Source of the DNA: Streptosporangiales bacterium
GTDB lineage: Bacteria; Actinomycetota; Actinomycetes; Streptosporangiales; WHST01
Direction: 5' to 3'
DNA length: 64,000 nt
Assembly (NCBI GenBank): GCA_009379825.1
Contig: WHTA01000017.1
Span: 1 to 64,000, forward strand
In this document: one piece after another, positions 1-64,000 of the stretch
How positions within the stretch are numbered: the stretch's first letter is position 1
Layout: each line of letters starts with the position of its first letter
Notes under the pieces: model-generated
What the model saw: the letters and a program-made list of their open reading frames with translations, nothing else
Databases searched by the model: none
Told to the model about the DNA's origin: nothing
Translations under genes and position numbers: made by a program

Positions 1-175
1 CACCCAACTCCGCAGCCAGCCACTCCTCCGTCACCGCAGCACCAGGCGCGATCCGCACCCGCACGATCGCCTCCCGCAACGAGCCATACGCCAGATCACG
101 CAACGACCGCCGCTCCCCCTGCAATGACAGCCCGGCCAACGTTCCCTCCGACGAGTCGATCGACCGGTCAAGCAT
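1..175 (-). CDS. GntR-family regulator, N-terminal part (cut by window edge)
   Basis: Reading leftward from ATG 175, the 58 visible codons give a short linker and then a typical GntR winged-helix start (LRDLAYGSLREAIVRVRIAPG followed shortly by EEWLAAELG). GntR-FCD regulators repress catabolic or transport genes and release DNA on binding an acidic metabolite. The gene runs off the left edge, so the ligand domain and subfamily cannot be seen. It is divergent from the small monooxygenase gene at 232, with a 56-bp gap that must hold both promoters. The family call is firm from the helix-turn-helix pattern; the target is unknown. Confidence 0.75.
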   Translation of the reverse strand, partial: MLDRSIDSSEGTLAGLSLQGERRSLRDLAYGSLREAIVRVRIAPGAAVTEEWLAAELG

Positions 176-231
176 AGGTCGAAGGCGGGTAGCATGCCTG
201 CGGCGCGTCACCCGAGAGCCGAGGAGCACCG

Positions 232-558
232 ATGATCTTCATCACCGCGAAGTTCCGCGTGAAGCCGGAGTACGCGGACCAGTGGCCGGACATCGCCGCC
301 GAGTTCACCGCGGCAACCCGCGCCGAGCCTGGCTGCCTCTGGTTCGACTGGTCGCGCAGCGTCGAGGACCCGAACGAGTACGTTCTCGTCGAGGCGTTCC
401 GCGACGAGGAGGCCGGCGGTGCGCACGTGAACTCCGAGCACTTCAAGACGGCACAGCGGACACTGCCACCACACCTCGCGCAGACGCCGCGGATCGTGAA
501 CATGAACCTGGACCAGGATGACTGGTCCGAACTCGGCGAGATGGCCGTCGAGAGCTGA
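232..558 (+). CDS. Antibiotic-biosynthesis-monooxygenase (ABM) domain protein, YgiN-like
   Basis: This 108-residue protein has the layout of cofactor-less ABM/quinol monooxygenases: an N-terminal strand (IFITAKFRVKPEYAD), the conserved AEPGCLWFDW segment near residues 32-41, and a central EYVLVEAFRDEEAGGAHVNSEHF motif (about residues 50-71) with the His that family members use. It is one ABM domain of normal length. A GAGGAG ribosome site 5-6 bases before ATG 232 fixes the start. Members oxidise quinols or dampen reactive electrophiles, but many have no known substrate. It converges on the SDR gene ending at 574. The family is confident and the substrate unknown. Confidence 0.8.
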   Translation: MIFITAKFRVKPEYADQWPDIAAEFTAATRAEPGCLWFDWSRSVEDPNEYVLVEAFRDEEAGGAHVNSEHFKTAQRTLPPHLAQTPRIVNMNLDQDDWSELGEMAVES

Positions 559-573
559 CGACCACCGGACGGG

Positions 574-1434
574 TCACCGCACCGGCCGCTGCCGTTCCAC
601 GCCGAACGACTGCAGAGCCAGCAGGCCGGCGAACGCCGCCGCGATCGACGCGTGGGTCCAGGTGTCCGCCGTCACGCCGTCGAAGTCGGGCAGTGACGGT
701 TGCGGCAGCAGCGCGAGCCGACTGCCGCCGAACCGCACGAACTGGCCGGTGACATCGGCGGCCGCGTCGCTGAGTAGGTACGTCACCAGCGGTGCGATGC
801 GCTCTGGCGCCCGCTCGTCCAGCCCGTCGAGCAGTGCCCGCCCGGCGCCGGACGGCACGACCCGCCGGCCGAAGGCGCCCTGCGTCATCCGGGTGAGCGC
901 CACCGGCGCGATCGCGTTGACCCGCACGCCGCGATCGGCGAGGTCGAGCGCCGCGGCGTACGTCAGCGACGCGAGCGCGCCCTTCGTCGCCGCGTAGGTC
1001 ATGATCCTGCGCGAGCCCAGCGCCCCCGCCGACGACGCGATCACGATCGAGCCACGGCCCGCGGCCGCCAGCACCCGCGCGGCCTTGGCGACACAGTAGA
1101 TCCCACCGAGCACGTTGACGCCGACGTCCGCGCGCACCTGCTCGACGTCCTCGTCCCACGGCGCCGCCTCGTGGTAGCGGCCGGCGTTGACCACCAGGCC
1201 GTCGAGCCGGCCGTACGCCGACGCCGCGAGCGCGACCAGCGACCGCACGGCCGCCGGGTCGGCGACCGAGTGGTCCGACGCCACCGCCGCACCGCCGGCA
1301 CGGTCGATCTCCGCCACCACGCCGGCCGCCTCGGCGCCGTCGACGTCGTTCACCACCACGGCGGCACCCGCGCGTGCGGCGTCGAGCGCGTAGGCGCGCC
1401 CCAGCCCGCGGCCCGCCCATGTGACCACGACCAC
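574..1434 (-). CDS. SDR-family NAD(P)-dependent oxidoreductase with damaged N-terminus
   Basis: A classical short-chain dehydrogenase. NAG lies at residues 83-85, the catalytic Ser near 134-135 and YAATK at 147-151. The cofactor motif reads T-W-A-G-R-G-L-G where TGAGRGLG is expected, a Gly to Trp change. No good start exists in this frame: the readable frame begins at GTG 1434 right at the first strand. An ATG at 1460 lies one base out of frame (MGVPEL), and adding a G in CTG-CCGG near 1447 would give MGVPELAGRVVVVT, a typical SDR start; 1460 to 574 is 887 bp, one short of a multiple of three. So a one-base deletion is likely. Divergent from the aldo/keto reductase, with a putative TetR site between them. 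Confidence 0.7.
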   Translation of the reverse strand: MVVVTWAGRGLGRAYALDAARAGAAVVVNDVDGAEAAGVVAEIDRAGGAAVASDHSVADPAAVRSLVALAASAYGRLDGLVVNAGRYHEAAPWDEDVEQVRADVGVNVLGGIYCVAKAARVLAAAGRGSIVIASSAGALGSRRIMTYAATKGALASLTYAAALDLADRGVRVNAIAPVALTRMTQGAFGRRVVPSGAGRALLDGLDERAPERIAPLVTYLLSDAAADVTGQFVRFGGSRLALLPQPSLPDFDGVTADTWTHASIAAAFAGLLALQSFGVERQRPVR

Positions 1435-1469
1435 GCGGCCGGCAGCTCCGGCACGCCCATCCCGCCTTC

Positions 1470-1487
1470 GTCAACACGAACGTCGAC
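1470..1487 (+). promoter_or_regulatory. Putative TetR-type operator, copy 5 (weakest)
   Basis: GTCAACACGAACGTCGAC has the same 18-bp architecture as four better copies at 6418, 10594, 21309 and 30725 (GTCAAC, six bases, GTAGAC), with one mismatch in the right half. It sits in the divergent region between the SDR (leftward) and the aldo/keto reductase, 8 bp before that gene's -10 box. Assignment is by similarity only. Confidence 0.45.
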
Positions 1488-1494
1488 AATGCTC

Positions 1495-1500
1495 TAGGCT
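1495..1500 (+). promoter_or_regulatory. -10 box of a likely leaderless transcript
   Basis: TAGGCT ends 7 bases before GTG 1508 and no Shine-Dalgarno sequence is visible. In actinobacteria this spacing is typical of a leaderless mRNA that starts at the initiation codon. Confidence 0.45.
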
Positions 1501-1507
1501 AACCGGT

Positions 1508-2437
1508 GTGATGCACATCGACCAGCTGGTCTTCGGCTGCGGCCCGCTCGGCAGCTACGCCGCCGACGGCGGCCACGACACCGGCCGCGATGCGCTCCGC
1601 ACGGCGCTCACCCGCGGTATCACCAGGTTCGACGCCGCACCGAGCTACGGCGAGGGCCGCGCGGAGACGCTGCTGGGCTCGGCGCTCACCGCGGTCGCGC
1701 CCGACGCCGTGGCGGTGACCACCAAGGTCGGCTGGCTGGCGATGGCCAACGTCAACCCGTACGCCCGGCCGCACGGCGCGGACGGGGCCCGCGGCGGCGG
1801 CCGGTTCGACTTCACCGCGGCCGGCGTACGCGCCACCCTCACCGCGAGTCTCGGCCGGTTGCGCCGCGATTCCGTCGACGTGGTGTTCCTGCACGACCCG
1901 GAGTGTGCGCCCGATCTCGTGTCCAGCGAGGCGCTGCCTGAGCTGCGCCGCCAGCGCGACGCTGGCCGGCTGGACGCACTCGGTGTCGCCACGACCGACC
2001 CGGATGCGGCGCTGCGACTGGTCGAGCGCGGCGAGGTCGTGCACGTGATGATCGCGGCAGCGTGGACCCTCACCCGCAGGCACGGCCGCGAGCTGCTCGA
2101 CCGCTGCGCCGAACGCGACGTCGCCGTGCTCGCCGCCGGGCCGTTCGCCTCCGGCCTGCTCGCCACCGCGAGACCCGACCCGGCCGCGCCCTGGGCGTAC
2201 CGACAGGCACCGCAGGACGTGGTGGCGCTGGCCGGCCGGCTGGCCGACAGCTGCGAGCGCCACGGGGTGTCGCTGCCGCAGGCGGCACTGCAGTTCCCGC
2301 TGCGCCACCCGGCGGTCACCGGCGTGGTGGTGGGCATGCGGACGGCGGCCGAGGTCGACGCCGATCTCGACCTGCTCGCACCCGTCCCCGAACAGCTGTG
2401 GGCGGAGCTGGACGCGCACGTCGGCGGTCAGCTGTAG
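1508..2437 (+). CDS. Aldo/keto reductase
   Basis: About 309 residues forming a TIM-barrel aldo/keto reductase of the sugar/aldose dehydrogenase type. Catalytic features are in order: FDAAPSYGEGRAE (Asp and Tyr), VTTKVGW (Lys), and VVFLHDPE (His). The C-terminal ALQFPLRHPAVTGVVVGMRT segment binds the NADP phosphate in this family. GTG 1508 (or ATG 1511) is chosen because the upstream frame has no ribosome site and because a TAGGCT -10 box lies 7 bases upstream, suggesting a leaderless message. It probably interconverts an aldehyde or ketone and alcohol. Its end overlaps the convergent flavoenzyme gene by 10 bp. Confidence 0.85.
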   Translation: MMHIDQLVFGCGPLGSYAADGGHDTGRDALRTALTRGITRFDAAPSYGEGRAETLLGSALTAVAPDAVAVTTKVGWLAMANVNPYARPHGADGARGGGRFDFTAAGVRATLTASLGRLRRDSVDVVFLHDPECAPDLVSSEALPELRRQRDAGRLDALGVATTDPDAALRLVERGEVVHVMIAAAWTLTRRHGRELLDRCAERDVAVLAAGPFASGLLATARPDPAAPWAYRQAPQDVVALAGRLADSCERHGVSLPQAALQFPLRHPAVTGVVVGMRTAAEVDADLDLLAPVPEQLWAELDAHVGGQL

Positions 2438-3312
2438 TCCGCGACGATCTGCTCGAAGACGCCTTCGGCCACCTGGCCGTCCGGCCAGACGTCCGCCGGC
2501 GGGTAGTAGAAGACGAAGTCGTCGATGCCGAGCTGCCGGTAGCGCTCGACCGTGCGACGGACGGCGTCGGCGGACAGCCAGACGGCTTCCTCCGTCGTCG
2601 CGGCACTGCCGAGCAGCAGTGCGCAGCGCAGCGTCGCCGGGTCGCGCCCGACCGCCGTGCACGCCGCGCGCAGCTGCCGCACCCGCGTGCGCGTGACCGC
2701 GAGGTGGTCGTCGGCGGTCATGCCGAACCCGCCGTAGCTCACCCAGCGGTCGCCGTACTCCGCCGCCACCCGCAGCGCCTTCTGCCCGTGCGCCGCGACG
2801 GTGAGCGGCACCCTTCGCGACGACGGCTGCATCGCAGGCACGGGTACGCCGTCGCGCTCGACCGGGTCGCCGGCGAGCAGCGCCGCCACGGTCTCCACGC
2901 ACGTACGGAACCGTGCCGACCGCACGGCAGCCGGCCACGGCTGCTCGCCGGCCGCGGCATGGTCGGTCGCCGCGTAGCCGGCGCCGACGCCGAGCTCCAG
3001 CCGGTCACCGGCGATGTGCGCGACGGAGAGCGCCTGCCTGGCTAGCACCGCAGGCGGACGCAGCACGGGGTTCGCGACCAGGGTGCCGAGCCGGACGTGT
3101 TCGGTCGTCGCCGCCCACCCGGCCAGCGCACTCCACGCGTCCAGCCACGGCGCGCTCGGCCGCGCCGGGTGTGACAGGTGGTCGTCCACCCAGACCGTAC
3201 GCACGCCGAGCTGCTCGAGATACCTGACCCGCGCGAGCAACGTCGTCCAGTCGTGATCCGGGATGACCAGGGCATGCAATGCGACCTGGCCCGCCGCGCC
3301 GGACGCGGTCAC
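2428..3312 (-). CDS. LLM-class flavin-dependent oxidoreductase (294 aa)
   Basis: A luciferase-like (beta/alpha)8 barrel flavoenzyme. It carries the ARVRYLEQLGVRTVWVDDH start, AATTEHVRLGTLV, and RLELGVGAGY, which together form the flavin-binding face. It is shorter than the two other LLM enzymes here and nearer to F420/FMN reductase-like members; the cofactor cannot be settled by eye. GTG 3312 is preferred because it overlaps the stop of the upstream SDR as GTGA, so the two genes are translationally coupled. Likely a monooxygenase or reductase in the island's catabolic route. Confidence 0.8.
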   Translation of the reverse strand: MTASGAAGQVALHALVIPDHDWTTLLARVRYLEQLGVRTVWVDDHLSHPARPSAPWLDAWSALAGWAATTEHVRLGTLVANPVLRPPAVLARQALSVAHIAGDRLELGVGAGYAATDHAAAGEQPWPAAVRSARFRTCVETVAALLAGDPVERDGVPVPAMQPSSRRVPLTVAAHGQKALRVAAEYGDRWVSYGGFGMTADDHLAVTRTRVRQLRAACTAVGRDPATLRCALLLGSAATTEEAVWLSADAVRRTVERYRQLGIDDFVFYYPPADVWPDGQVAEGVFEQIVADYS

Positions 3313-4055
3313 AGCCCGGCCACCTGCGCGGTGAGGCCACCGTCGACGGCGAGCACCGTTCCTGTGACGAACGACGCCGAGTCGGTGAGTAGCCAGCACA
3401 CCGCTGCCGCGATCTCTTCGGTACGCGCACGACGGCCGACCGGATGCGCATCGGCGAAGCGGGCCTGGTCGATGTCGCGGACGAAGCCGGTGTCGACGAG
3501 CCCGGGTGCGACCGCGTTGACCCTGACGTCGTCCGCAGCGTGGTCGAGCGCCGCGGACTTGGTGAGCCCGACCACGGCGTGCTTGCTCGCCGCATAGGCC
3601 GCGGAACCGGCGACGCCGCCGGCGACCGCCGCCGACACCGCGTTGACGATCGAGCCACCACCGGTCTCGCGCATCGACTGCACCTCGGCCTGCAGGCAAC
3701 CGAGCACACCGCCGAGGTTCACCTGCATGACCCGCCAGAACGTCGCCGCCGGGTAGTCGGCCGTCGGCGCGATGACACCAGGCACGGCCGCGTTGTTGTA
3801 CGCGTAGTCCAGCCGCCCGAACTCCCGCTGGGCCACCGCGACGCACCTGGCCGCCTCGTCGGTACGCGACACGTCGCCGGTGGCCGCCAGCGCCGTGCCG
3901 CCTGCGGCCTCGACTGCGGCGACCGTCGCCGCGGCCGCCTGCGGGTCCCTGTCGTTCACCACGACCGCGGCGCCCCCGTCCGCCAGGCGCAAGGCGACGG
4001 CCGCACCGATCCCCCGCCCGGCGCCGGAGACGAAACCGACCCGGTCGGGCATCAC
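3309..4055 (-). CDS. SDR-family oxidoreductase (248 aa)
   Basis: An intact classical SDR. The cofactor motif is SGAGRGIG near residues 10-17, then NNAAVPG, a catalytic Ser in VNAVSAAVAG, YAASK, and a C-terminal TGTVLAVDGG. The length is normal for 3-oxoacyl/alcohol dehydrogenases of this class. It is coupled on both sides: ATGA with the CoA-ligase pseudogene upstream and GTGA with the LLM gene downstream, so ligase, SDR and flavoenzyme formed one leftward operon. It probably oxidises a hydroxyl on the island's unknown substrate. Confidence 0.88.
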   Translation of the reverse strand: MMPDRVGFVSGAGRGIGAAVALRLADGGAAVVVNDRDPQAAAATVAAVEAAGGTALAATGDVSRTDEAARCVAVAQREFGRLDYAYNNAAVPGVIAPTADYPAATFWRVMQVNLGGVLGCLQAEVQSMRETGGGSIVNAVSAAVAGGVAGSAAYAASKHAVVGLTKSAALDHAADDVRVNAVAPGLVDTGFVRDIDQARFADAHPVGRRARTEEIAAAVCWLLTDSASFVTGTVLAVDGGLTAQVAGL

Positions 4056-5258
4056 TGCTTCCGCAGCGCGCGCTTGAGCACCTTGCCGCTTGCGTTGCGC
4101 GGGAAGTCGGTGTCGACCTGGAAGATCGCAGGCACCTTGTACCCGGCCAGTCGCTGCCGCGCGTACGCCCGCACGTCGTCCTCGTCGAACGCCGCGCCCT
4201 CGGCGACGACGACGTGGGCGCGCACGACCTCGCCCCAGCGCTCGTCCGGCACGCCGACCACGGCCACCTCGTGGATCGCCGGGTGCGACGAGAGCACGTC
4301 CTCGATCTCGATCGGGTAGATATTCTCGCCGCCGCGGATGATCATGTCGTTCTTGCGGCCGCTGAGATACAGGAACCCGTCCGCATCACGGTACGCCAGG
4401 TCGCCGCCGCGGAACCAGCCGTCCACGAGCACCTTCGCCGTCTCCTCCGGCTGGTCCAGGTAGCCGCTCATGCAGGCGTCGGAACGCGTCACGATCTCGC
4501 CGACCGTGCCGTCGGGCACGTCGTTGAGGTCGTCGTCGCACAGCCGCAACGCGACACCCATGCCCGCCTTGCCGATCGAGCCGAGCAGGTGTTCCTCGCC
4601 GGCGAGCGCGCGCCTGTGGTCCTCGGGTGTCAGCACGGTCTGCAGGCCGGCCTCGGTGCCGGCACCGAACATGTTCATGAAGTCGCAGTCGAAGACGTCC
4701 AGTGCGCGGCGCAGCAACGCCGGTGACATCGGCGCGGCACCGTAGCCGATCGACTCGAGCGTGCGCACCTGCTTGTCCTGCAGCGCCGGTGTCGATCTCG
4801 ATGTCCGGGTGTTCGTCGAGGAGCTGCTAGTAGCTCTTGTCGCCCGTGTCCGAGTCGTAGCTGACGTGCAGCTTGATGCCTGGCACGTCCACCGCACGCA
4901 CCATGCCGGTGTAGCGGTCGGAGAAGAACAACGCCTTCGGCTCGGCCGCGGCCAGCATGGTCTGCAGCTCGGGCTGGGCGAGCCGGAAGTTCAGCGCCAC
5001 GCAGACGGCACCGAGCTTCATCGTGGCGAGCAACGTCTCGACGTACGCCACCGAGTCGGTGGCGAAGAGCGCCACCCGGTCGCCACGGCCGACGCCGACC
5101 TGCTGCATGGCGTTGGCTACGGAGTTCACCCGGCTGTTGACTCGCGCGAACGTGTAGCTCTCGCGCTCGGTCACGAAGCAGATGCGGTCAGGTCGGGCTG
5201 CCGCGTTGATCCGGATCCAGTCCGCTATCCGCGTGTTCTGGTGTCCTGACATGCGCAT
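4052..5258 (-). pseudogene. AMP-forming acyl-CoA ligase, broken by a stop and an internal deletion
   Basis: The first about 140 codons (MRMSGHQNTRIADWIRIN onward) match the N-terminus of FadD-like ligases and end at TAG near 4830 (GDKSY-stop); the same frame continues as QLLDEHPDIEID. The C-terminal half resumes in another frame at about 4795 with RTLESIGYGAAPMS and runs through GYLDQPEET, GWFRGGDLAYRD, GRKNDMIIRGGENIYPIEIE and the NASGKVLKR lysine motif. The roughly 130 residues between, including the SGTTGxPKG ATP loop, are missing. Two lesions make this a true pseudogene. AGGAG-type ribosome site precedes ATG 5258. It would have activated a carboxylate to its CoA thioester. Confidence 0.85.
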
Positions 5259-5283
5259 TGGCTCCTCCATTGGGCGACCACTG

Positions 5284-6366
5284 CTAGAGCTTGGGCAGGA
5301 CTTCCGTACCGATCAGCTCGATCGAGCGCATGACGTTCTCATGCGGGATGTTGTAGGACTGCACGAGAAGTAGCAAGAGGTCGACGCCGACCGCTTCGTA
5401 CCGGTGACACATAGCGAGGAAATGGTCGGGGTCACCACAGAGCACCGTCTCGTTGTTGATCAGGTAGTCGAAGGTGAGCTCGTCGAGATCCATGCCGCCG
5501 AGCAACTTCTTGGCGTACTCGTAGCTGCCGAGGTTGGTACCTTCCTGCCACGCACCGAGGCCGGCGATCTGCTGCAACGACGTCTGGATGTACCACGGGA
5601 ACGCCTCGCGCGCCTCGTCGCGCGCCTGCGGCGTCGTCTCCGCGCAGTGTGCCTGTACGAACGTGGCGATGCGCTCGTTGCGGAACTTGCCGACCGTGCT
5701 TCCCTGGCTCAGGCCGTCGCGGTACCTGCCGATCCGCTTGACCAGCCCCTCGGGCGGGATCGCTACGGAGAACGACAGCAGGCCGATACCCTTGGCGCCG
5801 ATCAGCTCGTGCGAGTCGGAGCTCGAGCTCGCGGCCCACAGCGGCGGATGCGGCTGTTGCATCGGCTTCGGCACGACCCCGCGCGGGGGCAGCTTGAAGT
5901 ACTCGCCGTCCCAGTTGAACTCCTCCTCCGTCCAGCAACCGACGACGACGTCGAGCGCTTCCTCCCACATCGGCCGGGTGTCCGTCGGCTTGATGCCGAA
6001 GCCCTCGATCTCCGTACGGGTGCCCGACCGTCCGGTACCGAACTCCAGCCGCCCCTTCGACAGCACGTCGACCGTCGCGGCGGCCTCGGCCGCGCGCACC
6101 GGGTGGTTGTAGGGGAACGGCAGCAGCCGCACGCCGTGGCCGATCCTGATGTTCTCCGTTCGCGCCGCGATGGCCCCGTAGAACACTCCGGGCGCGGACG
6201 AGAACGAGTACTCGTCCAGGAAGTGGTGCTCGACCGTCCACACGCTGTCGAAGCCCAGTTGGTCGGCCAGCTCGATCTGCTGCAGGGTGTTCTCGAAGGC
6301 GTTGTACGCACTGTCGACCGTCCATGGCCGCGGGACCGGAAGTTCGTACATCAAGGCGAGCTTCAT
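5284..6366 (-). CDS. LLM-class flavin-dependent monooxygenase (360 aa)
   Basis: A bacterial-luciferase-like protein of typical length. It has LADQLGFDSVWTVEHHF near residues 34-50, ENIRIGHGVRLLPF, RLEFGTGRSG, and the PPLWAASSS strand. The HHF motif and length match FMN-using two-component monooxygenases that take reduced flavin from a separate reductase, such as the one at 20726. ATG 6366 follows a GGAGGT ribosome site. It is first in the leftward operon that continues into the ligase pseudogene and SDR. A copy of the island's 18-bp operator lies 52 bp upstream. Confidence 0.85.
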   Translation of the reverse strand: MKLALMYELPVPRPWTVDSAYNAFENTLQQIELADQLGFDSVWTVEHHFLDEYSFSSAPGVFYGAIAARTENIRIGHGVRLLPFPYNHPVRAAEAAATVDVLSKGRLEFGTGRSGTRTEIEGFGIKPTDTRPMWEEALDVVVGCWTEEEFNWDGEYFKLPPRGVVPKPMQQPHPPLWAASSSSDSHELIGAKGIGLLSFSVAIPPEGLVKRIGRYRDGLSQGSTVGKFRNERIATFVQAHCAETTPQARDEAREAFPWYIQTSLQQIAGLGAWQEGTNLGSYEYAKKLLGGMDLDELTFDYLINNETVLCGDPDHFLAMCHRYEAVGVDLLLLLVQSYNIPHENVMRSIELIGTEVLPKL

Positions 6367-6417
6367 GCGGTGCTACCTCCGTCGATACCCGTCCGTGCCT
6401 GCAGTGGATTTATCATC

Positions 6418-6435
6418 GTCAGCGTTGACGTAGAC
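6418..6435 (+). promoter_or_regulatory. Putative TetR-type operator, copy 1
   Basis: GTCAGCGTTGACGTAGAC is an imperfect palindrome (GTCA...TAGAC arms) lying between the divergent LLM monooxygenase and E1-alpha genes. It matches three other strong copies at 10594, 21309 and 30725. A single regulator acting here could control both directions. Confidence 0.65.
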
Positions 6436-6502
6436 AGTAACCGCGCCAAGCTCGTCGTCAACGGCTATGCTGACGCAACGCGACAGCGACGGATGGGACG
6501 GC

Positions 6503-7555
6503 ATGACCACACCCGAGACCCACCACGAGCCCGAGGCGGAGACCGTGCTGCCTCCGGAGTTCAGCGACGCGGACGGCCGCGACCTCGCCCTCGAGATGCT
6601 GCGCAGGATGTACGCCGTACGGCTGTTCGAGGAGGCGACCATCGCGCTCTTCCACGCCGGCGACCTGCCCGCCATGGTGCACCTGTCGATCGGCCAGGAG
6701 GCCGCCGCCGTCGGCGCCTGCATGGCCACCACCAGCGACGACTACATGACCGGCAACCACCGCTCGCACGGCCACCCGATCGCGAAGGGCGCACGCCTGG
6801 ACCGGCTGATGGCCGAGCTGCTCGGCAAGGCGACCGGCGTGTGCGGCGGCAAGGGCGGCAGCATGCACCTGGCCGACTTCTCCGTCGGCAGCCTCGGCGA
6901 GTCTGGCATCGTCGGCTCGGCCATCCCCGTGGCCACCGGCGCCGGCTTCGCCGCGCAGGTGCGCGGGTCCGACCAGGTCGCGCTCTGCTTCTTCGGCGAC
7001 GGTGCCGCCAACGAGGGCGTGTTCCACGAGTCGGCCAACCTCGCCGGCACCTGGAAGCTGCCTGTCGTCTACTTCTGCGAGAACAACGGGCTCGCCGTGA
7101 GCGCCAAGATCTCCGACACCGCCGCCGTGCCCGACATCGCGATCCGGGCCGCGGGCTACGCCATGCCGGGCGTCGTCGTGGACGGGCAGGATGTGCTGGG
7201 CTGCTACCGCGCCACCTCGGCCGCGGCGGCTCGGGCAAGGAGAGGCGACGGGCCGTCGTTGATCGAGGCGAAGACCTACCGCTTCCACGAGCACGCCTAC
7301 GGGCTCGCAGTGCCCGTCCCGTATCGCGACCAGACGGTGGTGGACAGCTGGTTCGACACCGTCGACCCGATCACCTCGTTCGCAGGGCGGCTGCTCGCCT
7401 GGCGGCTGGCCGACGAGGCGGACATCAACGCCGTACGCGCTGGGGTGGAGCAGGTCGTCGAGCAGGCCGTGCAGTTCGCCAAGGACTCGCCCTACCCGGA
7501 ACCCGAGGCGGCCTACACCGACCTCTACGCCGCACCGGAGGAGGTCGACGCATGA
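6503..7555 (+). CDS. Thiamine-diphosphate 2-oxoacid/acetoin dehydrogenase E1, alpha subunit
   Basis: About 350 residues of the E1-alpha family. It shows HLSIGQEAAAVG, the GNHRSHGHPIAKG substrate loop, GKGGSMH, and the thiamine-diphosphate motif GDGAANEG with CENN about 28 residues later. With the beta subunit it decarboxylates a 2-oxoacid or acetoin-like substrate and passes the acyl unit to a lipoyl protein. ATG 6503 (MTTPETHH) is preferred over the upstream frame. The stop overlaps the beta-subunit ATG as ATGA. The closest general type is acetoin or branched-chain E1; which one cannot be told here. Confidence 0.88.
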   Translation: MTTPETHHEPEAETVLPPEFSDADGRDLALEMLRRMYAVRLFEEATIALFHAGDLPAMVHLSIGQEAAAVGACMATTSDDYMTGNHRSHGHPIAKGARLDRLMAELLGKATGVCGGKGGSMHLADFSVGSLGESGIVGSAIPVATGAGFAAQVRGSDQVALCFFGDGAANEGVFHESANLAGTWKLPVVYFCENNGLAVSAKISDTAAVPDIAIRAAGYAMPGVVVDGQDVLGCYRATSAAAARARRGDGPSLIEAKTYRFHEHAYGLAVPVPYRDQTVVDSWFDTVDPITSFAGRLLAWRLADEADINAVRAGVEQVVEQAVQFAKDSPYPEPEAAYTDLYAAPEEVDA

Positions 7556-8568
7556 CGGCCACCAAGCCACGCCAGTCCGCCACGCGCGCCGCACAGCTCG
7601 GCTTCCTGCAGGCGATCAACCAGGCGCAGACCGAGGAGATGGAGCGCGACGAGCGCGTCGTGCTGATGGGCCAGGACCTGCGCGCCAACGTCTTCGGAGC
7701 CGCCGACGGCGTGCTGGCGAAGTTCGGTGCTGCGCGGGTTCGCGACCTGCCGCTGTCCGAGGCCGGCTCGATCGGCCTGGCCGCAGGCGCGGCGATGGCC
7801 GGCCTGCGTCCGGTCGTCGACCTCACCGTGGCGAGCTTCGTGTTCGTCGCCATGGACCAGTTCGTCTCGCAGCTGGCGAAGGTCCGCTACATGTTCGGCG
7901 GCCAGGCGCGGGTGCCTGTCGTCGTACGGGCCGCGCTGTACTACCAAGGCGGCACCGCAGGACACCATGCCGACCGGCCGTACCCGATGTTCATGAACGT
8001 GCCGGGGCTCAAGGTCGTGGTGCCGTCGAACGCCGCCGACCTGAAGGGTCTGCTCGAGAGCGCCATCCGCGACGACAACGCCGTGCTGTGCTTCGAGGAC
8101 GCGAACCTGTGGGGACGCAAGGGACGCAGCCCCAAGCCCGCGGACGACGTCGAGCACCTGGTGCCGCTCGGCGTCGCCGCCACGCCTCGGACAGGCACCG
8201 ACGTCACGGTCGGCGGCATCGGGCAGGGTGTGTACCTCGCCATACAGGCGGCCGCGGAGCTGGAGAAGGACGGCGTCAGCTGCGAGGTGATCGACCCGCG
8301 GACCCTCGTGCCGATGGACTGGCCGACGATCGAGGAGTCCGTGCGCCGTACGGGCCGCTGCGTCGCCGTCGATCCCGCCAACCGCACCTGCAGCGCCGCC
8401 AGCGAGATCAGCGCCCACGTCGTCGAGACGTGTTTCGACGCGCTGCGCGGACCCGTCGTACGAGTGACGACCGACGACGTGCACGTGCCGTTCAGCCCAG
8501 CGCTGGAGAAGCAGATCTACCCGAGCAAGGACAAGGTGACCGCGGCCGTCCGCCGCACCCTCGCCTGA
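7552..8568 (+). CDS. Thiamine-diphosphate 2-oxoacid/acetoin dehydrogenase E1, beta subunit
   Basis: A 338-residue transketolase-like beta subunit. Features are MGQDLRANVFGAADG, LSEAGSIGLAAGAAMAGLRPVVDL, the GGTAGHHADRPYPMFMNVPGLKVVVPS region, and the C-terminal EVIDPRTLVPMDW domain. The SEAG glutamate contacts the cofactor in this family. It pairs with the alpha subunit through a 4-base ATGA overlap, as expected for an alpha2-beta2 E1. The next gene is a lone lipoyl domain with a stop codon in it, so the complex may be unable to complete its reaction unless another E2 serves. Confidence 0.9.
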   Translation: MTATKPRQSATRAAQLGFLQAINQAQTEEMERDERVVLMGQDLRANVFGAADGVLAKFGAARVRDLPLSEAGSIGLAAGAAMAGLRPVVDLTVASFVFVAMDQFVSQLAKVRYMFGGQARVPVVVRAALYYQGGTAGHHADRPYPMFMNVPGLKVVVPSNAADLKGLLESAIRDDNAVLCFEDANLWGRKGRSPKPADDVEHLVPLGVAATPRTGTDVTVGGIGQGVYLAIQAAAELEKDGVSCEVIDPRTLVPMDWPTIEESVRRTGRCVAVDPANRTCSAASEISAHVVETCFDALRGPVVRVTTDDVHVPFSPALEKQIYPSKDKVTAAVRRTLA

Positions 8569-8599
8569 CCACTTCCCCACCTCGCGAAGGGACCACTAC

Positions 8600-8842
8600 A
8601 TGCGTGTCGAAGTACGCCTGCAGCAGCTGTCCATGGGCATGAGCGACGCCGAGATCCTCGACTGGTACGTCGAGGACGGCGAGCAGGTGACCGAGTGAGC
8701 CGACCTCGTCGAGATCGAGGCAGAGAAGGCCAGGACGGTCATCGCGGCGCCCGCTGCCGGTGTGGTGCGCGAACTGCAGGGTGACACCGGAGACGTGGTC
8801 GAGGTGCGTGACCTGCTCTGCGTGATCGAGGCACCCGAGTAG
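8600..8842 (+). pseudogene. Single lipoyl-domain protein with in-frame TGA
   Basis: From ATG 8600 (preceded by GAAGGGA) the frame encodes an 80-residue biotinyl/lipoyl domain: MRVEVRLQQLSMGMSDAEI, VEDGEQVTE, then TGA at 8696-8698, then ADLVEIEAEKARTVIAAP with the lipoyl lysine in EAEKA, ending at TAG 8840. Families of this type have Gly where the TGA falls (GGA to TGA, one base). There is no SECIS-like context or Cys homologue logic to support selenocysteine. It directly follows E1 alpha/beta and would have been their lipoyl carrier. No full E2 acyltransferase or E3 is present in the window. Confidence 0.8.
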
Positions 8843-8855
8843 CGCGGCGTACGGG

Positions 8856-9772
8856 TCAGCGCGGCAGCATCGGATGGGCGGCGAGATCGGGGAAACAACG
8901 CCGGATGAGGTCGATCTCCGCCATCGCACTGTCGGGGACGACCACCGGCCGTTCCTGCGCGCAGACGGCGGCGAGGTTGGCGGCTGCCTCGTCGTCGTCG
9001 AGGTCCGGCGAGAAGTAGCCTTCGGTGGCACCGACGAGCAGCCGCGACATCCGCCCGCCGCCGGCAGAGACCACTTCGCCGCTCACCGGGCAGCTCGGGT
9101 GCGCGAGTGCGAGCACGACTGCGGCGACGCGCTCCGGCGGTATCTCCTCGTCCAGCCGGCCGTAGACCTCGCCGGCCATCTGCGAGCTCGCCACCGGTGC
9201 GATCGCGTTGACACTGATGCCGTGCGCGGCGCCCTCCTGGGCGAGCACCCGGGTCAGGCCGACGATGCCCATCTTGCCCGCGGCGTACACCGCCGACCGC
9301 CGTTGCCCGAACATGCCGACGGCGGACGTGGTGTTCACCACCCTGCCGCCGCCGCGCGCGGCGAGGTGCCGCCACGCCGGCAGGAGTACGTGGATCGCGC
9401 CCAGCAGGTGCACGCCGAGCGACGCGAGCACGTCGTCGTACTGGACGTCGGTGAAGTAGTTGGTAGCGCGATCCCGGCGTTGTTGACCACGATGTCGAGG
9501 TCACCGAACGACTCGATCGCACACGCGACGGCGGCCGCACCACCTTCGACGGTAGCGACGCTGGCACCGTTGGCCACCGCGACGCCGCCGGCCTCCTCGA
9601 TCTCCGTGACCACACGCTGCGCGGGCGACTCGCCGGTCGCGCGCCCGTCGGCGCCCACCGCGATGTCGTTCACCAACACCTTCGCGCCGCGCCTGGCGAA
9701 CTCGTGCGCGTAGGCGCGGCCGAGACCGTTACCGGCGCCGGTGACCAACGCGACGGATCCGGTGAAGTCCAT
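8856..9772 (-). pseudogene. SDR-family oxidoreductase, frameshifted in the middle
   Basis: The N-terminal half from ATG 9772 has [25 protein letters not shown] and then loses homology. In the next frame the protein resumes at about 9466 with [26 protein letters not shown] and carries the catalytic Ser, YAAGK and VNAIAPVASSQM to the end at 8856. The total of 917 bp is one base short of a whole number of codons, so a single-base deletion near 9466 explains everything. The C-terminal extension past residue 215 resembles the 17-beta-hydroxysteroid dehydrogenase type 4/hydroxyacyl subgroup. Starts 5 bp after the enoyl-CoA hydratase stop. Confidence 0.8.
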
Positions 9773-9777
9773 CCTGT

Positions 9778-10536
9778 TCAGCGTCCCTTCCGTACGGCGT
9801 CGAACTCGGGACCGGTCAACGCCTGTTCTTCCAGCGCCAGCCCGTACCGCAACGCCATCGTCGCGGCGTCGCGCAGGTGCGCGTTGAGCACCGCCTTGGT
9901 CGACTGCATCGCGAATGACGGCATCGCCGCCCATCGCTCGGCCAGTGCGAGCGCGGCGTCGAGCGCCCGGCCGTCGTCGACGACCTCGTGCACGAGCCCG
10001 ATGTGCGCGGCCTGCTCGGCCGTCAGCACGGCCGCGTCCAGCAACAGGCACTTGGCGCGGTTGACGCCGACGAGCAACGGCCAGAGCGCCGCGCTCCCGT
10101 TACCTGCCGTGACGCCGCCGGCCACGTGGCGATCACCGATCGACGCCGACCGGGCCATGAACGAGGCATCGGCGAGGCTGGCGAGGATCGCCCCCAGGCC
10201 GAGCGCGGGGCCGTTCACCGCAGCGATCAACGGTTGCCGGAGGTCGAGCAGCGACCCGACGATGCGTTCGGCCTCCTCGATCGGCGTCAGCCCGGTCAAG
10301 GTGGTGAAGGTGCGATCCGGGCTCGAATCCCCGCCGGAGCAGAAGGTATCGCCCGCCCCGGTGAGCACGATCACGCGGATCTCGTTGTCCCGCCTGGCGT
10401 CCGCGAACACCGTGCTGAGCTCAGAGTGCATGGTGTCGTCCACGCTGTTGCCGTGTTCCTGGCGGTTCAGCGTCAGCACCGCAACGGCGTCGCGCCGGTC
10501 GACGCGGATGCTGCGGTACCGGTCCTGAGTCAACAT
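9778..10536 (-). CDS. Enoyl-CoA hydratase/isomerase family protein (252 aa)
   Basis: A crotonase-fold protein: [16 protein letters not shown], the oxyanion-hole segment [15 protein letters not shown] near residue 65, and [26 protein letters not shown] with the second oxyanion helix. The Glu residues used by true hydratases are not obvious, so isomerase or other crotonase chemistry is possible. It is the first gene of a short leftward unit with the broken SDR and faces the ABC importer operon across a 277-bp region containing a putative operator. Likely a beta-oxidation step for the imported substrate. Confidence 0.85.
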
Positions 10537-10570
10537 GGCGTCCTCACTTCGCTACCGCGCGTAGATCTGA

Positions 10571-10580
10571 TGGTATACAA
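10571..10580 (+). promoter_or_regulatory. Putative GntR-FCD operator half-palindrome TGGTATACAA
   Basis: TGGTATACAA is the near-palindromic core common to FCD-type GntR sites. The nine-base GGTATACAA recurs at 39195 beside another GntR gene. Here it lies in the control region of the liv operon, whose last neighbour (16081) is a GntR-FCD regulator. Confidence 0.35.
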
Positions 10581-10593
10581 CGCTCATAGTTCT

Positions 10594-10611
10594 GTCTACG
10601 CATCTGTTGAC
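10594..10611 (-). promoter_or_regulatory. Putative TetR-type operator, copy 2
   Basis: On the plus strand GTCTACGCATCTGTTGAC; read on the minus strand it is GTCAACAGATGCGTAGAC, the same form as copies 1, 3 and 4. It overlaps the -35 hexamer TTGACA (10607-10612) of the rightward promoter, so binding should block the liv operon directly. Confidence 0.6.
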
Positions 10612-10635
10612 AGCGCGATCGTCACCCGACATGCT
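10607..10635 (+). promoter_or_regulatory. Sigma70-type promoter of the liv operon
   Basis: TTGACA (10607-10612), a 17-bp spacer, and CATGCT (10630-10635) form a good housekeeping promoter reading toward the ABC importer genes. The leader downstream is about 170 nt and includes a hairpin with GAGAGCT/AGCTCTC arms at 10750-10774. Confidence 0.5.
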
Positions 10636-10813
10636 CTTGTCAGCACGTACACCCGGCAGCCGGGTAACAAATGTCAGTGATGCGGGGGCTAGTCCGTTAC
10701 AGGAGCGGTGCCTGAGCGAGACCGGACAGACCGACCCCGTACCCCGACCGAGAGCTGCTACACAGCGAGCTCTCCTAGTAATTGTGTGCAATCCTTGACG
10801 ACGAGGAGTGCCA

Positions 10814-11617
10814 GTGACTGGTCCGCCGAACGGTATCCAGGACGGGAGTGCGCCGGCCCTGCTGGACGTCGACCAGCTCACCGTCCGGTTCGGCGGAGTG
10901 ACCGCACTCGACAGCGTCTCGTTCCAGGTGCGTGAGCAACAGATCTGCGCACTGATCGGTCCGAACGGTGCTGGCAAGACGACGGCGTTCAACGCGATCA
11001 GCAGGCTGGTGCGGCCAAGGTCGGGCACCATCACGTTCGCCGGGCAGCAACTGTTACGCCACCGTGCCGCCGACCTCGCCCGGCTCGGCATCGCGCGCAC
11101 GTTCCAGAACCGCGCGCTCTGGCCCGGCATGACCGTGCTGGAGAACGTGATGGTCGGGTGGTACGCCAACGGCAGCGTCGGCTTCGGCAGGGCGCCGCTA
11201 GGGCTGCCCGCACACCGTGAGGACCGCGAGGCACGTGCCCGCGCGTTCGCGGCGCTCGACTACTTCGGCATCACCGATGTCGCGTACCGGCCATGTTCCG
11301 GCCTGCCGTTCGGCACCCTCAAGCGCATCGAGCTGGCCCGTGCAGTGGTGTCGCGGCCGAAGCTAATACTGCTCGACGAACCGGCGAGTGGCCTCACCCA
11401 CGGCGACGTGCGGGCGTTGGGCACGACACTGCAGCAGCTACGTCATGAGCTCGGCCTGACCTTGCTCCTCGTCGAGCACCACATGCAGCTAGTCATGGAC
11501 ATCTCCGACTACGTCGTCGCGTTGGACTTCGGCCGCAACCTGGTCTCCGGTCTCCCCGGCGAAGTGCGCGCGGACGCGCGTCTCGCCGAGGCCTACCTCG
11601 GGCGGGCGGCGGTATGA
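10814..11617 (+). CDS. livG: Branched-chain-type ABC importer ATPase (LivG-like)
   Basis: A 267-residue ABC ATPase of the hydrophobic amino-acid (HAAT) class. Walker A GPNGAGKTT lies at residues 49-57, the Q-loop at RTFQN, a LivG-type signature GLPFGTLKRIELARA replaces LSGGQ, Walker B is LILLDEP, and the switch His is in LLLVEHHM. GTG 10814 sits 6 bases after GAGGAG; a second GTG at 10808 overlaps the ribosome site. Its stop overlaps livF as ATGA. Such importers also carry aromatic acids, steroid side-chain acids or amides, so the gene symbol marks family and not substrate. Confidence 0.9.
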   Translation: MTGPPNGIQDGSAPALLDVDQLTVRFGGVTALDSVSFQVREQQICALIGPNGAGKTTAFNAISRLVRPRSGTITFAGQQLLRHRAADLARLGIARTFQNRALWPGMTVLENVMVGWYANGSVGFGRAPLGLPAHREDREARARAFAALDYFGITDVAYRPCSGLPFGTLKRIELARAVVSRPKLILLDEPASGLTHGDVRALGTTLQQLRHELGLTLLLVEHHMQLVMDISDYVVALDFGRNLVSGLPGEVRADARLAEAYLGRAAV

Positions 11618-12339
11618 CGACGATCAACGAGAACGCACTGCTGCAGCTGACCGAGCTGCGCGCCTCCTACGACGACGTCGAGTGTCTGCACGGCATCGAC
11701 CTGACGTTGCGGGCCGGCGAGGTAGTGGTCGTGCTCGGCGCGAACGGAGCCGGCAAGACCACACTGCTGCGCTCCATCTGCCGGACCGTAGCGACGACGG
11801 GTTCGATCGAGCTGGCCGGCACCTCCATCGTCGACCAACGCGCCGACCGGTTGGTGCAGCGAGGGATCGCCATGGTGCCGCAGGGCCGCGGCACGTTCGT
11901 CGGGCTCACCGTCGAGGACAACCTGCGCGCGGGCGCGCTCACCCGCAACCCGCGTGGCATCGAGGCCGAGATCGCCTCGTGGTACGAGACGTTCCCGCCG
12001 CTGCGGGAGCGCAGGCACATGGTCGCGGGAAGCCTCAGCGGCGGCGAGCAACAGATGCTCGCGATCGCCCGCGCCATGATGAGCAAACCACAGCTGCTGC
12101 TGCTCGACGAGCCGTCACTCGGTCTCGCGCCGCTGATCACCCAGTGCCTCTTCGAGGTCCTGGCCGAGGCGAACAAGACGCACGGCGTGGCACTGATCAT
12201 CGTCGAGCAGAACGCGGCACTCGCCCTGGAGATCGCCGACCGAGTGTACGTGCTCGAAGCCGGCACCGTCGTGGCGTCCGGCACCGCACAGCAGCTGCAG
12301 GACGACGACTCCATCCGCAGGGCCTACCTCGGTTACTGA
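11614..12339 (+). CDS. livF: Branched-chain-type ABC importer ATPase (LivF-like)
   Basis: A 241-residue ABC ATPase. It has Walker A GANGAGKTT near residues 44-52, the perfect signature LSGGEQQMLAIARAM, Walker B LLLLDEPSLGL and the VEQN switch region typical of LivF. It pairs with LivG as the second nucleotide-binding subunit. Translation is coupled to livG by the ATGA overlap and livH follows 22 bp downstream. All motifs needed for ATP hydrolysis are intact. Confidence 0.92.
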   Translation: MTTINENALLQLTELRASYDDVECLHGIDLTLRAGEVVVVLGANGAGKTTLLRSICRTVATTGSIELAGTSIVDQRADRLVQRGIAMVPQGRGTFVGLTVEDNLRAGALTRNPRGIEAEIASWYETFPPLRERRHMVAGSLSGGEQQMLAIARAMMSKPQLLLLDEPSLGLAPLITQCLFEVLAEANKTHGVALIIVEQNAALALEIADRVYVLEAGTVVASGTAQQLQDDDSIRRAYLGY

Positions 12340-12361
12340 GCACACGAAGGGAACGCCCGAC

Positions 12362-13406
12362 ATGGCCGTGATGACACAACCTGCAGACGCCGACCAACGC
12401 AAACCGGTCGACGTCCTGCGGCTGGCCAGGCGCCGCTCCGCGGCACGGTCGATCGGTGTCGTGCTCGTGCTGCTCGCCGCGTTCTCGGTGTACGCGGTGC
12501 TCGAGAAAGGGTGCCGCACTCTACGTGCAGCGCCTGATCGACGGCGTCACCAACGGCATCCAGTACGGCCTCGTTGCCCTGTCGCTTGTGCTGGTCTTCA
12601 AGGCCACCAAGGTCATCAACTTCGCGCAGGGCGCGATGGCGCTCATCGGCACGTACCTCGCGTACACGTTCACGACGTCGCTCGGCATGCCACTCGCCGT
12701 CGCGATCGGCCTCGCGATGGTGGTCAGCGCGGTCGGCGCCGTCGGCGTGGAACGCGTACTGATCAGCCACTTCGACCCGAACAACCACCTCGCGATCGTG
12801 ATCGTGACGCTCGCCCTCTACCTAGCCTTCAACGCGATCGTCGCGATGGTCTGGGGGTTCGACCCCAAGGGCTTCCCGACGCTGTTCCCCAAGGGCTCGG
12901 ACTCCTACCTGGAGCTCGCCGGGGCGCGCCTGTACTTCACCGAGCTCGGGAACATCGGTCTCGCCGTGGCGGTCGTGGTCGCGCTCCACCTGGCCCTGAC
13001 CCGCACCAGGCTCGGGCTGCGGTTCCGGTGCGTGGCGAGCAGCGTCGACTCGGCGCGCCTGGTCGGCGTGAACATCGGCCGTACGAGCCGCGGCTGCTGG
13101 GCGCTCGCAGCAGCTGTCGGCACGCTCGCCGGCTGCCTGGCTGCGCCGTCCACCTACCTCGACCCGACGTTCATGGACAAGATCCTCGTCTACTCGTTCG
13201 CCGCGGCGACGCTCGGCGGGCTCGACAGCGTGATCGGTGCGGTCGTCGGAGGCGTCGTGGTGGGCCTGACGATCACGTTGGTCACCGGGTACGTCCCGGT
13301 GCTCGGCGGGGAGTTCGGGCTCGGCTGCGCGTTCCTTGTCATCATCGTCATCCTGCAAGTCAAGCCATCGGGGTTGCTCGGTGGCCGGCACCTGGAGCGC
13401 GTCTGA
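12362..13406 (+). pseudogene. livH: Branched-chain-type ABC importer permease (LivH-like), frameshifted
   Basis: From ATG 12362 the frame gives MAVMTQPADADQRKP and a hydrophobic segment ending VYAVLEK, then goes out of register. The +1 frame carries the real permease from KGAALYVQRLIDGVTNGIQ through the LivH core (VINFAQGAMALIGTYLAY) to RHLERV. The junction is GAGAAAGGGTGCC near 12505-12511, where one base fewer would join the frames; 1045 bp is one more than a multiple of three. Either a real insertion in the AAAGGG run or a sequence error. A downstream internal start could still make a permease, since other LivH proteins start close to QRLIDG. The stop overlaps livM (TGATG). Confidence 0.75.
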
Positions 13407-14545
13407 TGGCACTACACTTCCAACAGGGCAGCCGCCGCCTGCTCGTCGCAAAGCTGGGCCTCGCGTTCGTCGTCGCCGTCGTCCTGATCACGCTGCCGTT
13501 CATGATCGGCACGGTCTCGGGTATCGGCGCGCTCTCCCAGCTGGTGGCGTACTCGGTGGCGATCCTCGGGTTGAACCTGCTGATCGGCTACTGCGGCCAG
13601 ATCTCCCTGGGGCAGAGCGCGTTCGTGGGCCTCGGCGGCTACACGGCCGTGATCCTGGTCGCCGACCACGACTGGCCGTACCTCGCCACCGTGCCCGTCG
13701 CCTTCCTGGTCTGTGCGGTCGCGGGCGCGCTGATCGGGATGCCCGCGCTCCGCATCCGTGGCCTCTACCTGGTCACCGTGACGCTGTCGATCGCTGCGCT
13801 CTTCCCGGTGCTCGTCGACCAGTTCGACGGGCTCACCGGCGGCGCGAACGGCAAGTTCGCCAACGAGCCGATGACCGCGCCGCCGTGGTTCTTCGTCAAC
13901 CCGTACACTCTGACCGGCCCCGTCATCGACCGGTACTACGCGATCCTTGCGTTCGCCGCCCTCATGTTCCTCCTCGCCCGCAACATCGTGCGCAGCCGGA
14001 TCGGCCGCGCGATGATTGCTGTACGCGACGCGCCGTTGAGCGCCGCATCGAGCGGTGTGCCGGTGGCGAAGGTGAAGATCTTCACCTTCGCGATGAGCGC
14101 CGCGTTCGGCGGCGTGGCGGGCGCACTGCTCGTCATCCAGCTGCCCGAGGTGACCGGCGCACGGTTCGACCTCTACCTCTCCGTCTTCCTCCTGGTCGGG
14201 CTCATCACCGGAGGGAGCAAGTCGATCGTCGGTGCCATCCCAGGAGCCATCGTGTTCGTGGCGCTCCGCACCTACATCGCCGACTGGGCATCCAACCAGA
14301 CGTTCATCGAGGGTCCGCAGGGCCAGCAGCTCGTCGGCGTCATCTCCGGCGTGCTGCTGCTCGTCTGCGTCTTCCTGCTGCCCGGCGGGATCGCCGACGG
14401 CCTGAAGGGCTTGCTCAGCAAGGTCGTCGTCGTCGAACCCCGCACACCGAGCGGCTGGGAGCAGTACCGCCTGGTCACCTCACAGGACCACCCATCACGT
14501 CCTCCGGAGAGGCCGCGAGAAAGGACAAGGACAGATGTCGTTTAG
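13406..14545 (+). CDS. livM: Branched-chain-type ABC importer permease (LivM-like)
   Basis: A 379-residue integral membrane protein with about ten predicted helices. It carries the LivM signature NLLIGYCGQISLGQSAFVGLGGYTAV near residues 56-80, and IRGLYLVTVTLSIAALFPVL. It forms the transmembrane channel with LivH. ATG 13406 overlaps the livH stop. The charged C-terminal tail after VVVEPRTPSGW is longer than usual and its end overlaps the start of the binding-protein gene by 11 bp. Confidence 0.9.
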   Translation: MALHFQQGSRRLLVAKLGLAFVVAVVLITLPFMIGTVSGIGALSQLVAYSVAILGLNLLIGYCGQISLGQSAFVGLGGYTAVILVADHDWPYLATVPVAFLVCAVAGALIGMPALRIRGLYLVTVTLSIAALFPVLVDQFDGLTGGANGKFANEPMTAPPWFFVNPYTLTGPVIDRYYAILAFAALMFLLARNIVRSRIGRAMIAVRDAPLSAASSGVPVAKVKIFTFAMSAAFGGVAGALLVIQLPEVTGARFDLYLSVFLLVGLITGGSKSIVGAIPGAIVFVALRTYIADWASNQTFIEGPQGQQLVGVISGVLLLVCVFLLPGGIADGLKGLLSKVVVVEPRTPSGWEQYRLVTSQDHPSRPPERPRERTRTDVV

Positions 14546-16004
14546 TCGAAGATCAGCTGCAATGGTGCTGGCGATCGTCGTAACCGCCACCTCGCTGGCC
14601 GCATGCTCGTACTCGAAGGAGGTAAGCGACCCGGCCGACGACTCACGCTGCAAGGTCACCACCAAACCGGCGACAGGCAAGGACGACACGGCCGACGGCG
14701 CCATCCCGGCGACCAACCCGGATGCCAAGAACTGGGGCCTGGACGAGGACTGCACCTACACCGGTGCAGGTGATTTCAGCATCGACCTCAGCAAGTGCCC
14801 GGTGGGTTGGGACCTCAACTCCGGCGTCACGACGAAGATCAACCTCTTCACCAGCGTTCCGCACTCGGGTGCGCTGGCTGCGTACGGCGCCATCGGCGAC
14901 GGCATGAAGAGCTACTTCAGGTACGTCAACGAGAACGGCGGGATCTACGGCCGCAAGATCGACATGAAGATCTTCGACGACCAGTACCAGCCCGATCTCA
15001 CCAGGAAGAACGTCGACAAGGCGATCGAATCGAACGAGTACGCGGCGAGCTTCGGCCTGCTCGGCACCGCCAACAACCTCGCCGTGCGTTCGCACATGAA
15101 CAAGCAGTGCATGGGCCAGTACCTCACTGGTGCGTCCGACAACGTGCTGTTCGACCCGGGCAAGCACCCGTGGACGTCCGGCTTCGGGCTCGACTACTAT
15201 AACGAGAGCGCGATCTGGGTCGAGGCGCTGAAGCGGCAGTACCCCGAGGGTGCGAAGGTCGCGCTCGTCTCGATCGACAACGCACTCGGCAAGGCGTACG
15301 TCCAGGGCTTCAAGCGTGCGACCAAGAGCACCAAGTTCGAGGTCGTCACCGAGCAGACCAACTCACCGACCGCACCGAACCTCGACGACCAGGTGACGAC
15401 GGCGGCCGGCAGCAAGGCCGACGTCGCGATCCTGATCGAGGCGGGCACGTTCTGCACCCAAGGCATCGGCGCGATCGAGAAGAGCTCGTGGGATCCGACG
15501 CTCATCGTCTCGAACTCGTGTGCACAGATCGAGACGACGTTCGCACCCCTGCAGAAGCAAGGGCTGACGGGTAACGGCACCGAGACCGTTCGGTACTACT
15601 ACGCACCGGACGACGCGGACGTCGGTGACCCGAGGTTCGCCGCACTGGTCAGCAAGAAGCTCAAGGAGCACGGTCTCGACTCGCACAACGCGCAGTACGC
15701 CAACGGCTGGTTCTGGGCCTGGTACATCACCGCCATCCTGAAGGACGCCAGCGTGATGAAGGGTGGGTTGAACCGTGCGACGATCAACATCGCCTCGCAC
15801 CAGTACAACACCAGGTATCCGTTGATGACCGAGGGCGTGAAGGGCATGGTCAGCGGGGTGACCGACGCCTACCCGTTCGAGTCCGGCCAGGTGTACAAGT
15901 ACGCCGGCGCCACCGGCAAGAAGGCTGGCACCTTCGCACCGGTGGGCAAGCCGATCAAGAACGAAGGCGAGCTCGGCAACTACACCAAGGCACAGCGGAA
16001 GTAG
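14535..16004 (+). CDS. ABC importer substrate-binding lipoprotein (LivJ-like)
   Basis: A 489-residue extracellular binding protein. The lipoprotein signal has LAAC with Cys24, after MSFSRRSAAMVLAIVV. The mature part is a type I periplasmic-binding fold: INLFTSVPHSGALAAYGAIGDGMKSYFRYVNENGGIYGRKI, then the hinge and SFGLLGTANNL. It is larger than classical LivJ (about 370), as in actinobacterial binding proteins for aromatic or steroid-like acids. A short AAGGACAAGGACAG ribosome region precedes ATG 14535. It ends the liv operon, followed by a strong hairpin terminator. The ligand is unknown. Confidence 0.88.
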   Translation: MSFSRRSAAMVLAIVVTATSLAACSYSKEVSDPADDSRCKVTTKPATGKDDTADGAIPATNPDAKNWGLDEDCTYTGAGDFSIDLSKCPVGWDLNSGVTTKINLFTSVPHSGALAAYGAIGDGMKSYFRYVNENGGIYGRKIDMKIFDDQYQPDLTRKNVDKAIESNEYAASFGLLGTANNLAVRSHMNKQCMGQYLTGASDNVLFDPGKHPWTSGFGLDYYNESAIWVEALKRQYPEGAKVALVSIDNALGKAYVQGFKRATKSTKFEVVTEQTNSPTAPNLDDQVTTAAGSKADVAILIEAGTFCTQGIGAIEKSSWDPTLIVSNSCAQIETTFAPLQKQGLTGNGTETVRYYYAPDDADVGDPRFAALVSKKLKEHGLDSHNAQYANGWFWAWYITAILKDASVMKGGLNRATINIASHQYNTRYPLMTEGVKGMVSGVTDAYPFESGQVYKYAGATGKKAGTFAPVGKPIKNEGELGNYTKAQRK

Positions 16005-16015
16005 CAATGGCAGCC

Positions 16016-16051
16016 AGCGGGGTCCGGTACGAACACGTACCGGACCCCGCT
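16016..16051 (+). terminator. Hairpin terminator after the liv operon
   Basis: A perfect 16-bp inverted repeat (AGCGGGGTCCGGTACG and its complement) around a 4-base AACA loop starts 12 bp after the binding-protein stop. There is no U-run, as is common in high-GC actinobacteria. Confidence 0.85.
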
Positions 16052-16080
16052 GCGCTCCGGTACCTGCGAGAGCGACGTCA

Positions 16081-16758
16081 GTGACCCCCGGCCAGGTGGG
16101 TTCCGAGGTGGCGTACCAGGCGTTGCGGTCGGCCATCGTGGAGGGACGTATACGACCCGGCGACCGCATCGTCGAACAGCGGGTGGCCGCGCAGCTGGAC
16201 CTCTCCCGCACTCCCGTCCGGGAGGCGGTGCGGATGCTCGCCGCCGACGGTCTGGTGCTCGCGACGCGCCATCGCGGTGCGATCGTCCGCACCCTGGGCC
16301 GCAACGACGTGCTCGATCTCTACGACCTGTGGGCCCGGTTGGAGTCGTACGCCGCCGAGCTCGCGTCCACCCGTGCCACCGACGACGACCTCGCCGAGAT
16401 CGACACCGGCATCCGTGACTTCGCGGCGGCCGCCCAGCGCACCGATCTCAGCCAGCTCGACCTGACCCGGTTGGTCAGCGACGCGAACCGGCGAGTCCAC
16501 AACGCGATCATCGCGGCCAGCAAGCACGTCCGGCTCGCGCACATCCTGACGAGCACGGTCGACGCACCGCTGGTGTTCGAGGCGCTCCGTGCCTTCAGAC
16601 ACAGCGAGTTGGAACGCTCCAACAACTTCCACAAGATGATCCGCAACCGCATCGCAAGGGGTGAGCCGAAACGCGCCGCAGCGCTGATGTTCGAGCACAT
16701 CATGCTGGGACGCGACCAGGTTCTGCTCAGCATGGCCGCGGCCGAGGAGCACGAATGA
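16081..16758 (+). CDS. GntR-family (FCD) transcriptional regulator
   Basis: A 225-residue regulator. The winged helix spans about residues 5-72 (YQALRSAIVEGRIRPGDRI, LDLSRTPVREAVRMLAADG), followed by an all-helical FCD ligand domain with DLYDLWARLE and the metal-binding His set (HNAII, HKMIRNRI, FEHIML). GTG 16081 starts 30 bp after the liv terminator, so it has its own promoter or is read by leakage. FCD regulators sense carboxylic acids, often through a bound metal; control of the neighbouring importer is a reasonable inference. A matching TGGTATACAA element lies upstream of livG. Confidence 0.88.
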   Translation: MTPGQVGSEVAYQALRSAIVEGRIRPGDRIVEQRVAAQLDLSRTPVREAVRMLAADGLVLATRHRGAIVRTLGRNDVLDLYDLWARLESYAAELASTRATDDDLAEIDTGIRDFAAAAQRTDLSQLDLTRLVSDANRRVHNAIIAASKHVRLAHILTSTVDAPLVFEALRAFRHSELERSNNFHKMIRNRIARGEPKRAAALMFEHIMLGRDQVLLSMAAAEEHE

Positions 16759-16759
16759 G

Positions 16760-17110
16760 CTAACGTGCGTCGAGGACGGCTCCGGTGAGCATGACGGCGG
16801 CCGGGCTGGTGAGGAAGTCCTCCATCGCCGACACGTCCGCGGCACCGACGAGCACGACGTTCACCCGGCACCTACGGTCGGCGTACTCCCGGGCGAGGCT
16901 ACGGACGAGCGCGCCCACCGCCGCCCGTACAGTGCCGTCGGCACACGGTTCCTCGGTCTGCACGACGACGAGCACGCCTCCGCCGTCGGCCGTAGCGACG
17001 AGCTCGTCGCGCACCCGCACGAACAGCTCCGTCAACGCCTCCGCCGTCGCTGCGGACACCACCGCGTCCACCCCGGCGGGACACCGGCCGCGTACGACGG
17101 TCACTGTCAT
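16760..17110 (-). CDS. Small SDR-like protein without cofactor or catalytic motifs
   Basis: A 116-residue protein. Its second half (AAVGALVRSLAREYADRRCRVNVVLVG, then a short tail ending LTGAVLDAR) looks like the C-terminal half of a short-chain dehydrogenase, but it lacks the TGxxxGxG motif and the Ser-Tyr-Lys set. It is coupled by ATGA to the PECR-like SDR gene upstream, so both are made together. It may be a non-catalytic partner of that SDR, or a decayed duplicate. I do not know a named family for it. Confidence 0.6.
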   Translation of the reverse strand: MTVTVVRGRCPAGVDAVVSAATAEALTELFVRVRDELVATADGGGVLVVVQTEEPCADGTVRAAVGALVRSLAREYADRRCRVNVVLVGAADVSAMEDFLTSPAAVMLTGAVLDAR

Positions 17111-17940
17111 GCCGGCTCCTCGGCGCTCGGCGGCACAAGCGAGGCAGCAGCGTCGACCAGGCCGGCGCCGCCGTCCAGCTCCACCGCCGTGCCACTGACC
17201 GCGTCGAAGACGCCGCTGCCCATCGCAGCGACCCACTCGGCGCCCTCGTCGAGCCCGGTGTCGCGACCGAGCAGGCTCGCCCGTACGCCCGCGTCGAGCG
17301 CCTGGGTCGGCACCTCGCCCGCCACGCCTGCCGTGTGCACGGTGCCGGGCGCCAGGCAGAACAGCCGGATCCCTTCACCTGCCCACTGCCGCGCGAGCGA
17401 ACGGGTCAACGCCGCCATACCTGCCCGCGCCGTCGTCGAGTGCACGAGCCCGGCGATGCCGCGGTCGGGTGCCGACAGCGACAGCGTGACGACCCGGCCG
17501 CCTGCGGCGGCTAGCGCGCGGCGGGCCGTCCTGGTCAGGTGCGCGGTCGCCGTCAGGTTCAGGTCGAGCACCGCGCCGAAGCCCCGTGCCGAGATCGCGG
17601 TTGCCGGTGCCACGAACTGGCCGCCGGCGTTGTTAACGAGCAGGTCGAGCCGGTCGAGTCCCGCGACGAATGTCGCTACAGCACTGCGATCCCTGATGTC
17701 CAGCTGTTCGACGCGCAGCCGCTCCGGTGCGTCGGTACTCGCCCGGGTCTCGGCGAGTGGCTCGACCCGGCGGCCGACGCCGACGACGTGTGCGCCCAGC
17801 GCGAGCAACCGCAGCGTGACCGCGCGCCCGATACCGGTGCCTGCGCCGGTGACCAAGGCCGTCCTGCCGGCGAGGCAGTCCGGCGCCAACACCCGTACCG
17901 ATGCCGCCGACGGCCGCGCGACGGCAGGGCGCCCGGTCAT
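17107..17940 (-). CDS. SDR-family reductase of the peroxisomal trans-2-enoyl-CoA reductase type
   Basis: A 277-residue SDR: LAGRTALVTGAGTGIGRAV near residue 24, LLVNNAGGQFVAPA, and HSTTARAGMAALTRSLARQWA where ordinary SDRs have YxxxK. NNAGGQF together with a HSxxARAG helix is the hallmark, known to me from PECR/dienoyl-reductase-like proteins, of enzymes acting on 2-enoyl-CoA or citronellal-type substrates. Thus the missing Tyr is a family trait and not damage. Coupled by ATGA to the small SDR-like gene. It lies 16 bp after the TetR gene in the same leftward operon. Confidence 0.78.
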   Translation of the reverse strand: MTGRPAVARPSAASVRVLAPDCLAGRTALVTGAGTGIGRAVTLRLLALGAHVVGVGRRVEPLAETRASTDAPERLRVEQLDIRDRSAVATFVAGLDRLDLLVNNAGGQFVAPATAISARGFGAVLDLNLTATAHLTRTARRALAAAGGRVVTLSLSAPDRGIAGLVHSTTARAGMAALTRSLARQWAGEGIRLFCLAPGTVHTAGVAGEVPTQALDAGVRASLLGRDTGLDEGAEWVAAMGSGVFDAVSGTAVELDGGAGLVDAAASLVPPSAEEPA

Positions 17941-17956
17941 CGGCGGCCGGCGCGGG

Positions 17957-18649
17957 TCAGCGCTTGCGGCGCTTGCTCGGCTCCAGCGCGGACAACGCCA
18001 TCTCGATGAACGTGTCGCCGAAGTCGGTCAACGGTCGCGGACCGGACGGGTCGTACCAGCGGTGGATCCAGTTGAACATGCCGAGGATGCCGAGCACGGC
18101 CGTCGCCGGCTCGATGTCGTCGCGGAACTCGCCTGCGCGCATGCCGTCGTCGATCACCTGGCCGAGCATCCGGCCGTACCTGTCGGCGTTGCTGCGGATG
18201 CGCTCGGCCTCCGGCCCGGACATCACCTTGTGCACGTTCTCGCTGAGGAAGATGAACAGCTCTGGCTTCTCCACCATCGTCTGCACGTACTCGCGCAACG
18301 CCTGGGCCAGCTTGTCGCGCGCGGAGTCGGGCTGGGCCGCGATCTCCTCCAGCCGGCTGCGCATAGTGTCGATCGGCTGGTCGAGGAGCGCGACGAGGAG
18401 CTCTTCCTTCGTCCCGACGTAGTAGTACAGCGTGGCGCGGTTGATCCCCACCTCGGTAGCGACGTCCTCGAGCGTGCTCTGCGCGTACCCGAGCCGGGCG
18501 AACACGGCAGCAGCGCTCGCCATGATCTCGTTCCATCGCTCATCCGAGCGGCGGCCACTCGCCTCGCGCCGCTCCTGTCGGCGACGGGCGATGTCGCTTC
18601 GCGGTGCAGCAGCCCGGTTCTGCGCGCTCGCCTGCCCCGGAGTCGACAC
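17957..18649 (-). CDS. TetR-family transcriptional regulator (230 aa)
   Basis: The helix-turn-helix lies at about residues 40-85 (IMASAAAVFARLGYAQSTLEDVATEVGINRATLYYYVGTKEELL) after a basic N-terminal arm (ARRRQERREASGRR). The C-terminal domain (RYGRMLGQVIDDGMRAGEF, MFNWIHRWYDP) is of the TetR_C type common in actinobacterial acyl-CoA regulators. GTG 18649 follows AAAGGAG. It belongs to the leftward operon that begins with the flavin reductase and is preceded by operator copy 3, so it is one of two candidates for the island's operator-binding protein. Confidence 0.88.
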   Translation of the reverse strand: MSTPGQASAQNRAAAPRSDIARRRQERREASGRRSDERWNEIMASAAAVFARLGYAQSTLEDVATEVGINRATLYYYVGTKEELLVALLDQPIDTMRSRLEEIAAQPDSARDKLAQALREYVQTMVEKPELFIFLSENVHKVMSGPEAERIRSNADRYGRMLGQVIDDGMRAGEFRDDIEPATAVLGILGMFNWIHRWYDPSGPRPLTDFGDTFIEMALSALEPSKRRKR

Positions 18650-18716
18650 TGCGGGCTCCTTTTCGATCGCCGTTCCCCCTCCTGGCGATCATGTCACGTC
18701 ACCCGCCCTGATGGCA

Positions 18717-19601
18717 TCAACGGGGCGACACTGTGCCGCGGTGGATCGGCGCCGGTTCCAGCCCAAGGTCGAATGCCACCAACTGTCCGGTGAGCCCGTA
18801 CGTGACGTACAGGCTGCCGTCGTCACCGATGCAGCAGTTCGTCGGCTGCGTACCCTCGCCGGTCTCTAGGGTGTCGGACAGCTCGCCGTCCGGGGCGTAG
18901 ACGAAGACGGCGTGCCCCACACTGCCGCACACGTAAGCATTGCCGGCAGCGTCGAAGCAGAACCCGTCCGGCATGCCTGCGGGCAGCTTCGCGAACACCG
19001 CCTGTTCCCTGATCTCGCCGCCGGCCAGATCGAAGCTGAGCACCTTGCGGGTTAGTGACTGGGTGATGAACAGGCGACCGTCAGGTGCGATCTCGATGCC
19101 GTTGGGCATGGCCGGCACCTCGACGGCCTGCCGCTGCGCACCATCCGCGCCGATCGCCACGATGTGGCCGGCGTTGATGTTGCGCAGCTCCTCCCAGTTG
19201 GCGCTGTCGGTGACGTACAGCGTTCCGTCCGGGCCGAAGCACAGGTCGTTCGGCCGATGCGGCGCAGGACCGGGCAGCGTGCCACCCACGCCGGTGACCG
19301 TGCCGTCGACGTCGACGCGCTGCACGCAGCCGTCGAACTGCCTGGGCGCGTACCAGTAGCCCATGCCCCCCGCCGACAGCCCGCCGTTGTTGGCGACGTA
19401 GCACTCCCCCGCGGCGCCGGCCACGCTCGCGTTGGGCGCGCCGCCGCAGTCGCCGACCACGGTCACCGTGCCGTCGGCGACCACCCGCGTCACCGACTCG
19501 CCCTTCATCTCGGCGACGAGCACCGCGCCGTCACCGAGGTAGGCAGGGCCTTCGGGGAAGCGCAGCTCACTGGTGATGACCCGGGGCGCCGGCGTGCTCA
19601 T
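18717..19601 (-). CDS. SMP-30/gluconolactonase-like hydrolase
   Basis: A 294-residue six-bladed beta-propeller of the SMP-30/LRE family: LRFPEGPAYLGDGAVLVAEM with the first metal Glu, RPNDLCFGPDGTLYVTDS with Asn and Asp ligands, MPNGIEIAPDGRLFITQS, and MPDGFCFDAAGNAYVCG. Such enzymes hydrolyse lactones with a divalent metal. The start overlaps the stop of the LLM monooxygenase (ATGA), so both are made together. This suggests the monooxygenase makes a lactone that this enzyme opens. The pairing is seen in the sequence; the reaction is inference. Confidence 0.85.
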   Translation of the reverse strand: MSTPAPRVITSELRFPEGPAYLGDGAVLVAEMKGESVTRVVADGTVTVVGDCGGAPNASVAGAAGECYVANNGGLSAGGMGYWYAPRQFDGCVQRVDVDGTVTGVGGTLPGPAPHRPNDLCFGPDGTLYVTDSANWEELRNINAGHIVAIGADGAQRQAVEVPAMPNGIEIAPDGRLFITQSLTRKVLSFDLAGGEIREQAVFAKLPAGMPDGFCFDAAGNAYVCGSVGHAVFVYAPDGELSDTLETGEGTQPTNCCIGDDGSLYVTYGLTGQLVAFDLGLEPAPIHRGTVSPR

Positions 19602-20701
19602 GCGCTGACCACCCCGTCGAGCTCCGCGAAGTCGACGTCAGGCAACGGCTTCAGCCGAGGCATGACCTCGCTCGCGAACAGCTTCATGTTGGACTCGGCG
19701 AACTCGTAGCTCATCCCGGAGAACGAGCAGACCGCGTTGAACCCGTTGTTGCCGACCTGCGAACGGATCTCCATGATCCGCTCGTAGCACTCGTCAGGCG
19801 TGCCGTAGATCTGCAGCTCGATGAAGTTCGAGACCACCTTGTCGGAGCCGTTCTTGCCGATGTACGACGCGAGCCGATTGTAGTACTCGTAGCCCTGCGT
19901 GCTCTGGAAGTGCCGGCCGCCGAGCTCGTAGTGCGACATCACCGACTCGTAGTACGCGCCGATGTACTCCTGCGCCAGGTCCTTGGCCTTCTTGCCGTCC
20001 TTGTCGCAGACGACCCAACCGGTGACTATCGGCGCCGGCGGCTCCTCGTTCTTCAGCTCGCGGTACTGCGAACGGTACGAGCGCATGTCCTCCGCGACGT
20101 CCTGCCAGTCCTTCTGCGGGTTGATCAGGATGCCGGCGCCGACGTCCGCCATGATCTTCACCGACTCCGGCGACACAGCGGCCGCGTAGAGCCGGTTGCG
20201 GAACGACTTCACCGGCCGTGGGCAGAGGTCACGCCGCGGGATCTGGTAGAACTCACCGTCGGCTTCGAGCACGCCGGTCTCGAGCGCACGCATCACGATC
20301 TCCGCCGACTCGACGAACCGGGCGCGCGACTCGTCCATCGGGATGCGCAGCCCGTCGAACTCGATCCGGCCGAGGCCCCGCCCCATGCCGAAGATGAACC
20401 TGCCGTTGCTCATCAGGTCGAGGACGGTGACCTGTTCGGCGACGCGTACCGGGTCGTGCCACGGCAGGATGACGGCGCCGGAACCGAGTTGGATGTTCGT
20501 CGTGCGCCCGGCCATGTACGACAGGAACTGCACCGGGTCCGGGCACATGGTGTACGACGTGAAGTGGTGCTCGGTCGCCCAGATCATCTCGAACCCGAGC
20601 GGCTCGGCGAGATCGCACAGACGCAGCTCGTCCGCGTAGACCCGCTGGTCGTCGGCGGTGTCGCCGTCGCCTTGGAAGATCGTGGTGTAGCCGACGCGCA
20701 T
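19598..20701 (-). CDS. LLM-class flavin-dependent monooxygenase (367 aa)
   Basis: A luciferase-like flavoenzyme with LAEPLGFEMIWATEHHF near residues 31-47, TNIQLGSGAVILPWHDPVRVAEQ, and RFIFGMGRGLGRIEF. Length and EHHF motif fit FMN-dependent two-component monooxygenases, including type II Baeyer-Villiger enzymes such as diketocamphane monooxygenase. The flavin reductase gene lies 24 bp upstream in the operon and the lactonase gene is coupled downstream, which supports a ketone to lactone role. Starts at ATG 20701 with a GAGGAGAACCACC ribosome region. Substrate unknown. Confidence 0.87.
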   Translation of the reverse strand: MRVGYTTIFQGDGDTADDQRVYADELRLCDLAEPLGFEMIWATEHHFTSYTMCPDPVQFLSYMAGRTTNIQLGSGAVILPWHDPVRVAEQVTVLDLMSNGRFIFGMGRGLGRIEFDGLRIPMDESRARFVESAEIVMRALETGVLEADGEFYQIPRRDLCPRPVKSFRNRLYAAAVSPESVKIMADVGAGILINPQKDWQDVAEDMRSYRSQYRELKNEEPPAPIVTGWVVCDKDGKKAKDLAQEYIGAYYESVMSHYELGGRHFQSTQGYEYYNRLASYIGKNGSDKVVSNFIELQIYGTPDECYERIMEIRSQVGNNGFNAVCSFSGMSYEFAESNMKLFASEVMPRLKPLPDVDFAELDGVVSA

Positions 20702-20725
20702 GGTGGTTCTCCTCGAGGTCGTGAG

Positions 20726-21211
20726 TCAGCGGGAGCCGAGACGTTGGTAGGTGCCGTGGCAGAAGATGAGCGGCCGCCCCTGCGACTGGACCCACATGTC
20801 GTGGACGTGGCCGAGGACGAGCTTGTGGTCGCCGGCGTCCGTGATGTCGGCGGTGGTGCAGTCGAACCAGGCGAGCGACTCGTCGAGCACGGGCTGGCCG
20901 AGCCCGGACGGACGCCAGGGGACACCGGCGAACTTGTCACCACCCGACGACGCGAACCGGCGCGACGTCTCGATGTGGTCCTCGCCGAGCACGCTGACCG
21001 CGAACCGGCCGAGCGGTTCGACCCTCGGCCAACTGGTGGACGTCTTGGCAACGAGGAAACCGGCCAACGGCGGGTCGAGCGACACCGACATGAACGTCCC
21101 GATGGCGAGCCCGGCGGGACCGCTGTCGGTCGCCCCGGCAACGACCGCGACCTCCGTCGGCACGTGCCCGAGGACGTGCCGGAACCGCTCCTGCGTGATC
21201 GTGGTCATCAT
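20726..21211 (-). CDS. Flavin reductase-like protein (FMN reductase partner)
   Basis: About 161 residues of the flavin_reduct family: FRHVLGHVPTEVAVVAG, GLAIGTFMSVSLDPPLAGFLVAK, GRFAVSVLGEDH and the C-terminal GDHKLVLGHVHDM with the conserved GDH His. These proteins reduce FMN or FAD with NAD(P)H and pass it to an oxygenase. ATG 21211 or 21208 (MTTITQERF) is taken because family proteins begin there and a GGGGG sequence precedes it. First gene of the leftward operon with LLM monooxygenase, lactonase, TetR, PECR-like SDR and small SDR-like protein. Confidence 0.87.
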   Translation of the reverse strand: MMTTITQERFRHVLGHVPTEVAVVAGATDSGPAGLAIGTFMSVSLDPPLAGFLVAKTSTSWPRVEPLGRFAVSVLGEDHIETSRRFASSGGDKFAGVPWRPSGLGQPVLDESLAWFDCTTADITDAGDHKLVLGHVHDMWVQSQGRPLIFCHGTYQRLGSR

Positions 21212-21308
21212 CGCCCCCGCCACGGTGTATCCGGGGCCAGGTCCACAGCGGTCACCATCCATGTCATCACTAACGTTGACGACTACGCTAGAGCACCGCC
21301 GCCTCTGC

Positions 21309-21326
21309 GTCAACGTTAACGTAGAC
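21309..21326 (+). promoter_or_regulatory. Putative TetR-type operator, copy 3 (closest to consensus)
   Basis: GTCAACGTTAACGTAGAC is a near-perfect palindrome. Read toward the flavin reductase it ends in TTGACG, a -35 hexamer with TAGCGT 17 bp further (a fair -10), so bound repressor would cover the -35. Confidence 0.7.
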
Positions 21327-21339
21327 GAATGCCAACGGT

Positions 21340-21980
21340 AAGGGCAGGCCCGCTGGTTACGGGTGTGCGGGCCGCTGGGTCGTAGCTGTGCGGGCAGCTG
21401 GGTCGCAGGTGTGCGGCGCGGCTGGCACCAGGGAGTGCGGACAACTGCCGGCCACCTGGTGGTGCGGCGCGGCTGCCGGCCACCTGGCGGTGCGGGGGCA
21501 GCTGCCGGCCACCGGCTGTGCGGCGCAGCTGACTACAGGCCGACCGGCTGGCTGTGGGCCGTGCAGGCGGTTGCCGGAGCTGGCTGGTGATAGCCGTGCC
21601 GGGCCCGCTGATGGTGGCCGGCCAGCGCAGCGGGCCGGCGCGCGGTGGGCAGCCTGCTCGGCCGGCGCAGCCCGACCGACCAGCGGCAGGCAGTTGGTTG
21701 TGGGTTGGTTCGGGCAGCTGACTACAGGCGGGCCGGCTGGTGGTGGCCCAGGCAGCCCGGCCGGCCGGCGCGGGCTGGTTGGGCTCGTTGCAGGCGGCCC
21801 GGCCGGCGGTGGCCGGCAGGCGGTTGGCAGGCCAGCTGGTGGTGCCGGCCAGCCCAAACCAGGCGTGGCCTAGCTGGGCTGGTTGCAGGCGGCTCGGCGG
21901 GCTGGTCGGCCGCGCGGCGGGCAGACGCGCAAGGCGACCACCCGGGGCACGGTTCGCGGCGGCCAGGTGGCCCGCCTCCC
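21340..21980. other. Gene-free GC-rich repeat block between two leftward operons
   Basis: Between the flavin-reductase promoter and the hydratase gene lies about 640 bp of CTGG/CCGGC-rich, G-skewed sequence. Beyond the tandem array, a unit of about 40 bp beginning CAGCTGACTACAGGC occurs at 21526 and again at 21715 (189 bp apart), and TTGCAGGCGG-type words recur. Open frames here code for low-complexity Pro/Gly/Cys text with no family resemblance. I see no gene; 21980-22069 is likewise empty. Confidence 0.6.
21375..21528 (+). repeat. Degenerate tandem repeat, six CTG-phased units of 23-29 bp
   Basis: Six consecutive units each begin with CTG and end in a GTGCGGsGCrG-like block: 21375-21397, 21398-21421, 21422-21444, 21445-21472, 21473-21501 and 21502-21528. 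Units 4 to 6 share CTGCCGGCCACC. No convincing gene overlaps the array. Confidence 0.65.
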
Positions 21981-22069
21981 GTGGATCGGACGGCTGGCGA
22001 CATTTCGCCAGCGGGTGGCGTGACGGGGCGGTGTCGGGTCAACCGGCCCGGCGCCCGCGGGGGCCGGGG

Positions 22070-22831
22070 TCAGGAGCGGCGGAAGCGGTCCACGGTGGCC
22101 TGGATCTCCGGCTTGGTGGAGGCGGATGCCTGCGCCCAGGACTCGAGCTCCAGGGCGGCGTCGAAGCCGCCGTTGCGGGCGGTGCGTACGGAGGTCTTGA
22201 TGTCGCGGGCGAGTTCCGGGTCGAGCTTTGCCCACTGGCCGGCCAGCTCCTGGGCGCGCGCGAGCGGGTCGTCGGCGAGCTTGAGCGCCAGGCCGGCGCG
22301 TACCGCTGCCTCGCCCTCTACGGCGCCGCCGCCGAGCAGGATCGCCATCGCCTGCTGGGTGCCCAGCGTGTCGACGAGGAACCACGTACAGCCGCCGCCT
22401 GGGTGCAGGCCGATCTTCGAGAACGTGGCGGCGAACGACGCCCTCGGTCCTGCGATCCGGACGTCGCAGCTCATCGCCAGGTTGAGGCCGGCGCCGATCG
22501 CCGGGCCCTGTACGGCGGCGACGGTGGGGATCGGCAGGTCGCGGATGCGCAGGAAGCTGTCGTACACGCGATGCAGGTGCGTACGGGTCTGCGCCACCGT
22601 ACGGCTGCTGTCGCCGAACAGGGCGGGCAGGTCCGCGCCCGCGCAGAACGCCTTGCCCGCGCCGGTGACGAGCAGTACGCGGGCGTCCACGTCAGCGGCC
22701 ACCGTCTCGACGGCGGCGCCGAGCTCCGCACACAGCTCCATGTCCAGGCAGTTGCGGCGGTCAGGGTCGTCGAGGGTCAACGTCCACACGCCCGCGTCGG
22801 CGCTCAGCGCGACCCTGTTCTGCCCAGTCAT
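22070..22831 (-). CDS. Enoyl-CoA hydratase/isomerase family protein (253 aa)
   Basis: A crotonase-fold enzyme: WTLTLDDPDRRNCLDMELC, the oxyanion segment GAGKAFCAGADLPALFG near residue 63, and VAAVQGPAIGAGLNLAMSCDVRIAG around 105-130. A GGGCTWFL segment sits where hydratases have the second catalytic Glu, so dehydratase activity is uncertain. ATG 22831 overlaps the stop of the fused acyl-CoA dehydrogenase (ATGA). It is last in a seven-gene coupled operon running from 30678. Confidence 0.87.
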   Translation of the reverse strand: MTGQNRVALSADAGVWTLTLDDPDRRNCLDMELCAELGAAVETVAADVDARVLLVTGAGKAFCAGADLPALFGDSSRTVAQTRTHLHRVYDSFLRIRDLPIPTVAAVQGPAIGAGLNLAMSCDVRIAGPRASFAATFSKIGLHPGGGCTWFLVDTLGTQQAMAILLGGGAVEGEAAVRAGLALKLADDPLARAQELAGQWAKLDPELARDIKTSVRTARNGGFDAALELESWAQASASTKPEIQATVDRFRRS

Positions 22832-24987
22832 GTCCGTTCTCCGATCACCCAGTCCCACAGCGGATCCTGCCCGAGGTCGCACACCCGCCGGCCGATTCGG
22901 CGCGCCCAGTAGCGCTCGCCGCCGACCTCGTCCCGCCACGACCACAGCCGGCGGGTCACCAGGTGCAGCGGGTGCTCGCGGGTGATCCCGATCGCGCCGT
23001 GCAGCTGGTGCGCCGACCTGGTCACCGTCGTGGCTGCCCGCGCCGCGACAACGGCCGCGACGGCTATGCGGTCGCCGTCGTCGGCTGCCACCGCGGACTC
23101 GAGCGCCACCTCGGCCAGCGTGACCTGTTCGAACATCCCGGCGAGGTGTGCGCCGACGTCCTGGAACTTGGCCAGCGGCCGGCCGAACTGCTCGCGTACG
23201 GCGACGTGCTCGGCCGTGTGTGCCAGGGCGGTCTGCAACGCGCCTACCGTCTGGGCGGTACGCAACAGCGCGCCGACGGCGAGCGGCTCCTCGTCCGCGC
23301 CCAACGTCGCGATCCGCGTCGCCACGGCCTGCTCGAAGTGCACGGTGTCGCGCGGTTCGCCGGCCAGGTTCGCCGCCGGTGTACGGGTCACGCCACCGGC
23401 GTCGCCGGCCACCTCGAGCAGCACGCGGCTGTCGTCGGTGTCGGTCGCCACGGCGAGCAACGTCGCCGCCGCGCATCCCCACGGCACGCGCTGCACGGTC
23501 CCCGTGACGGTGTCGCCGTCGACGCGCAACGTCTCAGTTCCCTGGCGCGGCAGCACCACGGTCGAGGGCAGTCCGGAGACCTCGTGCCCGTACCGCGCGG
23601 CGAGCAACCTGGCCCAGGCGGACTCGGCCAGCGGCATGCTCACCACGTGCCGGCCGCACGCCTGCACCAGCGGCACCAGGTCGGCGAGCTCACCGCCGGA
23701 CCCGCCCAGCTCCTCCGCGCAACCGACACCGGGCCACCCGAGCTCGACGGCCGTGGCCCAGACCCCGCCGGGAGCGAGCTCGGTGTCCGGTTCCCCGCCA
23801 CGCTCGCTCAGTACGTCGTCGGCGACCTCGGCGAGCTCGGGGGTGCCGATCGGCCGGGTCAGCGCACGCCCGCCGTTGCGCACCTCGCGCGCGACGATGG
23901 TGCGGAGGATGGCGGTCACGCCGCCGCGGATGGTGAACCCGGGTGCGGCGAGCACACCCTCGGCGAGCAGCTGCGCGGCACCGCCGCCGAACGGGTCAGG
24001 TTCGACGTCGAGCACCGTCCGCGCGAGCTCGTTGACGTCCTGCTCGAACAGCGTGCCGACGTCCTTCAGCACGGCGGCAGGCAGCACCGGCGCCGCACCG
24101 CGGTCGATCTCGTCGGCGACCCGCAGCCCGAGCCTGCGCAGTGTCGCGACGAGCGCGAAGGCGTCGCCCACGCGTTCGACGTCGGCGTCGCTGTCCGCCG
24201 CTGCGACGACCTCGAGCAGCAGCGGGTACGTGCTGAGCACGCGCTCCATCCCGCCGCGCTCGAACGCCAGCTGTTCGGTGACCTGGGTCCAGCCGTTGCC
24301 CGGCCGGCCGAGCACCTCGCTATCGGGCACGAAGACGTCGTCGAAGGTGACCTCGTTGAAGTGGTGGTCGCCACGCAGGTCGTAGATCGGCCGCACCTCG
24401 ACGCCCGCGGCGGTCATGTCCACGATGAACTCGGTGAGCCCCTCGTGCTTGTCGCCCGAGGCGTCCGAACGGGCGAGCACGTACGCGTGCGTGGCGCGGT
24501 GCGCGTGGCTGGTCCAGATCTTGCGGCCGGTGATCCGCCAGCCACCGTCGACCTGCGTCGCCTTCGTCCGCACCGACGCGAGGTCGGACCCGGACTCCGT
24601 CTCGCTCATGCCGAGGCAGAACGTCACGTGGCCGGCGGCGATCCGCGGCAGGTAACGGCGCTGCAGCTCGGGCGTGCCGTAGCGCAGGATGGCCGGGCCG
24701 ATCTGCCTGTCGCCCATCCAGTGCCCGGCGACAGGCGCGCCGGTACGCAGCAGCTCCTCGGTGAGCACCAGCCGGGCGACGGCCGACCGCTCGCTGCCGC
24801 CGAGGTGGCGTGGCCAGGTCAGGCCGATCCAGCCGCGTTCTGCGAGTGCACGGCTGAACTCCGGGTCGTACCCGCGCAGCCACGCGTCGCACTGCGGCTC
24901 GATACGTCCCGCGCGCCGCCACTGCTCGACCAGCTCGCGCACCTCCGCGCGCAGCTTCGAGACGTCGCTGGCCTCGGCCACGGTCAT
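22828..24987 (-). CDS. Fused two-domain acyl-CoA dehydrogenase (FadE34-like architecture)
   Basis: About 719 residues made of two acyl-CoA dehydrogenase units in one chain. Unit 1 (about 1-370) has FCLGMSETESGSDLASVRTKA and WRITGRKIWTSHAH. Unit 2 (about 380-719) has VREQFGRPLAKFQDVGAHLAGM and HQLHGAIGITREHPLHL. Most acyl-CoA dehydrogenases are about 390 residues; in actinobacterial steroid and bile-acid catabolism they form heteromers or such fusions (FadE34 type), acting on bulky polycyclic acyl-CoAs. ATG 24987 sits 8 bases after GAGGAG and is preferred to GTG 24996. Coupled to the hydratase by ATGA. Confidence 0.85.
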   Translation of the reverse strand: MTVAEASDVSKLRAEVRELVEQWRRAGRIEPQCDAWLRGYDPEFSRALAERGWIGLTWPRHLGGSERSAVARLVLTEELLRTGAPVAGHWMGDRQIGPAILRYGTPELQRRYLPRIAAGHVTFCLGMSETESGSDLASVRTKATQVDGGWRITGRKIWTSHAHRATHAYVLARSDASGDKHEGLTEFIVDMTAAGVEVRPIYDLRGDHHFNEVTFDDVFVPDSEVLGRPGNGWTQVTEQLAFERGGMERVLSTYPLLLEVVAAADSDADVERVGDAFALVATLRRLGLRVADEIDRGAAPVLPAAVLKDVGTLFEQDVNELARTVLDVEPDPFGGGAAQLLAEGVLAAPGFTIRGGVTAILRTIVAREVRNGGRALTRPIGTPELAEVADDVLSERGGEPDTELAPGGVWATAVELGWPGVGCAEELGGSGGELADLVPLVQACGRHVVSMPLAESAWARLLAARYGHEVSGLPSTVVLPRQGTETLRVDGDTVTGTVQRVPWGCAAATLLAVATDTDDSRVLLEVAGDAGGVTRTPAANLAGEPRDTVHFEQAVATRIATLGADEEPLAVGALLRTAQTVGALQTALAHTAEHVAVREQFGRPLAKFQDVGAHLAGMFEQVTLAEVALESAVAADDGDRIAVAAVVAARAATTVTRSAHQLHGAIGITREHPLHLVTRRLWSWRDEVGGERYWARRIGRRVCDLGQDPLWDWVIGERT

Positions 24988-25006
24988 CGCCACCACTCCT
25001 CGTTGC

Positions 25007-26434
25007 TCAGCGGCGCGCCGCCTGCCGCACCAACAGCTGGGCCGGCCGGTAACGCGGGTCGCCCGTACGCTCGGCCATCGAGCGCAGGCTGCTGCACACG
25101 ACGTCGGCGCCGTCGGCCGCGAGTTGCTCGAACGGCCCGCGCGGGTGGTTCATGCCGAGCGCCAGCGCCGTGTCGATGTCGGCCGGCGTTGCGATCCCCT
25201 CCTCGACCAGCGTGCTCGCCTCGTTCGCCATGCAGTGCGCCAGCCGGTCGGCCACCAGGCCGGGCAACGCCGGCACCTCCACAGCGGCAGCACCGAGCCC
25301 GTCCAGCATGGCGTAGACGAATGACGGCACCTCGATTCCGGCGACCTCGTCGTGCACCACCTCGGCGAACACACCACCGTGCGGCGCCTGGTGCAGATGC
25401 AGCCAGCCGACGCCGTCGGGGAGCGCCTCGAGCCAGTGCCCGTCCGAACTGTCTACCACCACAGGACCGGCGGCCGCCATGTCGCGTACCTCACGCAGGT
25501 CGCGCTCGGTGGGTGCACCGCAGCGGTAGATCTGCACGCCTGGATCCCCCGCCTCGCCCGGCTGCCTGGTCACCCGGGCGAGCGCGGCGCGCGGTTTCTC
25601 CGCCGCGTAGTCGTAGTAGCCATGACCGGCCGCCCGGCCGGTCATGCCGCTGCGGACGAGCCTGCGTACCAACGGGACCGGCCGGTAGCGCGGGTCGCCG
25701 AACTCGCGCAGTGCGGTCTCCGACGACGCCAGGTGGGTGTGCAGCCCGGTGAAGTCGAGCAGCGTCAACGGCCCCATCGGGTGCCCCAGTGCGCCGCAGG
25801 CCACGGCGTCGACCACGCCAGGCTCGACGCCCTGCGACACCAGCAGCTGTGCCTCGTAGTACAGCGGGCGGCAGACCCGGTTGACGATGAAGTTCGGCGA
25901 GTCGGCGCACGTGACGGCGGTCTTGCCAAGGGCAGCGACCAGTTCGCGCGCACGGTCGGCGGTCCGTGCGCTCGTGCCGGCCGCAACGATCACCTCGACC
26001 AGCCGCATCTTCGTCGGCGGGTTGAAGAAGTGCATGCCGACGACCCGTGCGGGGTCGCCGAACGCGTGCCCCATCTCGCCGATGCTCAGCGACGACGTGT
26101 TCGACGCGACGACCAGCTCGGGACCGCCAGCGGCCGCGATGTCCGCGAGCAGCTGGCGCTTGACGGCCATGTCCTCGACGGCGGCCTCGACGACGAGCTC
26201 CGCCTGCGACACCGCGTCCGCCAGCTCGGCACCCTGCATGTCGTGCAGCGTCTCGCCGTCCTTGTCGGCTTCGGCACGGATGCGGTCAAGTCCCGTGGCC
26301 GTGTCCTCCGGCGAGATGTCCACGACGCTCACGCGGGCACCGGCGCGGTCGAAGACCCGCGCAATGCCGCGGCCCATCGGCCCGAGACCGACGACGAGCA
26401 CACCGACGCCGGCGAGCTTGCCCTCGCCGTTCAT
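25007..26434 (-). CDS. 3-hydroxyacyl-CoA dehydrogenase
   Basis: A 475-residue enzyme. The Rossmann motif GLGPMGRGIARVFDRAG is at about residues 17-33, the NAD domain continues to VASNTSSLSIGEM and HFFNPPTKMRLVEVI (catalytic His), then CADSPNFIVNRV leads into one C-terminal helical domain and a second follows near 380-470 (PGLVADRLAHCMANEA, MNHPRGPFE). Two C-terminal domains in tandem is the 3-hydroxybutyryl/adipyl-CoA dehydrogenase layout. It makes 3-ketoacyl-CoA for the thiolase, whose stop overlaps its ATG as ATGA. Confidence 0.9.
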   Translation of the reverse strand: MNGEGKLAGVGVLVVGLGPMGRGIARVFDRAGARVSVVDISPEDTATGLDRIRAEADKDGETLHDMQGAELADAVSQAELVVEAAVEDMAVKRQLLADIAAAGGPELVVASNTSSLSIGEMGHAFGDPARVVGMHFFNPPTKMRLVEVIVAAGTSARTADRARELVAALGKTAVTCADSPNFIVNRVCRPLYYEAQLLVSQGVEPGVVDAVACGALGHPMGPLTLLDFTGLHTHLASSETALREFGDPRYRPVPLVRRLVRSGMTGRAAGHGYYDYAAEKPRAALARVTRQPGEAGDPGVQIYRCGAPTERDLREVRDMAAAGPVVVDSSDGHWLEALPDGVGWLHLHQAPHGGVFAEVVHDEVAGIEVPSFVYAMLDGLGAAAVEVPALPGLVADRLAHCMANEASTLVEEGIATPADIDTALALGMNHPRGPFEQLAADGADVVCSSLRSMAERTGDPRYRPAQLLVRQAARR

Positions 26435-27609
26435 GCAGCCACCCGCTCGATCACCGCGGCCACGCCCATGCCACCGCCGACGCAGAGGCTCGCCACTCCG
26501 AGCTGCAGGTCGCGCCGTTCGAGCTCGGCGAGCAACGTGACGACGAGCCGCAGGCCGCTCTGCCCGGTCGGGTGGCCGAGTGCGATGCCGCCGCCGTTGA
26601 CGTTCACAACGTCCTCGTCCAGACCGAGGGCGCGCACGTTCTGCACGATCTGCGCACCGAACGCCTCGTTGATCTCGAACAGGTCGACGTCGGTGGGCGC
26701 CAACCCGGCCGCATCCAGCGCGGCGGGGATCGCGTACGCCGGGCCGATGCCCATCATCGTCGGGTCGACACCCACCTGGGCGAACGACCGGATACGGGCG
26801 CGCGGCGTCAATCCGTTGCGCTGCAACGAATCTCCGCTCACCACGACGATCCCTGCTGCACCGTCGGCCATCTGGCTCGCGTTGCCCGCCGTGACCGTGC
26901 CGTCCTTCTCGAACGACGGCTTCAGCCCGGCCAGCTTCTCCACCGTGGAGTCGCGGCGCAGACCCTCGTCGGTTGCCAGCGAGCCCTCGTCGGTCTCGAC
27001 CGGCACGACCTGCGACGCGAACCTGCCCTCGTCCCACGCCGCCGCGAGACACTGGTGGCTGCGTACCGACCACTCGTCCTGGGCGCCGCGCTCGACGCCG
27101 AACTCGCGCGCCACCTTCTCGGCCGTCTGCCCCATGTTCATGCCACAGCTCGGGTCGGTGCCGCCGTCGCGCCAGCCGTCGTAGATGGTGATGTCGCCTC
27201 GGCGCGCACCGCCCCACCGCAGTGCGGACGGCGCGAGGAACGGCATCGTGGACATGCTCTCCGCCGAGACGGCGAGCACGGTGTCCGCGCTGCCGACGGC
27301 GACCGCCTGCCGTGCCAGGTCGAGCACCTTCAGCCCGGACGCGCACGCCATGTTCACGGTCTGCGCCGGAACCCGTTGCCCGACACCGGATTTCAGCGAG
27401 ATCTGCCGTCCCGGGTTCGGGCCGTTGCCGGCCTGCCGGCAGTTGCTCACGATGGTCTCGCCGACGAGCGCGGCGTCGATCCCGGCCCGTTCGACGGCCG
27501 CACGCCCGGCGATGCCACCGAGCTCGACGACCGGCACCTCACGCAGCGAGCCGCCGTAGCGACCGTTCGGCGTGCGCACGCCGCCGACCAGGAATGCCTC
27601 TCGGTTCAT
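26431..27609 (-). CDS. Acetyl-CoA acetyltransferase/3-ketoacyl-CoA thiolase
   Basis: A 392-residue thiolase with all catalytic parts: the acyl-accepting Cys89 in VNMACASGLK, INEAFGAQ, GGGIALGHPTGQSG with the catalytic His, and CVGGGMG with the second Cys near the C-terminus. It cleaves 3-ketoacyl-CoA with CoA to give acetyl-CoA (or propionyl-CoA) and a shortened chain. Its position between ligase and hydroxyacyl dehydrogenase in the coupled operon fits beta-oxidation of the island's substrate. Overlaps the ligase gene by ATGA. Confidence 0.92.
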   Translation of the reverse strand: MNREAFLVGGVRTPNGRYGGSLREVPVVELGGIAGRAAVERAGIDAALVGETIVSNCRQAGNGPNPGRQISLKSGVGQRVPAQTVNMACASGLKVLDLARQAVAVGSADTVLAVSAESMSTMPFLAPSALRWGGARRGDITIYDGWRDGGTDPSCGMNMGQTAEKVAREFGVERGAQDEWSVRSHQCLAAAWDEGRFASQVVPVETDEGSLATDEGLRRDSTVEKLAGLKPSFEKDGTVTAGNASQMADGAAGIVVVSGDSLQRNGLTPRARIRSFAQVGVDPTMMGIGPAYAIPAALDAAGLAPTDVDLFEINEAFGAQIVQNVRALGLDEDVVNVNGGGIALGHPTGQSGLRLVVTLLAELERRDLQLGVASLCVGGGMGVAAVIERVAA

Positions 27610-28940
27610 GTCGCTCCTTCGCGTACGACCCGCTTGCTCTTGTGCGTGCTACGCGGCAACGTTCCAACGGCGACCACGTCCACGTAGCACCGTACGTTCA
27701 ACTCGGCACGTACTGCGGCGGTCAGTTGCTCGGCGAACGCCGCGGGATCGGGCACATCCGTCTCCACCCGCAGCTCGATACCGGTGAGGTAGCCGGTCGC
27801 CGGATCGGTCACCCGCTCTGACAACACGATCTGGTACTCCCCCGACGCATGCGGGGTACGCCGCACCAGCTGCTCGACCGCGCGGGGAAAGACGTTCACG
27901 CCGCGGACGACGAGCATGTCGCCGCGCCGGCCGAGCACACCGCCGGCCAGCCTGGCGTGCGTACGCCCGCATGTGCAGGTATCCCGGTCGAGCACGACGA
28001 CGTCACCGGTCCACCAACGCACCAACGGGCATGCCTGCTTGTCCGGGTGCGTCAGCACGAGCACACCGGGCGAACCGTCAGGCACAGGTTCAAGCGAGTC
28101 CGGGTCGAGCACCTCCGCGTAGGTGAAGTCCTCGGCCAGGTGCGCACCCGCCTGCTCCTCGCACTCCCAGGCGATCGGCTGGAACTCCAGGCTCCCGTAC
28201 CCGTCGTAGCAGCGCGCTCCCCACTGCTGCTCGATCGCCGCACGCGTCGCGGGCAGACCGCCGCCGGGTTCGCCGCCGACCTGGATGTGCCGCACCGCCG
28301 TGTCGCGCAGCGACCGGCCGTTCCTCGCGGCGACGTCTGCCAGGTGCAGTACGAACGACGGCGTACCGGTCACCGACGTCGTGCCGTACCTGACGATAGT
28401 GTCGAGCTGCCGGTCGGTGTCCCCAGAACCGGCCGGGATGACCGTCGCGCCGATGCGGCCGAACCCCGCCGTGCCGCCGAGACCGCCGACGAACCATGGA
28501 TAGCCGAACAGGCACTGGTAGACGTCGTGCGAGCGCACGCCCTGGCTATACGCCATCCGTGCCCACAGGTCGGCCCACCGGTCGAGGTCGCGCGCCGTCC
28601 AGCACACCGGAGTCGGCGCACCGGTGGTGCCGGACGAGAAGTGCACCCGCCGCACATCGTCAGGTGTGGCGGCGAGGAAGCTGCCCCACGGCTGGGCGTC
28701 CGCCAACGCCGCTACGTAGTCGGACTTGCCGACGACCGGCAACGCCGCGAGGTCGTCGAGGGCCGTAACGTCGCCCGGCTCGAAGCCGAGATCGCGCCAC
28801 TGTGCACGGTAGAAGTCGCTGTGCGCACCGACGTAGTCGAGCTGGCGGCGGAGACGTTGCAGCTGCAGCTCACGCAGCCGCTCCCGCGGCTGCGTCTCGA
28901 CGACGTCCCAGTAGCGGTCCCGTGCCACGGTGCTCGTCAT
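27606..28940 (-). CDS. Phenylacetate-CoA ligase-like AMP-forming ligase
   Basis: A 444-residue adenylate-forming enzyme of the PaaK class: WDVVETQPRERLRELQLQRL at the start, the ATP loop HFSSGTTGAPT near residue 102, YGSLEFQPIAWECEEQAG, VRWWTGDVVVLD, and RRGDMLVVRGVNVFPRAVEQLV. PaaK-type ligases lack the large N-terminal domain of FadD. Aryl or alicyclic acids are typical substrates. Because the FadD-like ligase at 4052 is broken, this is the only intact CoA ligase in region 1. Coupled by ATGA to the TetR gene upstream. Confidence 0.85.
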   Translation of the reverse strand: MTSTVARDRYWDVVETQPRERLRELQLQRLRRQLDYVGAHSDFYRAQWRDLGFEPGDVTALDDLAALPVVGKSDYVAALADAQPWGSFLAATPDDVRRVHFSSGTTGAPTPVCWTARDLDRWADLWARMAYSQGVRSHDVYQCLFGYPWFVGGLGGTAGFGRIGATVIPAGSGDTDRQLDTIVRYGTTSVTGTPSFVLHLADVAARNGRSLRDTAVRHIQVGGEPGGGLPATRAAIEQQWGARCYDGYGSLEFQPIAWECEEQAGAHLAEDFTYAEVLDPDSLEPVPDGSPGVLVLTHPDKQACPLVRWWTGDVVVLDRDTCTCGRTHARLAGGVLGRRGDMLVVRGVNVFPRAVEQLVRRTPHASGEYQIVLSERVTDPATGYLTGIELRVETDVPDPAAFAEQLTAAVRAELNVRCYVDVVAVGTLPRSTHKSKRVVREGAT

Positions 28941-29530
28941 GGCCGGTTCCGCCGCAGCCCGTTGACCACGAAGTCGGCGTACTCGTCGGCGACTTTCGCT
29001 ATGCCGGCGTAGTCACCGCGTTCCGGGTCGTACCAGAGGCTGATCCAGTTCAGCGCCCCGAGCACCGGCTTGGTGGCCAGGCGCGGGTCCACGTCGCGCA
29101 GGTAGCCGTCGCGCTTGCCCTCGTCGATGACGTCGGCGAACAGCCGCTCGTACTCGTCGCGCAGCGCGATGAACTTGTCCAGCGGTTCCCGCTTCACGGC
29201 AAGCTGTTGCAGCCGATGCATCTCCACCGCCTGCACCGCCACCCGCTGATACGAGTTGCGCGTCATCATCAGGCCAGCGTGGTAGTGCGCCATCCGCCAC
29301 AGCCGGTCGACGCTCGACACGTCGCGCTGGATCGCCAGTGGTGCAACCCCGTCGATCATCTCCTGCATGCCGGCGATGATGAGGTCGAGGAAGATGTCGG
29401 ACTTCGCGCGGTAGTAGTGGTAGACGCGTCTCTTCGTCGCACCGAGCTGCTCCGCGATGGCGTCGATGGTCGTCGCGGCGTAGCCGTACCGGGTGAACAC
29501 GGTGGCGGCCGCGTCGAGCAGCTGGCTCAC
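28937..29530 (-). CDS. TetR-family transcriptional regulator (197 aa)
   Basis: A short TetR protein that begins almost at the first DNA-binding helix: LLDAAATVFTRYGYAATTIDAIAEQLGATKRRVYHYYRAKSDIF (residues 4-48). The ligand domain shares the WISLWYDPERGDYAGIA segment with the other TetR in the window. GTG 29530 overlaps the acyl-CoA dehydrogenase stop (GTGA) and its own stop overlaps the ligase start. It is therefore transcribed from the promoter carrying operator copy 4, as expected of an autoregulated repressor, and is the strongest candidate to bind the five sites. Confidence 0.88.
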   Translation of the reverse strand: MSQLLDAAATVFTRYGYAATTIDAIAEQLGATKRRVYHYYRAKSDIFLDLIIAGMQEMIDGVAPLAIQRDVSSVDRLWRMAHYHAGLMMTRNSYQRVAVQAVEMHRLQQLAVKREPLDKFIALRDEYERLFADVIDEGKRDGYLRDVDPRLATKPVLGALNWISLWYDPERGDYAGIAKVADEYADFVVNGLRRNRP

Positions 29531-30678
29531 GCCGCCTCGCTCTTGATGGCCCGCCCGATCACCAGCCGCTGGATCTCCGACGTGCCCTCGTAGATCTCCA
29601 GGATCCGTTGGTCACGGTAGATCCGTTCGGCCGGGCACGGCTTGCAGTAACCGTCACCGCCGAAGATCTGCACCGCGACGTTGGCGGCGAGGTGCGCGGC
29701 TTCGCTCGCGTCGAGCTTCGCCATGGCACCGAGGATCGCGACATCGCCGCCGTCCGCGTACGTCTGTGCCGCGTGCCAGGTAATCATCCGTGCCGCGGTG
29801 ATGCGGGTCGCGACGTCGGCGAGCGGGAACGAGATGCCCTGGTTGTCGATGATGGAGGTGCCGAACGTCTGGCGCCGCACCGCTTCGCGCGACGCCACGT
29901 CGTACGCGGCGAGCGCTACGCCGATCGACTGCGCGGCGACGGTGATGCGTCCGGCGTTGAGTGTGCGCATCGCCAGACCCATGCCCCGGTTGAGCTCACC
30001 GATGAGCGTGTCGTCGGCAACCCAGGTATCGAGCTTGAGGTTGCTCGTGTTGGTGCCACGCAACCCCATCTTGTCCTCGTAACGGTCGATGACAACGCCC
30101 GTGGCGCCCTTGTCGACCATGAACGCGGAGATGCCGCGCGCGCCGGCCTCAGGATCGGTCAGCGCGAACACCACGTAGTACTGCGACGCGCCGCCGTTGC
30201 CGATGTAGATCTTCTCGCCGCGCAACCGCCAACCATCCCCTTCCCTGACGGCGGTGGTCGTGATGCGCGCGGCGTCGCTGCCCGCGCCCACCTCGGTCAG
30301 GGCGAAGCTGACGGCCTTGCCACCGGCGAGACCACCGAGGTAGCGCTCCCGCTGCTCCGGCGTGCCCGCGAGCACCAGCGGCGTGCCGCCGAGCGCGTAG
30401 GCGGTGAGGATCGCGCCGGTGGACGGACACACCCGCGACAGCTCCTCGATCACGGCGCACACGGTGTCGAACCGGGCCTCCTGGCCGCCGAACTCCTTGC
30501 CGACGAAGAGCCCCGCGAGGCCGCTGTCGACCAGCACCTGCACGTTCTCCCACGGGTAACGCTGCTCGCTGTCGAGCTGCGCGACCAACGGCGCGAAGTG
30601 CTCCTCGGCAAGCCCGCGGACGAGATCTCGCCAGTGTCGCCCTTCCTCGGTCAGCTCCGGCTCCCAGATCACGGACAC
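29527..30678 (-). CDS. Acyl-CoA dehydrogenase (single domain)
   Basis: About 383 residues of ordinary acyl-CoA dehydrogenase: AVSFALTEVGAGSDAARITTTA, WRLRGEKIYIGNGGASQYYVVFA, RQTFGTSIIDNQGISFPLADV and IYEGTSEIQRLVIGRAI near the C-terminus with the catalytic-base region. It introduces the 2,3-double bond of an acyl-CoA and reduces an electron-transfer flavoprotein. GTG 30678 (MSVIWEPELTEEG) follows a GGGAG site 7 bases upstream and removes a non-family N-terminal extension. First gene of the seven-gene coupled operon. Confidence 0.9.
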   Translation of the reverse strand: MSVIWEPELTEEGRHWRDLVRGLAEEHFAPLVAQLDSEQRYPWENVQVLVDSGLAGLFVGKEFGGQEARFDTVCAVIEELSRVCPSTGAILTAYALGGTPLVLAGTPEQRERYLGGLAGGKAVSFALTEVGAGSDAARITTTAVREGDGWRLRGEKIYIGNGGASQYYVVFALTDPEAGARGISAFMVDKGATGVVIDRYEDKMGLRGTNTSNLKLDTWVADDTLIGELNRGMGLAMRTLNAGRITVAAQSIGVALAAYDVASREAVRRQTFGTSIIDNQGISFPLADVATRITAARMITWHAAQTYADGGDVAILGAMAKLDASEAAHLAANVAVQIFGGDGYCKPCPAERIYRDQRILEIYEGTSEIQRLVIGRAIKSEAA

Positions 30679-30724
30679 AGCGACGCTCCCGTCCTCGACT
30701 GCGCGGGTACCTACCGTAGCGTAT

Positions 30725-30742
30725 GTCAACGCAACCGTAGAC
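30725..30742 (+). promoter_or_regulatory. Putative TetR-type operator, copy 4
   Basis: GTCAACGCAACCGTAGAC, 47 bp upstream of the acyl-CoA dehydrogenase start. It keeps both conserved halves of copies 1 and 3. It heads the operon that encodes a TetR regulator. Confidence 0.65.
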
Positions 30743-30767
30743 AAAAGCCCTCTGGCCTGTCAAGATC

Positions 30768-30796
30768 CGATATGCCTTGTACAGCAAGGCATATCG
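30768..30796. promoter_or_regulatory. Perfect 12-bp inverted repeat in divergent promoter region
   Basis: Arms CGATATGCCTTG and CAAGGCATATCG flank a 5-base TACAG centre. It is AT-richer than its surroundings and lies between the divergent acyl-CoA dehydrogenase and hydratase genes, 26 bp from operator copy 4. It looks like a second operator rather than a terminator, as neither gene ends here. Confidence 0.55.
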
Positions 30797-30853
30797 AGCA
30801 CTCGACCGTCGACATGACGAGATACCTGCGGGTATGTCACGGAGGAGGCGAGC

Positions 30854-31627
30854 GTGGACGACCCGGCAGTCCACTACGAGCGACGCGGCCAGGTGGCGGT
30901 GGTGACCATCTCGCGGCCCCGGACCAGGAACGCACTCACCACCGACGTCATGACCGACCTCGCCGACGCGTTCGACCGCGCCGGCGGCGACGACGAGGTG
31001 CGGGCACTCGTGCTCACCGGTGGCGCCACGGTGTTCGCGTCCGGCGCCGACGTACGGGAGCTGCGCGACACCAGCCCGGCCGACTACCTGGCGTCGCAGC
31101 GGCAGGCGGCCTGGCAACGGCTGGCGGCGTTCCCCAAGCCGACGGTCACGGCGGTCGCCGGCTTCGTCCTCGGCGGCGGGTGCGAGCTGGCGTTGAGCTG
31201 CGACCTGGTGGTGGCGGCGGACACCGCGACGTTCGGGCAGCCGGAGGTGCGGCTAGGTCTGCTGCCGGGAGCCGGCGGCAGCCAACGCTGGGCTCGCGCG
31301 GCCGGGCGGTACCGGGCGGCTGAGGTCGTACTGGGCACGGACACCCTGGACGCGTGGACCGCGGCCGATTACGGCGTCGTGGCCGAGGTGGTGCCGGCAG
31401 AACGGGTGGTCGAAGCCGGCGTCGCCCTCGCTGCGCGGGTCGCGGCCCACAGCCCGGTGGCCGTGCGGCTGGCGCGCCAGGCCGTGCGCAGCTCCGAGGA
31501 GCTACCGGTTACGGCGGCGCTTGCCCAGGAGAAGTCGTTGCTCGCCACGCTGTTGTCTACCGAGGACCACGTCGAGGGCATCAACGCGTTCCTTGAGAAG
31601 CGGCCGGCCAACTTCGTGGGACGGTGA
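30854..31627 (+). CDS. Enoyl-CoA hydratase (257 aa)
   Basis: A crotonase: VAVVTISRPRTRNALTTDVM, GATVFASGADVRELRD, AVAGFVLGGGCELALSCDLVVA, then TFGQPEVRLGLLPGAGGSQRWARA. The last stretch contains the Glu and Gly-Ala-Gly-Gly set of true enoyl-CoA hydratases (PaaF/EchA type). It adds water to a 2-enoyl-CoA. GTG 30854 follows GGAGGAGGCG. The stop overlaps the next gene as GTGA. Divergent from the acyl-CoA dehydrogenase operon, so the two successive beta-oxidation steps start from one control region. Confidence 0.9.
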   Translation: MDDPAVHYERRGQVAVVTISRPRTRNALTTDVMTDLADAFDRAGGDDEVRALVLTGGATVFASGADVRELRDTSPADYLASQRQAAWQRLAAFPKPTVTAVAGFVLGGGCELALSCDLVVAADTATFGQPEVRLGLLPGAGGSQRWARAAGRYRAAEVVLGTDTLDAWTAADYGVVAEVVPAERVVEAGVALAARVAAHSPVAVRLARQAVRSSEELPVTAALAQEKSLLATLLSTEDHVEGINAFLEKRPANFVGR

Positions 31628-32286
31628 TCATGGGCGACATCGCGACGTTCAGGTGCACCGACGAAGGGCCGGGCGCCCGGCTCGCCGCGGAAGCGCGCGG
31701 TGCGTTGGCGGACGCCGTACGTGGCTGGCGGCGCGAGGCCCCGGCGGCAGTCGTCGTCGAGGTCGACGGGCAGGCGTGGGCGCACGTACCGGACGTCGCC
31801 GACCTGACCGACCAGGCCACGATCGGGAAGGCGCAGGGACTTGTCACCGCGTTGTTCGCGCTCGACTGCCCGGTGATCGTCGCCGTGGACTCGGCGGTGA
31901 GCGGCCTCGGCACCGCACTGCTGTTGACCGCGGACGTCCGCATCGGCGGCCCGCACGTTACCGTCGCAGTCGGGGAGGCGCCAGCGGCGGCGTTGGTCGG
32001 TGCCACCGGTTGGCTCGCCGCGCGTGCCGGCGCCGCGCCCGCGGCGGCGCGCCTCACCTGGACAGGCGGCACGCTCGACGCGGACGCTGCCGTGGCCGGC
32101 GGCCTGCTGACCACGCCAGGCACGGCCGCCGACGCCCACGCCTGCGCATCGCGGCTGGCCGCGGACCCGGCAGGCTGGTCCGCCGTGAAACGCGCCGACC
32201 GCACCCGCGCCCGCCCCGAGCTGGCGGAGACACTGCGCTACCACTCCTGGCTGACCGACCTCGCCCTACGCCCTGACGGCAAGTAG
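31624..32286 (+). CDS. Degenerate enoyl-CoA hydratase-like protein
   Basis: 220 residues with crotonase-like spacing: ALFALDCPVIVAVDSAVSGLGTALLLTADVRIGG aligns with the oxyanion helix segment of hydratases, but the N-terminal oxyanion loop (here AWAHVPDVADLTD) and the catalytic Glu region are not preserved. It is coupled to the intact hydratase by GTGA (GTG 31624; ATG 31630 is an alternative). It may be a non-catalytic partner of the hydratase or a relaxed duplicate. It ends one base from the convergent synthetase gene. Confidence 0.7.
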   Translation: MIMGDIATFRCTDEGPGARLAAEARGALADAVRGWRREAPAAVVVEVDGQAWAHVPDVADLTDQATIGKAQGLVTALFALDCPVIVAVDSAVSGLGTALLLTADVRIGGPHVTVAVGEAPAAALVGATGWLAARAGAAPAAARLTWTGGTLDADAAVAGGLLTTPGTAADAHACASRLAADPAGWSAVKRADRTRARPELAETLRYHSWLTDLALRPDGK

Positions 32287-32287
32287 G

Positions 32288-33511
32288 TCAGCCATCGTCG
32301 GGCCAGAGGGTGGGAGTGTGCGCGGCTATCAGGTCCGCCAGCCGGGGCGCGAGGGTGGCGGCCCGCATGGCCGGCGGTTGCCGGCCGTCGCGGAGGCGTA
32401 GGGCTATCGAGGCGGCAGCGGCCTCGCGGGGGCCGATGACCGCTTGGTACGGCACCAGGCGCGCCTGTCTGACACGTGCGCCGAGAGTGCCGCCTGCCGG
32501 GTCGAACAGGCGTGCTCGTAGACCGTGATTCTCGCACTGCTCTACAAGGGCCGCGGCGTTTGCGCGCTCCCCTTCGGACACCGGCAGCACCGCTACCTGC
32601 ACCGGTGCCAGCCACGCGGGCAAGGCACCGCCGAGCTGTTCGACGAGTATCGCGACCGCACGCTCCGCACTGCCGATGAGGCTGCGGTGCACCATCACCG
32701 GCCGATGCTTGGCGCCGTCCGCACCGACGTACTGGAGGTCGAAGCGTTCCGGTTGGTAGAGGTCGACCTGCACGGTGGACAGGGTGTACTCACGGCCCGC
32801 GGAGTCGGCGAACTGGACGTCGAGCTTCGGGCCGTAGAACGCCGCCTCGCCCTCGGCCCGCTCGTACGGCAGACCCGACGCGTCGAGCACCTCGGTCAGC
32901 ATAGCGGTGGCACGCTGCCACAGCTCGGCATCCGCCACATACTTGCCGCCGGGGCCTGGCAGCGACAACCGGTACCGCGCCGGGCTGATGTCGAGCGCCT
33001 GCTGGACCTGGACTACCAACTGCAGCGCCGCCTGCGCCTCGTCGGCCACCTGGTCGGCGGTGCAGAAGATGTGCGCATCGTTGAGCTGGATGGCCCGCAC
33101 CCGGGTCAGACCGCCGAGCACGCCGGACAGCTCCGCGCGGTACATGCCGCCGAGCTCTGCCATCCGCAGCGGCAGCTCCCGATAACTGTGTGCGCGGGAA
33201 CGGTAGATCACCGCGTGGTGCGGGCACAGGCTCGGCCGCAGCACGAGCTGTTCCCCACCCAGGTCCATCGCCGGGTACATGTCGTCGCCGTAGTGCGACC
33301 AGTGCCCGGAGATCTGGTACAGCTCCCGTTTGCCGAGCACCGGCGAGTACACGTGTTGGTACCCCGCCCGCCGCTCGACGTTACGGACGTACTCCTCCAG
33401 GCTGTGCCGCACGATCGCACCGTCGGGCAACCAGTACGGCAACCCGGCGCCCAGCAGCGGGTCGGTGTCGAACAGGCCCAGCTCACGGCCGAGCTTGCGA
33501 TGGTCGGGCAT
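32288..33511 (-). CDS. Threonyl-tRNA synthetase paralogue lacking TGS and editing domains
   Basis: About 407 residues; full bacterial ThrRS is about 640. It begins directly at the class II catalytic core: LGLFDTDPLLGAGLPYWLPDG, RPSLCPHHAVIY (zinc Cys), motif 2 GGMYRAELSGVLGGLTRVR, NDAHIFC (zinc His), VMVHRSLIGSAERAVAIL (third zinc ligand and motif 3 Arg), then the anticodon-binding domain from about residue 300. The N-terminal TGS and Ser-tRNA editing domains are absent. A housekeeping copy must exist elsewhere. Such copies may serve in antibiotic resistance, stress or amino-acid supply. ATG 33511 follows GAGGAG. Confidence 0.85.
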   Translation of the reverse strand: MPDHRKLGRELGLFDTDPLLGAGLPYWLPDGAIVRHSLEEYVRNVERRAGYQHVYSPVLGKRELYQISGHWSHYGDDMYPAMDLGGEQLVLRPSLCPHHAVIYRSRAHSYRELPLRMAELGGMYRAELSGVLGGLTRVRAIQLNDAHIFCTADQVADEAQAALQLVVQVQQALDISPARYRLSLPGPGGKYVADAELWQRATAMLTEVLDASGLPYERAEGEAAFYGPKLDVQFADSAGREYTLSTVQVDLYQPERFDLQYVGADGAKHRPVMVHRSLIGSAERAVAILVEQLGGALPAWLAPVQVAVLPVSEGERANAAALVEQCENHGLRARLFDPAGGTLGARVRQARLVPYQAVIGPREAAAASIALRLRDGRQPPAMRAATLAPRLADLIAAHTPTLWPDDG

Positions 33512-33691
33512 CGCGGTCTCCTCGCAAGGCTTGAGGCGAGTGACCGCAAGACTAGGCCCCGGGACACTCGCCCGGGGCTCGAACAGCTTTGTACGTGAGT
33601 CAGCGCGCCGGGACGGAATCCGGCGTCCTCGTCGATCCAGCGCGCTCCATGCCCACAACGATAGTGGCGCTCTCGTCTTGCCGCACGGCAA
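33512..33691 (-). other. Leader of the second ThrRS gene with hairpins
   Basis: About 180 bases between the START-like gene and the synthetase. On the coding strand there is a strong hairpin, GCCCCGGG/CCCGGGGC with a 7-base loop at 33556-33578, and an imperfect GCGCGC stem around 33615-33655. The last bases (GGAGACCGCG next to the ATG) faintly recall the T-box core, but no specifier stem can be shown by eye. Confidence 0.35.
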
Positions 33692-34129
33692 TTAGCGTTC
33701 GAGCAACGCCTTCAGGTTGGCCAGGTCGTGGCGGTTGGCGCGCTTCATCGCGGCGGCGAGCATCGGTGCACTCAGCTGCGCGAACCCTCGCGGCTCACCT
33801 CGGTTCCGCAACGTCATGTGGGTAGCCGTGTCGCCGTGTGGTCGCCAGGTGTACGTGGTCTCCATCGGGAACGGCCCGTCGGCGGTGCGCATGACCAACC
33901 GCTCACCCGATACGGGCTCGACGATCTCGTAGGTGTACTCGAGCCTGCGGCCGAGGAACCTAGCGACGAACGCGACCCGCGAGCCCACTGCCACCGGCGG
34001 GTCGGTGTGCCACTCGACCGACTCGATGTTGACGTACCACTGTGGTGCGTTGGACGGATCGCCCGCGTACTCCGCCACCCGCTCGCACGGCGCCTCGATG
34101 ACGATCTCGGTGACAACGTCGACGGCCAT
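33692..34129 (-). CDS. SRPBCC (START-like/polyketide cyclase) family protein
   Basis: A 145-residue helix-grip protein: VVTEIVIEAPCERVAEYAGDPSNAPQWYVNIESVEW at the start, GSRVAFVARFLGRRLEYTYEIVEPVSGERLVMRTADGPFPMETTYTW, and a long C-terminal helix. This is the usual SRPBCC layout with a hydrophobic cavity; some members are cyclases or lipid-binding proteins, most are uncharacterised. It starts at ATG 34129 and is followed by the synthetase leader. No link to its neighbours is evident. Confidence 0.85.
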   Translation of the reverse strand: MAVDVVTEIVIEAPCERVAEYAGDPSNAPQWYVNIESVEWHTDPPVAVGSRVAFVARFLGRRLEYTYEIVEPVSGERLVMRTADGPFPMETTYTWRPHGDTATHMTLRNRGEPRGFAQLSAPMLAAAMKRANRHDLANLKALLER

Positions 34130-34184
34130 GGCGCGACCTCTCGCTCGTACACCTACCAGGGTAGCGCCGCTGCCGGGGAAAGCA

Positions 34185-34221
34185 GTACGCGCCAGCCGGC
34201 AACCGACCGGCTGGCGCGTAC
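34185..34221 (-). terminator. Hairpin terminator after the betaine-type ABC operon
   Basis: A perfect 15-bp stem (GTACGCGCCAGCCGG and complement) with a 7-base loop begins 15 bp past the stop of the binding-protein gene. No U-run is present. Confidence 0.85.
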
Positions 34222-34235
34222 CGACGAAGCTGTGC

Positions 34236-35240
34236 CTACTTGCCGATGAAGCCTTCCTTCTGCAGCCACTCCTCGGCGACGTCCTTTGGCTTCTCGCCGT
34301 CGATGTCTACCTTGGTGTTGAGCTCCTGGATGGTCTTCAGGTCGAGCGCCTTGGCGAGCGGGTTGAGTGCCTTGGCGACCGCAGGGTTCTTGTCCAGCAC
34401 CGGCTTACGCACGTTCGGCGCCGGGTTGTAGATCGGGAAGAACGCCTTGTCGTCCTTCAGTACGGTCAGCCCGAGACCCTTGATCCGGCCGTCGGTCGGC
34501 GTGACCATGCCGTACTTGCACGGACTCTGCTTGTCGATCGCCTTGTAGATGGCGCCCTCTTCCAGCGTCGCCACGGACTTCGACGGCAGCTTGAAGCCGT
34601 AGTGCTTCTGCACGCCAGGGAGGCCGTCGTCGCGAGAGCTGAACTCGCCGTTGACGCACATCCCCGCGTCGCCGACGTTCTCGTTGGCGAGCTTCGAGTA
34701 CGCGGAGAGGCTCGTCACCCCGGACTTCTTCGCGTTCTCGTTGGTCGTCGCGACGGCGTACGTGTTGTTGAACGGCGCCTTGTCGAGCCAGACGATGTCG
34801 TGCTTGCTCTTGTCTTCCTTTGCGACCGCGTCGTACTGCGCGTCCGCGCCGGCCACCGGCTTGGTGTGCTTCAGGTAGCTGATCCACGCGGTGCCCGTGT
34901 ACTCCCAGTAGACGTCGATCTTGCCGGACGTCAGAGCCGTGCGCGTGGTGTTGCTGCCCGACAGGCCGCACTTGCGGGTGACGTCCGCACCGGCCGACTC
35001 CAACGCGAGCGCCGTGATCTCGCACAGGTTCAGCTGCTCGGTGAACTCCTTCGAGCCGACGGTGATCTCGACGCCCTCGAGGTCCGCGCTCTTCGCGAGG
35101 CTGCCCGGCTCGGCGTCCCCGCCCGCGCTGTCCTCGCCGAGCAGGCAACCGCTCGCCAGCAGACCGACCGCCGCAACGCCGGCGGCGAGTTGCAGCCGCC
35201 GCGTCAACCGACCGCCGCGCCCAGATTCCTTGGCATGCAT
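34236..35240 (-). CDS. Glycine betaine/choline-type ABC substrate-binding lipoprotein
   Basis: 334 residues. The lipoprotein signal ends LLASGC with Cys32. The mature domain is OpuAC/OsmF-like: EITVGSKEFTEQLNLCEITALALESAGADV, LTSGKIDVYWEYTGTAW (the YWEYTG segment shapes the quaternary-amine pocket), TPTDGRIKGLGLTVLKDD and RKPVLDKNPAVAKALNPL. It captures quaternary amines such as betaine, carnitine or choline outside the membrane. Last gene of the leftward operon: permease, ATPase, permease, binding protein. Confidence 0.9.
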   Translation of the reverse strand: MHAKESGRGGRLTRRLQLAAGVAAVGLLASGCLLGEDSAGGDAEPGSLAKSADLEGVEITVGSKEFTEQLNLCEITALALESAGADVTRKCGLSGSNTTRTALTSGKIDVYWEYTGTAWISYLKHTKPVAGADAQYDAVAKEDKSKHDIVWLDKAPFNNTYAVATTNENAKKSGVTSLSAYSKLANENVGDAGMCVNGEFSSRDDGLPGVQKHYGFKLPSKSVATLEEGAIYKAIDKQSPCKYGMVTPTDGRIKGLGLTVLKDDKAFFPIYNPAPNVRKPVLDKNPAVAKALNPLAKALDLKTIQELNTKVDIDGEKPKDVAEEWLQKEGFIGK

Positions 35241-35267
35241 GCGTTTTCCTTTCTCTGCAGAGTCTGG

Positions 35268-36056
35268 TCAGAGACCCCGTGGACGGAGGACTCGCTCGAC
35301 GATCCCGGCAAGCCAGTCCAGACCGAGTGCCAGCACTGCGGTGAGCACGCTCCCGGCGATCAACATCGGCATCCGACCCAACGCGATGCCGGCCTGGATC
35401 AGGTCACCGAGGCCACCCGCGTTCGTATACGTCGCCAGCGCCGCGCTGCCGACATTGATGATCAGTGCCACCCGTACTCCCGCGAGGATCACCGGTACGG
35501 AGAGCGGGAGCTCGACGGTGAACAACACCGCCGACTTGGTCAGTCCCATGCCGCGGGCGGCGTCGATGAGCGACCGGTCGACACCGGAGATGCCGACCAT
35601 GGTGTTGCGCAGCACCGACAGGAAGGCGACGGCCACCAAGGCGACGATCGCCATGGCGAAGCCGGTGCCCACGGTGATCGCGAGCAGCACGAGGATGCCG
35701 ACCGAGGGGATCGCCTGCCCGAGGTTGGCCACCGCGACGACCGGCACGGCGGCGGCGCGGAACTTCGACCGGGTCAGCAACACGCCGAGCGGCACGGCCA
35801 GGACGATCACCAGCACGCTGGACACGACGACCATCTGCACGTGCTCGAGCAGAAGGGTCCCGATGTGCTGTGCGGTGATGTTCCGCCGCTCGATCGAGTC
35901 CAGGTCCTTCGCCCCCAGGTACACGAAGAGTGCGGCCAGCACTGCGAGCAACGCGGCCGGCGTCACTACGACGTCGGACACGGACAGCCCACGCCACCGC
36001 CTGCTCGACGGGTCCGCCGCCCGCGGCCGCGTCTCGATGTCGACACGAGTCGTCAC
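35268..36056 (-). CDS. Betaine/choline-type ABC permease (OpuBB/OpuCB-like)
   Basis: A 262-residue inner-membrane permease with about six helices. It has the ABC permease loop IDAARGMGLTKSAVLFTVELPLSVPVILAGVRVALI near residues 165-200 and QAIPSVGILVLLAI, both typical of the ProW/OpuB class. GTG 36056 (MTTRVDIETRP) is preferred; the upstream frame overlaps the ATPase gene. The N-terminal about 35 residues are cytosolic. It works with the second permease at 37148 as a heterodimer. Confidence 0.88.
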   Translation of the reverse strand: MTTRVDIETRPRAADPSSRRWRGLSVSDVVVTPAALLAVLAALFVYLGAKDLDSIERRNITAQHIGTLLLEHVQMVVVSSVLVIVLAVPLGVLLTRSKFRAAAVPVVAVANLGQAIPSVGILVLLAITVGTGFAMAIVALVAVAFLSVLRNTMVGISGVDRSLIDAARGMGLTKSAVLFTVELPLSVPVILAGVRVALIINVGSAALATYTNAGGLGDLIQAGIALGRMPMLIAGSVLTAVLALGLDWLAGIVERVLRPRGL

Positions 36057-36060
36057 GAGA

Positions 36061-37155
36061 TCACCCGCCACCGGCCTCGTCGCTCGGCACGTGCCGAAGC
36101 ACCGTGTCCATCGACAACCCACCGAGCACCCGGCCGTCTTCGTCGGTGACGACCGCGAGGTCGTCGTGGGCGGTCAGCATCGCGTCCAGTGCCTGGTACA
36201 GCGTCTGACCGCCGCGCACCGTCGCGACCTGACCGTCGGCAAGTGCGGGCAGCCAGCGCGCCGGGCGCCCGCCGTCGGTCAGCAGCACGCGCTTGCCGTC
36301 CAGGTGCTGCGACGCCTGCTGCTCGTCCTCCACGGTGTCGACGGCCTGCAGCGGCAGCTCCTCGACGTGTTGCAGGCCGAGGAGACGTACCGAGCTCCCC
36401 GCGCCGATGAACGAGGCGACGAACTCGTCGGCCGGCTCGGTGAGCAGCTTGATCGGGGTGTCGAACTGTGCGATGCGCCCGCCGGTGCCGAAGATGGCGA
36501 TCCGGTCGCCGAGCTTCAGCGCCTCCTCGATGTCGTGGGTGACGAACACGATCGTCTTGTGGATCTGCTGCTGCAAGGTGAGGAACTCGTCCTGCAGCCG
36601 GTCCCTGATGATCGGGTCGAGCGCACCGAACGGCTCGTCCATCAACATGACCGGTGGATCGGCAGCGAGCGCGCGGGCGACCCCCACCCGCTGCTGTTGC
36701 CCACCGGACAGCTGCTTGGGATAGCGCCGCCGATAGCTCTCCGGCGGGTCGAGGCCGAGCAGTGCGAGCAGCTCGGTCACGCGGTCGTCGGTCCGCTTCT
36801 TGTCCCAACCGAGCGCCTTCGGCACCATCCCGATGTTCGCGCCGACGGTGAGGTGCGGGAGCAGACCGACCTGCTGGATGACGTATCCGATGTGCCGGCG
36901 CAGCTCGTCCGGGTCGACGTTCGTGACGTCGGCACCGTCGATGTAGATCCGGCCGCTGGTCGGCTCGATCAGCCGGTTGATCATCCGCATGGTGGTCGTC
37001 TTGCCGCACCCGGAAGGACCGAGCAACACGACGATCTCACCGGCATGGACATCCAGGGAGAGGTCCGCCACCGCGGGCTCGTCGACACCCGGGTAGGTCT
37101 TGGTCACGTTCTCCAGCCGGATCATCGGCTGCTGGTCGGTGTGTGGATCAGCCAC
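36061..37155 (-). CDS. Betaine/choline-type ABC ATPase with CBS domains
   Basis: A 364-residue ABC ATPase. Walker A LGPSGCGKTT is near residue 45, the signature LSGGQQQRVGVARAL near 147, Walker B VMLMDEPFGALDP, the switch His in FVTHDIEEAL, and a C-terminal pair of CBS modules from about 255 (VRGGQTLYQALDAMLTAHDDLAVV). CBS domains in OpuA sense ionic strength and gate transport, so osmotic control at protein level is likely. Overlaps the upstream permease gene by 8 bp. Confidence 0.92.
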   Translation of the reverse strand: MADPHTDQQPMIRLENVTKTYPGVDEPAVADLSLDVHAGEIVVLLGPSGCGKTTTMRMINRLIEPTSGRIYIDGADVTNVDPDELRRHIGYVIQQVGLLPHLTVGANIGMVPKALGWDKKRTDDRVTELLALLGLDPPESYRRRYPKQLSGGQQQRVGVARALAADPPVMLMDEPFGALDPIIRDRLQDEFLTLQQQIHKTIVFVTHDIEEALKLGDRIAIFGTGGRIAQFDTPIKLLTEPADEFVASFIGAGSSVRLLGLQHVEELPLQAVDTVEDEQQASQHLDGKRVLLTDGGRPARWLPALADGQVATVRGGQTLYQALDAMLTAHDDLAVVTDEDGRVLGGLSMDTVLRHVPSDEAGGG

Positions 37156-37795
37156 GGATGCCTCGCGGAGTGGTCAGTCGGGCGATCAGGACGAAGAACA
37201 GGTCGAGGACGATGGCCAGCACGCCGACGCCCAACACACCGGCGAGCGCGTCGTTGAGCGCATTCGCACCGCCGAGCCTGGTGAGCCCGTCGAAGATGAG
37301 CCGACCGAGCCCGGGCCCGGCCACCGCAGCAGCGATCGCGCCGATCCCTACACAGAGGATCGAGGCCACCCGTACGCCGTTGAGCAGCACCGGCCACGCC
37401 AGCGGCATGCGGACGGTGAACAGCAGGCTCCACTTCGACAGTCCCATCCCCCGTGCGGCGTCCTCGATCTCGGCGGGCACGGACTCCAGCCCGGTGATCG
37501 CGTTGCGCAGGATCGGGAACAGTGCATAGACCACCAACGCGGTGATGGCAGGTACGACGCCGAGGCTGAGGATGGGGATCAACAGACCGAGCAACGCGTA
37601 CGACGGGATGGTCAACGCGATGCCGGTCACCGTCAGCGAGACCCGGCGCACCATCGGGTGGTTCTGCGCGAGCACCGCGACCGCGACACCGATGACCGTC
37701 GCTATCCCGATGGCGATGAGCACGACCTGCGCGTGCTGCGCCGCCAGGAACACGATGTCCGGCCAGCGGTCGGCGAGATATTCGGAGAAGGTCAT
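37148..37795 (-). CDS. Betaine/choline-type ABC permease, second subunit
   Basis: A 215-residue permease with about five or six helices: FLAAQHAQVVLIAIGIATVIGVAV, TIPSYALLGLLIPILSLGVVPAI, and the coupling loop IEDAARGMGLSKWSLLFTVRMPLAWPVLLNGVRVASI. It is the partner of the 35268 permease. It starts the four-gene importer operon; the amidohydrolase gene 17 bp upstream is also leftward and may share its transcript. Confidence 0.88.
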   Translation of the reverse strand: MTFSEYLADRWPDIVFLAAQHAQVVLIAIGIATVIGVAVAVLAQNHPMVRRVSLTVTGIALTIPSYALLGLLIPILSLGVVPAITALVVYALFPILRNAITGLESVPAEIEDAARGMGLSKWSLLFTVRMPLAWPVLLNGVRVASILCVGIGAIAAAVAGPGLGRLIFDGLTRLGGANALNDALAGVLGVGVLAIVLDLFFVLIARLTTPRGIRG

Positions 37796-37812
37796 GACGA
37801 GACATCACCCGT

Positions 37813-39156
37813 TCATCGGGCGGCCGCCAGATCGGTGAGATGCACTTCGAGCGCCGCGCCTGCCACCGGAACACCGTCTTGTAGCACGAGCCAGATCCTT
37901 TCGCTGTCGCCGAGAATCTCCGGGTTCGCGAACGGGTCCCCGTCGAGGATCGCGAGGTCGGCGAGCTTACCCTCCGCCACCGTCCCCAGCTCGGTCAGGC
38001 CGAACGCATGTGCGGCGGCCGAGGTCGCGGACACCAGCACCTCGTGCGCCGGGAGGCCATGATGGATCATCCTGAGCACCTCGATCCAGATGCCACCACG
38101 GCGCAGCTCCAGGTCGTCGGCGCCCATCACGATCGGTGTGCCCGCCGCGTTCGCCGCCTGCAGCGTCTTCTCCGCGGCGCGGATGTTCGCTTCCGCCACG
38201 GCTTCCAGCTCCGGCGTGCAGTACGGCACGGTCTCGCCTTCGGTGCCGACCTCGAGGTCGCGGCCGGCGAACACGTACGAACTGGTGAACGTAGGCACCA
38301 ACGCGATGTCGTGCTCGGCCATCCGGTCCAGCAGGTCCGGCCGACTGTGCAAGTAGTAGCCGTGCTCGACGGTGCGCATGCCGAGGTCCACTGCGGTCTC
38401 ACAGCCGGGCAACCCCTCGGCGTGCGCGGCGACGTAGTACCCCATCCGGTGGGCTTCCTCGACCGCTACCTGCATCTCCTCGTAGGAGAGCTGGTTCGGC
38501 ATCGACGATGCGCCGTGGTCGTCCCGGCAGAGGCCGGCCTCCAGCTCCACCGACCGAGCACCTGTCGTCATCACCTTGACGAAGTCGACGCCGCGGCGGA
38601 TCTGCTCGCGTACGCCCTTGCGTACCTCGTCGGCGCCGTCCGCCTCGCGGTACATGCCGTCGAAGATGACGCCGCCTGGCGCAGTACCGGAGATGATCAG
38701 CCCACAGGTGAGCACCCGCGCACCGCGGAACGCGCCGTAGCGCATCGCCTGGCGGTTCTCCATCACCTGCTCGCCGAAGGTCCCCATGTCGCGAACGGTC
38801 GTGACGCCGTACCTGAGGAACTCCCGCAGGTGCATGCCCAACATGTGCGTCGTCGTGCCTGGCAGCAACGGCTGGGAGCCGAAGCCGAGCTCGGGCAGCT
38901 GCCCGACGGCGTGCATGTGCCCGTTGATCAACCCGGGCATCAACGTCTTGCCGGCGAGGTCGACGACCGTCGCGCCTTCGGGGACGGCATCCCCGGCGCT
39001 CCCGACGCGAACGATGCGCCCGTTCTCCACCAGTACGGCGGCCCCGTCGCGGACGGGTGCGCGCGTGCCGTCGAAGAGACGCGCGTTGGTGAGCCACAGC
39101 GGTCGCTGCGGCGGAACATCCGGCGCGAACAGCAATGCCGGCGTCTGGATCTGCAT
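37813..39156 (-). CDS. Metal-dependent amidohydrolase (imidazolonepropionase-like), copy 1
   Basis: 447 residues of the amidohydrolase superfamily. Metal ligands are visible: GHMHAVG, the likely carboxylated lysine in DFVKVMTTGA, AAHAEG, VEHGYY and the catalytic Asp in VMGADDLELR. Substrates of the subgroup include Xaa-Pro dipeptides, amides and lactams. It is a close paralogue of the gene at 40884; both share MRYGAFRGxRxLTCG. It sits directly upstream of the quaternary-amine importer, so hydrolysis of an imported amide is possible. Divergent from the GntR gene. Confidence 0.87.
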   Translation of the reverse strand: MQIQTPALLFAPDVPPQRPLWLTNARLFDGTRAPVRDGAAVLVENGRIVRVGSAGDAVPEGATVVDLAGKTLMPGLINGHMHAVGQLPELGFGSQPLLPGTTTHMLGMHLREFLRYGVTTVRDMGTFGEQVMENRQAMRYGAFRGARVLTCGLIISGTAPGGVIFDGMYREADGADEVRKGVREQIRRGVDFVKVMTTGARSVELEAGLCRDDHGASSMPNQLSYEEMQVAVEEAHRMGYYVAAHAEGLPGCETAVDLGMRTVEHGYYLHSRPDLLDRMAEHDIALVPTFTSSYVFAGRDLEVGTEGETVPYCTPELEAVAEANIRAAEKTLQAANAAGTPIVMGADDLELRRGGIWIEVLRMIHHGLPAHEVLVSATSAAAHAFGLTELGTVAEGKLADLAILDGDPFANPEILGDSERIWLVLQDGVPVAGAALEVHLTDLAAAR

Positions 39157-39194
39157 GGGGCCTCCTCAGCGGGCAAGTACACCACAAGTCCATC

Positions 39195-39220
39195 GGTATA
39201 CAAAACCTGCTTTGGTACCC
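39195..39220. promoter_or_regulatory. Putative GntR operator with GGTATACAA core
   Basis: GGTATACAAA and, 6 bases on, TTTGGTACC (complement GGTACCAAA) form an imperfect inverted repeat in the 151-bp divergent region between amidohydrolase 1 and the GntR gene. The nine-base core is identical to the element at 10572. Confidence 0.4.
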
Positions 39221-39307
39221 TTCTTCCGTGGGTAAGACGACGATCGACGGGGCGCGACCGACACCTCGTACCGCCTCCCCGTGGCAGGCACCTGCCGGTG
39301 AGGCGCG

Positions 39308-39964
39308 ATGAGAGGGTTCCACCCACAACCGACCATCCACGCCGACGACAAGACGCTCTCCAGCCGTCGCGTGTACGAGCAGCTACGCCGCGCCATCCTG
39401 CACGGCGAGTTCACCCCGGGCACCAGCCTCGGCGAGACGCAGGTCGGCAACATGCTCGGGGTGTCGCGTACGCCCGTGCGACAGGCGTTCGGTGAGCTGC
39501 TCAACCAAGGCATCCTGCAGGAGGGCGCGCGCCGTCAGGTGGTGATCACCAACCCGTCCGCCGAGCTGCTCGCCGAAGCGGTGGCGATGCGCGACGCGCT
39601 CGAACCCGTGTGCGCCGGCCGCGCCGCCGGTCTGCTCGACGTCTCGGCCGTGGACCAACTGCACCTGATCATGATCAGGGCGCGCCGGGCCGTCGCGGCG
39701 AAGGACCTCAACGCCTTCCTCGACTGCGACGACGACTTCCATCTGCACATCCCGCACGCCGCCGGGCACCAGCTCGCCGAGGACACGCTGCGCCGGTTGC
39801 GCAGCCTCATCCGCCTCGGACTGCGCGACTTCGACTGGGACGAGGAGCTGCTCGACCAGATGGCCGCCGAGCACGAGGCGATCATCGAGGCCCTCGGCAG
39901 CGGCGACCCCGCGCAGACGACCACCGCGATGGCCGCACACCTCGCGTCCGCGAGCCCGTACTAG
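39308..39964 (+). CDS. GntR-family (FCD) transcriptional regulator
   Basis: 218 residues. The winged helix covers about 15-80 (SSRRVYEQLRRAILHGEFTPGTSLGETQVGNMLGVSRTPVRQAFGEL). The FCD domain follows with DDDFHLHIPHAAGHQLAEDTLRRLRSL and the C-terminal EHEAIIEALGSGD. Divergent from amidohydrolase 1 and followed 9 bp later by an IclR gene, it probably controls the adjacent hydrolase and importer genes. The ligand is unknown. Confidence 0.9.
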   Translation: MRGFHPQPTIHADDKTLSSRRVYEQLRRAILHGEFTPGTSLGETQVGNMLGVSRTPVRQAFGELLNQGILQEGARRQVVITNPSAELLAEAVAMRDALEPVCAGRAAGLLDVSAVDQLHLIMIRARRAVAAKDLNAFLDCDDDFHLHIPHAAGHQLAEDTLRRLRSLIRLGLRDFDWDEELLDQMAAEHEAIIEALGSGDPAQTTTAMAAHLASASPY

Positions 39965-39973
39965 CCTCGCCGC

Positions 39974-40735
39974 GTGAGCGAGCCAGCGGGAACCGCACGG
40001 GCGATGAGCACCGTGCGTCGTGCCACGGAGGTGCTCGACGTGCTCGGCAGCTCGTCCAGCGACCTGGGCACGAACGAGATAGCGCGCAGGATCGGCACCA
40101 ACGCGAGCACCGTCTCCCGGCTGCTCGCCACGCTCGTCGCCGCCGAGCTCGTCCGCAAGATGCCCGAGACCGGCAGGTACCGCCTCGGTTTCCGGCTCGT
40201 ACAGCTCGGCAACGCCGCGCTGGCCAGAGTGGACCTACGCGAGCTCGCCCGGCCGCACCTGCTCGCACTGAACGAGAAGACCAAGGAGACCGCGACGCTG
40301 TCGGTGCCAGGCGAGCAGGCCGCGACCACCATCGACTACGTGCAGAGCTCGTCGTCGGTGCGCAGCTTCGTGGAGATGGGCCGGCCGAGCGTGCCGCACG
40401 CGACCGCGGTCGGCAAGGTGCTGCTGGCCCACGGCGGCCACCTCCCAGCCGGCCGACTGACGCGCTTCACGCCGAACACCATCACCAACCGCACCGTCCT
40501 CCGGCGCGAGGTGGCACAGGTCAAGGCACGCGGTTGGGCGGAGGCCCGCGGCGAGCGGGAGAACGACCTACTGACGATCGCTGCACCGGCCCACGACAGG
40601 CATGGGACGCTCGCGGCGATCCTCGCCGTCGAGTGCCCGCTCGGCCGGCTGGAAGGCCGTGCGCTACGTGCCGCCGTCGACGCCCTCGTCGAGCACGCCA
40701 GGCAGCTCTCCACCCAGCTGAGCACCGGTTCCTGA
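39974..40735 (+). CDS. IclR-family transcriptional regulator
   Basis: 253 residues. The helix-turn-helix is near residues 13-70 (TVRRATEVLDVLGSSSSDLGTNEIARRIGTNASTVSRLLATLV), with an IclR effector domain from about 85 (ARPHLLALNEKTKETATLSV, VGKVLLAHGGHLP, GWAEARGERENDLLTIAAPAHD, LAAILAVECP). GTG 39974 is used. In tandem with the GntR gene and just upstream of amidohydrolase 2, which it may regulate through the palindrome at 40782. Confidence 0.9.
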   Translation: MSEPAGTARAMSTVRRATEVLDVLGSSSSDLGTNEIARRIGTNASTVSRLLATLVAAELVRKMPETGRYRLGFRLVQLGNAALARVDLRELARPHLLALNEKTKETATLSVPGEQAATTIDYVQSSSSVRSFVEMGRPSVPHATAVGKVLLAHGGHLPAGRLTRFTPNTITNRTVLRREVAQVKARGWAEARGERENDLLTIAAPAHDRHGTLAAILAVECPLGRLEGRALRAAVDALVEHARQLSTQLSTGS

Positions 40736-40781
40736 CGCTCCCCACGCCGGATGGACGGCAGCCGAACGGCTTCAGAAAGTG

Positions 40782-40796
40782 TTGCCATATTTGCAA
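40782..40796. promoter_or_regulatory. Palindrome TTGC-N7-GCAA, candidate IclR operator
   Basis: TTGCCATATTTGCAA is an AT-rich palindrome in the 148-bp gap between the IclR gene and amidohydrolase 2. IclR proteins bind similar short AT-centred palindromes near promoters. Confidence 0.4.
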
Positions 40797-40883
40797 TGCT
40801 GTTGCTCTTGCGGCATCACGCGTGTGACAGTGGCGAGCGTGCCGGCTGACTGCCCGGCGCAGCCGGATACCTGAGAGGAACCG

Positions 40884-42224
40884 ATGCCGCACCGCTTCCC
40901 CGCACTGATCGCAGCTCCCCCGGCGGCGGCCGGACGACTGTGGCTGCTGAACGCCCGCGTCTTCGACGGCACGGGCACCAACGCACGCCCCGGTAGCGCA
41001 GTGCTCGTCGAGGACGGCATGATCCGGCATGTCTGCGACACCGGTGACGTCCCGGCAGACCCGGGCACGGAGCGGCGGATCGACCTCGGCGGCAGGACCC
41101 TGCTGCCCGGCCTCACCAACGCGCACACGCACCTCGCCGGCGGCACCATCGACCCGAAGCCGGGTGCCGAGGAGATGCTGCCCAACACGCCCACGCACTT
41201 CCTGCAGGCGGCGCTGCGCGACATGCTGCGGATGGGTGTGACGACGCTGCGAAACACCGGTTCACAGGGGCTCCAGCCGCAGGAGGCCAGGCAGGCCATG
41301 CGCTACGGCGCGTTCCGCGGCCCGCGCATACTCACCTGCGGGAAGATCATCTCCGCCACCGCCCCTGGCGGCCGGTTCTACGGCGACATGTACCAGGAGG
41401 TCGACGGGCCCGACGGCGTGCGCAACGCCGTACGCACACAGGTGCGGTGGGGCGCGGACTTCGTGAAGGTGATGACCACCGGGGCGCGGTCGAACGAGCT
41501 GGAGGACCCCGAGCCGACGCAGTTCACCGACGGCGAGCTCGCCGCCGCCGTCGACGAGGCGCACCGCCTGGGGTACCGGGTGTGCGCGCACGCGGAAGGG
41601 CTCGACGGCACGGCCGCCGCGATCGCGCACGGCATGGACACCATCGAGCACGGCATGTTCCTCAACCAGCGTCCCGAGCTGCTCGACCAGATGGCCGAGA
41701 ACGGCCAGTTCCTCGTCCCGACCCTGACCGGCTACTACTACTGGGCGGGCTACTCGCTCGACGTCATCGACCCGACCGATGCGCCCACGAACCCGGAAGC
41801 CGACCCGATGCTCAGCGAGCTGGGCAAGCTCAACCTCGCCGAGGGCGCGAAGAGCATGCGCGCGGCGCGGGAGGCGGGGGTGAAGATCGCGCTGGGCAGC
41901 GACCGGCAGGGCGAGGTCATGTCGACGTCCGGCGAGCTGCTCCGGATGATCCACCACGGCCTCACCGTGCGCGAGGCGCTCGTCGCCGCGACGAAGACCG
42001 CGGCCGAGGCGCTCGGCCTGGACGACCACGTCGGCACCGTCGAGGAGGGCAAGCTCGCCGACCTCGTCGTCGTCGACGGTGACGTGCTGAGCCAGCCCGC
42101 ACTGCTGGCCGACCGCGACAAGATCTGGCTCGTGCTCCAACTCGGCGAGCCGGTCGCAGGCGCGGCCATGGAACAACCGATGACCACCGACGCCGACACC
42201 CCGGCGCTCGCCGGGGTGCGCTAG
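40884..42224 (+). CDS. Metal-dependent amidohydrolase (imidazolonepropionase-like), copy 2
   Basis: 446 residues, paralogous to copy 1. Ligands are NAHTHLAGG, the lysine in DFVKVMTTGARS, CAHAEGLDG, IEHGMF and ALGSDRQGE. The fold is a TIM barrel with a small beta-sandwich formed by both ends. ATG 40884 follows GAGAGGAACCG. The two copies lie either side of two regulators, suggesting duplication and divergence to related substrates or to different inducers. A CACCCCGGC hairpin overlaps its 3' end. Confidence 0.88.
   Translation: MPHRFPALIAAPPAAAGRLWLLNARVFDGTGTNARPGSAVLVEDGMIRHVCDTGDVPADPGTERRIDLGGRTLLPGLTNAHTHLAGGTIDPKPGAEEMLPNTPTHFLQAALRDMLRMGVTTLRNTGSQGLQPQEARQAMRYGAFRGPRILTCGKIISATAPGGRFYGDMYQEVDGPDGVRNAVRTQVRWGADFVKVMTTGARSNELEDPEPTQFTDGELAAAVDEAHRLGYRVCAHAEGLDGTAAAIAHGMDTIEHGMFLNQRPELLDQMAENGQFLVPTLTGYYYWAGYSLDVIDPTDAPTNPEADPMLSELGKLNLAEGAKSMRAAREAGVKIALGSDRQGEVMSTSGELLRMIHHGLTVREALVAATKTAAEALGLDDHVGTVEEGKLADLVVVDGDVLSQPALLADRDKIWLVLQLGEPVAGAAMEQPMTTDADTPALAGVR
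42197..42218 (+). terminator. Hairpin at the end of amidohydrolase 2
   Basis: CACCCCGGC and GCCGGGGTG with a 4-base GCTC loop sit just before the TAG stop. It is suited to terminate rightward transcription before the convergent MFS gene. Confidence 0.5.
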
Positions 42225-42270
42225 CGCGGTCGGACTCGCCGGGCGCCGCGACCGGGCCGCGTTCAGGACG

Positions 42271-43512
42271 CTACGCGGTGCGTTGCGGCGGGCGCGGCGG
42301 CGGTGGTTTCACGAACGCCGCGAAGGCGATGGTGCCGACGGGCAGCAGCGCGAGCACGAGCAGCGCCGGCCGGTAGCCGCCGAGCCAGTCGTGGCCGAGG
42401 GAGAGCAGCAACGGCCCCACGGCACTGCCGGCCACGCCCAGGGTGTGCACGACCCCGCGGATCGCGCCGATGTGGGCGAGGCCGAAGCTGCTCGGGAACG
42501 CCGTCGCCTCGATCAGCCGGAAACTGTTGCCGGCGACGCCCATCAGCATGCCGTAGCCGACGGCGGTCACGCCGGGTGTGACGTAGCCGGCGGCGACGAG
42601 CGCGCCGGCGAGCACCGTGCGGCTGGCGATGATCAGCAGCCGGTCGGAGACGCGGTCGGCGAGGTAGCCGAGCAGCACCGTCGCCGCCAGACCAGCGACG
42701 GTCTGCGGGAGGAAGTTCGCGGCCGCCTCGGTACGCGAGAGACCGCGCTCGCCGAGCAACGCGATCTGGTGGAACGCTGCGGCCGTGCCCAGCGTGCTGA
42801 CCATCGTGACGCCGGACGCGACGACCCAGAACATCGGCGTACGCAGCGCTTCGCTCAGTGTCCAGTCGACCGGCGGCAGCCGGTCGTTGCGCCGCGCCCC
42901 CGTCTCCTCCCGTTGCGCGTCGCGCGGGGGTATCCGGCGCGGCAGGCCGAGCAGCGCGAGCGGGATGACGGTGGCCCAGATCACCAGCCCCTCGGCGAAC
43001 CAGATGGTGCGGAATCCGTGCTCCGCGACCAAACCTTCGAGCAGCACCGGCGTCAGCGAGATGCCTGCCGCTCCGACGGCGGCGGTGATGCCCTGCGCGA
43101 AACCACGGCGCCGATGGACGTACAGCGCCACCGCCGTCGTCGCCGCCAGGTTCAGCGCGCCTTGGCCGAGCATGCGGATGCCGACGAACCCCGCGGTGAG
43201 GCCGACGAGGCCCTGCACCAACGACAACCCCATCAGCACGGCGCCGAAGCCCACCGCGACGACCACCATGATGAGGCGCGCACCGTACCGGTCGATCGCG
43301 CGGCCGAGCAGCGGCATCACACCGGCGCCTACGAGGGTGCCGACCAGGTAGGCCGCCGATACGACCGAACGGCTCAGCTCCAGGCCGTCGATCAACGGGT
43401 CGACGAACGCGGACACGGCGGCGGTCTGGCCGGGCGCGGTCAGGGCGAGGACGAGGGCACTGGTGCCGACGACGCGCGGGACGTACCAACGAGACGACGA
43501 AGGGTCGGGCAC
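42271..43512 (-). CDS. MFS transporter
   Basis: A 413-residue, twelve-helix major facilitator. The cytosolic loop between helices 2 and 3 reads GRAIDRYGARLIM (the GxxxDRxGxR motif A) and a second copy is GYLADRVSDRLLI. A charged central loop spans about 190-215 (PPRDAQREETGARRND). It resembles monocarboxylate or oxalate/formate-type carriers by layout, but substrate cannot be read. It ends 46 bp from the convergent amidohydrolase gene and starts 7 bp after prfC, so it may share prfC transcription. Confidence 0.87.
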   Translation of the reverse strand: MPDPSSSRWYVPRVVGTSALVLALTAPGQTAAVSAFVDPLIDGLELSRSVVSAAYLVGTLVGAGVMPLLGRAIDRYGARLIMVVVAVGFGAVLMGLSLVQGLVGLTAGFVGIRMLGQGALNLAATTAVALYVHRRRGFAQGITAAVGAAGISLTPVLLEGLVAEHGFRTIWFAEGLVIWATVIPLALLGLPRRIPPRDAQREETGARRNDRLPPVDWTLSEALRTPMFWVVASGVTMVSTLGTAAAFHQIALLGERGLSRTEAAANFLPQTVAGLAATVLLGYLADRVSDRLLIIASRTVLAGALVAAGYVTPGVTAVGYGMLMGVAGNSFRLIEATAFPSSFGLAHIGAIRGVVHTLGVAGSAVGPLLLSLGHDWLGGYRPALLVLALLPVGTIAFAAFVKPPPPRPPQRTA

Positions 43513-43519
43513 GTACGCC

Positions 43520-45142
43520 TTACTCGGTGGTGCGGCCGGCGAGCAGCGGCTCGAGCAGGACGTCCGGGTGGTCGCGCTCGATCGAGCGCAGCCGCCAGAT
43601 GTCCGTGAACAGCGCGAGCAGCGCCCCGTCGGTACGTTCGAACACCTCGACGCCGCGCTGTCGGTCGAGCATGGCGGCGTCCTCGGCGCGGGTGCGCCGG
43701 GCCAGCTGGTAGTCGAGCTGGTCCAGGCGGGCGGGCGCGTTGAACTCGTGCTCCAGCCGGTGCGCGACGACCTCGAACTGCATCGGCCCGACCGCCGCGA
43801 GCACCGGTGCCGCGGAACCCCGCAGGTCCGAGCGCAGCACCTGCACGACGTTCTCCTGCTCGAGCTGTTCGATGGCGCGCCTGAACTGCTTCGACTTACC
43901 GGTGTCGCTGACCCGCGTCACCGCGAAGTGCTCGGGCGCGAAGCTCGGGATCCCCGGATAGACGACCGGTTTCCCGTCGTACAGCGTGTCGCCGATCCGC
44001 AGCGCCGACGCGTTCACCAGGCCGACGATGTCACCGGGGTAGGCGACGTCGACGGTGTTGCGCTCACGCCCGAACACCTGCTGCGCGTACTTGGTGGCGA
44101 ACGGCTTGCCGCTGGCGGCGTGCGTCACCACCATGCCGCGCTCGAACACCCCGGAGCAGACCCGCATGAACGCCAGCCGGTCGCGGTGGGCGCGGTCCAT
44201 GCCCGCTTGCACCTTGAACACGAACCCGCTGAACGCTGCGTCGAGCGGCTGCGCGTTGCCGTCGACGTCGGGACGGGGCGCGGGCGACGGCGCGATGTCG
44301 ACGAGGACGTCGAGCAGCTGGCCGACCCCGAAGTTCATTACCGCAGCGCCGAAGAGCACGGGGGTGGTCGTGCCGGCGAGGAACGTCGCCTCGTCGTGGT
44401 CCTGGTCGGTGGCCGACAGCAGCTCGGCCTCCTCGACCGCGCGGGTCCACTCGGCGCCTTCTTCGGCACGCGCGTACACCGGCGAGAGGCGCTCCTCGGG
44501 TGCCCGGGTCGCGCCGCCCGCGGTACGGGTGAACCGCACGAACTGACCGTCCCTGCGGTCGAGCACGCCACGGAAGGCGCCGGACTCGCCCACCGGCCAG
44601 GTCAACGGGGTCGGGCGCAGCCCGATCCGCTGCTCGATCTCGTCCATCAGGTCGAGGGCGTCGCGGCCGGGCCGGTCCCACTTGTTCACGAAGGTGACGA
44701 CCGGGATACCCCGGTACTTGCACACCTCGAACAGCTTCAGCGTCTGCGGTTCCAGGCCCTTGGCGGCGTCGAGCAGCATCACCGCGCAGTCGACGGCTGC
44801 CAGCACCCGGTAGGTGTCCTCGGAGAAGTCCGCGTGGCCCGGGGTGTCGAGCAGGTTGATCACCACGTCGCGGAACGCGAACTGCAGCGCCGCCGACGTG
44901 ATGGAGATGCCGCGCACCTGCTCCATGGCCATCCAGTCGGACACCACGCCGCGCCTGCCGGACTTGCCGTGCACCGCGCCGGCCTCCGCGATCACCTCGG
45001 CGTGCAGTGCGAGCGCCTCGGTGAGGGTCGACTTGCCGGCGTCCGGGTGGCTGATGACCGCGAAGGTACGCCTGCGGCCAGCCTCGCGCGCTGCGGCGTC
45101 GCGTGAGGTGTGCTGGGTGTGGAGCTCGGAGGAGGCCGTCAC
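43520..45142 (-). CDS. prfC: Peptide chain release factor 3
   Basis: About 540 residues, a translational GTPase that recycles RF1/RF2 after termination. G1 SHPDAGKST is near residue 32, the switch segment includes RGISITSA, G3 DTPGHADF, G4 NKWDRPG; later domains include GRERNTVDVAYPGDIVGLVN and the C-terminal RLDQLDYQLARRTRAED. GTG 45142 overlaps the TGA of the restored merR frame (GTGA). An alternative upstream frame is the shadow of merR and is not used. Confidence 0.93.
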   Translation of the reverse strand: MTASSELHTQHTSRDAAAREAGRRRTFAVISHPDAGKSTLTEALALHAEVIAEAGAVHGKSGRRGVVSDWMAMEQVRGISITSAALQFAFRDVVINLLDTPGHADFSEDTYRVLAAVDCAVMLLDAAKGLEPQTLKLFEVCKYRGIPVVTFVNKWDRPGRDALDLMDEIEQRIGLRPTPLTWPVGESGAFRGVLDRRDGQFVRFTRTAGGATRAPEERLSPVYARAEEGAEWTRAVEEAELLSATDQDHDEATFLAGTTTPVLFGAAVMNFGVGQLLDVLVDIAPSPAPRPDVDGNAQPLDAAFSGFVFKVQAGMDRAHRDRLAFMRVCSGVFERGMVVTHAASGKPFATKYAQQVFGRERNTVDVAYPGDIVGLVNASALRIGDTLYDGKPVVYPGIPSFAPEHFAVTRVSDTGKSKQFRRAIEQLEQENVVQVLRSDLRGSAAPVLAAVGPMQFEVVAHRLEHEFNAPARLDQLDYQLARRTRAEDAAMLDRQRGVEVFERTDGALLALFTDIWRLRSIERDHPDVLLEPLLAGRTTE

Positions 45143-45551
45143 GAACGCGACTCCGCGGCTCGCGCCCGCCGGCGCTGCCTGCCCATCTCGCTCCTCAGCT
45201 GCCCGGCGAAGTCCTCCGCGGTCTCCAGCTGCTCCCGCAGGGCGACGCACCGCCGTTCGACGGCGTCGCGGTACATCGCCAGCCGGCGACGAGCTCACGG
45301 CGGCGCTCCTCGGCGACCGGTCGTTCCGCGGCGAGCTCGTCGAGGACCTCGAACAGACCACGTACCTCGTCGAGGGAGAACTCCAGCGGCTTCATCCGCT
45401 TCGCCAGCAGCAGCCGCTCGACGTCACCGTCGGTGTACAGACGGAACCCACCTTGGCTGCGCGCCGACGGCACCACGAGATCGATCTCTTCGTAGTACCT
45501 GATGGTGCGCAAACTGAGCCCGGTGCGTTCGGCGACCTCGCCGATCTGCAT
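45139..45551 (-). pseudogene. MerR-family regulator, frameshifted near its end
   Basis: From ATG 45551 (after a GGGGGG site) the protein is a clear MerR: MQIGEVAERTGLSLRTIRYYEEIDLVVPSA, GGFRLYTDGDVERLLLAKRMK. After ERRRELVAG the frame decays, but the +1 frame continues the coiled-coil dimer helix: LAMYRDAVERRCVALREQLE and on to RAAESRS-TGA at 45139. The junction is at 45281-45287 (GCCGGCTGG). 413 bp is one short of whole codons, and the restored stop overlaps prfC as GTGA, which supports a single-base deletion. The DNA-binding half is intact, so a truncated protein may still act. Confidence 0.78.
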
Positions 45552-45616
45552 GTGCCCCCCGTCAACCACCGCGGTGCGTTCCTCCTCGCCTGCTCACGTC
45601 CAACGCCGAACCGCGC

Positions 45617-45646
45617 CAACTCTACCTTGACGTGAGGGTAGAGTTG
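45617..45646. promoter_or_regulatory. MerR-type operator, perfect 10-bp arms
   Basis: CAACTCTACC and GGTAGAGTTG flank the 10-base centre TTGACGTGAG, 66 bp upstream of the merR start. Length and symmetry fit a MerR dimer site, so autoregulation of merR-prfC is likely. Confidence 0.75.
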
Positions 45647-45658
45647 CGGCCGGCTCGG

Positions 45659-47299
45659 TCAGTGGCCGCGGAACGCTTCCTCCAGCCACCAGGAGCCGTG
45701 GGCGGACGGCACCTTCGCGTCGATCAGCAGCGGTTCGCCGCGCTGGCCGGCCAGCCAGCCGCTTACGGGGGCGAGGTCGGCCGGCTGCCGTACGGTGATC
45801 GCCTGCCAGCCGTAGCCACGGGCGACGGCGGCGATGTCGGTGTCGGGGAACCGTACGGTGGCGAGCTCGTGCCCGTCCGGGCCGAAGTGGTGGACCTCGG
45901 CGCCGTACGCGGCGTCGTTGTACACGACGGCGACCATGGGCAGCCGCAACCTGGCGACCGTCTCCAGTTCCGCTGCGCTCATCAGGGCACCGCCGTCGCC
46001 GAGCGCGGCGACCGGCAGCCGCTGCGGTTGTGCGAGCGCCGCGCCGACGGCGGTGGCGAGACCCAGCCCGATCGACTGGAACGCCTGGGTGAAGCAGAAC
46101 CCGAACTCGTCCGGCACCGACAGGAACATGCTCGGGTAGCCCATGAAGTTGCCCGAGTCGACGGCGACGACGCGGTCCGCCGGCAGCAGGTCGTCGAGCG
46201 CGACGGTGAGCGTGCGCGGGTCGATGTGGTCGCCGGTCGACTCGTCGTCGTACGGCACGTCGCGCCAGCGCCCCTCGGCCGCGATCCGCTGCCGGACGGC
46301 GTCGGTGCGGTAGCCGGTGGGGGCCTCGCCGTCGGCGACTGCCGTGCCGGCCGCCTTCGCCGCCTCAACGACCGAACCGCGCACGCCGAGGTGGATGTCG
46401 CGGTGGGCACCGAGCGCCGACTCGTCCACGTCGACCTGCACGACGGTCGCATCGGGCGCGATGAGCGTGCCGTGCCGCATCGTCCACATGTTGAGCGCAC
46501 ATCCCCAGCCGACGACGAGGTCGGCGTCCTGGATCAGCTCCACCGCCAGCGGTGTGGCGAAGCCACCGGAGACGTCCAGCGACCACGGGCTGCCGTTGAA
46601 GAGTCCCTTGGCCACCGCGCTCGTCGCGAGCAGTGCACCGCTGTGCCCGGCCAGCTCCTCGAGCGCCGCACGACTGCCAGGCAACCGCGCGCCGCGGCCG
46701 GCGACGAACACCGGGCGCTGCGCTCGCCGCAGCGCGGCCACCAGCGCGTCGAGATCCGCGGCGGACGGCTCGACCGCAGGCGGCAGCGGCCGGATCGGCT
46801 CCGACAGCCCACCGCCGGCCTGCTCGGCCTGCACCGGAAGCGGCAGGTTGAGCACCACCGTACGGCGGTCGCGCACGGCGGTGTCGTACGCGGCGGCCGC
46901 CACCTGCACGGCGTCGGCGGCGGACGTCACCCGCATCGGCGTCGCCCCGACCGACGTCGCAAGGGCGGCCTGGTCGACGTAGAAGTTCGACTTCGGCTCG
47001 GTGACGTCGGCGGCGAGGACGACAAGCGGCGTGCGGCTCTTGGCGGCCTCGGCTATGCCGGTCATCGCGTTGGTGAGGCCACAGCCCTGGTGTACGGACA
47101 CCGCCGCGACCCGCCCGCTCATCCGCGCGTACGCGTCCGCCATGGTCGCCGCGCCGCCCTCGTGGCGCGCGGCGACGAACCGCGCGCCCGCGTCGACCAG
47201 GGCGTTGGTCAGGTGGAAGTTGCCCGACCCCACCACGCCGAAGACATGGTCCACGCCCAGGCCCGCGAGGGTGCGGCCGACGGCCGCGGCGACGTGCAT
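45659..47299 (-). CDS. Thiamine-diphosphate-dependent enzyme (acetolactate synthase/decarboxylase-like)
   Basis: A 546-residue three-domain enzyme. The pyrimidine domain has the catalytic Glu in AARHEGGAATMADAYAR near residue 48 and VSVHQGCGLTNAMTG. The central domain is FVAGRGARLPGSRAALEEL. The diphosphate motif LGDGGALMSAAELETVARLRLPMVAVVYND lies near residue 435. Relatives include acetolactate synthase, benzoylformate decarboxylase and oxalyl-CoA decarboxylase. It is 5 bp from the cyclase-family gene in the same operon. Substrate not determinable. Confidence 0.87.
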   Translation of the reverse strand: MHVAAAVGRTLAGLGVDHVFGVVGSGNFHLTNALVDAGARFVAARHEGGAATMADAYARMSGRVAAVSVHQGCGLTNAMTGIAEAAKSRTPLVVLAADVTEPKSNFYVDQAALATSVGATPMRVTSAADAVQVAAAAYDTAVRDRRTVVLNLPLPVQAEQAGGGLSEPIRPLPPAVEPSAADLDALVAALRRAQRPVFVAGRGARLPGSRAALEELAGHSGALLATSAVAKGLFNGSPWSLDVSGGFATPLAVELIQDADLVVGWGCALNMWTMRHGTLIAPDATVVQVDVDESALGAHRDIHLGVRGSVVEAAKAAGTAVADGEAPTGYRTDAVRQRIAAEGRWRDVPYDDESTGDHIDPRTLTVALDDLLPADRVVAVDSGNFMGYPSMFLSVPDEFGFCFTQAFQSIGLGLATAVGAALAQPQRLPVAALGDGGALMSAAELETVARLRLPMVAVVYNDAAYGAEVHHFGPDGHELATVRFPDTDIAAVARGYGWQAITVRQPADLAPVSGWLAGQRGEPLLIDAKVPSAHGSWWLEEAFRGH

Positions 47300-47304
47300 C
47301 GGCG

Positions 47305-48078
47305 TCAGTGTTCGACGAGCGCGAGCACCCGCGCCGGGCTACCCGAGCCGCCGGCGATGCGCAACGGGCTGGCGACGATGACCGCGCCGTTCGGCGGCAG
47401 CTTGGCCAGGTTCTGCAGCTGGGTGAGGCCGTACTTGCCGGCCCCGTGCATCAGGTTGTGGCACGGGAACATCGGCTCGAACCCGCCGGCCGCGCCCGCG
47501 TCGGTGCCGACGGTCTCCGTGCCCAGCCCGATCACCGGGGCCTCCTCGGCCAACCAGCGCGCGCACTCCGCGGACAGGCCGGGGGTGTGCGGACCGCTCT
47601 CGTCGGCGTTGAGGAACTCCTCCTGCGAGCGCGACCTGGCGTCCCAGCCGGTGCGGAACAGCAGCCAGCCACCGGCGGGCAACGGCCCGTGCGCCTGCTC
47701 CCACGCCCTGACGTGGTCGATCTCGAGCAGGAAGTCGGGGTTCGCCGCGACCTCGGCGGAGAAGTCGAGCACCGCGGCGGGCGCGACGAGCTTGCCCGCC
47801 GGCACCGACGCGATGTCCTCACCACCCTTGCCGGAGATCCAGTGGTTCGGCGCGTCGAAGTGCGTGCCGGTGTGCTCACCGGTGCGGAAGTTGTTCCAGT
47901 ACCAGGCGGGGCCGCGGTCGTCGTAGCTGCTGATCTCCTGCAACTCGAACGTGGCGGTCTGGCCGAACTGCGGCGGCAGCTGGAGGATCGGGGTCTCACT
48001 GGTCAGCGGCGCAGTGAGGTCGACGACCTCGATCGACCCGGCTGACATCGCGCTGAGGAAGTCTTGCAGGACCGGCAT
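47305..48078 (-). CDS. Cyclase-family metal hydrolase (kynurenine formamidase-like fold)
   Basis: 257 residues with the family's metal motif HTGTHFDAPNHW near residues 62-73, VVDLTAPLTSETPIL at the start, and LLFRTGWDARS in the middle. The fold covers manganese- or zinc-dependent amidases and dehydratases, including bacterial arylformamidase (KynB) and isatin hydrolase. Because it is 4 kb outside the tryptophan cluster and linked to a thiamine enzyme and an antiporter, I do not call it kynB. ATG 48078 follows GGGAGACCAGC. Confidence 0.85.
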   Translation of the reverse strand: MPVLQDFLSAMSAGSIEVVDLTAPLTSETPILQLPPQFGQTATFELQEISSYDDRGPAWYWNNFRTGEHTGTHFDAPNHWISGKGGEDIASVPAGKLVAPAAVLDFSAEVAANPDFLLEIDHVRAWEQAHGPLPAGGWLLFRTGWDARSRSQEEFLNADESGPHTPGLSAECARWLAEEAPVIGLGTETVGTDAGAAGGFEPMFPCHNLMHGAGKYGLTQLQNLAKLPPNGAVIVASPLRIAGGSGSPARVLALVEH

Positions 48079-48136
48079 GCTGGTCTCCCGCTCTACGGTT
48101 TGACGCTGTCACGGTATGGCGCGGCACCGACTCCCA

Positions 48137-49594
48137 TCAACCGCGCTCTTCCGCTGTGACGGAATCATCGGCCTCGTCGGCGAGGATCTTGCGCTCCTCG
48201 TCGTACGCCTCGTCCGTCATCCGGTCCCTGCCCCAGCCGGTGAGCACCGCAACCCAGAAGACGAGCATCAGCGCCCAGCAGTACACGACGTACGGCACCA
48301 GGTGCACCGGGTCGAAGTTCTGCAGGTTCGCGTCCTTCACGGTGTCGGCGGCGAGTGCGAACGGGATGAGCACCGCGACGCTGTACGGGACGAACCCGAG
48401 GATCGTCGTGGAAGCCGCGTCGAGCAGGTTGCCCCGCCGCCACGGCGCGATCTTGAACGAGTTGCCCAGCCGGCGCACGTACGGCCCGAGCATCACCATC
48501 GTCGGCGTGCCCGCGGTCGTGAGCACGTTGATACCCAGCGCCAGCCCGTACATCGTCACCTCGGCGCTGCGTGGGCCCTTGGCGATCCGCTGTGACTTCT
48601 CCACCAGCCAGTCGATCAGGCCGCCGGCCTGGAACGTGCCGATCATGCCCATCAGGAAGATGGTGAACACGGCGATACCGACGAAGCCCATCATGCCGTC
48701 GACGATCACGCCGCTCGCGGTGAACGTCTCGCCGTCGACGGTCAGCACGTCACCCCAGCCAAGCAGGCCGGTCGCCAGCCCGAGCACCAGGCCGAACGCC
48801 GTACTCACCAACAGTGCCGAGACGAAGTGCCACCGCAGGATCATGAGCACCATCAGCAGTAACGGTGCGAGCAGCATGATCAGGCCGCCCGGGGTGGCCT
48901 CCACACCGCCGCGGCTCTCCCCTGCGGGGCCGAAGAGGCCGACAGCCACGTAGCCGGCGAGCGTCACCACGGCAGCGACCGCGGCGTATTTCAACCGCGA
49001 GCGCACGGCCGTGGGCACGTCGACGCCCTGCGAGTAGGCAGACACGATGGTGGTGTCGGAGACCGGTGCGAGGTTGTCGCCGATGAACGCACCACCGAGG
49101 ATCGCGCCGACGAGGAACAGCGGGTCCGCGCCGATGGAGAAGCCGGCGGGGAACAGGATGGGCGTGACGGCGAGGATGGTGCCGATCGAGGTGCCCGTCG
49201 AGATGGACAGGATCGCCGTGGCGACGAACGCGAGCAGCGGCACCCACGCCGCACTCAGCCCGATGGCCGCGGCGACCCAGACCAGGCCGTCGATCACGCC
49301 GGTCTCGTTCAGCAGCTTGCCGAAGACACCGGCGAGGAACCAGGCGAGCAGGATCACCGCGAGCATCGGCGACGCGATGCCCTGGATGAGCGCGTCGACG
49401 TACGCCTGCCTGCTCTTGGCGAGCAGCAGCCCGACGAACAGCCCGGCGAGGACCATCGGCCAGAACGCCTCGGGTAACGCGAGCCCCTTGAAGCCGAGCA
49501 CCAGGATGCCAGCCAGCATCACGAGGAACGGCACGAACAACATCGGCATCCCGCCCCACAGCTGGAGGCGGGGCGGCGTCACCTGACCGGGCAT
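48137..49594 (-). CDS. NhaC-family Na+/H+ antiporter-like transporter
   Basis: About 485 residues with eleven or twelve helices. NhaC-type segments are TGTSIGTILAVTPILFPAGF, GAILGGAFIGDNLAPVSDTTIVSAYSQGVD near residue 150-180, and TAGTPTMVMLGPYVR. The GDNLSPxSDTT element is diagnostic of NhaC. Some members carry organic acids with sodium rather than protons. Begins at ATG 49594 after GGAAGG; a consensus-like promoter lies 65-95 bp upstream. Head of an operon with the cyclase-family and thiamine enzymes, so it may import their substrate. Confidence 0.87.
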   Translation of the reverse strand: MPGQVTPPRLQLWGGMPMLFVPFLVMLAGILVLGFKGLALPEAFWPMVLAGLFVGLLLAKSRQAYVDALIQGIASPMLAVILLAWFLAGVFGKLLNETGVIDGLVWVAAAIGLSAAWVPLLAFVATAILSISTGTSIGTILAVTPILFPAGFSIGADPLFLVGAILGGAFIGDNLAPVSDTTIVSAYSQGVDVPTAVRSRLKYAAVAAVVTLAGYVAVGLFGPAGESRGGVEATPGGLIMLLAPLLLMVLMILRWHFVSALLVSTAFGLVLGLATGLLGWGDVLTVDGETFTASGVIVDGMMGFVGIAVFTIFLMGMIGTFQAGGLIDWLVEKSQRIAKGPRSAEVTMYGLALGINVLTTAGTPTMVMLGPYVRRLGNSFKIAPWRRGNLLDAASTTILGFVPYSVAVLIPFALAADTVKDANLQNFDPVHLVPYVVYCWALMLVFWVAVLTGWGRDRMTDEAYDEERKILADEADDSVTAEERG

Positions 49595-49658
49595 GACTTC
49601 GCCTTCCACGAGCGGCGAGATTGACCAGAATTTTGATACTGCTAAAAGCGTACGTGGG

Positions 49659-49687
49659 AATGTAAGCGCGATACCGTGCACTGTCAA
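49659..49687 (-). promoter_or_regulatory. Sigma70-type promoter of the antiporter operon
   Basis: On the minus strand TTGACA (49687-49682), a 17-bp spacer and TACATT (49664-49659) form a near-consensus promoter reading into the antiporter gene. Confidence 0.6.
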
Positions 49688-49724
49688 TGACGGACAACGG
49701 ACCGTCGGGCGAGGAGGCTGCAGC

Positions 49725-50261
49725 GTGGTCGAGATGCGGGTGCGAGCGGTACGCACCGAACGCGGCATGACGCTGACCGAGCTCGCCAAGCGCACCGGCC
49801 TGTCCCCCGGCCTGATCAGCCAGGTCGAGCGCGGGCATACCAACCCGAGCCTGGAGACGCTGCGACGCGTCGCGGAAGCACTCGAGGTGCCCATCTTCAG
49901 CCTGTTCGACCAGGAGGCCGTGGACAGCGCCGCGGTCGTCACGCGCGAGCGCCGGATGCTCGTCCGCTCCCCGCATGGCGGCATCACGTACACCCGGGTC
50001 TCGCCGGGCGTCGGCCGGCTCGAGGTGCTCGAGGGCACACTCGAACCCGGTGGTGTCTCGGCACCGGAGCCGTGGAGCCATCCCTCGGAGGAGTGCGTGG
50101 TCGTGCTCCGCGGCGAGCTCGTCGTCGAGGTGGACGGCAAGGAGCATCCGCTGGCGGTCGGCGACAGCTGCTACTTCGACTCGCGCCGCCCACACCGGTA
50201 CTGCAACCGCTCGACGGAGCGCGCGACGTTCCTCGTCACCGTCACGCCGCCGAGCTACTGA
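49725..50261 (+). CDS. XRE-cupin transcriptional regulator
   Basis: 178 residues: an N-terminal XRE helix-turn-helix (RVRAVRTERGMTLTELAKRTGLSPGLISQVERGHTNPSLETLRRVAEAL, about 5-55) and a C-terminal cupin (EPWSHPSEECVVVLRGELVVEVDGKEHPLAVGDSCYFDSRRPHRYCN, about 110-155). Such regulators sense a small ligand in the cupin pocket. GTG 49725 is set 7 bases after GAGGAGG. It lies between the leftward antiporter operon and the rightward aminotransferase gene and likely controls both. Confidence 0.9.
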   Translation: MVEMRVRAVRTERGMTLTELAKRTGLSPGLISQVERGHTNPSLETLRRVAEALEVPIFSLFDQEAVDSAAVVTRERRMLVRSPHGGITYTRVSPGVGRLEVLEGTLEPGGVSAPEPWSHPSEECVVVLRGELVVEVDGKEHPLAVGDSCYFDSRRPHRYCNRSTERATFLVTVTPPSY

Positions 50262-50339
50262 CGGCCGCCGCTTGACCGGCACCGAGGCCGACGGCATGCT
50301 GGAATTTAGTATTTGTGAAACTGCTACGGGGGAGGTCTC

Positions 50340-51500
50340 GTGCCCGGTGCCACGCCTGCCGACGCCGATTCGCCGGCGCGCTTCAGGGACCGGTTCCCTT
50401 CGCTCACCGACACCGTGCACCTGGCCAGCTGCAGCCAGGGCGCCGCGTCGACCGACCTCTCCGCCGCACTGCTCGAGTTCCAGCACACCATGCGGGAGTA
50501 CGGCGCGCCCTGGGATCGCTGGATGGCGGAGGTGGCACGGGCGCGGCAGCTGTTCGCGGAGCTGATCGGCGCGCACCCCGACGAGGTCGCCGTCGTGCCG
50601 TGCGCGTCGGACGGGGCGTTCCAGATCGCCTCGACGTACGGCTGGCAGGAGCGCCCGCGGATCGTCACCACCGACATGGAGTTCCCCTCCATCGCGCACG
50701 TCTGGCTGGCACAGCGGCCGCGCGGCGCGGAGGTCGTCCACCTGCCCGACCGCGACGGCACGCTGCCCGCAGAGGACTTCGCCGCGGCCCTGGGCGACCG
50801 GGTGTCGCTGGTGTCGGTGCCGCTCGCGTCGTACCGCAATGGCGCGCGGCTGCCGGTGGCCGACGTGGTCGGCATGGCGCACGACGCGGGCGCGCGGGTG
50901 TTCGTGGACGCCTACCAGGCCGCCGGTGTGCTGCCGATCGACGTGCGTGAGCTCGACTGCGACTACCTGGTCGCGGGTGCGCTGAAGTACCTGCTGGGCA
51001 TCCCGGGGATCGCGTTCCTCTACGTGCGCGGCGGCCTCACCGACGAGGTGCCGCCGCAACTCACCGGGTGGTTCGCGCAGTCCGACCCGTACGCGTTCGA
51101 CCCGCGCACACTCGACCTCGCACCGACGGCGAGGCGGTTCGAGACCGGCACGCCGTCGATCCCGTCCGCGTATGGCGCGGTCGCCGGCATGCGGTGCCTG
51201 GCCCGCGCCGACCAGGCGGCGGTGTGGCAACACGTCGGCGAGCTGGCGACGGACCTGCACGAGTCGCTCGCCCGCGCCGGCGAGCAGCTGTGGTCGCCGG
51301 CCGAGCCCGCCCTGCGCGGCGCCCAGGTCGCCATCGTCGACGAGCAGCCGACCGAGCTCGCGGCGTACCTCGCCAACCGCCGGATCGCCACCAGCCCGCG
51401 CGGTCACGTGCTGCGGCTGTCGCTGCACTACTACAACGACCACAGCGACGTCGCGAAGGTCTGCGAGGCCATCGCCGACTACCGCAAGCACCGCGCCTGA
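50340..51500 (+). CDS. Class V aminotransferase / cysteine desulfurase-fold PLP enzyme
   Basis: 386 residues of the fold-type I, class V family. The Asp that holds the pyridine nitrogen is in VFVDAYQAAG near residue 200 and the PLP lysine in VAGALKYLLGIPGIAF near 222. TGTPSIPSAYGAV completes the active site (here ETGTPSIPSAYG). Members include desulfurases, lyases and aminotransferases, so the reaction is open. GTG 50340 follows GGGGGAGG. Convergent with the monooxygenase gene, 13 bp apart. Confidence 0.85.
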   Translation: MPGATPADADSPARFRDRFPSLTDTVHLASCSQGAASTDLSAALLEFQHTMREYGAPWDRWMAEVARARQLFAELIGAHPDEVAVVPCASDGAFQIASTYGWQERPRIVTTDMEFPSIAHVWLAQRPRGAEVVHLPDRDGTLPAEDFAAALGDRVSLVSVPLASYRNGARLPVADVVGMAHDAGARVFVDAYQAAGVLPIDVRELDCDYLVAGALKYLLGIPGIAFLYVRGGLTDEVPPQLTGWFAQSDPYAFDPRTLDLAPTARRFETGTPSIPSAYGAVAGMRCLARADQAAVWQHVGELATDLHESLARAGEQLWSPAEPALRGAQVAIVDEQPTELAAYLANRRIATSPRGHVLRLSLHYYNDHSDVAKVCEAIADYRKHRA

Positions 51501-51513
51501 CATCCGGCCCGCG

Positions 51514-53880
51514 CTACGGCTGGGGGTGCCAGCGGGCGTGGTTGGTGGTCCGTTCGCCCTCGCGGATCAGTTCCAGGCGGGGCTTGGGGCCGTCGGCGCG
51601 GCCCGCCTGCGGCTTGCGCCTACCCGCCTGCCAGGGCAGCGGCCAGCGCACTCCTGGCCCGTCGTACTCCTGGTCGGCGGCGGCATGCAGAGTCCAGTTC
51701 GGGTCGTACAGGTGCACCCGGCCGAGCGCGCACAGGTCGGCGCGCCCGGCGAGAAGGATGGAGTTGACGTCGTCGTACGACGAGATCGCCCCGACGGCGA
51801 CCGTGGCGGTCCCCGTGCGGTTCCTTACGGCGTCGGAGAACGGCGTCTGGAACGACCGGCCGTACGCCGGCTGTTCCTCCGGCGTCACCTGCCCGGTCGA
51901 GACGTCGATCGCGTTCGCGCCAGCGTCGGCGAACGCCGACGCGATGAGCACCGCGTCGTCGACGTCGACCCCGCCCTCGACCCAGTCGGTGGCGGAGATG
52001 CGGACGGTGATCGGGCGGTCCTGCGGCCACACCTCGCGCATGGCAGCGAAGACCTCGAGCGGGAACCGCAGCCGGTTCTCCAGCGAGCCGCCGTACGCGT
52101 CGGTGCGCTCGTTGGTGACCGGCGAGATGAACGACGACAGCAGGTAACCGTGTGCGCAGTGCAGCTCGACCAGGTCGAAGCCGGCACGCTCGGCGCGGCG
52201 GGTCGCGGCCACGAACTGGTCCTTGATCTCGGCCAGCTCGCCGACCGTCAGCTCGCGTGGCACCTGGTTGACGCCCGGCTGGTACGGCAGCGGCGAAGGC
52301 GCGACGACCTCCCAGTTCCCGTCCGGCAGCGGGAGGTCGATGCCTTCCCACATCCGCCTGGTGGAGCCCTTGCGGCCGGAGTGACCGAGCTGCATGCCGA
52401 CCTTCGCCTGGGTGTGCGCGTGCACGAAGTCCGTGATCCTGCGGTACGCGGCGACGTGCTCGTCGTCGTACATGCCGCAGCAGGCCGGCGAGATCCTTCC
52501 CTCTCGGGAGACGCAGACCATCTCCGTCATCACCAGGCCCGCGCCGCCGAGCGCCTTACCCGTCAGGTGGGCGAAGTGGAAGTCGCTCGGCATGCCGTCG
52601 TCGGCCAGGTACATGTCCATCGCCGACACCACGATGCGGTTGGGCAGCTCCAGCTCGCGCAGCTTCATCGGCTGGAACATGGGCGGCCGCACGTCCCCGG
52701 GTGCCACGCCGCGGCGGCGTTCGTGGTCGGCGAACCAGTCGTCGACCCGCGCGACGAACTCCGGGTCGCGCACCCGCAGGTTGTCATACGTGACGCGCCG
52801 GCTGCGGGTCACGATGTTGAACGCGAACTGCATCGGCTCCTGGTCGACGTACTGGCCGATGTTCTCGAACCACTCCAGGCTGGCCTGTGCGGCGCGCTGG
52901 GTGGAGAGCACCACCGGCCGCCGTTCCTCCTCGTACGCGGTCAGCGCACTCTCCAGGTCCTTGTTCTCGTGCAGGCACGCGGCGAGCGCGAGACCGTCCT
53001 CCATCGCCAGCTTGGTGCCTGACCCGATGGAGAAGTGCGCGGTGTGCGCCGCGTCGCCGAGCAGCACGACGTTGTCGTGCCGCCAGCGCTCGTTGCGCAC
53101 GGTGGCGAAGCTGAGCCACTTGGAGTTGTTGGCCAGCACCTGGTAGCCGCCGAGCACGTCGGCGAAGAGCTCGCGCACCACGTCGATCGACGGCTGGTCC
53201 GACTCCCCCGGCTGCAGGTCGGTTGCGGCGATGCGGTCGAAGCCCGCCGCGTGCCACACGTCGTCGTGCATCTCCACGATGAACGTGCTGCCGTGCGCGT
53301 CGAACGGGTAGCCGTGGATCTGCATCACGCCGTACGGCGTCTCGCGGATGTAGAACTTGAACGCGTCGAACACCAGGTCGGTGCCGAGCCACATGTACCG
53401 GCAGTTGCGGACGTCGACCGTAGGCTGGAACGTGTCGGCGTACCGCTGCCTGGTCGGCGAGTTGACGCCGTCGCACGCGACGACCAGGTCGTGGCTGGCG
53501 GCCAGCTCCTCGACCGGCGGCGCGGGGGTGAGGAAGTGGACGGTCACGCCGAGCTCGCGGCAGCGCTCCTGCAGGATCTCCAGCAGGCGCTTGCGGCTGA
53601 TCGCCGCGAACCCGTGCCCACCGCTGGTGATGACCTCACCGCCGGCATGGATGTCGATGTCGTCCCAGCGCGCGAACTCCTTCTGCAACGCCGCGAACAC
53701 CGCCGGGTCGGCGTGCTCGATGCCGCCGAGCGTCTCGTCCGACAGCACTACGCCGAAGCCGAACGTGTCCTCGGCGGCGTTGCGCTCCCAGACCGTGATC
53801 TCGTGGCCGCGGTCGAGCTGCGCCGTGAGCGCGGCGAAGTAGAGCCCGCCGGGACCTCCCCCGATCACCGCGACCCGCAT
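51514..53880 (-). CDS. Bifunctional 2-aminobenzoyl-CoA (or salicylyl-CoA) monooxygenase/reductase
   Basis: 788 residues with two enzymes in one chain. Residues 1-375 are a class A flavin monooxygenase: IGGGPGGLYFA, CDGVNSPTRQ, VLLGDAAHTAHFSIGSGTKLAMEDGLALA. Residues about 400-770 are an old-yellow-enzyme barrel: FQPMKLRELELPNRIVVSAM, LGHSGRKGS, CAHGYLLSSFISPVTNERTDAYGGS. This fusion is known from aerobic anthranilate degradation (2-aminobenzoyl-CoA monooxygenase/reductase), where it hydroxylates and then reduces the ring to a non-aromatic CoA ester; close relatives act on salicylyl-CoA. The neighbouring ligase and kynureninase favour anthraniloyl-CoA. ATG 53880 follows AGGAGG. Confidence 0.88.
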   Translation of the reverse strand: MRVAVIGGGPGGLYFAALTAQLDRGHEITVWERNAAEDTFGFGVVLSDETLGGIEHADPAVFAALQKEFARWDDIDIHAGGEVITSGGHGFAAISRKRLLEILQERCRELGVTVHFLTPAPPVEELAASHDLVVACDGVNSPTRQRYADTFQPTVDVRNCRYMWLGTDLVFDAFKFYIRETPYGVMQIHGYPFDAHGSTFIVEMHDDVWHAAGFDRIAATDLQPGESDQPSIDVVRELFADVLGGYQVLANNSKWLSFATVRNERWRHDNVVLLGDAAHTAHFSIGSGTKLAMEDGLALAACLHENKDLESALTAYEEERRPVVLSTQRAAQASLEWFENIGQYVDQEPMQFAFNIVTRSRRVTYDNLRVRDPEFVARVDDWFADHERRRGVAPGDVRPPMFQPMKLRELELPNRIVVSAMDMYLADDGMPSDFHFAHLTGKALGGAGLVMTEMVCVSREGRISPACCGMYDDEHVAAYRRITDFVHAHTQAKVGMQLGHSGRKGSTRRMWEGIDLPLPDGNWEVVAPSPLPYQPGVNQVPRELTVGELAEIKDQFVAATRRAERAGFDLVELHCAHGYLLSSFISPVTNERTDAYGGSLENRLRFPLEVFAAMREVWPQDRPITVRISATDWVEGGVDVDDAVLIASAFADAGANAIDVSTGQVTPEEQPAYGRSFQTPFSDAVRNRTGTATVAVGAISSYDDVNSILLAGRADLCALGRVHLYDPNWTLHAAADQEYDGPGVRWPLPWQAGRRKPQAGRADGPKPRLELIREGERTTNHARWHPQP

Positions 53881-53912
53881 GGGCGCCTCCTGTCGCCACG
53901 ACACTTGCCGAG

Positions 53913-53940
53913 AGTATGTCGCACTAGCGACGACCGTCAA
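53913..53940 (-). promoter_or_regulatory. Promoter of the monooxygenase/reductase gene with palindrome in spacer
   Basis: On the minus strand TTGACG (53940-53935), 16 bp, CATACT (53918-53913). The spacer holds the palindrome GTCGCACTAGCGAC (53918-53931, plus strand), which may be a second operator. Confidence 0.55.
53928..53939. promoter_or_regulatory. Putative PaaX-like operator, site A
   Basis: CGACGACCGTCA, one of three copies of TGACGACMGTCA in region 3. It overlaps the -35 box of the leftward promoter and lies between the divergent monooxygenase and hydratase genes. Confidence 0.5.
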
Positions 53941-53996
53941 CAGAACGGTAGGCTCAGCCCGAGTGACATGCACTCTCGCCAAGGAGGTCGTCGACG

Positions 53997-54827
53997 ATGA
54001 GCCCGTTCCGCGGGTCCGCTCCGTTCACCGAGGAATGGCGGCACTTCAGGCTCGACGTGACGGACGCCGTCGCCACCGTCACGTTCGACCGGCCGGAGCG
54101 ACTCAACGCGCTGACCTTCGACACGTACGCGGACCTGCGCGACTTCCTCACCGAGGTGCCGCACCGCGACGACATCCGGGTGGTCGTGCTGCGCGGCGAG
54201 GGCCGTGCGTTCTGCTCCGGCGGCGACGTCGACGAGATCATCGGCGCGACGCTTGCGATGCGCCCGGACGAGCTGCTGGCGTTCACCCGGATGACCGGCG
54301 AGGTCGTACGGTGCCTGCGGGAGTGTCCGGTGCCCGTCATCAGCGCGGTGCACGGCACGGCGGCTGGCGCCGGCGCGGTGATCGCGCTGGCGAGCGACTT
54401 CCGGGTCGCTGCGCGCGCCGCGAAGTTCGCGTTCCTGTTCACGAAGGTAGGGCTTAGCGGCGGCGACATGGGCGCCGCGTACCTGCTGCCTCGCCTGGTG
54501 GGGCTTGGCCGCGCGACGCAGCTGCTGATGCTCGGCGACTCGCTGCCGGCCGAGGAGGCAGAGCGGTGGGGACTGGTGAGCCAACTCGTCGACGACGGGA
54601 CAGCGGTCGACGAGGCCGTGGCTACGCTCGCCGCGCGGCTGGCCGGCGGCCCCTGGCAGGCGTACGCGCAGACGAAGGCGCTGCTGTCGCGCGAGCAGGA
54701 CATGAGCCTGTCCGCTTCGCTCGAGCTCGAGGCCGTGACGCAGGCGCTGTTGATGAACGGTGCCGACTACCGCGAGTTCCACGCGGCGTTCACCGGCAAG
54801 CGCGACCCGAACTGGCAGGGACGTTGA
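53997..54827 (+). CDS. Enoyl-CoA hydratase family protein in the anthranilate cluster
   Basis: 276 residues, crotonase fold: VATVTFDRPERLNALTFDTY, LRGEGRAFCSGGDVDEIIG, AVHGTAAGAGAVIALASDFRVAA, then FLFTKVGLSGGDMGAAYLLPRLVG. It resembles the hydratase/ring-opening members found with benzoyl-CoA-type pathways. It probably hydrates or hydrolytically opens the reduced ring CoA ester made by the divergent monooxygenase/reductase. The stop overlaps the acyl-CoA dehydrogenase start (TGATG). ATG 53997 follows AAGGAGG. Confidence 0.88.
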   Translation: MSPFRGSAPFTEEWRHFRLDVTDAVATVTFDRPERLNALTFDTYADLRDFLTEVPHRDDIRVVVLRGEGRAFCSGGDVDEIIGATLAMRPDELLAFTRMTGEVVRCLRECPVPVISAVHGTAAGAGAVIALASDFRVAARAAKFAFLFTKVGLSGGDMGAAYLLPRLVGLGRATQLLMLGDSLPAEEAERWGLVSQLVDDGTAVDEAVATLAARLAGGPWQAYAQTKALLSREQDMSLSASLELEAVTQALLMNGADYREFHAAFTGKRDPNWQGR

Positions 54828-55963
54828 TGCCGTTCGACCTGACGCCGGAGCAGCACGAACTCGCCGCCTGGGTGCGCGCGGTCGCAGAAAGCACGCTGGC
54901 ACCGATCGCCGCACGTGGCCGCGACGGGCAGGTGAACAGGGAGCTGGTCCGCGCGATGGGCGACCTCGGCCTGCTGGCCCGGCTGTTCCCAGGCGTTGCG
55001 TACGGGACGCCGTCCGGACAGGCCGCCGCGGTCGACCTGTGCCTGCTGCGCGAGTCGCTCGCGTCGGTGAGCACGGAGGCCGAGACCGCGCTCGCCCTGC
55101 AGGGCCTCGGCACCTACCCGGTGCTCCAGGCCGGCAGCGCGGAGCTCGTACAGCAGTGGGTGCCTGCGGTCGCGCGTGGTGACGCCGTCGCCGCGTTCGC
55201 GCTGTCGGAGCCGGACGCCGGGTCCGACGCCGCCTCGCTGCACCTACAGGCCGTACCCGACGGCGCCGGCTGGCGGCTGCACGGCGAGAAGATCTGGATC
55301 TCCAACGCGCCCGAAGCCGACTTCTACACGGTGTTCGCGCGCACCACACCGGACGCGGGCGCGCGCGGCGTGAGCGCGTTCGTCGTACCCGCCGACCGCC
55401 CCGGCCTGGACGGCGAGCACCTGGACATGATCTCGCCGCACCCGATCGGCCGGCTCACCTTCGACGGTGTCGCCGTCGGCCGCGACGACCTGCTCGGCGA
55501 GCTCGACCGCGGCTTCCGGGTAGCGATGCGCACGCTCGACCTGTTCCGGCCGAGCGTCGGCGCGTTCGCCGTCGGCATGTACCGGGCCGCACTCGACGCC
55601 GCGGTGGCGCACGCCGGTTCCCGTGAGGCGTTCGGCGGCCCGCTGAAAGACCAGCAGACCGTGGCACACACCCTCGCCGAGATGGCCACCCGCACCGAAG
55701 CCGCACGCCTGCTGGTGTACCGCGCGGCCGCCGCGTACGACGCCGGCGAGGACCGGCTGGCCACCCACGCGGCGATGGCGAAGCTGTACGCCACGGAGAC
55801 CGCCCAGTACGTCGTGGACGCCGCCGTCCAGGTGCACGGCGCCCGGGCGCTGCGCCGTGGCCACCTGCTCGAGCACCTCTACCGCGAGGTGCGAGCGCCC
55901 CGCATCTACGAGGGCGCAACGGAGATCCAGCGTACGATCATCGCCCGCGACCTCTACCGCTGA
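54827..55963 (+). CDS. Acyl-CoA dehydrogenase in the anthranilate cluster
   Basis: 378 residues: FDLTPEQHELAAWVRAVAE, AAFALSEPDAGSDAASLHLQA, WRLHGEKIWISNAPEADFYTVFA, REAFGGPLKDQQTVAHTLAEMATR and IYEGATEIQRTIIARDL. All FAD- and CoA-binding parts are intact. It is coupled to the hydratase gene and convergent with the ligase. Expected role: alpha,beta-oxidation of a ring-derived acyl-CoA in the lower pathway; the exact substrate has not been shown for any such cluster to my knowledge. Confidence 0.9.
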   Translation: MPFDLTPEQHELAAWVRAVAESTLAPIAARGRDGQVNRELVRAMGDLGLLARLFPGVAYGTPSGQAAAVDLCLLRESLASVSTEAETALALQGLGTYPVLQAGSAELVQQWVPAVARGDAVAAFALSEPDAGSDAASLHLQAVPDGAGWRLHGEKIWISNAPEADFYTVFARTTPDAGARGVSAFVVPADRPGLDGEHLDMISPHPIGRLTFDGVAVGRDDLLGELDRGFRVAMRTLDLFRPSVGAFAVGMYRAALDAAVAHAGSREAFGGPLKDQQTVAHTLAEMATRTEAARLLVYRAAAAYDAGEDRLATHAAMAKLYATETAQYVVDAAVQVHGARALRRGHLLEHLYREVRAPRIYEGATEIQRTIIARDLYR

Positions 55964-55970
55964 AGCGGCG

Positions 55971-57590
55971 CTACCCCGCGGCGGGTTCCCGCAGGCGGAA
56001 GCGCTGCAGCTTGCCGGTCTCCGTACGGGGGAGGCTGTCCACGAACTCGATCGCGCGTGGGTACTTGTACGGGGCGATCTCCTGCTTGGCGAGGTCCTGC
56101 AGTTCCTTGACCATCGCCTCGCCGGCAGCCGCGCCCGCGCGGAGGACGACGAACGCCTTCACCAGCTGGCCGCGCTCCACGTCGGGCACGCCGACGACGG
56201 CGCACTCGGTGACGTCCGGGTGCGCGAGCAACGCTTCCTCCACCTCGGGTCCGGCGATGTTGTAGCCGGACGACACGATCATGTCGTCGCTGCGGGCCTG
56301 GTACCAGAAGTACCCGTCCTCGTCCTGTACGAAGGTGTCGCCGGTGATGTTCCAACCGTTCTCGACGTACACCGCCTGGCGCTCGTCGTTGAGGTACCGG
56401 CAGCCGGTGGGGCCCTGCACCGCCAGCCGGCCGACCGTGCCCGCCGGCACCGGCTTGCCGTCCGGGTCGACCACGACGGCCTGGTAGCCAGGCACCGGCA
56501 GGCCGGTCGATCCCGGCCGGATGTCGTCGTCGGCCGCCGAGATGAAGATGTGCAGCATCTCCGTGGCGCCGATGCCGTCGATGATCCGCACGCCCGTCGC
56601 GTCGTAGAACGCCTGCCAGGTGGTCGCCGGCAGGTGCTCGCCGGCGGACACGCACCTGCGCAACGTGGCCAGCCGCGCCAGCTCGCCGGACGCCAGCATC
56701 GCCCGGTACGCGGTGGGCGCGGTGAAGCACACCGTCACCTTCGACTCGGCGATGTGGTCGGCGAGCTGGTCGGGCGTCGCCCGCTCCACCAGCACCGTCG
56801 ACGCGCCGACCCGCAGCGGGAACACCACCAGGCCGCCGAGGCCGAAGGTGAAGGCCAGCGGCGGGGTGCCGATGAACACGTCGTCGGCGCGCGGCTCGAG
56901 CACGTGCTTGGAGAACGTGTCGGCGTTCACCAGCACGTCGCGGTGGAAGTGCATGGTGGCCTTGGGGCGTCCGGTCGTGCCCGAGGTGAACGCGAGCAGG
57001 GCGACGTCGTCGGCCGCCGTGTCGACCGGATCGAAGGTCCCGTCGTGCTGCCCGAGCCTGTTGGTGAGGTCGTCGGCGCCGTCGCCGCCGTACGCGACCA
57101 CGGGCGTCGCGCCGATGTCGGCAGCCCGCAGGCCGTCGAGGAACCGGCTGTCGCACAGCGCCAGCTCGAGGCGGGCGATCTCGTGGATGGCGCTCAGCTC
57201 CCGCGGCCGCAGCAGCGGCATCGTCGTCACCACGACCGCGCCCGCCTTGAGCACGCCGAACCAGCAGGCGACCAGCCACGGGTTGTTCGGCCCCCGCAAC
57301 AGCACCCGGTTCCCCGGCACGATGCCGCACTCGTCGACCAGCAGCCGGGCGATCCGGTTCGAGACGATGGCCAGCTCGCCGTAGCTCCACCATCGGTCAC
57401 CGGGCGCGGCGACGCACTGTCGCTGCGCACCGTGCTCGTCGATCGTGCGTTCCAGCAACTCGACCGCGCAGTTCAGCCGGTCCGGGTACTGCACGTCGGG
57501 TAGGTCGAAGAGGAACTCCGGCCAACTCTCCTGAGGCGGCAGGTTGTCCCGACAGAACGTGTCCAGGTGTGCCGAGGGCGTGAGCCGCAT
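55971..57590 (-). CDS. 2-aminobenzoate-CoA ligase-like (benzoate-CoA ligase family)
   Basis: 539 residues: an N-terminal motif LPDVQYPDRLNCAVELLE, the ATP loop FTSGTTGRPK near residue 189, PPLAFTFGLGGLVVFPL, GIGATEMLHIFIS (A5 region, of the benzoate/aminobenzoate-CoA ligase type), WNITGDTF, SSGYNIAGPEVEEAL and a final LPRTETGKLQRFRL with the catalytic lysine. The family activates benzoate, 2-aminobenzoate or 2-hydroxybenzoate to CoA esters. ATG 57590 follows AGGAGGGG and replaces a longer frame. Divergent from the PaaX-like regulator. Confidence 0.87.
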   Translation of the reverse strand: MRLTPSAHLDTFCRDNLPPQESWPEFLFDLPDVQYPDRLNCAVELLERTIDEHGAQRQCVAAPGDRWWSYGELAIVSNRIARLLVDECGIVPGNRVLLRGPNNPWLVACWFGVLKAGAVVVTTMPLLRPRELSAIHEIARLELALCDSRFLDGLRAADIGATPVVAYGGDGADDLTNRLGQHDGTFDPVDTAADDVALLAFTSGTTGRPKATMHFHRDVLVNADTFSKHVLEPRADDVFIGTPPLAFTFGLGGLVVFPLRVGASTVLVERATPDQLADHIAESKVTVCFTAPTAYRAMLASGELARLATLRRCVSAGEHLPATTWQAFYDATGVRIIDGIGATEMLHIFISAADDDIRPGSTGLPVPGYQAVVVDPDGKPVPAGTVGRLAVQGPTGCRYLNDERQAVYVENGWNITGDTFVQDEDGYFWYQARSDDMIVSSGYNIAGPEVEEALLAHPDVTECAVVGVPDVERGQLVKAFVVLRAGAAAGEAMVKELQDLAKQEIAPYKYPRAIEFVDSLPRTETGKLQRFRLREPAAG

Positions 57591-57622
57591 GAAGACCCCT
57601 CCTGCTTCGAGCCGCACCTCGT

Positions 57623-57650
57623 AGTATTCCTTTTTCGTGACGACAGTCAA
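57623..57650 (-). promoter_or_regulatory. Promoter of the CoA ligase gene
   Basis: On the minus strand TTGACT (57650-57645), 16 bp, AATACT (57628-57623), reading into the ligase gene. It is built like the monooxygenase promoter, with the same -35 overlap by the TGACGACMGTCA element. Confidence 0.55.
57638..57649. promoter_or_regulatory. Putative PaaX-like operator, site B
   Basis: TGACGACAGTCA, a palindrome with TGAC/GTCA arms, located between the divergent ligase and PaaX-like genes and overlapping the ligase -35. It is the best of the three copies. Confidence 0.55.
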
Positions 57651-57697
57651 GACACACGACATACCGATGACGTGGCGTACGCCGGCGGCCCGATATC

Positions 57698-58540
57698 GTG
57701 TTCGCCGTGACGGCCATCGATGACCTGCTGGAGACCCGCGCACTCCAGCCGCGGGCGCTCATCGTGACGATCTACGGCCTCTACGCCCGCGAGAAGGGCG
57801 GCTGGATCAGCATCGCGACCCTCATCCGGCTGCTGGCCGAGCTCGGCGTCGACGAGCCCGCCGTACGCTCGTCGATCTCCCGGCTGAAACGGCGCGAGAT
57901 TCTGGAAGCCCAGCGTCAGGACGGGCTGGCCGGCTACGGCCTCTCCGACCACGCCCGCGCGATCCTCGACGAGGGCGACCGCCGGATCTTCGAACGCACG
58001 AGGGCACGACTGGAGGACGGCTGGCTACTCGCGGTGTTCAGCGTGCCCGAGACGCAGCGACAGAAGCGCCATACCCTGCGGTCACGGCTCACCTGGCTCG
58101 GGTTCGGCACCGTAGGCGCGGGCGTCTGGATCGCGCCCGCACATCTCGACGAGGAGACCCGCGACGTCCTCGAGCGGTACGACCTGGCCCCGTACGTGAA
58201 CCTGTTCCGCGCCGACTACCTGGCGTTCGGCGACGTCCGCGAGCAGGTACGCCAGTGGTGGGACCTCGACCAGCTGCAGCTGCTGTACGACGACTTCCTC
58301 GCCGAGTACGCGGCGTTGCTGACCAAGTGGAAACGGCGCAGGTTCAAGGACCCGGCCGACGCGTTCGTCGACTACGTCAAGGCGCTCACCGTCTGGCGGC
58401 GGCTGCCGTTCCTCGACCCCGGCCTCGCACCCGAGGTGCTGCCGAGCAACTGGCACGGCACCCGCGCCGCGGATCTGTTCTTCGCGCTGCGCGCGCAGCT
58501 CGCCGAGCCGGCACACCGGTACGTCGACTCGCTGCGCTGA
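57698..58540 (+). CDS. PaaX-family transcriptional regulator
   Basis: 280 residues. The N-terminal winged helix reads ALIVTIYGLYAREKGGWISIATLIRLLAELGVDEPAVRSSISRLKRREIL (about 19-70); the middle PaaX domain has WLLAVFSVPETQRQKRHTLRSRLTWLGFGTVGAGVWIAP; the C-terminal domain has RRLPFLDPGLAPEVLPSNWHG, the hallmark end of PaaX proteins. PaaX represses phenylacetate genes and is released by the aryl-CoA intermediate. By position, this one should respond to anthraniloyl-CoA or a product. GTG 57698 (or 57707) is the start. Confidence 0.92.
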   Translation: MFAVTAIDDLLETRALQPRALIVTIYGLYAREKGGWISIATLIRLLAELGVDEPAVRSSISRLKRREILEAQRQDGLAGYGLSDHARAILDEGDRRIFERTRARLEDGWLLAVFSVPETQRQKRHTLRSRLTWLGFGTVGAGVWIAPAHLDEETRDVLERYDLAPYVNLFRADYLAFGDVREQVRQWWDLDQLQLLYDDFLAEYAALLTKWKRRRFKDPADAFVDYVKALTVWRRLPFLDPGLAPEVLPSNWHGTRAADLFFALRAQLAEPAHRYVDSLR

Positions 58541-58543
58541 CCT

Positions 58544-58936
58544 TCACAGCACGGCGAAGCCCTGCACCTCGACCATGGCCTCGACGTCCCACAGCCGGGT
58601 GACCCCGACCGCCGCCATGGCGGGGTAATCGCCACCCACCAGCCGGCGCCACACCCCACCGATCTCCTTACGGCGCGCGCGGTAGTCGTCGACGTCGACG
58701 ATGTACACGGTGAGGCTGGCGAGCTGGTCCGGCCGTCCGCCGGCCGCCCGCAACGCGATGATCAGGTTGCCGAGCGCCCGTTCGAACTGCGCGACCACGT
58801 CGTCGCCGACGATGACGCCGTTCTCGTCGAGCGCGGTCTGGCCGGCGAGGAACACCGTGCGCCCCTCCGCCACCACCGCGTGTGAGAAGCCCGTCGGCCG
58901 AGCCAGCTCACCCGGGTTGACCCGCTGCATGCTCAC
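58544..58936 (-). CDS. Rid-family (RidA/YjgF) protein
   Basis: 130 residues: PGELARPTGFSHAVVAEGRTVFLAGQTALDENGVIVG, a core QFERALGNLIIALRAAGGRPDQLASLTVYIVDV, and GDYPAMAAVGVTRLWDVEAMVEVQGFAVL. Rid proteins hydrolyse enamines/imines to ketone and ammonia. The Arg that defines deaminase-active RidA (PARSC) is replaced (PAMAAV), so this is another Rid subgroup and deamination is not assured. Placed here it could act on the 2-amino group of the ring-reduced product. GTG 58936 overlaps the SDR stop (GTGA); ATG 58930 is an alternative. Confidence 0.87.
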   Translation of the reverse strand: MSMQRVNPGELARPTGFSHAVVAEGRTVFLAGQTALDENGVIVGDDVVAQFERALGNLIIALRAAGGRPDQLASLTVYIVDVDDYRARRKEIGGVWRRLVGGDYPAMAAVGVTRLWDVEAMVEVQGFAVL

Positions 58937-59700
58937 GACTGCACCGCCCCACCATCGACGTCGACACCCTGACCGGTGACCGAAGGATTGTTCACACAGA
59001 ACCACACCGCGTCCGCGACCTCGTCGACGGTCACCAGCCGCCCTGTCGGTTGCTTGCGCTCGAGCACCGCGCGCGCCTCGTCGCGGCTGCGGCCGGTGCG
59101 GTCCGCGATGTTCGCTATGGTTTCCGCGGTCATCGGGGTGTCGACGTAGCCGGGACACACGGCGCTGACCGTCACCCCGGCGCGCGCGAGCTCGGCGGCG
59201 GCCGACCGCACCAGGCCGAGCACCCCGTGCTTGCTCGCGGTGTACGCAGCGACGTACGGCTCGCCCACCTTGGCCGCGACCGACGCCACCACCACGATCC
59301 TGCCGACGCCGCGTTCGACCATGCCAGGCACCACCTGCCGCATGCAGCGGAACGGCGCGGTGAGGTTGAGGTCGAGCATCCGTTGCCAGTCCTCGTCGCT
59401 GGTCTCCTGCACCTTTGCGGACATGCCGGCGCCGGCGTTGGCGACCAGGACGTCGACGCGACCCCACCGGTCCTCCACCGCGCCGAACACCTCGGCGACA
59501 CCGGCGGGATCTGTGATGTCCGCGGGCACCACAAGTGTCGGGCCCGCACAGGCGTCCGCCGTGGCCGCGAGGTCGGCGCGGTTGCGTGCGGTCAGACCGA
59601 CCCGGAAACCGGCCGCACTGAGGCGTCGCGCCACCGCGCGGCCGATGCCGCGACCGGCGCCGGTGACCACGGCCACCGCGTCCTCGGGTACGGATCGCAC
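58933..59700 (-). CDS. SDR-family oxidoreductase in the anthranilate cluster
   Basis: 255 residues: AVAVVTGAGRGIGRAVARRL near residue 8, VLVANAGAGMSA, the catalytic Ser in VVASVAAKVG, YTASK, and CPGYVDTPMTAETIANIADRTG with a terminal VTGQGVDVDGG. All catalytic residues are present. It resembles 3-hydroxyacyl-CoA or cyclic alcohol dehydrogenases, fitting oxidation or reduction of the alicyclic CoA intermediate. Starts at GTG 59700, is coupled to the Rid gene and divergent from the carboxyltransferase gene. Confidence 0.9.
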   Translation of the reverse strand: MRSVPEDAVAVVTGAGRGIGRAVARRLSAAGFRVGLTARNRADLAATADACAGPTLVVPADITDPAGVAEVFGAVEDRWGRVDVLVANAGAGMSAKVQETSDEDWQRMLDLNLTAPFRCMRQVVPGMVERGVGRIVVVASVAAKVGEPYVAAYTASKHGVLGLVRSAAAELARAGVTVSAVCPGYVDTPMTAETIANIADRTGRSRDEARAVLERKQPTGRLVTVDEVADAVWFCVNNPSVTGQGVDVDGGAVQS

Positions 59701-59734
59701 GGCCCCACCCCTCGCCTCCGATCAGCCGCGTTCA

Positions 59735-59746
59735 TGACGACCGTAA
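59735..59746. promoter_or_regulatory. Putative PaaX-like operator, site C
   Basis: TGACGACCGTAA, the third copy, with one mismatch in the right arm, in the 73-bp region between the divergent SDR and carboxyltransferase genes. The following CAGAA also matches the sequence after site A. Confidence 0.45.
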
Positions 59747-59773
59747 CAGAAGCACGAGATCTAGACTCGGAGC

Positions 59774-61261
59774 ATGACACGACGGGTGTCCGCACTCGAC
59801 CTGGCCGCGACCGTACTGGACGCGGTCAGCCTCACCTCGTGGGACGAACCGGCGAAGACGAACACTGCCGACACCGGCTACGCGCGCGACCTGGCCACCG
59901 CCAGGGAGCGCACCGGCCTGGACGAGGCGGTGCTCACCGGCGAGGCCAGGATCCACGGCCGCCGCGTCGCCGTCGTGCTGTGCGAGTTCGGTTTCCTCGC
60001 CGGCTCGGTGGGGGTCGCGGCCGCGGAACGCATCACGGCCGCCGTGGAGCGCGCGACCAGAGAGCAGTTGCCGCTGCTCGCGTCGCCTGCGTCCGGCGGC
60101 ACCCGGATGCAGGAGGGCACCCGGGCGTTCGTGCAGATGGTGAAGATCTCCGCCGCGCTCATGCAACACCGGCAGGCCGGGCTACCGTACCTCGTCTACC
60201 TCAGGCACCCGACGACCGGCGGGGTGTTCGCGTCCTGGGGTGCGCTCGGCCACGTCACCGCCGCGCAACCGGGAGCCCTCATCGGCTTCCTCGGCCCGCG
60301 GGTGTACGAGGCGCTGTACGGCGACGAGTTCCCCGACGGCGTGCAGACCGCGGAGAACCTGCTCGGTCATGGCCTGCTCGACGCGGTCGTGCCACCCGAG
60401 CAGCTGGCCGGCATCGCCGACCGCGCGCTGGCCGTACTGACAGAACGGCGCCGCGGCGACCGGCTACCGGCACCGCAGGACGCGGTGGCGGCCGACGCCA
60501 CATCCGTCTGGGAGTCCGTCGAGCGCTCCAGGCGCGCCGACCGGCCAGGCGTGCGGGCGTTGCTGAAGCATGCCGCCACCGACGTCACCCGGCTGCGCGG
60601 CACCGGCGAGGGCGAGCGCGAGCCCGGCCTGGTGCTCGCCCTCGCCAGGTTCGGCACGATGGCGTGCCTGGTGCTCGGCCAGGACCGCGACGACCAGCGC
60701 GCCGGCCGGCAGCTGGGACCGGCGGGGCTGCGCGCGGCCAGGCGCGGGATGCGGCTGGCCGCCGAGCTCGACCTCCCGGTCGTGACGGTCGTGGACACCG
60801 CGGGCGCGGAGTTGTCCGTACAGGCCGAGGAAGGCGGTCTGGGCGCGGAGATCGCCCGCTGCCTCGCCGACCTGGTCACGCTGCCGGTGCCGGTCGTCTG
60901 CGTGCTGCTCGGGCAGGGCGCGGGTGGCGCGGCGCTCGCGTTCCTCCCGTCCGACCGGGTGCTCGCGGCCGGGCACTCCTGGCTCGCCGCGCTGCCGCCG
61001 GAAGGCGCGTCCGCGATCGTGCACCGCACGACCGACCGCGCCCGCGAGCTCGCCGAGGCCCAGCGCATCTCGTCGGCCGACCTACTCGCTGACGGCATCG
61101 TGGACCGGATCGTGCCCGAGCTCCCCGACGCCGCCGACGAGCCGGACGCCTTCGTCACGAGAATCGCGGCAACCGTCGAGCAGGAGCTCACCACCCTGGC
61201 CGACCAGAACCGGGACGCACTACGGGCCACCCGCGCGGCCCGCTACCGCACCCTCGGCTGA
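59774..61261 (+). CDS. Acyl-CoA carboxyltransferase, fused beta (AccD) and alpha (AccA) halves
   Basis: 495 residues. The beta half (about 1-235) has SPASGGTRMQEGTRAFVQMVK, PTTGGVFASWGALGHVTAAQPGALIGFLGPRVYE. The alpha half (about 265-490) has GRQLGPAGLRAARRGMRLAAELDLPVVTVVDTAGA, GGLGAEIARCLADL and LLGQGAGGAALAFLPSDRVLA. The AccD zinc finger is missing. No biotin carboxylase or biotin carrier gene is present in the window, so it either borrows one or works as a decarboxylase like malonate/glutaconyl-type enzymes. Divergent from the SDR-Rid pair and followed 2 bp later by the convergent kynureninase gene. Confidence 0.85.
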   Translation: MTRRVSALDLAATVLDAVSLTSWDEPAKTNTADTGYARDLATARERTGLDEAVLTGEARIHGRRVAVVLCEFGFLAGSVGVAAAERITAAVERATREQLPLLASPASGGTRMQEGTRAFVQMVKISAALMQHRQAGLPYLVYLRHPTTGGVFASWGALGHVTAAQPGALIGFLGPRVYEALYGDEFPDGVQTAENLLGHGLLDAVVPPEQLAGIADRALAVLTERRRGDRLPAPQDAVAADATSVWESVERSRRADRPGVRALLKHAATDVTRLRGTGEGEREPGLVLALARFGTMACLVLGQDRDDQRAGRQLGPAGLRAARRGMRLAAELDLPVVTVVDTAGAELSVQAEEGGLGAEIARCLADLVTLPVPVVCVLLGQGAGGAALAFLPSDRVLAAGHSWLAALPPEGASAIVHRTTDRARELAEAQRISSADLLADGIVDRIVPELPDAADEPDAFVTRIAATVEQELTTLADQNRDALRATRAARYRTLG

Positions 61262-61263
61262 AG

Positions 61264-62496
61264 CTAGGTGACTGCGGCGTCCGCGCTGCGGGCGTATAGG
61301 GGGTCGTGGTGGGCGCCGGTGGCGAGCACCTCCGCGAGGACGTCCATGGCGTCCCAGACGTCGCGGTAGCTCAGGTACAGCGGGGTGAGTCCGAGACGGA
61401 GCATGTCCGGCGCGCGGAAGTCGCCGACCACGCCGCGGGCGATGAGTGCCTGGCAGAGCTCGTACGCCTGCTCGTGCCGCAGCGACACCTGTGAGCCGCG
61501 GCGATGGTGCTCGCGCGGAGTCACCACCTCGATGCCGTACGGCCGCAGCGCGTCGGCCCTGGCGATCACCAGGTCGCCGAGCGCGAGCGACTTGGTCCGC
61601 AGGTCGGCGAGATCCACGCCGTCCCAGACGTCGAGCGCGGCGTCCAGGGCGAGCATCGACAGCAGCGGCGGCGTGCCGATGCGCGCCCGCTCGATGCCGT
61701 CGGCCGGCTCGTAGTGCTGGGCGAGCCCGAACGGGTCGGCTCGGCCGGTCCATCCGGTCAGCGGCAGGTCAGCGGCCTGCTGGTGCCGCGCCGCCAGGTA
61801 CAGCCACGCGGGCGCGCCCGGGCCGCCGTTGAGGTACTTGTAGCCGCACCCGACGGCGGCGTCGGCGCCCAGCGCGTCCAGGTCGAACGGCAGCGCACCG
61901 GCGACGTGGCAGAGGTCCCACACCATCAGCGCACCCGTGTCGTGCACCGCACGTGTGATCGCCTCGACGTCCCACAGCTCGCCGGTGCGGTAGTCGACGA
62001 CGCTCAGCGAGACGACCGCCGTGTCGTCGTCGAGCGCCAGCTCGGCCGGCGACACCCGCTGCACGTCCAGGTCGAGCATCCGCCCGACCGCGTCGGCGAG
62101 GTACTGGTCGGTCGGGAAGTTCGCGCCGTCGGTCACCAGCACCGTCCGCTCGGGACGCAGCCTGGCAGCCGCGACCAACGCCTGGAACAGCTGCACGCTG
62201 GTGGAGTCACCGCAGATCACCTGGCCGGGTGCGGCGCCTACGAGCGCGCCGATGCGGTCACCGACCCGCTGCGGCAACGTCCACCAACCGTTGTTGTTCC
62301 ACGAACCGATCAGGTCGGTGCCCCACTGCCGGTGTACGGCGTCGGCGACCGCGTCAGGTACGGCGGTGGGCAACGCGCCGAGCGAGTTGCCGTCCAGGTA
62401 CACGACACCGTCGGGCAGGGTGAACCTGTCACGGGCGAGCCGCAGCGGGTCGCGCGCGTCGAGCTCCTCGGCCTCGGCTCTGCTCTCACAGCACAC
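61264..62496 (-). CDS. kynU: Kynureninase
   Basis: About 410 residues of PLP fold type I. VYLDGNSLGALP near 32-43, STSVQLFQALVAA, VVDYRTGELWDVEAI, VWDLCHVAGALPFDLDALGADAAVGCGYKYLNGGPGAPAW with the PLP Lys at about 220, and GWTGRADPFGL are all kynureninase hallmarks. It splits kynurenine to anthranilate and alanine. GTG 62496 (MCCESRAEAEEL) overlaps the dioxygenase gene by 11 bp, so the two are coupled. No kynurenine 3-monooxygenase is present in the window, which points to anthranilate as the exit. Confidence 0.93.
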   Translation of the reverse strand: MCCESRAEAEELDARDPLRLARDRFTLPDGVVYLDGNSLGALPTAVPDAVADAVHRQWGTDLIGSWNNNGWWTLPQRVGDRIGALVGAAPGQVICGDSTSVQLFQALVAAARLRPERTVLVTDGANFPTDQYLADAVGRMLDLDVQRVSPAELALDDDTAVVSLSVVDYRTGELWDVEAITRAVHDTGALMVWDLCHVAGALPFDLDALGADAAVGCGYKYLNGGPGAPAWLYLAARHQQAADLPLTGWTGRADPFGLAQHYEPADGIERARIGTPPLLSMLALDAALDVWDGVDLADLRTKSLALGDLVIARADALRPYGIEVVTPREHHRRGSQVSLRHEQAYELCQALIARGVVGDFRAPDMLRLGLTPLYLSYRDVWDAMDVLAEVLATGAHHDPLYARSADAAVT

Positions 62497-63667
62497 TGCG
62501 CACCTGCCACAGCTCGGGGAATGCCGGTCGGAACAACGTCGATCGCAGGTAGTCGGCACCCGTCGACCCGCCGGTGCCGAGCTTGGTGCCGATGATCCGT
62601 TCCACCATCTTCACGTGCCGGTAGCGCCACTCCTGCACGCCCTCGTCGACGTCGACGAGGGCTTCGCAGAGCTCCGCGGCCGGGTTCCGCTCGTCGGCGT
62701 ACACTTCCGCGAGCACCTGCTGCACCTCGGCGTCCGGCTGCCACTCGGTGCCAGGGTCGCGGTCGAGCGCGTGCGCGGGTACGGCGAAGCCGGCGGTCGC
62801 CAGGTAGCGCAGCAGCGAGTCGAAGACCGACCTGCGGCCGGTGGCGGCGACCAGCCGCGCGTCCATGGTGGACGGCTTGAAGTCACGGCGGCCGAGCACC
62901 GCCTCGATCTCCCTGAACTGGTTGGACTGGAAACCGCTGGCCGAGCCGAGCTGCGGCCGGAACGACGCGAACTGGCGCGGTGTCATCGTCTCCAGCACGT
63001 CGAGCTGGCCAACGACGGTCTTGAGTATCTTCGCGATCCGCCTCGTGGTGTGCAGCGCGCCCGCGCTGTCACCGTCCTCCAGCCGGCGCTGCAGCAGCGC
63101 GGCCTCGTGCAGCACCTGGGTGAACCACAGCTCGTACACCTGGTGGATGATCACGAACAGCAGCTCGTCGTGGGCGTCGGTCAACGGGGTCTGGCACGAG
63201 AGCAGCTCGTCCAGGCGCAGGTAGCTGCCGTACGTGTGCTTCCCCGCCGGCGGCGCGACGCGGCGGTCGACGAGCGAGAGCGCCTCGGCGTGATGGTGGA
63301 CGATCCGCCAGCCGGTGTCGCCGTGGCGCAGCACGTCGGTGACCCGGAAGCACCGGTCGGCGATGGCCGGGTCACCGTAGTGCACCCGCAGCAGGTACTT
63401 CGCTACGGCGGCGTCGTCCCAGCCGTCCACCTTGATGCCCTCGGCGGCCACCGACTGCGGTGCCGGCCCGTCACCGGACCGCTCGGCGCGTGCGTCACGT
63501 AGCCGGTCGAGCTCGGCGAGCCCGGTCAGCAGCTGCTCGGCGTCGCTCTCCCAGACGGTGACGTCGGGGTCGAGCTGGCGGTCGAACGCCGGCCGGTCAC
63601 CGAGCGCCTGGTACAGGTCCTCGATGACCTGCACGACCTCGGGATGAGCGACGGTACCCCCGTCCAT
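62486..63667 (-). CDS. Tryptophan 2,3-dioxygenase with N-terminal NTF2/SnoaL-like domain
   Basis: 393 residues; usual bacterial enzymes have about 280. Residues 5-130 (HPEVVQVIEDLYQALGDR, DPDVTVWESDAEQLLTGLAEL, VLRHGDTGWRIVHHH) look like a SnoaL/NTF2-type cone domain. From about 145 the dioxygenase begins: YGSYLRLDELL, HDELLFVIIHQVYELWF (His175), and RHVKMVERIIGTKLGTGGSTGADYL with the haem-ligand His at 351. It oxidises tryptophan to N-formylkynurenine. ATG 63667 follows GAGGAGGT. There is no stop or frame change between the parts, so it is a true fusion. Confidence 0.9.
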   Translation of the reverse strand: MDGGTVAHPEVVQVIEDLYQALGDRPAFDRQLDPDVTVWESDAEQLLTGLAELDRLRDARAERSGDGPAPQSVAAEGIKVDGWDDAAVAKYLLRVHYGDPAIADRCFRVTDVLRHGDTGWRIVHHHAEALSLVDRRVAPPAGKHTYGSYLRLDELLSCQTPLTDAHDELLFVIIHQVYELWFTQVLHEAALLQRRLEDGDSAGALHTTRRIAKILKTVVGQLDVLETMTPRQFASFRPQLGSASGFQSNQFREIEAVLGRRDFKPSTMDARLVAATGRRSVFDSLLRYLATAGFAVPAHALDRDPGTEWQPDAEVQQVLAEVYADERNPAAELCEALVDVDEGVQEWRYRHVKMVERIIGTKLGTGGSTGADYLRSTLFRPAFPELWQVRSVL

Positions 63668-63678
63668 GGCATACCTCC

Positions 63679-64000
63679 TCAAGGTGACAACCGGGCGGCG
63701 AGCACCGCCGCGGTGTCCGCCCACAACTGGCTCTCCGGGGCGATCAGGGTGAAGTGGTCGCCATCTCCATGCAACGCTGTGACGGCGTCGCCGGCAACCT
63801 CTGCGGCTGCGGCGTACCTGCGGTTCATCTCGTTCAGATCCGGGCTGTCCGCACGAGCGGTGACCACCAGCTGGTGGGCGCCGACCGGCAGCCGCAGCAG
63901 CGGCGAGGCGGACGCGTAGGTGTCGGGCAGCTCGTCGCACGTACCGCCGAGCGCGTTCGCCACCGCACCCTCGCCGAGGTCGCGGCGCTGTGCCTCGTGC
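63679..64000 (-). CDS. Alpha/beta hydrolase, C-terminal part (putative kynurenine formamidase)
   Basis: The last about 106 residues of an alpha/beta hydrolase: AQRRDLGEGAVANALGG, SPLLRLPVGAHQLVVTARADSPDLNEMNRRYAAAAEVAG and GDGDHFTLIAPESQLW with the catalytic His in GDHF. The Asp of the triad would be the D of RADSPDL region. It runs past the right edge, so the Ser nucleophile is not seen. Placed 11 bp upstream of the dioxygenase gene, it is the expected N-formylkynurenine deformylase. The role is inferred from context. Confidence 0.75.
   Translation of the reverse strand, partial: HEAQRRDLGEGAVANALGGTCDELPDTYASASPLLRLPVGAHQLVVTARADSPDLNEMNRRYAAAAEVAGDAVTALHGDGDHFTLIAPESQLWADTAAVLAARLSP

Follow-up and report, generated by a model that had tools for sequence, protein, structure and literature searches.

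A putative two-component luciferase-like monooxygenase operon with an SMP-30-family partner in a Streptosporangiales genome

Which reaction is served by a flavin reductase, a luciferase-like monooxygenase (LLM) and an SMP-30/gluconolactonase-family protein encoded side by side is the question raised by a locus of a Streptosporangiales bacterium, found in a window of 64,000 nucleotides (the whole stretch of DNA analysed, from contig WHTA01000017.1). A preliminary description had proposed a type II Baeyer-Villiger route of the diketocamphane class, in which a ketone is converted to a lactone that is opened by a co-translated lactonase, with CoA activation and beta-oxidation supplied by the same regulon. 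LLM genes are numerous in genomes such as this one (6.15 Mb, with 46 Bac_luciferase, 5 SGL and 6 Flavin_Reduct matches), whereas very few LLMs have been proven to be Baeyer-Villiger enzymes (PMC12239570). The operon, compact and equipped with a reductase, putative lactonase and regulator of its own, makes one LLM subfamily directly testable, with lactone build-up as a selection handle, and could be a source of new biocatalysts. There is about an even chance that the operon products include a two-component FMN monooxygenase and a dedicated lactonase that together take a ring ketone to a lactone and then to a hydroxy acid.

The three genes are consecutive on the minus strand, as originally described, and are followed by two more:

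20726 to 21211, minus strand: flavin reductase (Flavin_Reduct), predicted supplier of reduced FMN (PF01613, 130.5 bits, cut-off 27; nearest NCBIfam family HsaB, 159.3 bits, under its cut-off of 230)
19598 to 20701, minus strand: LLM1, a luciferase-like FMN monooxygenase of a LuxA-side subfamily (PF00296, 223.7 bits, cut-off 27.9; trees; fold search)
18717 to 19601, minus strand: SMP-30/gluconolactonase-family protein, putative lactonase (SGL, PF08450, 111.2 bits, cut-off 26.3; metal-ligand residues; match to 7ris)
17957 to 18649, minus strand: TetR-family regulator, penultimate operon gene and candidate palindrome binder (best NCBIfam match FadR-type TetR, 62.9 bits, under the cut-off of 200; position)
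17107 to 17940, minus strand: short-chain dehydrogenase (SDR)-like protein (sequence; NCBIfam PRK07576, 113.6 bits, and 2,4-dienoyl-CoA reductase, 104.2 bits, both under cut-off)

The plus strand reads TCAT at 19598-19601, and therefore the stop of LLM1 and the start of the lactonase gene overlap as ATGA, again as had been claimed. The reductase frame is open over 20726-21313, with its ATG start likely at 21211, and ends 24 bp ahead of LLM1; the lactonase-TetR and TetR-SDR gaps measure 67 and 16 bp. Since these gaps are short, the five genes from 21211 to 17107 likely form one operon; a promoter and terminator scan found nothing. The SDR has a non-canonical catalytic motif and may not be a ketone-forming enzyme.

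In the proposed mechanism, the reductase would produce FMNH2 for LLM1, which in turn would form a C4a-peroxyflavin and attack the carbonyl carbon of a cyclic ketone, probably alicyclic or terpenoid/steroid-like, in the Baeyer-Villiger manner. The resulting lactone would then be opened to the hydroxy acid by the metal-dependent SMP-30 protein, whose translation would be coupled to that of LLM1. In this protein E17, N118, N167 and D212 are invariant across three relatives, and the Glu, Asn and Asp positions that correspond to the metal ligands of SMP-30 are intact. Its best match among solved structures is a 'beta-propeller lactonase' (7ris, E 1.5e-28), and its own structure model, too poor for use (pLDDT 54.5), was left out of the analysis. 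The SMP-30 fold also includes non-lactonases such as DFPase.

A candidate operator connects the operon to a second LLM locus of the window, with the following features:

21308 to 21327, no strand: near-perfect 20-bp palindrome CGTCAACGTTAACGTAGACG, operator candidate upstream of the operon (sequence; genome-wide search)
21271 to 21281, plus strand: half-site TAACGTTGACG, inverted partner of the palindrome (sequence)
6417 to 6436, no strand: second copy of the palindrome, with 3 mismatches, in the gap that separates LLM2 from the E1 alpha gene (genome-wide search)
5284 to 6366, minus strand: LLM2, a luciferase-like monooxygenase of the progesterone Baeyer-Villiger monooxygenase (BVMO) type (identity to the pNL2 LLM; clade support 100/99)
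6467 to 7555, plus strand: 2-oxoacid dehydrogenase-like E1 alpha, in divergent orientation to LLM2 (PF00676, 254.9 bits)
7552 to 8568, plus strand: E1 beta subunit (PF02779, PF02780)
3309 to 4055, minus strand: SDR within the LLM2 gene run (PF13561, 182.9 bits)
4052 to 5270, minus strand: broken remnant of an acyl-CoA ligase (AMP-forming) that follows LLM2, with a stop, a frame change and its core missing

At up to 3 mismatches the palindrome has a single further place in the genome, which is the copy in the divergent promoter of LLM2 and E1 alpha, while the reversed-pattern control gave 0. The TetR protein of the operon probably represses the whole operon through the candidate palindrome, and through the second copy it would also control LLM2 and the divergent E1 genes. 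LLM2 shares 33% identity with the pNL2 LLM over its full length (384 columns) and forms a clade with it and with an LLM of genome G027; the Caenibius orthologue of the pNL2 protein converts progesterone to testosterone acetate by a Baeyer-Villiger reaction (PMC12239570). The palindrome thus ties the LLM1 operon to an LLM with progesterone-acting relatives, narrowing the first substrates to try. The beta-oxidation genes at 22828-30744 lack the motif, and their operon has its own TetR gene and its own palindrome at 30768-30796; the idea of one regulon that includes CoA activation and beta-oxidation is therefore unsupported, and was abandoned.

As to the family of LLM1, the two-component FMN part of the original proposal holds, in that the architecture of a type II BVMO is present, with a luciferase-like TIM barrel and an adjoining separate FMN reductase whose Pfam scores are both above cut-off. 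LLM1 groups with neither the F420-dependent nor the nitrilotriacetate-type enzymes, so that, as far as grouping goes, the outcome named as refuting in the preliminary description did not arise. Both assignments were rejected on profile scores: among the families listed (25 of 28), LLM1 lies under every F420-family cut-off (best TIGR03619, 108.2 against 166.9), and it reaches 24.9 bits with the NtaA/DmoA-type profile TIGR03860 (cut-off 279.7). In the large tree, a single 39-row clade (support 100/98) holds LLM1 together with LuxA, RslO1 and the diketocamphane and progesterone-type LLMs, and Baeyer-Villiger competence in the clade around LLM1 is supported by the diketocamphane, progesterone-type and luciferase enzymes. 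As a member of the diketocamphane class, however, LLM1 was rejected on alignments and trees: its alignment with 3,6-DKCMO spans 78 residues only, the two are separate in both trees (where DKCMO sits on a long branch whose placement is unsure), and a tree constrained to unite LLM1 and the BVMO rows to the exclusion of all others meets mild rejection (p-AU 0.0375).

The nearest characterised sisters of LLM1 are LuxA and the homodimeric luciferase 8cbb, likewise FMNH2-dependent (96/78 in the large tree; 81/89, unstarred, in the other). The LLM1 subfamily branches beside bacterial luciferase, nearer to this aldehyde-oxidising enzyme than to any proven BVMO. LLM1 could be a luciferase-like aldehyde monooxygenase that converts an alkanal or lactol to an acid or lactone, the SMP-30 protein hydrolysing the activated or cyclised product. 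This agrees with the sister position, with the high rank of LuxA and 8cbb in both sequence and fold comparisons, and with the EHHF-motif His that aligns between LLM1 and luciferase, but we regard it as unlikely: LLM1 scores 136.8 bits with the luciferase alpha profile (NF052254), far under its curated cut-off of 600, its neighbours are catabolic with no lux-type genes among the listed partner families of LLM1-subfamily loci, and the recurring SDR, P450, Rieske and CoA-ligase partners resemble ring catabolism. Oxidation of a cyclic ketone to a lactone stays plausible for LLM1 because luciferase is itself reported to perform it, LuxAB with added flavin reductase giving lactones from bicyclo[3.2.0]hept-2-en-6-one by a Baeyer-Villiger reaction (PMC9864536).

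The fold search, for which the LLM1 model (pLDDT 67.1, middling) serves as a basis for overall fold only, places RslO1, homodimeric luciferase and LuxA on top. RslO1 (7bip; Z 31.5, 313 residues, rmsd 2.8), from rishirilide biosynthesis, is proposed to be an epoxidase working with the flavin reductase RslO2 (PMC8093152), and is two-component and FMN-dependent like the LLM1 system, from which it differs in its biosynthetic setting. LLM1 might accordingly, like RslO1/MsnO8, act as an epoxidase or hydroxylase, with the SMP-30 protein opening an epoxide-derived or pre-existing substrate lactone; this is quite unlikely, as LuxA equals RslO1 in Z, RslO1 does not fall into the group of LLM1 and LuxA in the trees, and LLM2, which bears the same palindrome, is of the BVMO type. 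For the diketocamphane structure 5aec, Z is 26.5 and rmsd 3.8 over 326 residues. Cleavage of C-N or C-S bonds or of amides is common among LLMs that have a separate reductase, and RutA, SsuD and NtaA are members of the LLM1 superfamily; a similar cleavage by LLM1, followed by action of the SMP-30 protein on what is set free, is nevertheless very unlikely given the NtaA/DmoA score and the Z values of 23-25 for the SsuD, NTA-type and RutA structures, against 31 for the luciferase group.

Returning to the ring-ketone route, its logic of oxygenation followed by lactone opening is shared with the cyclohexanol pathway ChnA-ChnB-ChnC (alcohol dehydrogenase, BVMO, lactonase), which differs in using a type I FAD enzyme and an alpha/beta-hydrolase lactonase. 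The diketocamphane monooxygenases (4uwm/5aec) share with LLM1 the LLM fold, the separate FMN reductase, the catabolic setting and the 39-row clade; in contrast to the LLM1 operon, camphor breakdown is described as proceeding by spontaneous decomposition of the product ring, with no dedicated SMP-30 enzyme (PMC5395668). The progesterone-oxidising LLM EGO55_13860 of the pdc cluster, a relative of LLM2, is likewise accompanied by a TetR-type regulator, but its pNL2 homologue is only 24% identical to LLM1, and the terms 'SMP-30', 'lactonase' and 'gluconolactonase' are absent from the main text of the paper on that cluster (PMC12239570). The same paper cites AbmE2/AbmZ of neoabyssomicin biosynthesis as an LLM and flavin reductase performing a Baeyer-Villiger oxidation, a likeness to the LLM1 system by description. 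Among open-licence PMC papers, none was found in which a Baeyer-Villiger LLM is paired with an SMP-30 lactonase. It is possible, albeit rather doubtful, that LLM1, together with its co-translated SMP-30 lactonase, founds a catabolic type II BVMO family on the luciferase branch whose evolution was separate from that of the diketocamphane and progesterone enzymes, and that the two BVMO lineages, LLM1 and LLM2, belong to one regulon of two palindrome sites.

How far this gene arrangement recurs was evaluated at 32 LLM1-subfamily loci, whose operon partners are approximate because genes were called by a simple G+C-position method with longest starts. L017 and L071 (no LLM called), L070 (near-identical to L032), and L025, L072 and L011 (outside the subfamily) were excluded; the control comprised 31 loci out of 32 taken from the other LLM places of this genome, L101 being dropped as its LLM was not called. 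Among the families listed (the first 25 of 63 and the first 25 of 103 Pfam families), the partners include 6 SDRs, 6 AMP ligases, 3 flavin reductases, 3 P450s, 3 Rieske proteins, 2 RibBA and several ester hydrolases, against 1 SDR and 1 ligase for the 65 control partners, the background differing because the subfamily loci were drawn from numerous genomes and the control loci from a single genome. Ester hydrolases, at about 7 of the 32 loci compared with at least 2 hydrolases at the 31 control loci, show a small excess that is suggestive only. An SMP-30 protein is an operon partner at only 2 of the 32 loci and a neighbour of none of the five LLM1 relatives that are closest in sequence (50-59% identity), and the idea that the subfamily has SMP-30 as its constant partner was rejected; the lactonase-fold partner first proposed is supported for the LLM1 locus itself, with its metal-ligand positions kept.

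Within this genome, the arrangement exceeds chance: one of the six flavin reductases and one of the five SGL matches adjoin an LLM, both at the LLM1 locus only, and phmmer found neither a flavin reductase nor an SGL protein among the 65 partners of the 31 control LLMs. Chance adjacency of three unrelated genes, to which the different neighbours of the closest LLM1 relatives would be congenial, is highly improbable in view of the ATGA overlap, the 24-bp gap, the fact that neither kind of neighbour adjoins any other LLM of the genome, and the recurrence of LLM and SMP-30 genes elsewhere. In particular, the best SMP-30 matches in 72,556 plasmid records (171 bits, all others at most 98) lie on two Pseudonocardia plasmids that also head the LLM1 match list and carry SMP-30, CoA ligase and LLM1-type LLM genes in that order in one run. 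The best genomic SMP-30 relative (48-49%), in G027, is found three genes away from an LLM2-like gene; against a general pairing, one of six other SMP-30 relatives has an LLM within four genes.

The flavin reductase, luciferase-like monooxygenase (LLM1) and SMP-30 genes lie on the minus strand at the places claimed in the preliminary description, which was also right on the LLM1/lactonase overlap, as ATGA is common to the stop of the former and the start of the latter. LLM1 is separated from the reductase stop by 24 bp. Since gaps of 67 bp and 16 bp then lead from the lactonase gene to a TetR gene and on to an SDR-like gene, the operon probably comprises five genes and is longer than first described:

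20726-21211, minus strand, flavin reductase, well above the Pfam cut-off
19598-20701, minus strand, LLM1, well above the Pfam cut-off
18717-19601, minus strand, SMP-30 protein, well above the Pfam cut-off
17957-18649, minus strand, TetR gene
17107-17940, minus strand, SDR-like gene

Between the operon and the upstream acyl-CoA dehydrogenase gene, about 1.6 kb of the minus strand is free of called genes, and this gene-poor stretch carries two 23-bp tandem copies (21364-21409).

The best reading of the operon, its chances being close to even, is a Baeyer-Villiger and lactonase module. The computation establishes the order of the genes, their families, the conserved motif positions and a palindrome common to two places; in addition, we infer that LLM1 would oxidise a ketone and that the SMP-30 protein would hydrolyse the lactone. 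Type II Baeyer-Villiger monooxygenases (BVMOs) have been described before, as have SMP-30 lactonases, while searches of the open-licence PMC literature turned up neither their pairing in one operon nor a regulon with two LLMs.

Grouping with F420-dependent or nitrilotriacetate-type enzymes, which would speak against the type II Baeyer-Villiger route, was checked, and LLM1 scores below the cut-offs of both the TIGR03619 F420 profile (108.2 bits against 166.9) and the NtaA/DmoA profile (24.9 against 279.7). It also scores below that of luciferase alpha (136.8 against 600), and is thus a member of none of these three NCBIfam families. The best PDB sequence matches are 8cbb (1e-38), LuxA (6e-35) and RslO1 (9e-33), and the same three are the closest folds (Z about 31) to a structure model of middling confidence (pLDDT 67, pTM 0.72). 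The preliminary description had tentatively linked LLM1 to the diketocamphane class. However, 3,6-diketocamphane monooxygenase (DKCMO) matches LLM1 over just 80 residues (E 0.0012) and its fold at Z 26.5, close to F420 enzymes (about 26) and above SsuD and NTA types (23-25). In a 50-row tree, LLM1 falls inside a 33-row subfamily (support 100/98), itself within a 39-row clade (100/98) that also holds LuxA with 8cbb, RslO1, and DKCMO with the second LLM of the window (LLM2, 5284-6366) and its homologue on plasmid pNL2; this clade stands apart from an F420-type row and LLM3. In a second, 24-row tree with a sequence from genome G027 added, LLM1 is still beside LuxA (81/89), whereas DKCMO, on a long branch, shifts. 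A tree forced to keep the LLM1 and BVMO rows together loses 10.5 log units (p-AU 0.0375). By profiles, PDB matches, fold and trees, LLM1 is thus an FMN-type LLM on the luciferase side. This place is compatible with Baeyer-Villiger chemistry, since LuxAB is reported in PMC9864536 to turn a bicyclic ketone into lactones.

The SMP-30 protein belongs to the SGL family, and its nearest solved chains, 7ris and 8djf (E about 1.5e-28), are named as beta-propeller lactonase and gluconolactonase. Residues E17, N118, N167 and D212, which correspond to the metal site of SMP-30, do not vary between the proteins of the window, Pseudonocardia and G027. The SDR, as read from its sequence, lacks the Tyr-Lys catalytic motif usual in the family, and its profile scores lie near dienoyl-CoA reductase types, so it may do something other than make a ketone.

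The genome has 46 Bac_luciferase, 6 flavin reductase and 5 SGL matches, and only at this locus does a reductase or SGL gene adjoin an LLM; for 31 further LLMs of the same genome, a phmmer search of the 65 partner proteins in their putative operons found neither. At 32 loci of the LLM1 subfamily, the 61 partners include AMP ligases (6), SDRs (6), flavin reductases (3), P450s (3), Rieske oxygenases (3), RibBA (2), Abhydrolase_3 (2), SGL (2), a beta-lactamase-fold protein and an S15/CocE-type hydrolase, against one AMP ligase, one SDR and two alpha/beta hydrolases from the listed families among 65 control partners. The hydrolase excess, taken alone, is not strong; the pattern of oxygenase, dehydrogenase, LLM, hydrolase and ligase fits ring ketone catabolism. 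In Rhodococcus rhodochrous pGD02.2.1 (L014, 15001-22324) and at locus L048, an LLM1-type gene is followed by flavin reductase, RibBA, a GAF-domain regulator, a phosphotransferase and acyl-CoA dehydrogenase, so that the run carries a flavin-supply gene; that of L014 also contains an alpha/beta hydrolase.

Heading the list of LLM1 matches on plasmids are Pseudonocardia sp. EC080619-01 and, as its sister, EC080610-09 (43%), although a Rhodococcus record (42%) has a slightly better E-value. The same two Pseudonocardia plasmids give the best SMP-30 matches (37.6%, 171 bits), none of the other 13 records scoring above 98 bits. At Pseudonocardia locus L013, SMP-30, AMP ligase and LLM genes are consecutive (12464-16104; 1-bp overlap, 21-bp gap), as would be expected if a lactone were opened and its product activated with CoA. 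The closest SMP-30 relative, in G027 (49%), follows a TetR gene, and an LLM sharing 38% identity with LLM2 is three genes away; P450, LLM2-like, 3-beta-HSD/epimerase-like, TetR and SMP-30 genes lie together there (L083, 2029-9463), and the LLM2-like frame continues past the usual LLM length. Of six other SMP-30 relatives fetched, the G027 one alone has an LLM within four genes; for that of genome G197, an LLM lies at the border of the fetched DNA. No SMP-30 gene neighbours the nearest LLM1 relatives (L065, 59%; L046, 56%; L009, 54%; L010, 53%; L047, 50%). LLM1-type genes are patchy, occurring in 6/396 genomes of the phylum sample and 5/200 of the order (window genome counted in both), 12/296 of one class and 1 of the 3 in the family sample.

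Upstream of the reductase lie a 20-bp near-palindrome, CGTCAACGTTAACGTAGACG (21308-21327), and an inverted half-site (21271-21281). With up to three mismatches, the pattern CGTCWACGTTAACGTWGACG occurs at only two places in the 6.15 Mb genome, here and at 6417-6436, between LLM2 and a divergent gene pair; the reversed pattern gave 0 matches under the same conditions. We infer that the operon's own TetR binds this palindrome. The preliminary description had assigned the operon to the regulon of the CoA and beta-oxidation genes; these have their own TetR and a different, perfect palindrome, CGATATGCCTTG-N5-CAAGGCATATCG (30768-30796), before a divergent enoyl-CoA hydratase gene. The predicted regulon link therefore moves away from beta-oxidation and to LLM2 and the E1 genes:

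6467-8568, plus strand, 2-oxoacid dehydrogenase-like E1 alpha/beta pair, sharing the palindrome with LLM2
22828-30744, minus strand, beta-oxidation operon: two acyl-CoA dehydrogenases, 3-hydroxyacyl-CoA dehydrogenase (25010-26431), thiolase, PaaK-like ligase, TetR

LLM2 shares 33% identity, over its whole length, with the sole LLM on pNL2 of Novosphingobium aromaticivorans, and the two group with the G027 LLM (100/99). The pNL2 gene, ahead of genes for a steroid isomerase and a helix-turn-helix regulator, is presumably Saro_3594, the old locus tag being missing from the record. According to PMC12239570, Saro_3594 is 88% identical to EGO55_13860, an LLM that was shown in E. coli extracts to convert progesterone to testosterone acetate.

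The SDRs near LLM2 have a canonical appearance. At 8856-9760, minus strand, a frame change splits an SDR gene. An AMP-forming CoA ligase behind LLM2 (4052-5270, minus strand) is split over two frames, its core short by about 130 residues, and is either a decayed gene or an assembly fault. Between the two palindrome sites lies a branched-chain-type ABC importer (two ATPases, permease and binding protein; 10808-16004, plus strand), before which the genome-wide pattern search found no copy of the palindrome, and which is a possible substrate importer.

What the first reader, a model, noticed from the sequence alone, without database searches (positions are those of the whole stretch)
62486..63667. 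Tryptophan dioxygenase fused to an NTF2/SnoaL-like domain
The first about 130 residues form a SnoaL-type domain in the same open frame as an intact haem dioxygenase, giving 393 instead of about 280 residues. Both His residues of the dioxygenase are present. I do not know of a described tryptophan dioxygenase of this form. The extra domain might bind the product, shape oligomers, or help deformylation.
Basis: partly seen in the sequence, partly recalled or inferred. Interest (0 to 1): 0.65.

Follow-up and report, generated by a model that had tools for sequence, protein, structure and literature searches.

The report
Tryptophan dioxygenase with fused NTF2 domain
A bacterial tryptophan-degrading enzyme really is fused to a small-molecule-pocket (NTF2/SnoaL-type) domain that in related bacteria is a separate protein from the same catabolic operon, so the fusion flags an unstudied tryptophan or indole breakdown route.

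Summary
Window 62486-63667 (-) is one 393-aa frame with a strong ribosome-binding site. Residues 11-127 match SnoaL_3 (Pfam, above cut-off) and, predicted alone, fold as NTF2-like (pLDDT 89; Z about 15.7 to CaMKII hubs and bacterial NTF2-like proteins). Residues 143-392 are a tryptophan 2,3-dioxygenase (TDO) with the active-site residues kept. There is no in-frame start codon between residues 112 and 162, so TDO cannot start near codon 140. It is not an assembly accident: Pseudonocardia acaciae has the same fusion (385 aa, 75% identical), and in both genomes it is the only TDO. All other TDOs examined lack the domain; 40 of 347 genomes of the order carry it as a separate gene. That gene sits in a conserved catabolic operon (HyuA/HyuB, amidohydrolase, NTF2, TIGR04076, luciferase-like oxidoreductase, alpha/beta hydrolase), which in six of seven loci with the core order also carries TDO-family, kynureninase or kynurenine-monooxygenase-like genes. 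The fusion therefore joins two operon partners. The most likely role of the NTF2 domain is handling a pathway intermediate beside the TDO active site; ligand and reaction are unknown. A new domain architecture of a known enzyme, not a new kind of system.

The parts
62486..63667 (-). NTF2::TDO fusion gene, 393 aa
   Evidence: single open frame, SnoaL_3 plus Trp_dioxygenase, only TDO in the genome.
63278..63637 (-). N-terminal NTF2/SnoaL_3-like domain, residues about 11-130
   Evidence: Pfam; AlphaFold2 (pLDDT 89.2, pTM 0.83); fold matches.
63236..63277 (-). Linker, residues about 131-144, no in-frame start codon
   Evidence: nearest in-frame start codons are at residues 112 and 162; linker 10 of 15 identical to the P. 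acaciae fusion.
62489..63235 (-). Tryptophan 2,3-dioxygenase core, residues 145-393; H175, H351, R237, F171, Y146, Y149, S244, T365 kept
63674..63679 (-). AGGAGG ribosome-binding site before the ATG at 63667
   Evidence: Sequence (position to within a base or two).
61264..62496 (-). Kynureninase gene overlapping the end of the fusion gene by 11 bases
   Evidence: NCBIfam kynureninase 272 bits against a cut-off of 246; coordinates.
63679..64000 (-). 3' part of an upstream alpha/beta hydrolase gene (357 aa in all, continues outside the window); formamidase-like candidate
   Evidence: weak match to a solved kynurenine formamidase, 4e11, E 3e-4; better matches to esterases.

Best explanation
The gene encodes a genuine two-domain protein: an NTF2-like module descended from a stand-alone gene of a conserved catabolic operon, joined by a short linker to the N-terminus of an apparently intact TDO. 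SHOWN: the architecture, its presence in two genera, the stand-alone relatives, and the co-location of stand-alone NTF2 genes with TDO-family and kynurenine-pathway genes. INFERRED: the operon feeds a tryptophan- or indole-type compound into the kynurenine route (TDO, alpha/beta hydrolase, kynureninase, then anthranilate by a neighbouring 2-aminobenzoyl-CoA-type cluster), and the NTF2 pocket binds or converts a small intermediate of that route. Fusing it at the TDO N-terminus would place the pocket near the active site, because in TDO tetramers of known structure the N-terminal segment packs over the neighbouring subunit's active site (from general knowledge, not tested here). The ligand and any reaction of the NTF2 domain are unknown.
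For: Two-domain Pfam match and NTF2 fold. Fused homologue in P. acaciae; the two TDO cores are sisters (support 100/95), the two N-domains sisters with moderate support (91/74). Both genomes have only this TDO. Stand-alone homologues, mostly 40-56% identical, in 40 of 347 genomes of the order and in other families. These lie in the order HyuA-HyuB-amidohydrolase-NTF2-TIGR04076-LLM; in the window genome the same operon leads into NTF2::TDO and kynureninase, and the NTF2 slot between amidohydrolase and TIGR04076 is empty; in P. acaciae the fusion sits directly after the amidohydrolase. Of seven loci with NTF2-TIGR04076-LLM, five have a TDO-family gene and six have a TDO-family, kynureninase or monooxygenase-like gene within a few kb. 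NTF2 is also read in one frame with the amidohydrolase in two other genomes. All invariant N-domain residues (D81, R108, T110, W120, H124, H126) are kept in both fusions. dN/dS about 0.54 (N-domain) and 0.25 (TDO), both under 1. NTF2-fold precedent in catabolism: AtzH, a probable decarboxylating amidohydrolase of the cyanuric acid pathway (PMC6219798).
Against: No ligand, reaction or expression data. The N-domain evolves faster than the TDO core and the window copy has the longer branch (0.58 against 0.18), so constraint may be partly relaxed. The TDO-family proteins beside stand-alone NTF2 genes are a distant lineage that lacks the distal His, so they may not use the same substrate. DUF885-type operons carry the NTF2 gene without TDO, so NTF2 cannot depend on TDO everywhere. 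The full-length model did not resolve the N-domain, so domain placement is unknown.
Confidence: 0.55

Rival explanations
1. The NTF2 domain is an oligomerisation hub, as in CaMKII: NTF2 dimers link TDO tetramers into larger assemblies and it has no ligand role.
For: CaMKII association domains are the best sequence matches among solved structures (profile search E 5.6e-8) and tie for best fold matches (Z about 15.7).
Against: Other bacterial NTF2-like proteins score equally (3f7s Z 15.8). The conserved residues (R108, W120, H124, H126) are shared with stand-alone catabolic-operon proteins, which points to the pocket as much as to assembly. TDO of known structure forms tetramers without it (general knowledge).
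Confidence: 0.2
2. Passive fusion: neighbouring genes were joined by loss of a stop codon, and the domain is tolerated without function.
For: The N-domain has a higher dN/dS than the TDO core (0.54 against 0.25) and the window copy a long branch. Only two fused genes were found.
Against: The fusion has lasted through 18% divergence of the TDO core, in two genera; no stop or frameshift; 24 of 26 strongly conserved N-domain columns are kept in the window copy and 26 of 26 in P. acaciae; the only copy of the NTF2 gene found in the window genome is the fused one.
Confidence: 0.17
3. The NTF2 domain is an N-formylkynurenine deformylase or directly helps deformylation, making the protein a two-step enzyme.
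For: Position next to TDO and kynureninase; NTF2-fold AtzH is a probable amide-cleaving enzyme.
Against: An alpha/beta hydrolase gene, a better formamidase candidate, is immediately upstream and a PF04199 cyclase-family hydrolase lies at 47305-48078. Stand-alone NTF2 genes also occur in operons without TDO.
Confidence: 0.08

Closest known systems
Bacterial tryptophan 2,3-dioxygenase (Pfam PF03301; Xanthomonas 2nw7, Ralstonia 2nox)
   Same: Core fold, length and active-site residues; kynureninase next door.
   Different: Extra NTF2-like N-terminal domain; the Lys at 183 (K in 106 of 115 TDOs compared) is Thr/Ala in the two fusions; scores below the TIGR03036 equivalog cut-off (264 against 391 bits).
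SnoaL_3 / DUF4440 NTF2-like proteins (stand-alone gene of the Hyu-amidohydrolase-LLM operon)
   Same: 42-56% identity for the nearest, same conserved residues, same operon partners.
   Different: Here fused to TDO instead of separate.
CaMKII association (hub) domain
   Same: Fold and weak sequence similarity (about 24% identity).
   Different: No kinase, no evidence here of a 12-16-mer ring; below the Pfam cut-off.
AtzH (DUF3225, cyanuric acid catabolism, PMC6219798)
   Same: NTF2 fold serving an amidohydrolase-type catabolic operon.
   Different: Different family; fold match Z 13.8, 18% identity; AtzH's Tyr22/Arg46 not mapped here.
LD-carboxypeptidases with a C-terminal NTF2 domain (Bd1075, Csd6, Pgp2; PMC8938487)
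   Same: Enzyme fused to an NTF2-like domain that controls targeting or ligand contact.
   Different: Unrelated enzyme; domain at the other end.

Membership tests
Tryptophan 2,3-dioxygenase (PF03301) | Match to the family above the Pfam gathering score | tested here: met
   195.3 bits against 34.9; structure match to 2nox/2nw8.
Tryptophan 2,3-dioxygenase (PF03301) | Proximal (haem-ligand) His and distal His | tested here: met
   H351 and H175 aligned with Xanthomonas H240 and H55.
Tryptophan 2,3-dioxygenase (PF03301) | Substrate-binding residues (Xanthomonas F51, R117, S124, T254, Y24, Y27) | tested here: met
   F171, R237, S244, T365, Y146, Y149 invariant; Y113 is Phe, as in nearly all TDOs compared here. 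The list of site residues is from general knowledge.
Tryptophan 2,3-dioxygenase (PF03301) | Haem binding and conversion of L-Trp to N-formylkynurenine | not testable with these tools
   Needs protein.
TIGR03036 equivalog (trp_2_3_diox) | Score above the curated cut-off of 390.7 bits | tested here: not met
   264.1 bits; so filed under PF03301, not under this equivalog.
NTF2-like superfamily, SnoaL_3 (PF13474) | Match above the Pfam gathering score | tested here: met
   35.3 bits against 22; 40.7 in the P. acaciae fusion.
NTF2-like superfamily, SnoaL_3 (PF13474) | Cone-shaped alpha+beta fold | tested here: met
   AlphaFold2 pLDDT 89.2; helix-helix-strand-helix-four strands; Z up to 15.8 to NTF2-like structures.
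CaMKII association domain (PF08332) | Match above the Pfam gathering score | tested here: not met
   16.9 bits against 22.1.
CaMKII association domain (PF08332) | Assembly into a hub ring | not testable with these tools
   Needs protein.
AtzH / DUF3225 | Pfam DUF3225 match | tested here: not met
   Not among the Pfam matches at E up to 1; fold similarity only.

The most novel reading that the evidence does not exclude
The Hyu-amidohydrolase-NTF2-TIGR04076-LLM operon is an undescribed catabolic pathway for a tryptophan- or indole-derived compound that has recruited TDO-type haem enzymes at least twice (one lineage with a Thr/Ser distal residue, as separate genes; one with His, fused to NTF2), and the NTF2 domain is an enzyme of that pathway working directly on the TDO substrate or product.
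Probability: 0.25. Interest if true: 0.72.

Novelty: new variant of a known kind. Interest (0 to 1): 0.5.

Why it matters
TDO is a textbook enzyme usually described as a single-domain tetramer; no description of an NTF2-fused form was found in the papers searched. The fusion is a Rosetta-stone link: it ties an uncharacterised NTF2-like protein, and through it a conserved Hyu/amidohydrolase/LLM operon of actinobacteria, to tryptophan/kynurenine catabolism, which makes the function of that operon directly testable.

Tried and rejected
(1) Assembly or sequencing artefact: rejected by the 75% identical fusion in P. acaciae. (2) Separate translation of TDO near codon 140: rejected, no in-frame start codon between 112 and 162. 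(3) A third fusion in the MAG locus L089 (TDO 79%, kynureninase 74% identical): its contig starts inside the TDO gene; the other piece found in that MAG (L186) is a different, unfused TDO, so this stays open. (4) Coverage hints of N-terminal extension in L118 and L123: the genes are ordinary 263-264-aa TDOs. (5) Apparent extension with stops in G200: an artefact of alignment into upstream sequence; N-domain absent. (6) Plasmid collection: no fused gene listed; weak N-domain hits in Embleya only. (7) A mixed alignment of single-domain relatives misaligned the domains and was dropped. (8) Full-length AlphaFold2 run: TDO core good, N-domain not resolved because only two sequences cover it; no statement on domain orientation is made. 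(9) Literature searches for NTF2/SnoaL with TDO, hydantoinase with kynurenine and the like gave no description of this fusion or operon.

Full report
OBSERVATION. The minus-strand frame 62486-63667 encodes 393 residues from an ATG preceded by AGGAGG. Pfam finds SnoaL_3 at residues 11-127 (35.3 bits, cut-off 22) and Trp_dioxygenase at 143-392 (195 bits, cut-off 35). The frame has start codons at residues 112 and 162 and none between them, so a normal TDO cannot be started at the domain boundary. The gene is the only TDO in its genome, and its N-domain is the only one of its subfamily found there.

THE CORE. The TDO part aligns with Xanthomonas and Ralstonia TDO over its full length and the model matches them. 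Positions equivalent to Xanthomonas Y24, Y27, F51, H55, R117, L120, S124, H240 and T254 are all kept; Y113 is Phe, as in nearly all TDOs compared. One position is unusual: Lys183, K in 106 of 115 TDOs compared, is Thr here and Ala in the P. acaciae fusion.

THE N-DOMAIN. With an alignment of 30 relatives, AlphaFold2 predicts residues 1-132 at high confidence (mean pLDDT 89, pTM 0.83) with the NTF2-like order of elements. Best structural matches are bacterial NTF2-like proteins (3f7s, 2rgq) and CaMKII hubs, Z about 15.7 (Foldseek). CaMKII hubs are also the best sequence-profile hits among solved structures (E 5.6e-8), but the Pfam CaMKII_AD score is below its cut-off. In the full-length run the N-domain was not resolved, because only two rows cover it.

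A SECOND FUSION. A scan of 84,980 species genomes found one more full-length fused protein among the 80 best TDO relatives: Pseudonocardia acaciae DSM 45401, L063:10016-11173, 385 aa, with both Pfam domains. Identity is 77 of 119 in the N-domain, 10 of 15 in the linker and 203 of 249 in the core; dN/dS is about 0.54 and 0.25 in the two domains. The TDO cores are sisters (100/95) and the N-domains sisters with moderate support (91/74). It is the only TDO of that genome too.

WHERE THE DOMAIN COMES FROM. Among 347 genomes of the window's order (probably Streptosporangiales in the GTDB sense, because contigs of the sample are those of Actinomadura and Allonocardiopsis records) 40 others carry the domain as a separate protein of about 130 residues, 32-49% identical; only the window's genome has it fused to TDO. 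TDOs of the same order, found in 192 of 201 genomes sampled, align from about residue 112-146 on and the nearest ones show no N-domain. The separate genes lie in a conserved operon: dipeptide-type ABC transporter, HyuA, HyuB (one or two), prolidase-like amidohydrolase, NTF2, TIGR04076 protein, LLM-class (luciferase-like) oxidoreductase, alpha/beta hydrolase (families). A second version has a DUF885-type protein instead of HyuA/HyuB (this label is mine from sequence, not a Pfam result). The window's genome has the first version just upstream of the finding, in the order HyuA, HyuB, HyuB, amidohydrolase, TIGR04076, LLM, alpha/beta hydrolase, NTF2::TDO, kynureninase: the usual NTF2 slot is empty and the domain is at the front of TDO. 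In P. acaciae the order is HyuA, HyuB, amidohydrolase, NTF2::TDO, the fusion occupying the usual slot. The closest stand-alone N-domains in the tree come from the second type of operon, in an unnamed family (f21).

FUNCTIONAL LINK. Of 13 regions of up to 20 kb around separate NTF2 genes, five hold a TDO-family gene, three kynureninase and two a kynurenine-monooxygenase-like gene; of the seven with NTF2-TIGR04076-LLM, six hold at least one of these. TDO genes are one to a few per 8-11 Mb genome, so chance proximity is well under 1% per locus; three of the loci are from one genus, so they are not fully independent. These TDO-family proteins belong to a distant lineage whose distal His is Thr (four) or Ser (one), with the other active-site residues kept. 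TDO-type enzymes have thus joined this operon at least twice. NTF2 is also read in one frame with the amidohydrolase in two other genomes (in one, internal ATGs make it ambiguous). Fusion to two different partners of one operon, plus co-location, is strong Rosetta-stone evidence that NTF2, amidohydrolase and TDO serve one pathway.

PATHWAY IN THE WINDOW. Kynureninase overlaps the fusion gene by 11 bases. Downstream, 51.5-58.9 kb encodes a salicylyl-CoA 5-hydroxylase/2-aminobenzoyl-CoA-monooxygenase-like protein (1227 bits), a benzoate-CoA-ligase-family enzyme, PaaX-like regulator, Rid protein, enoyl-CoA hydratase and acyl-CoA dehydrogenase. A similar set flanks TDO in Actinophytocola and relatives. 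The expected flow is Trp (or a derivative) to N-formylkynurenine, kynurenine, anthranilate, then 2-aminobenzoyl-CoA degradation; this is inference from gene content.

MECHANISM. The N-domain keeps all invariant residues of its subfamily (D81, R108, T110, W120, H124, H126), so I think it still binds, and perhaps converts, a small molecule of the pathway. AtzH, an NTF2-fold protein in an amidohydrolase operon, is a probable decarboxylating amidohydrolase (PMC6219798); Bd1075 shows an NTF2 domain steering a fused enzyme (PMC8938487). Hub-type assembly and passive fusion remain possible; the faster evolution of the window's N-domain is the main point for the latter.

VERDICT. A real, conserved but rare new architecture of a known enzyme; the lasting interest lies in the operon it points to.

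Noticed in passing
L171:14650-15462, and TDO-family genes in L172-L175: TDO-family proteins beside stand-alone NTF2 genes have the distal His replaced by Thr (four) or Ser (one) and the Lys eight residues on replaced by Gly, other active-site residues kept: an unusual, perhaps neofunctionalised TDO lineage.
   Followed up: partly
L179:8291-9883 and L177:11019-12677: Amidohydrolase and NTF2 domain are read in one open frame (530 and 552 aa); in L177 internal ATGs could still start a separate NTF2 protein.
   Followed up: partly
window 51514-58930: 2-aminobenzoyl-CoA-type anthranilate degradation cluster (monooxygenase/reductase-like, CoA ligase, PaaX-like regulator, Rid, enoyl-CoA hydratase, acyl-CoA dehydrogenase) beside the kynurenine genes.
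   Followed up: partly
L089:1-1840 (MAG RYN_117): Truncated TDO (79% identical) overlapping a kynureninase 74% identical to the window's: a probable third relative whose N-terminus is not assembled.
   Followed up: partly
L047:5680-6753 (window 63679-64000 and beyond): The alpha/beta hydrolase upstream of the fusion has an N-terminal stretch of about 110 residues without a Pfam match.
   Followed up: no
window 47305-48078: PF04199 cyclase-family hydrolase (family of bacterial kynurenine formamidase and isatin hydrolase) next to a ThDP enzyme and a transporter-like gene.
   Followed up: no
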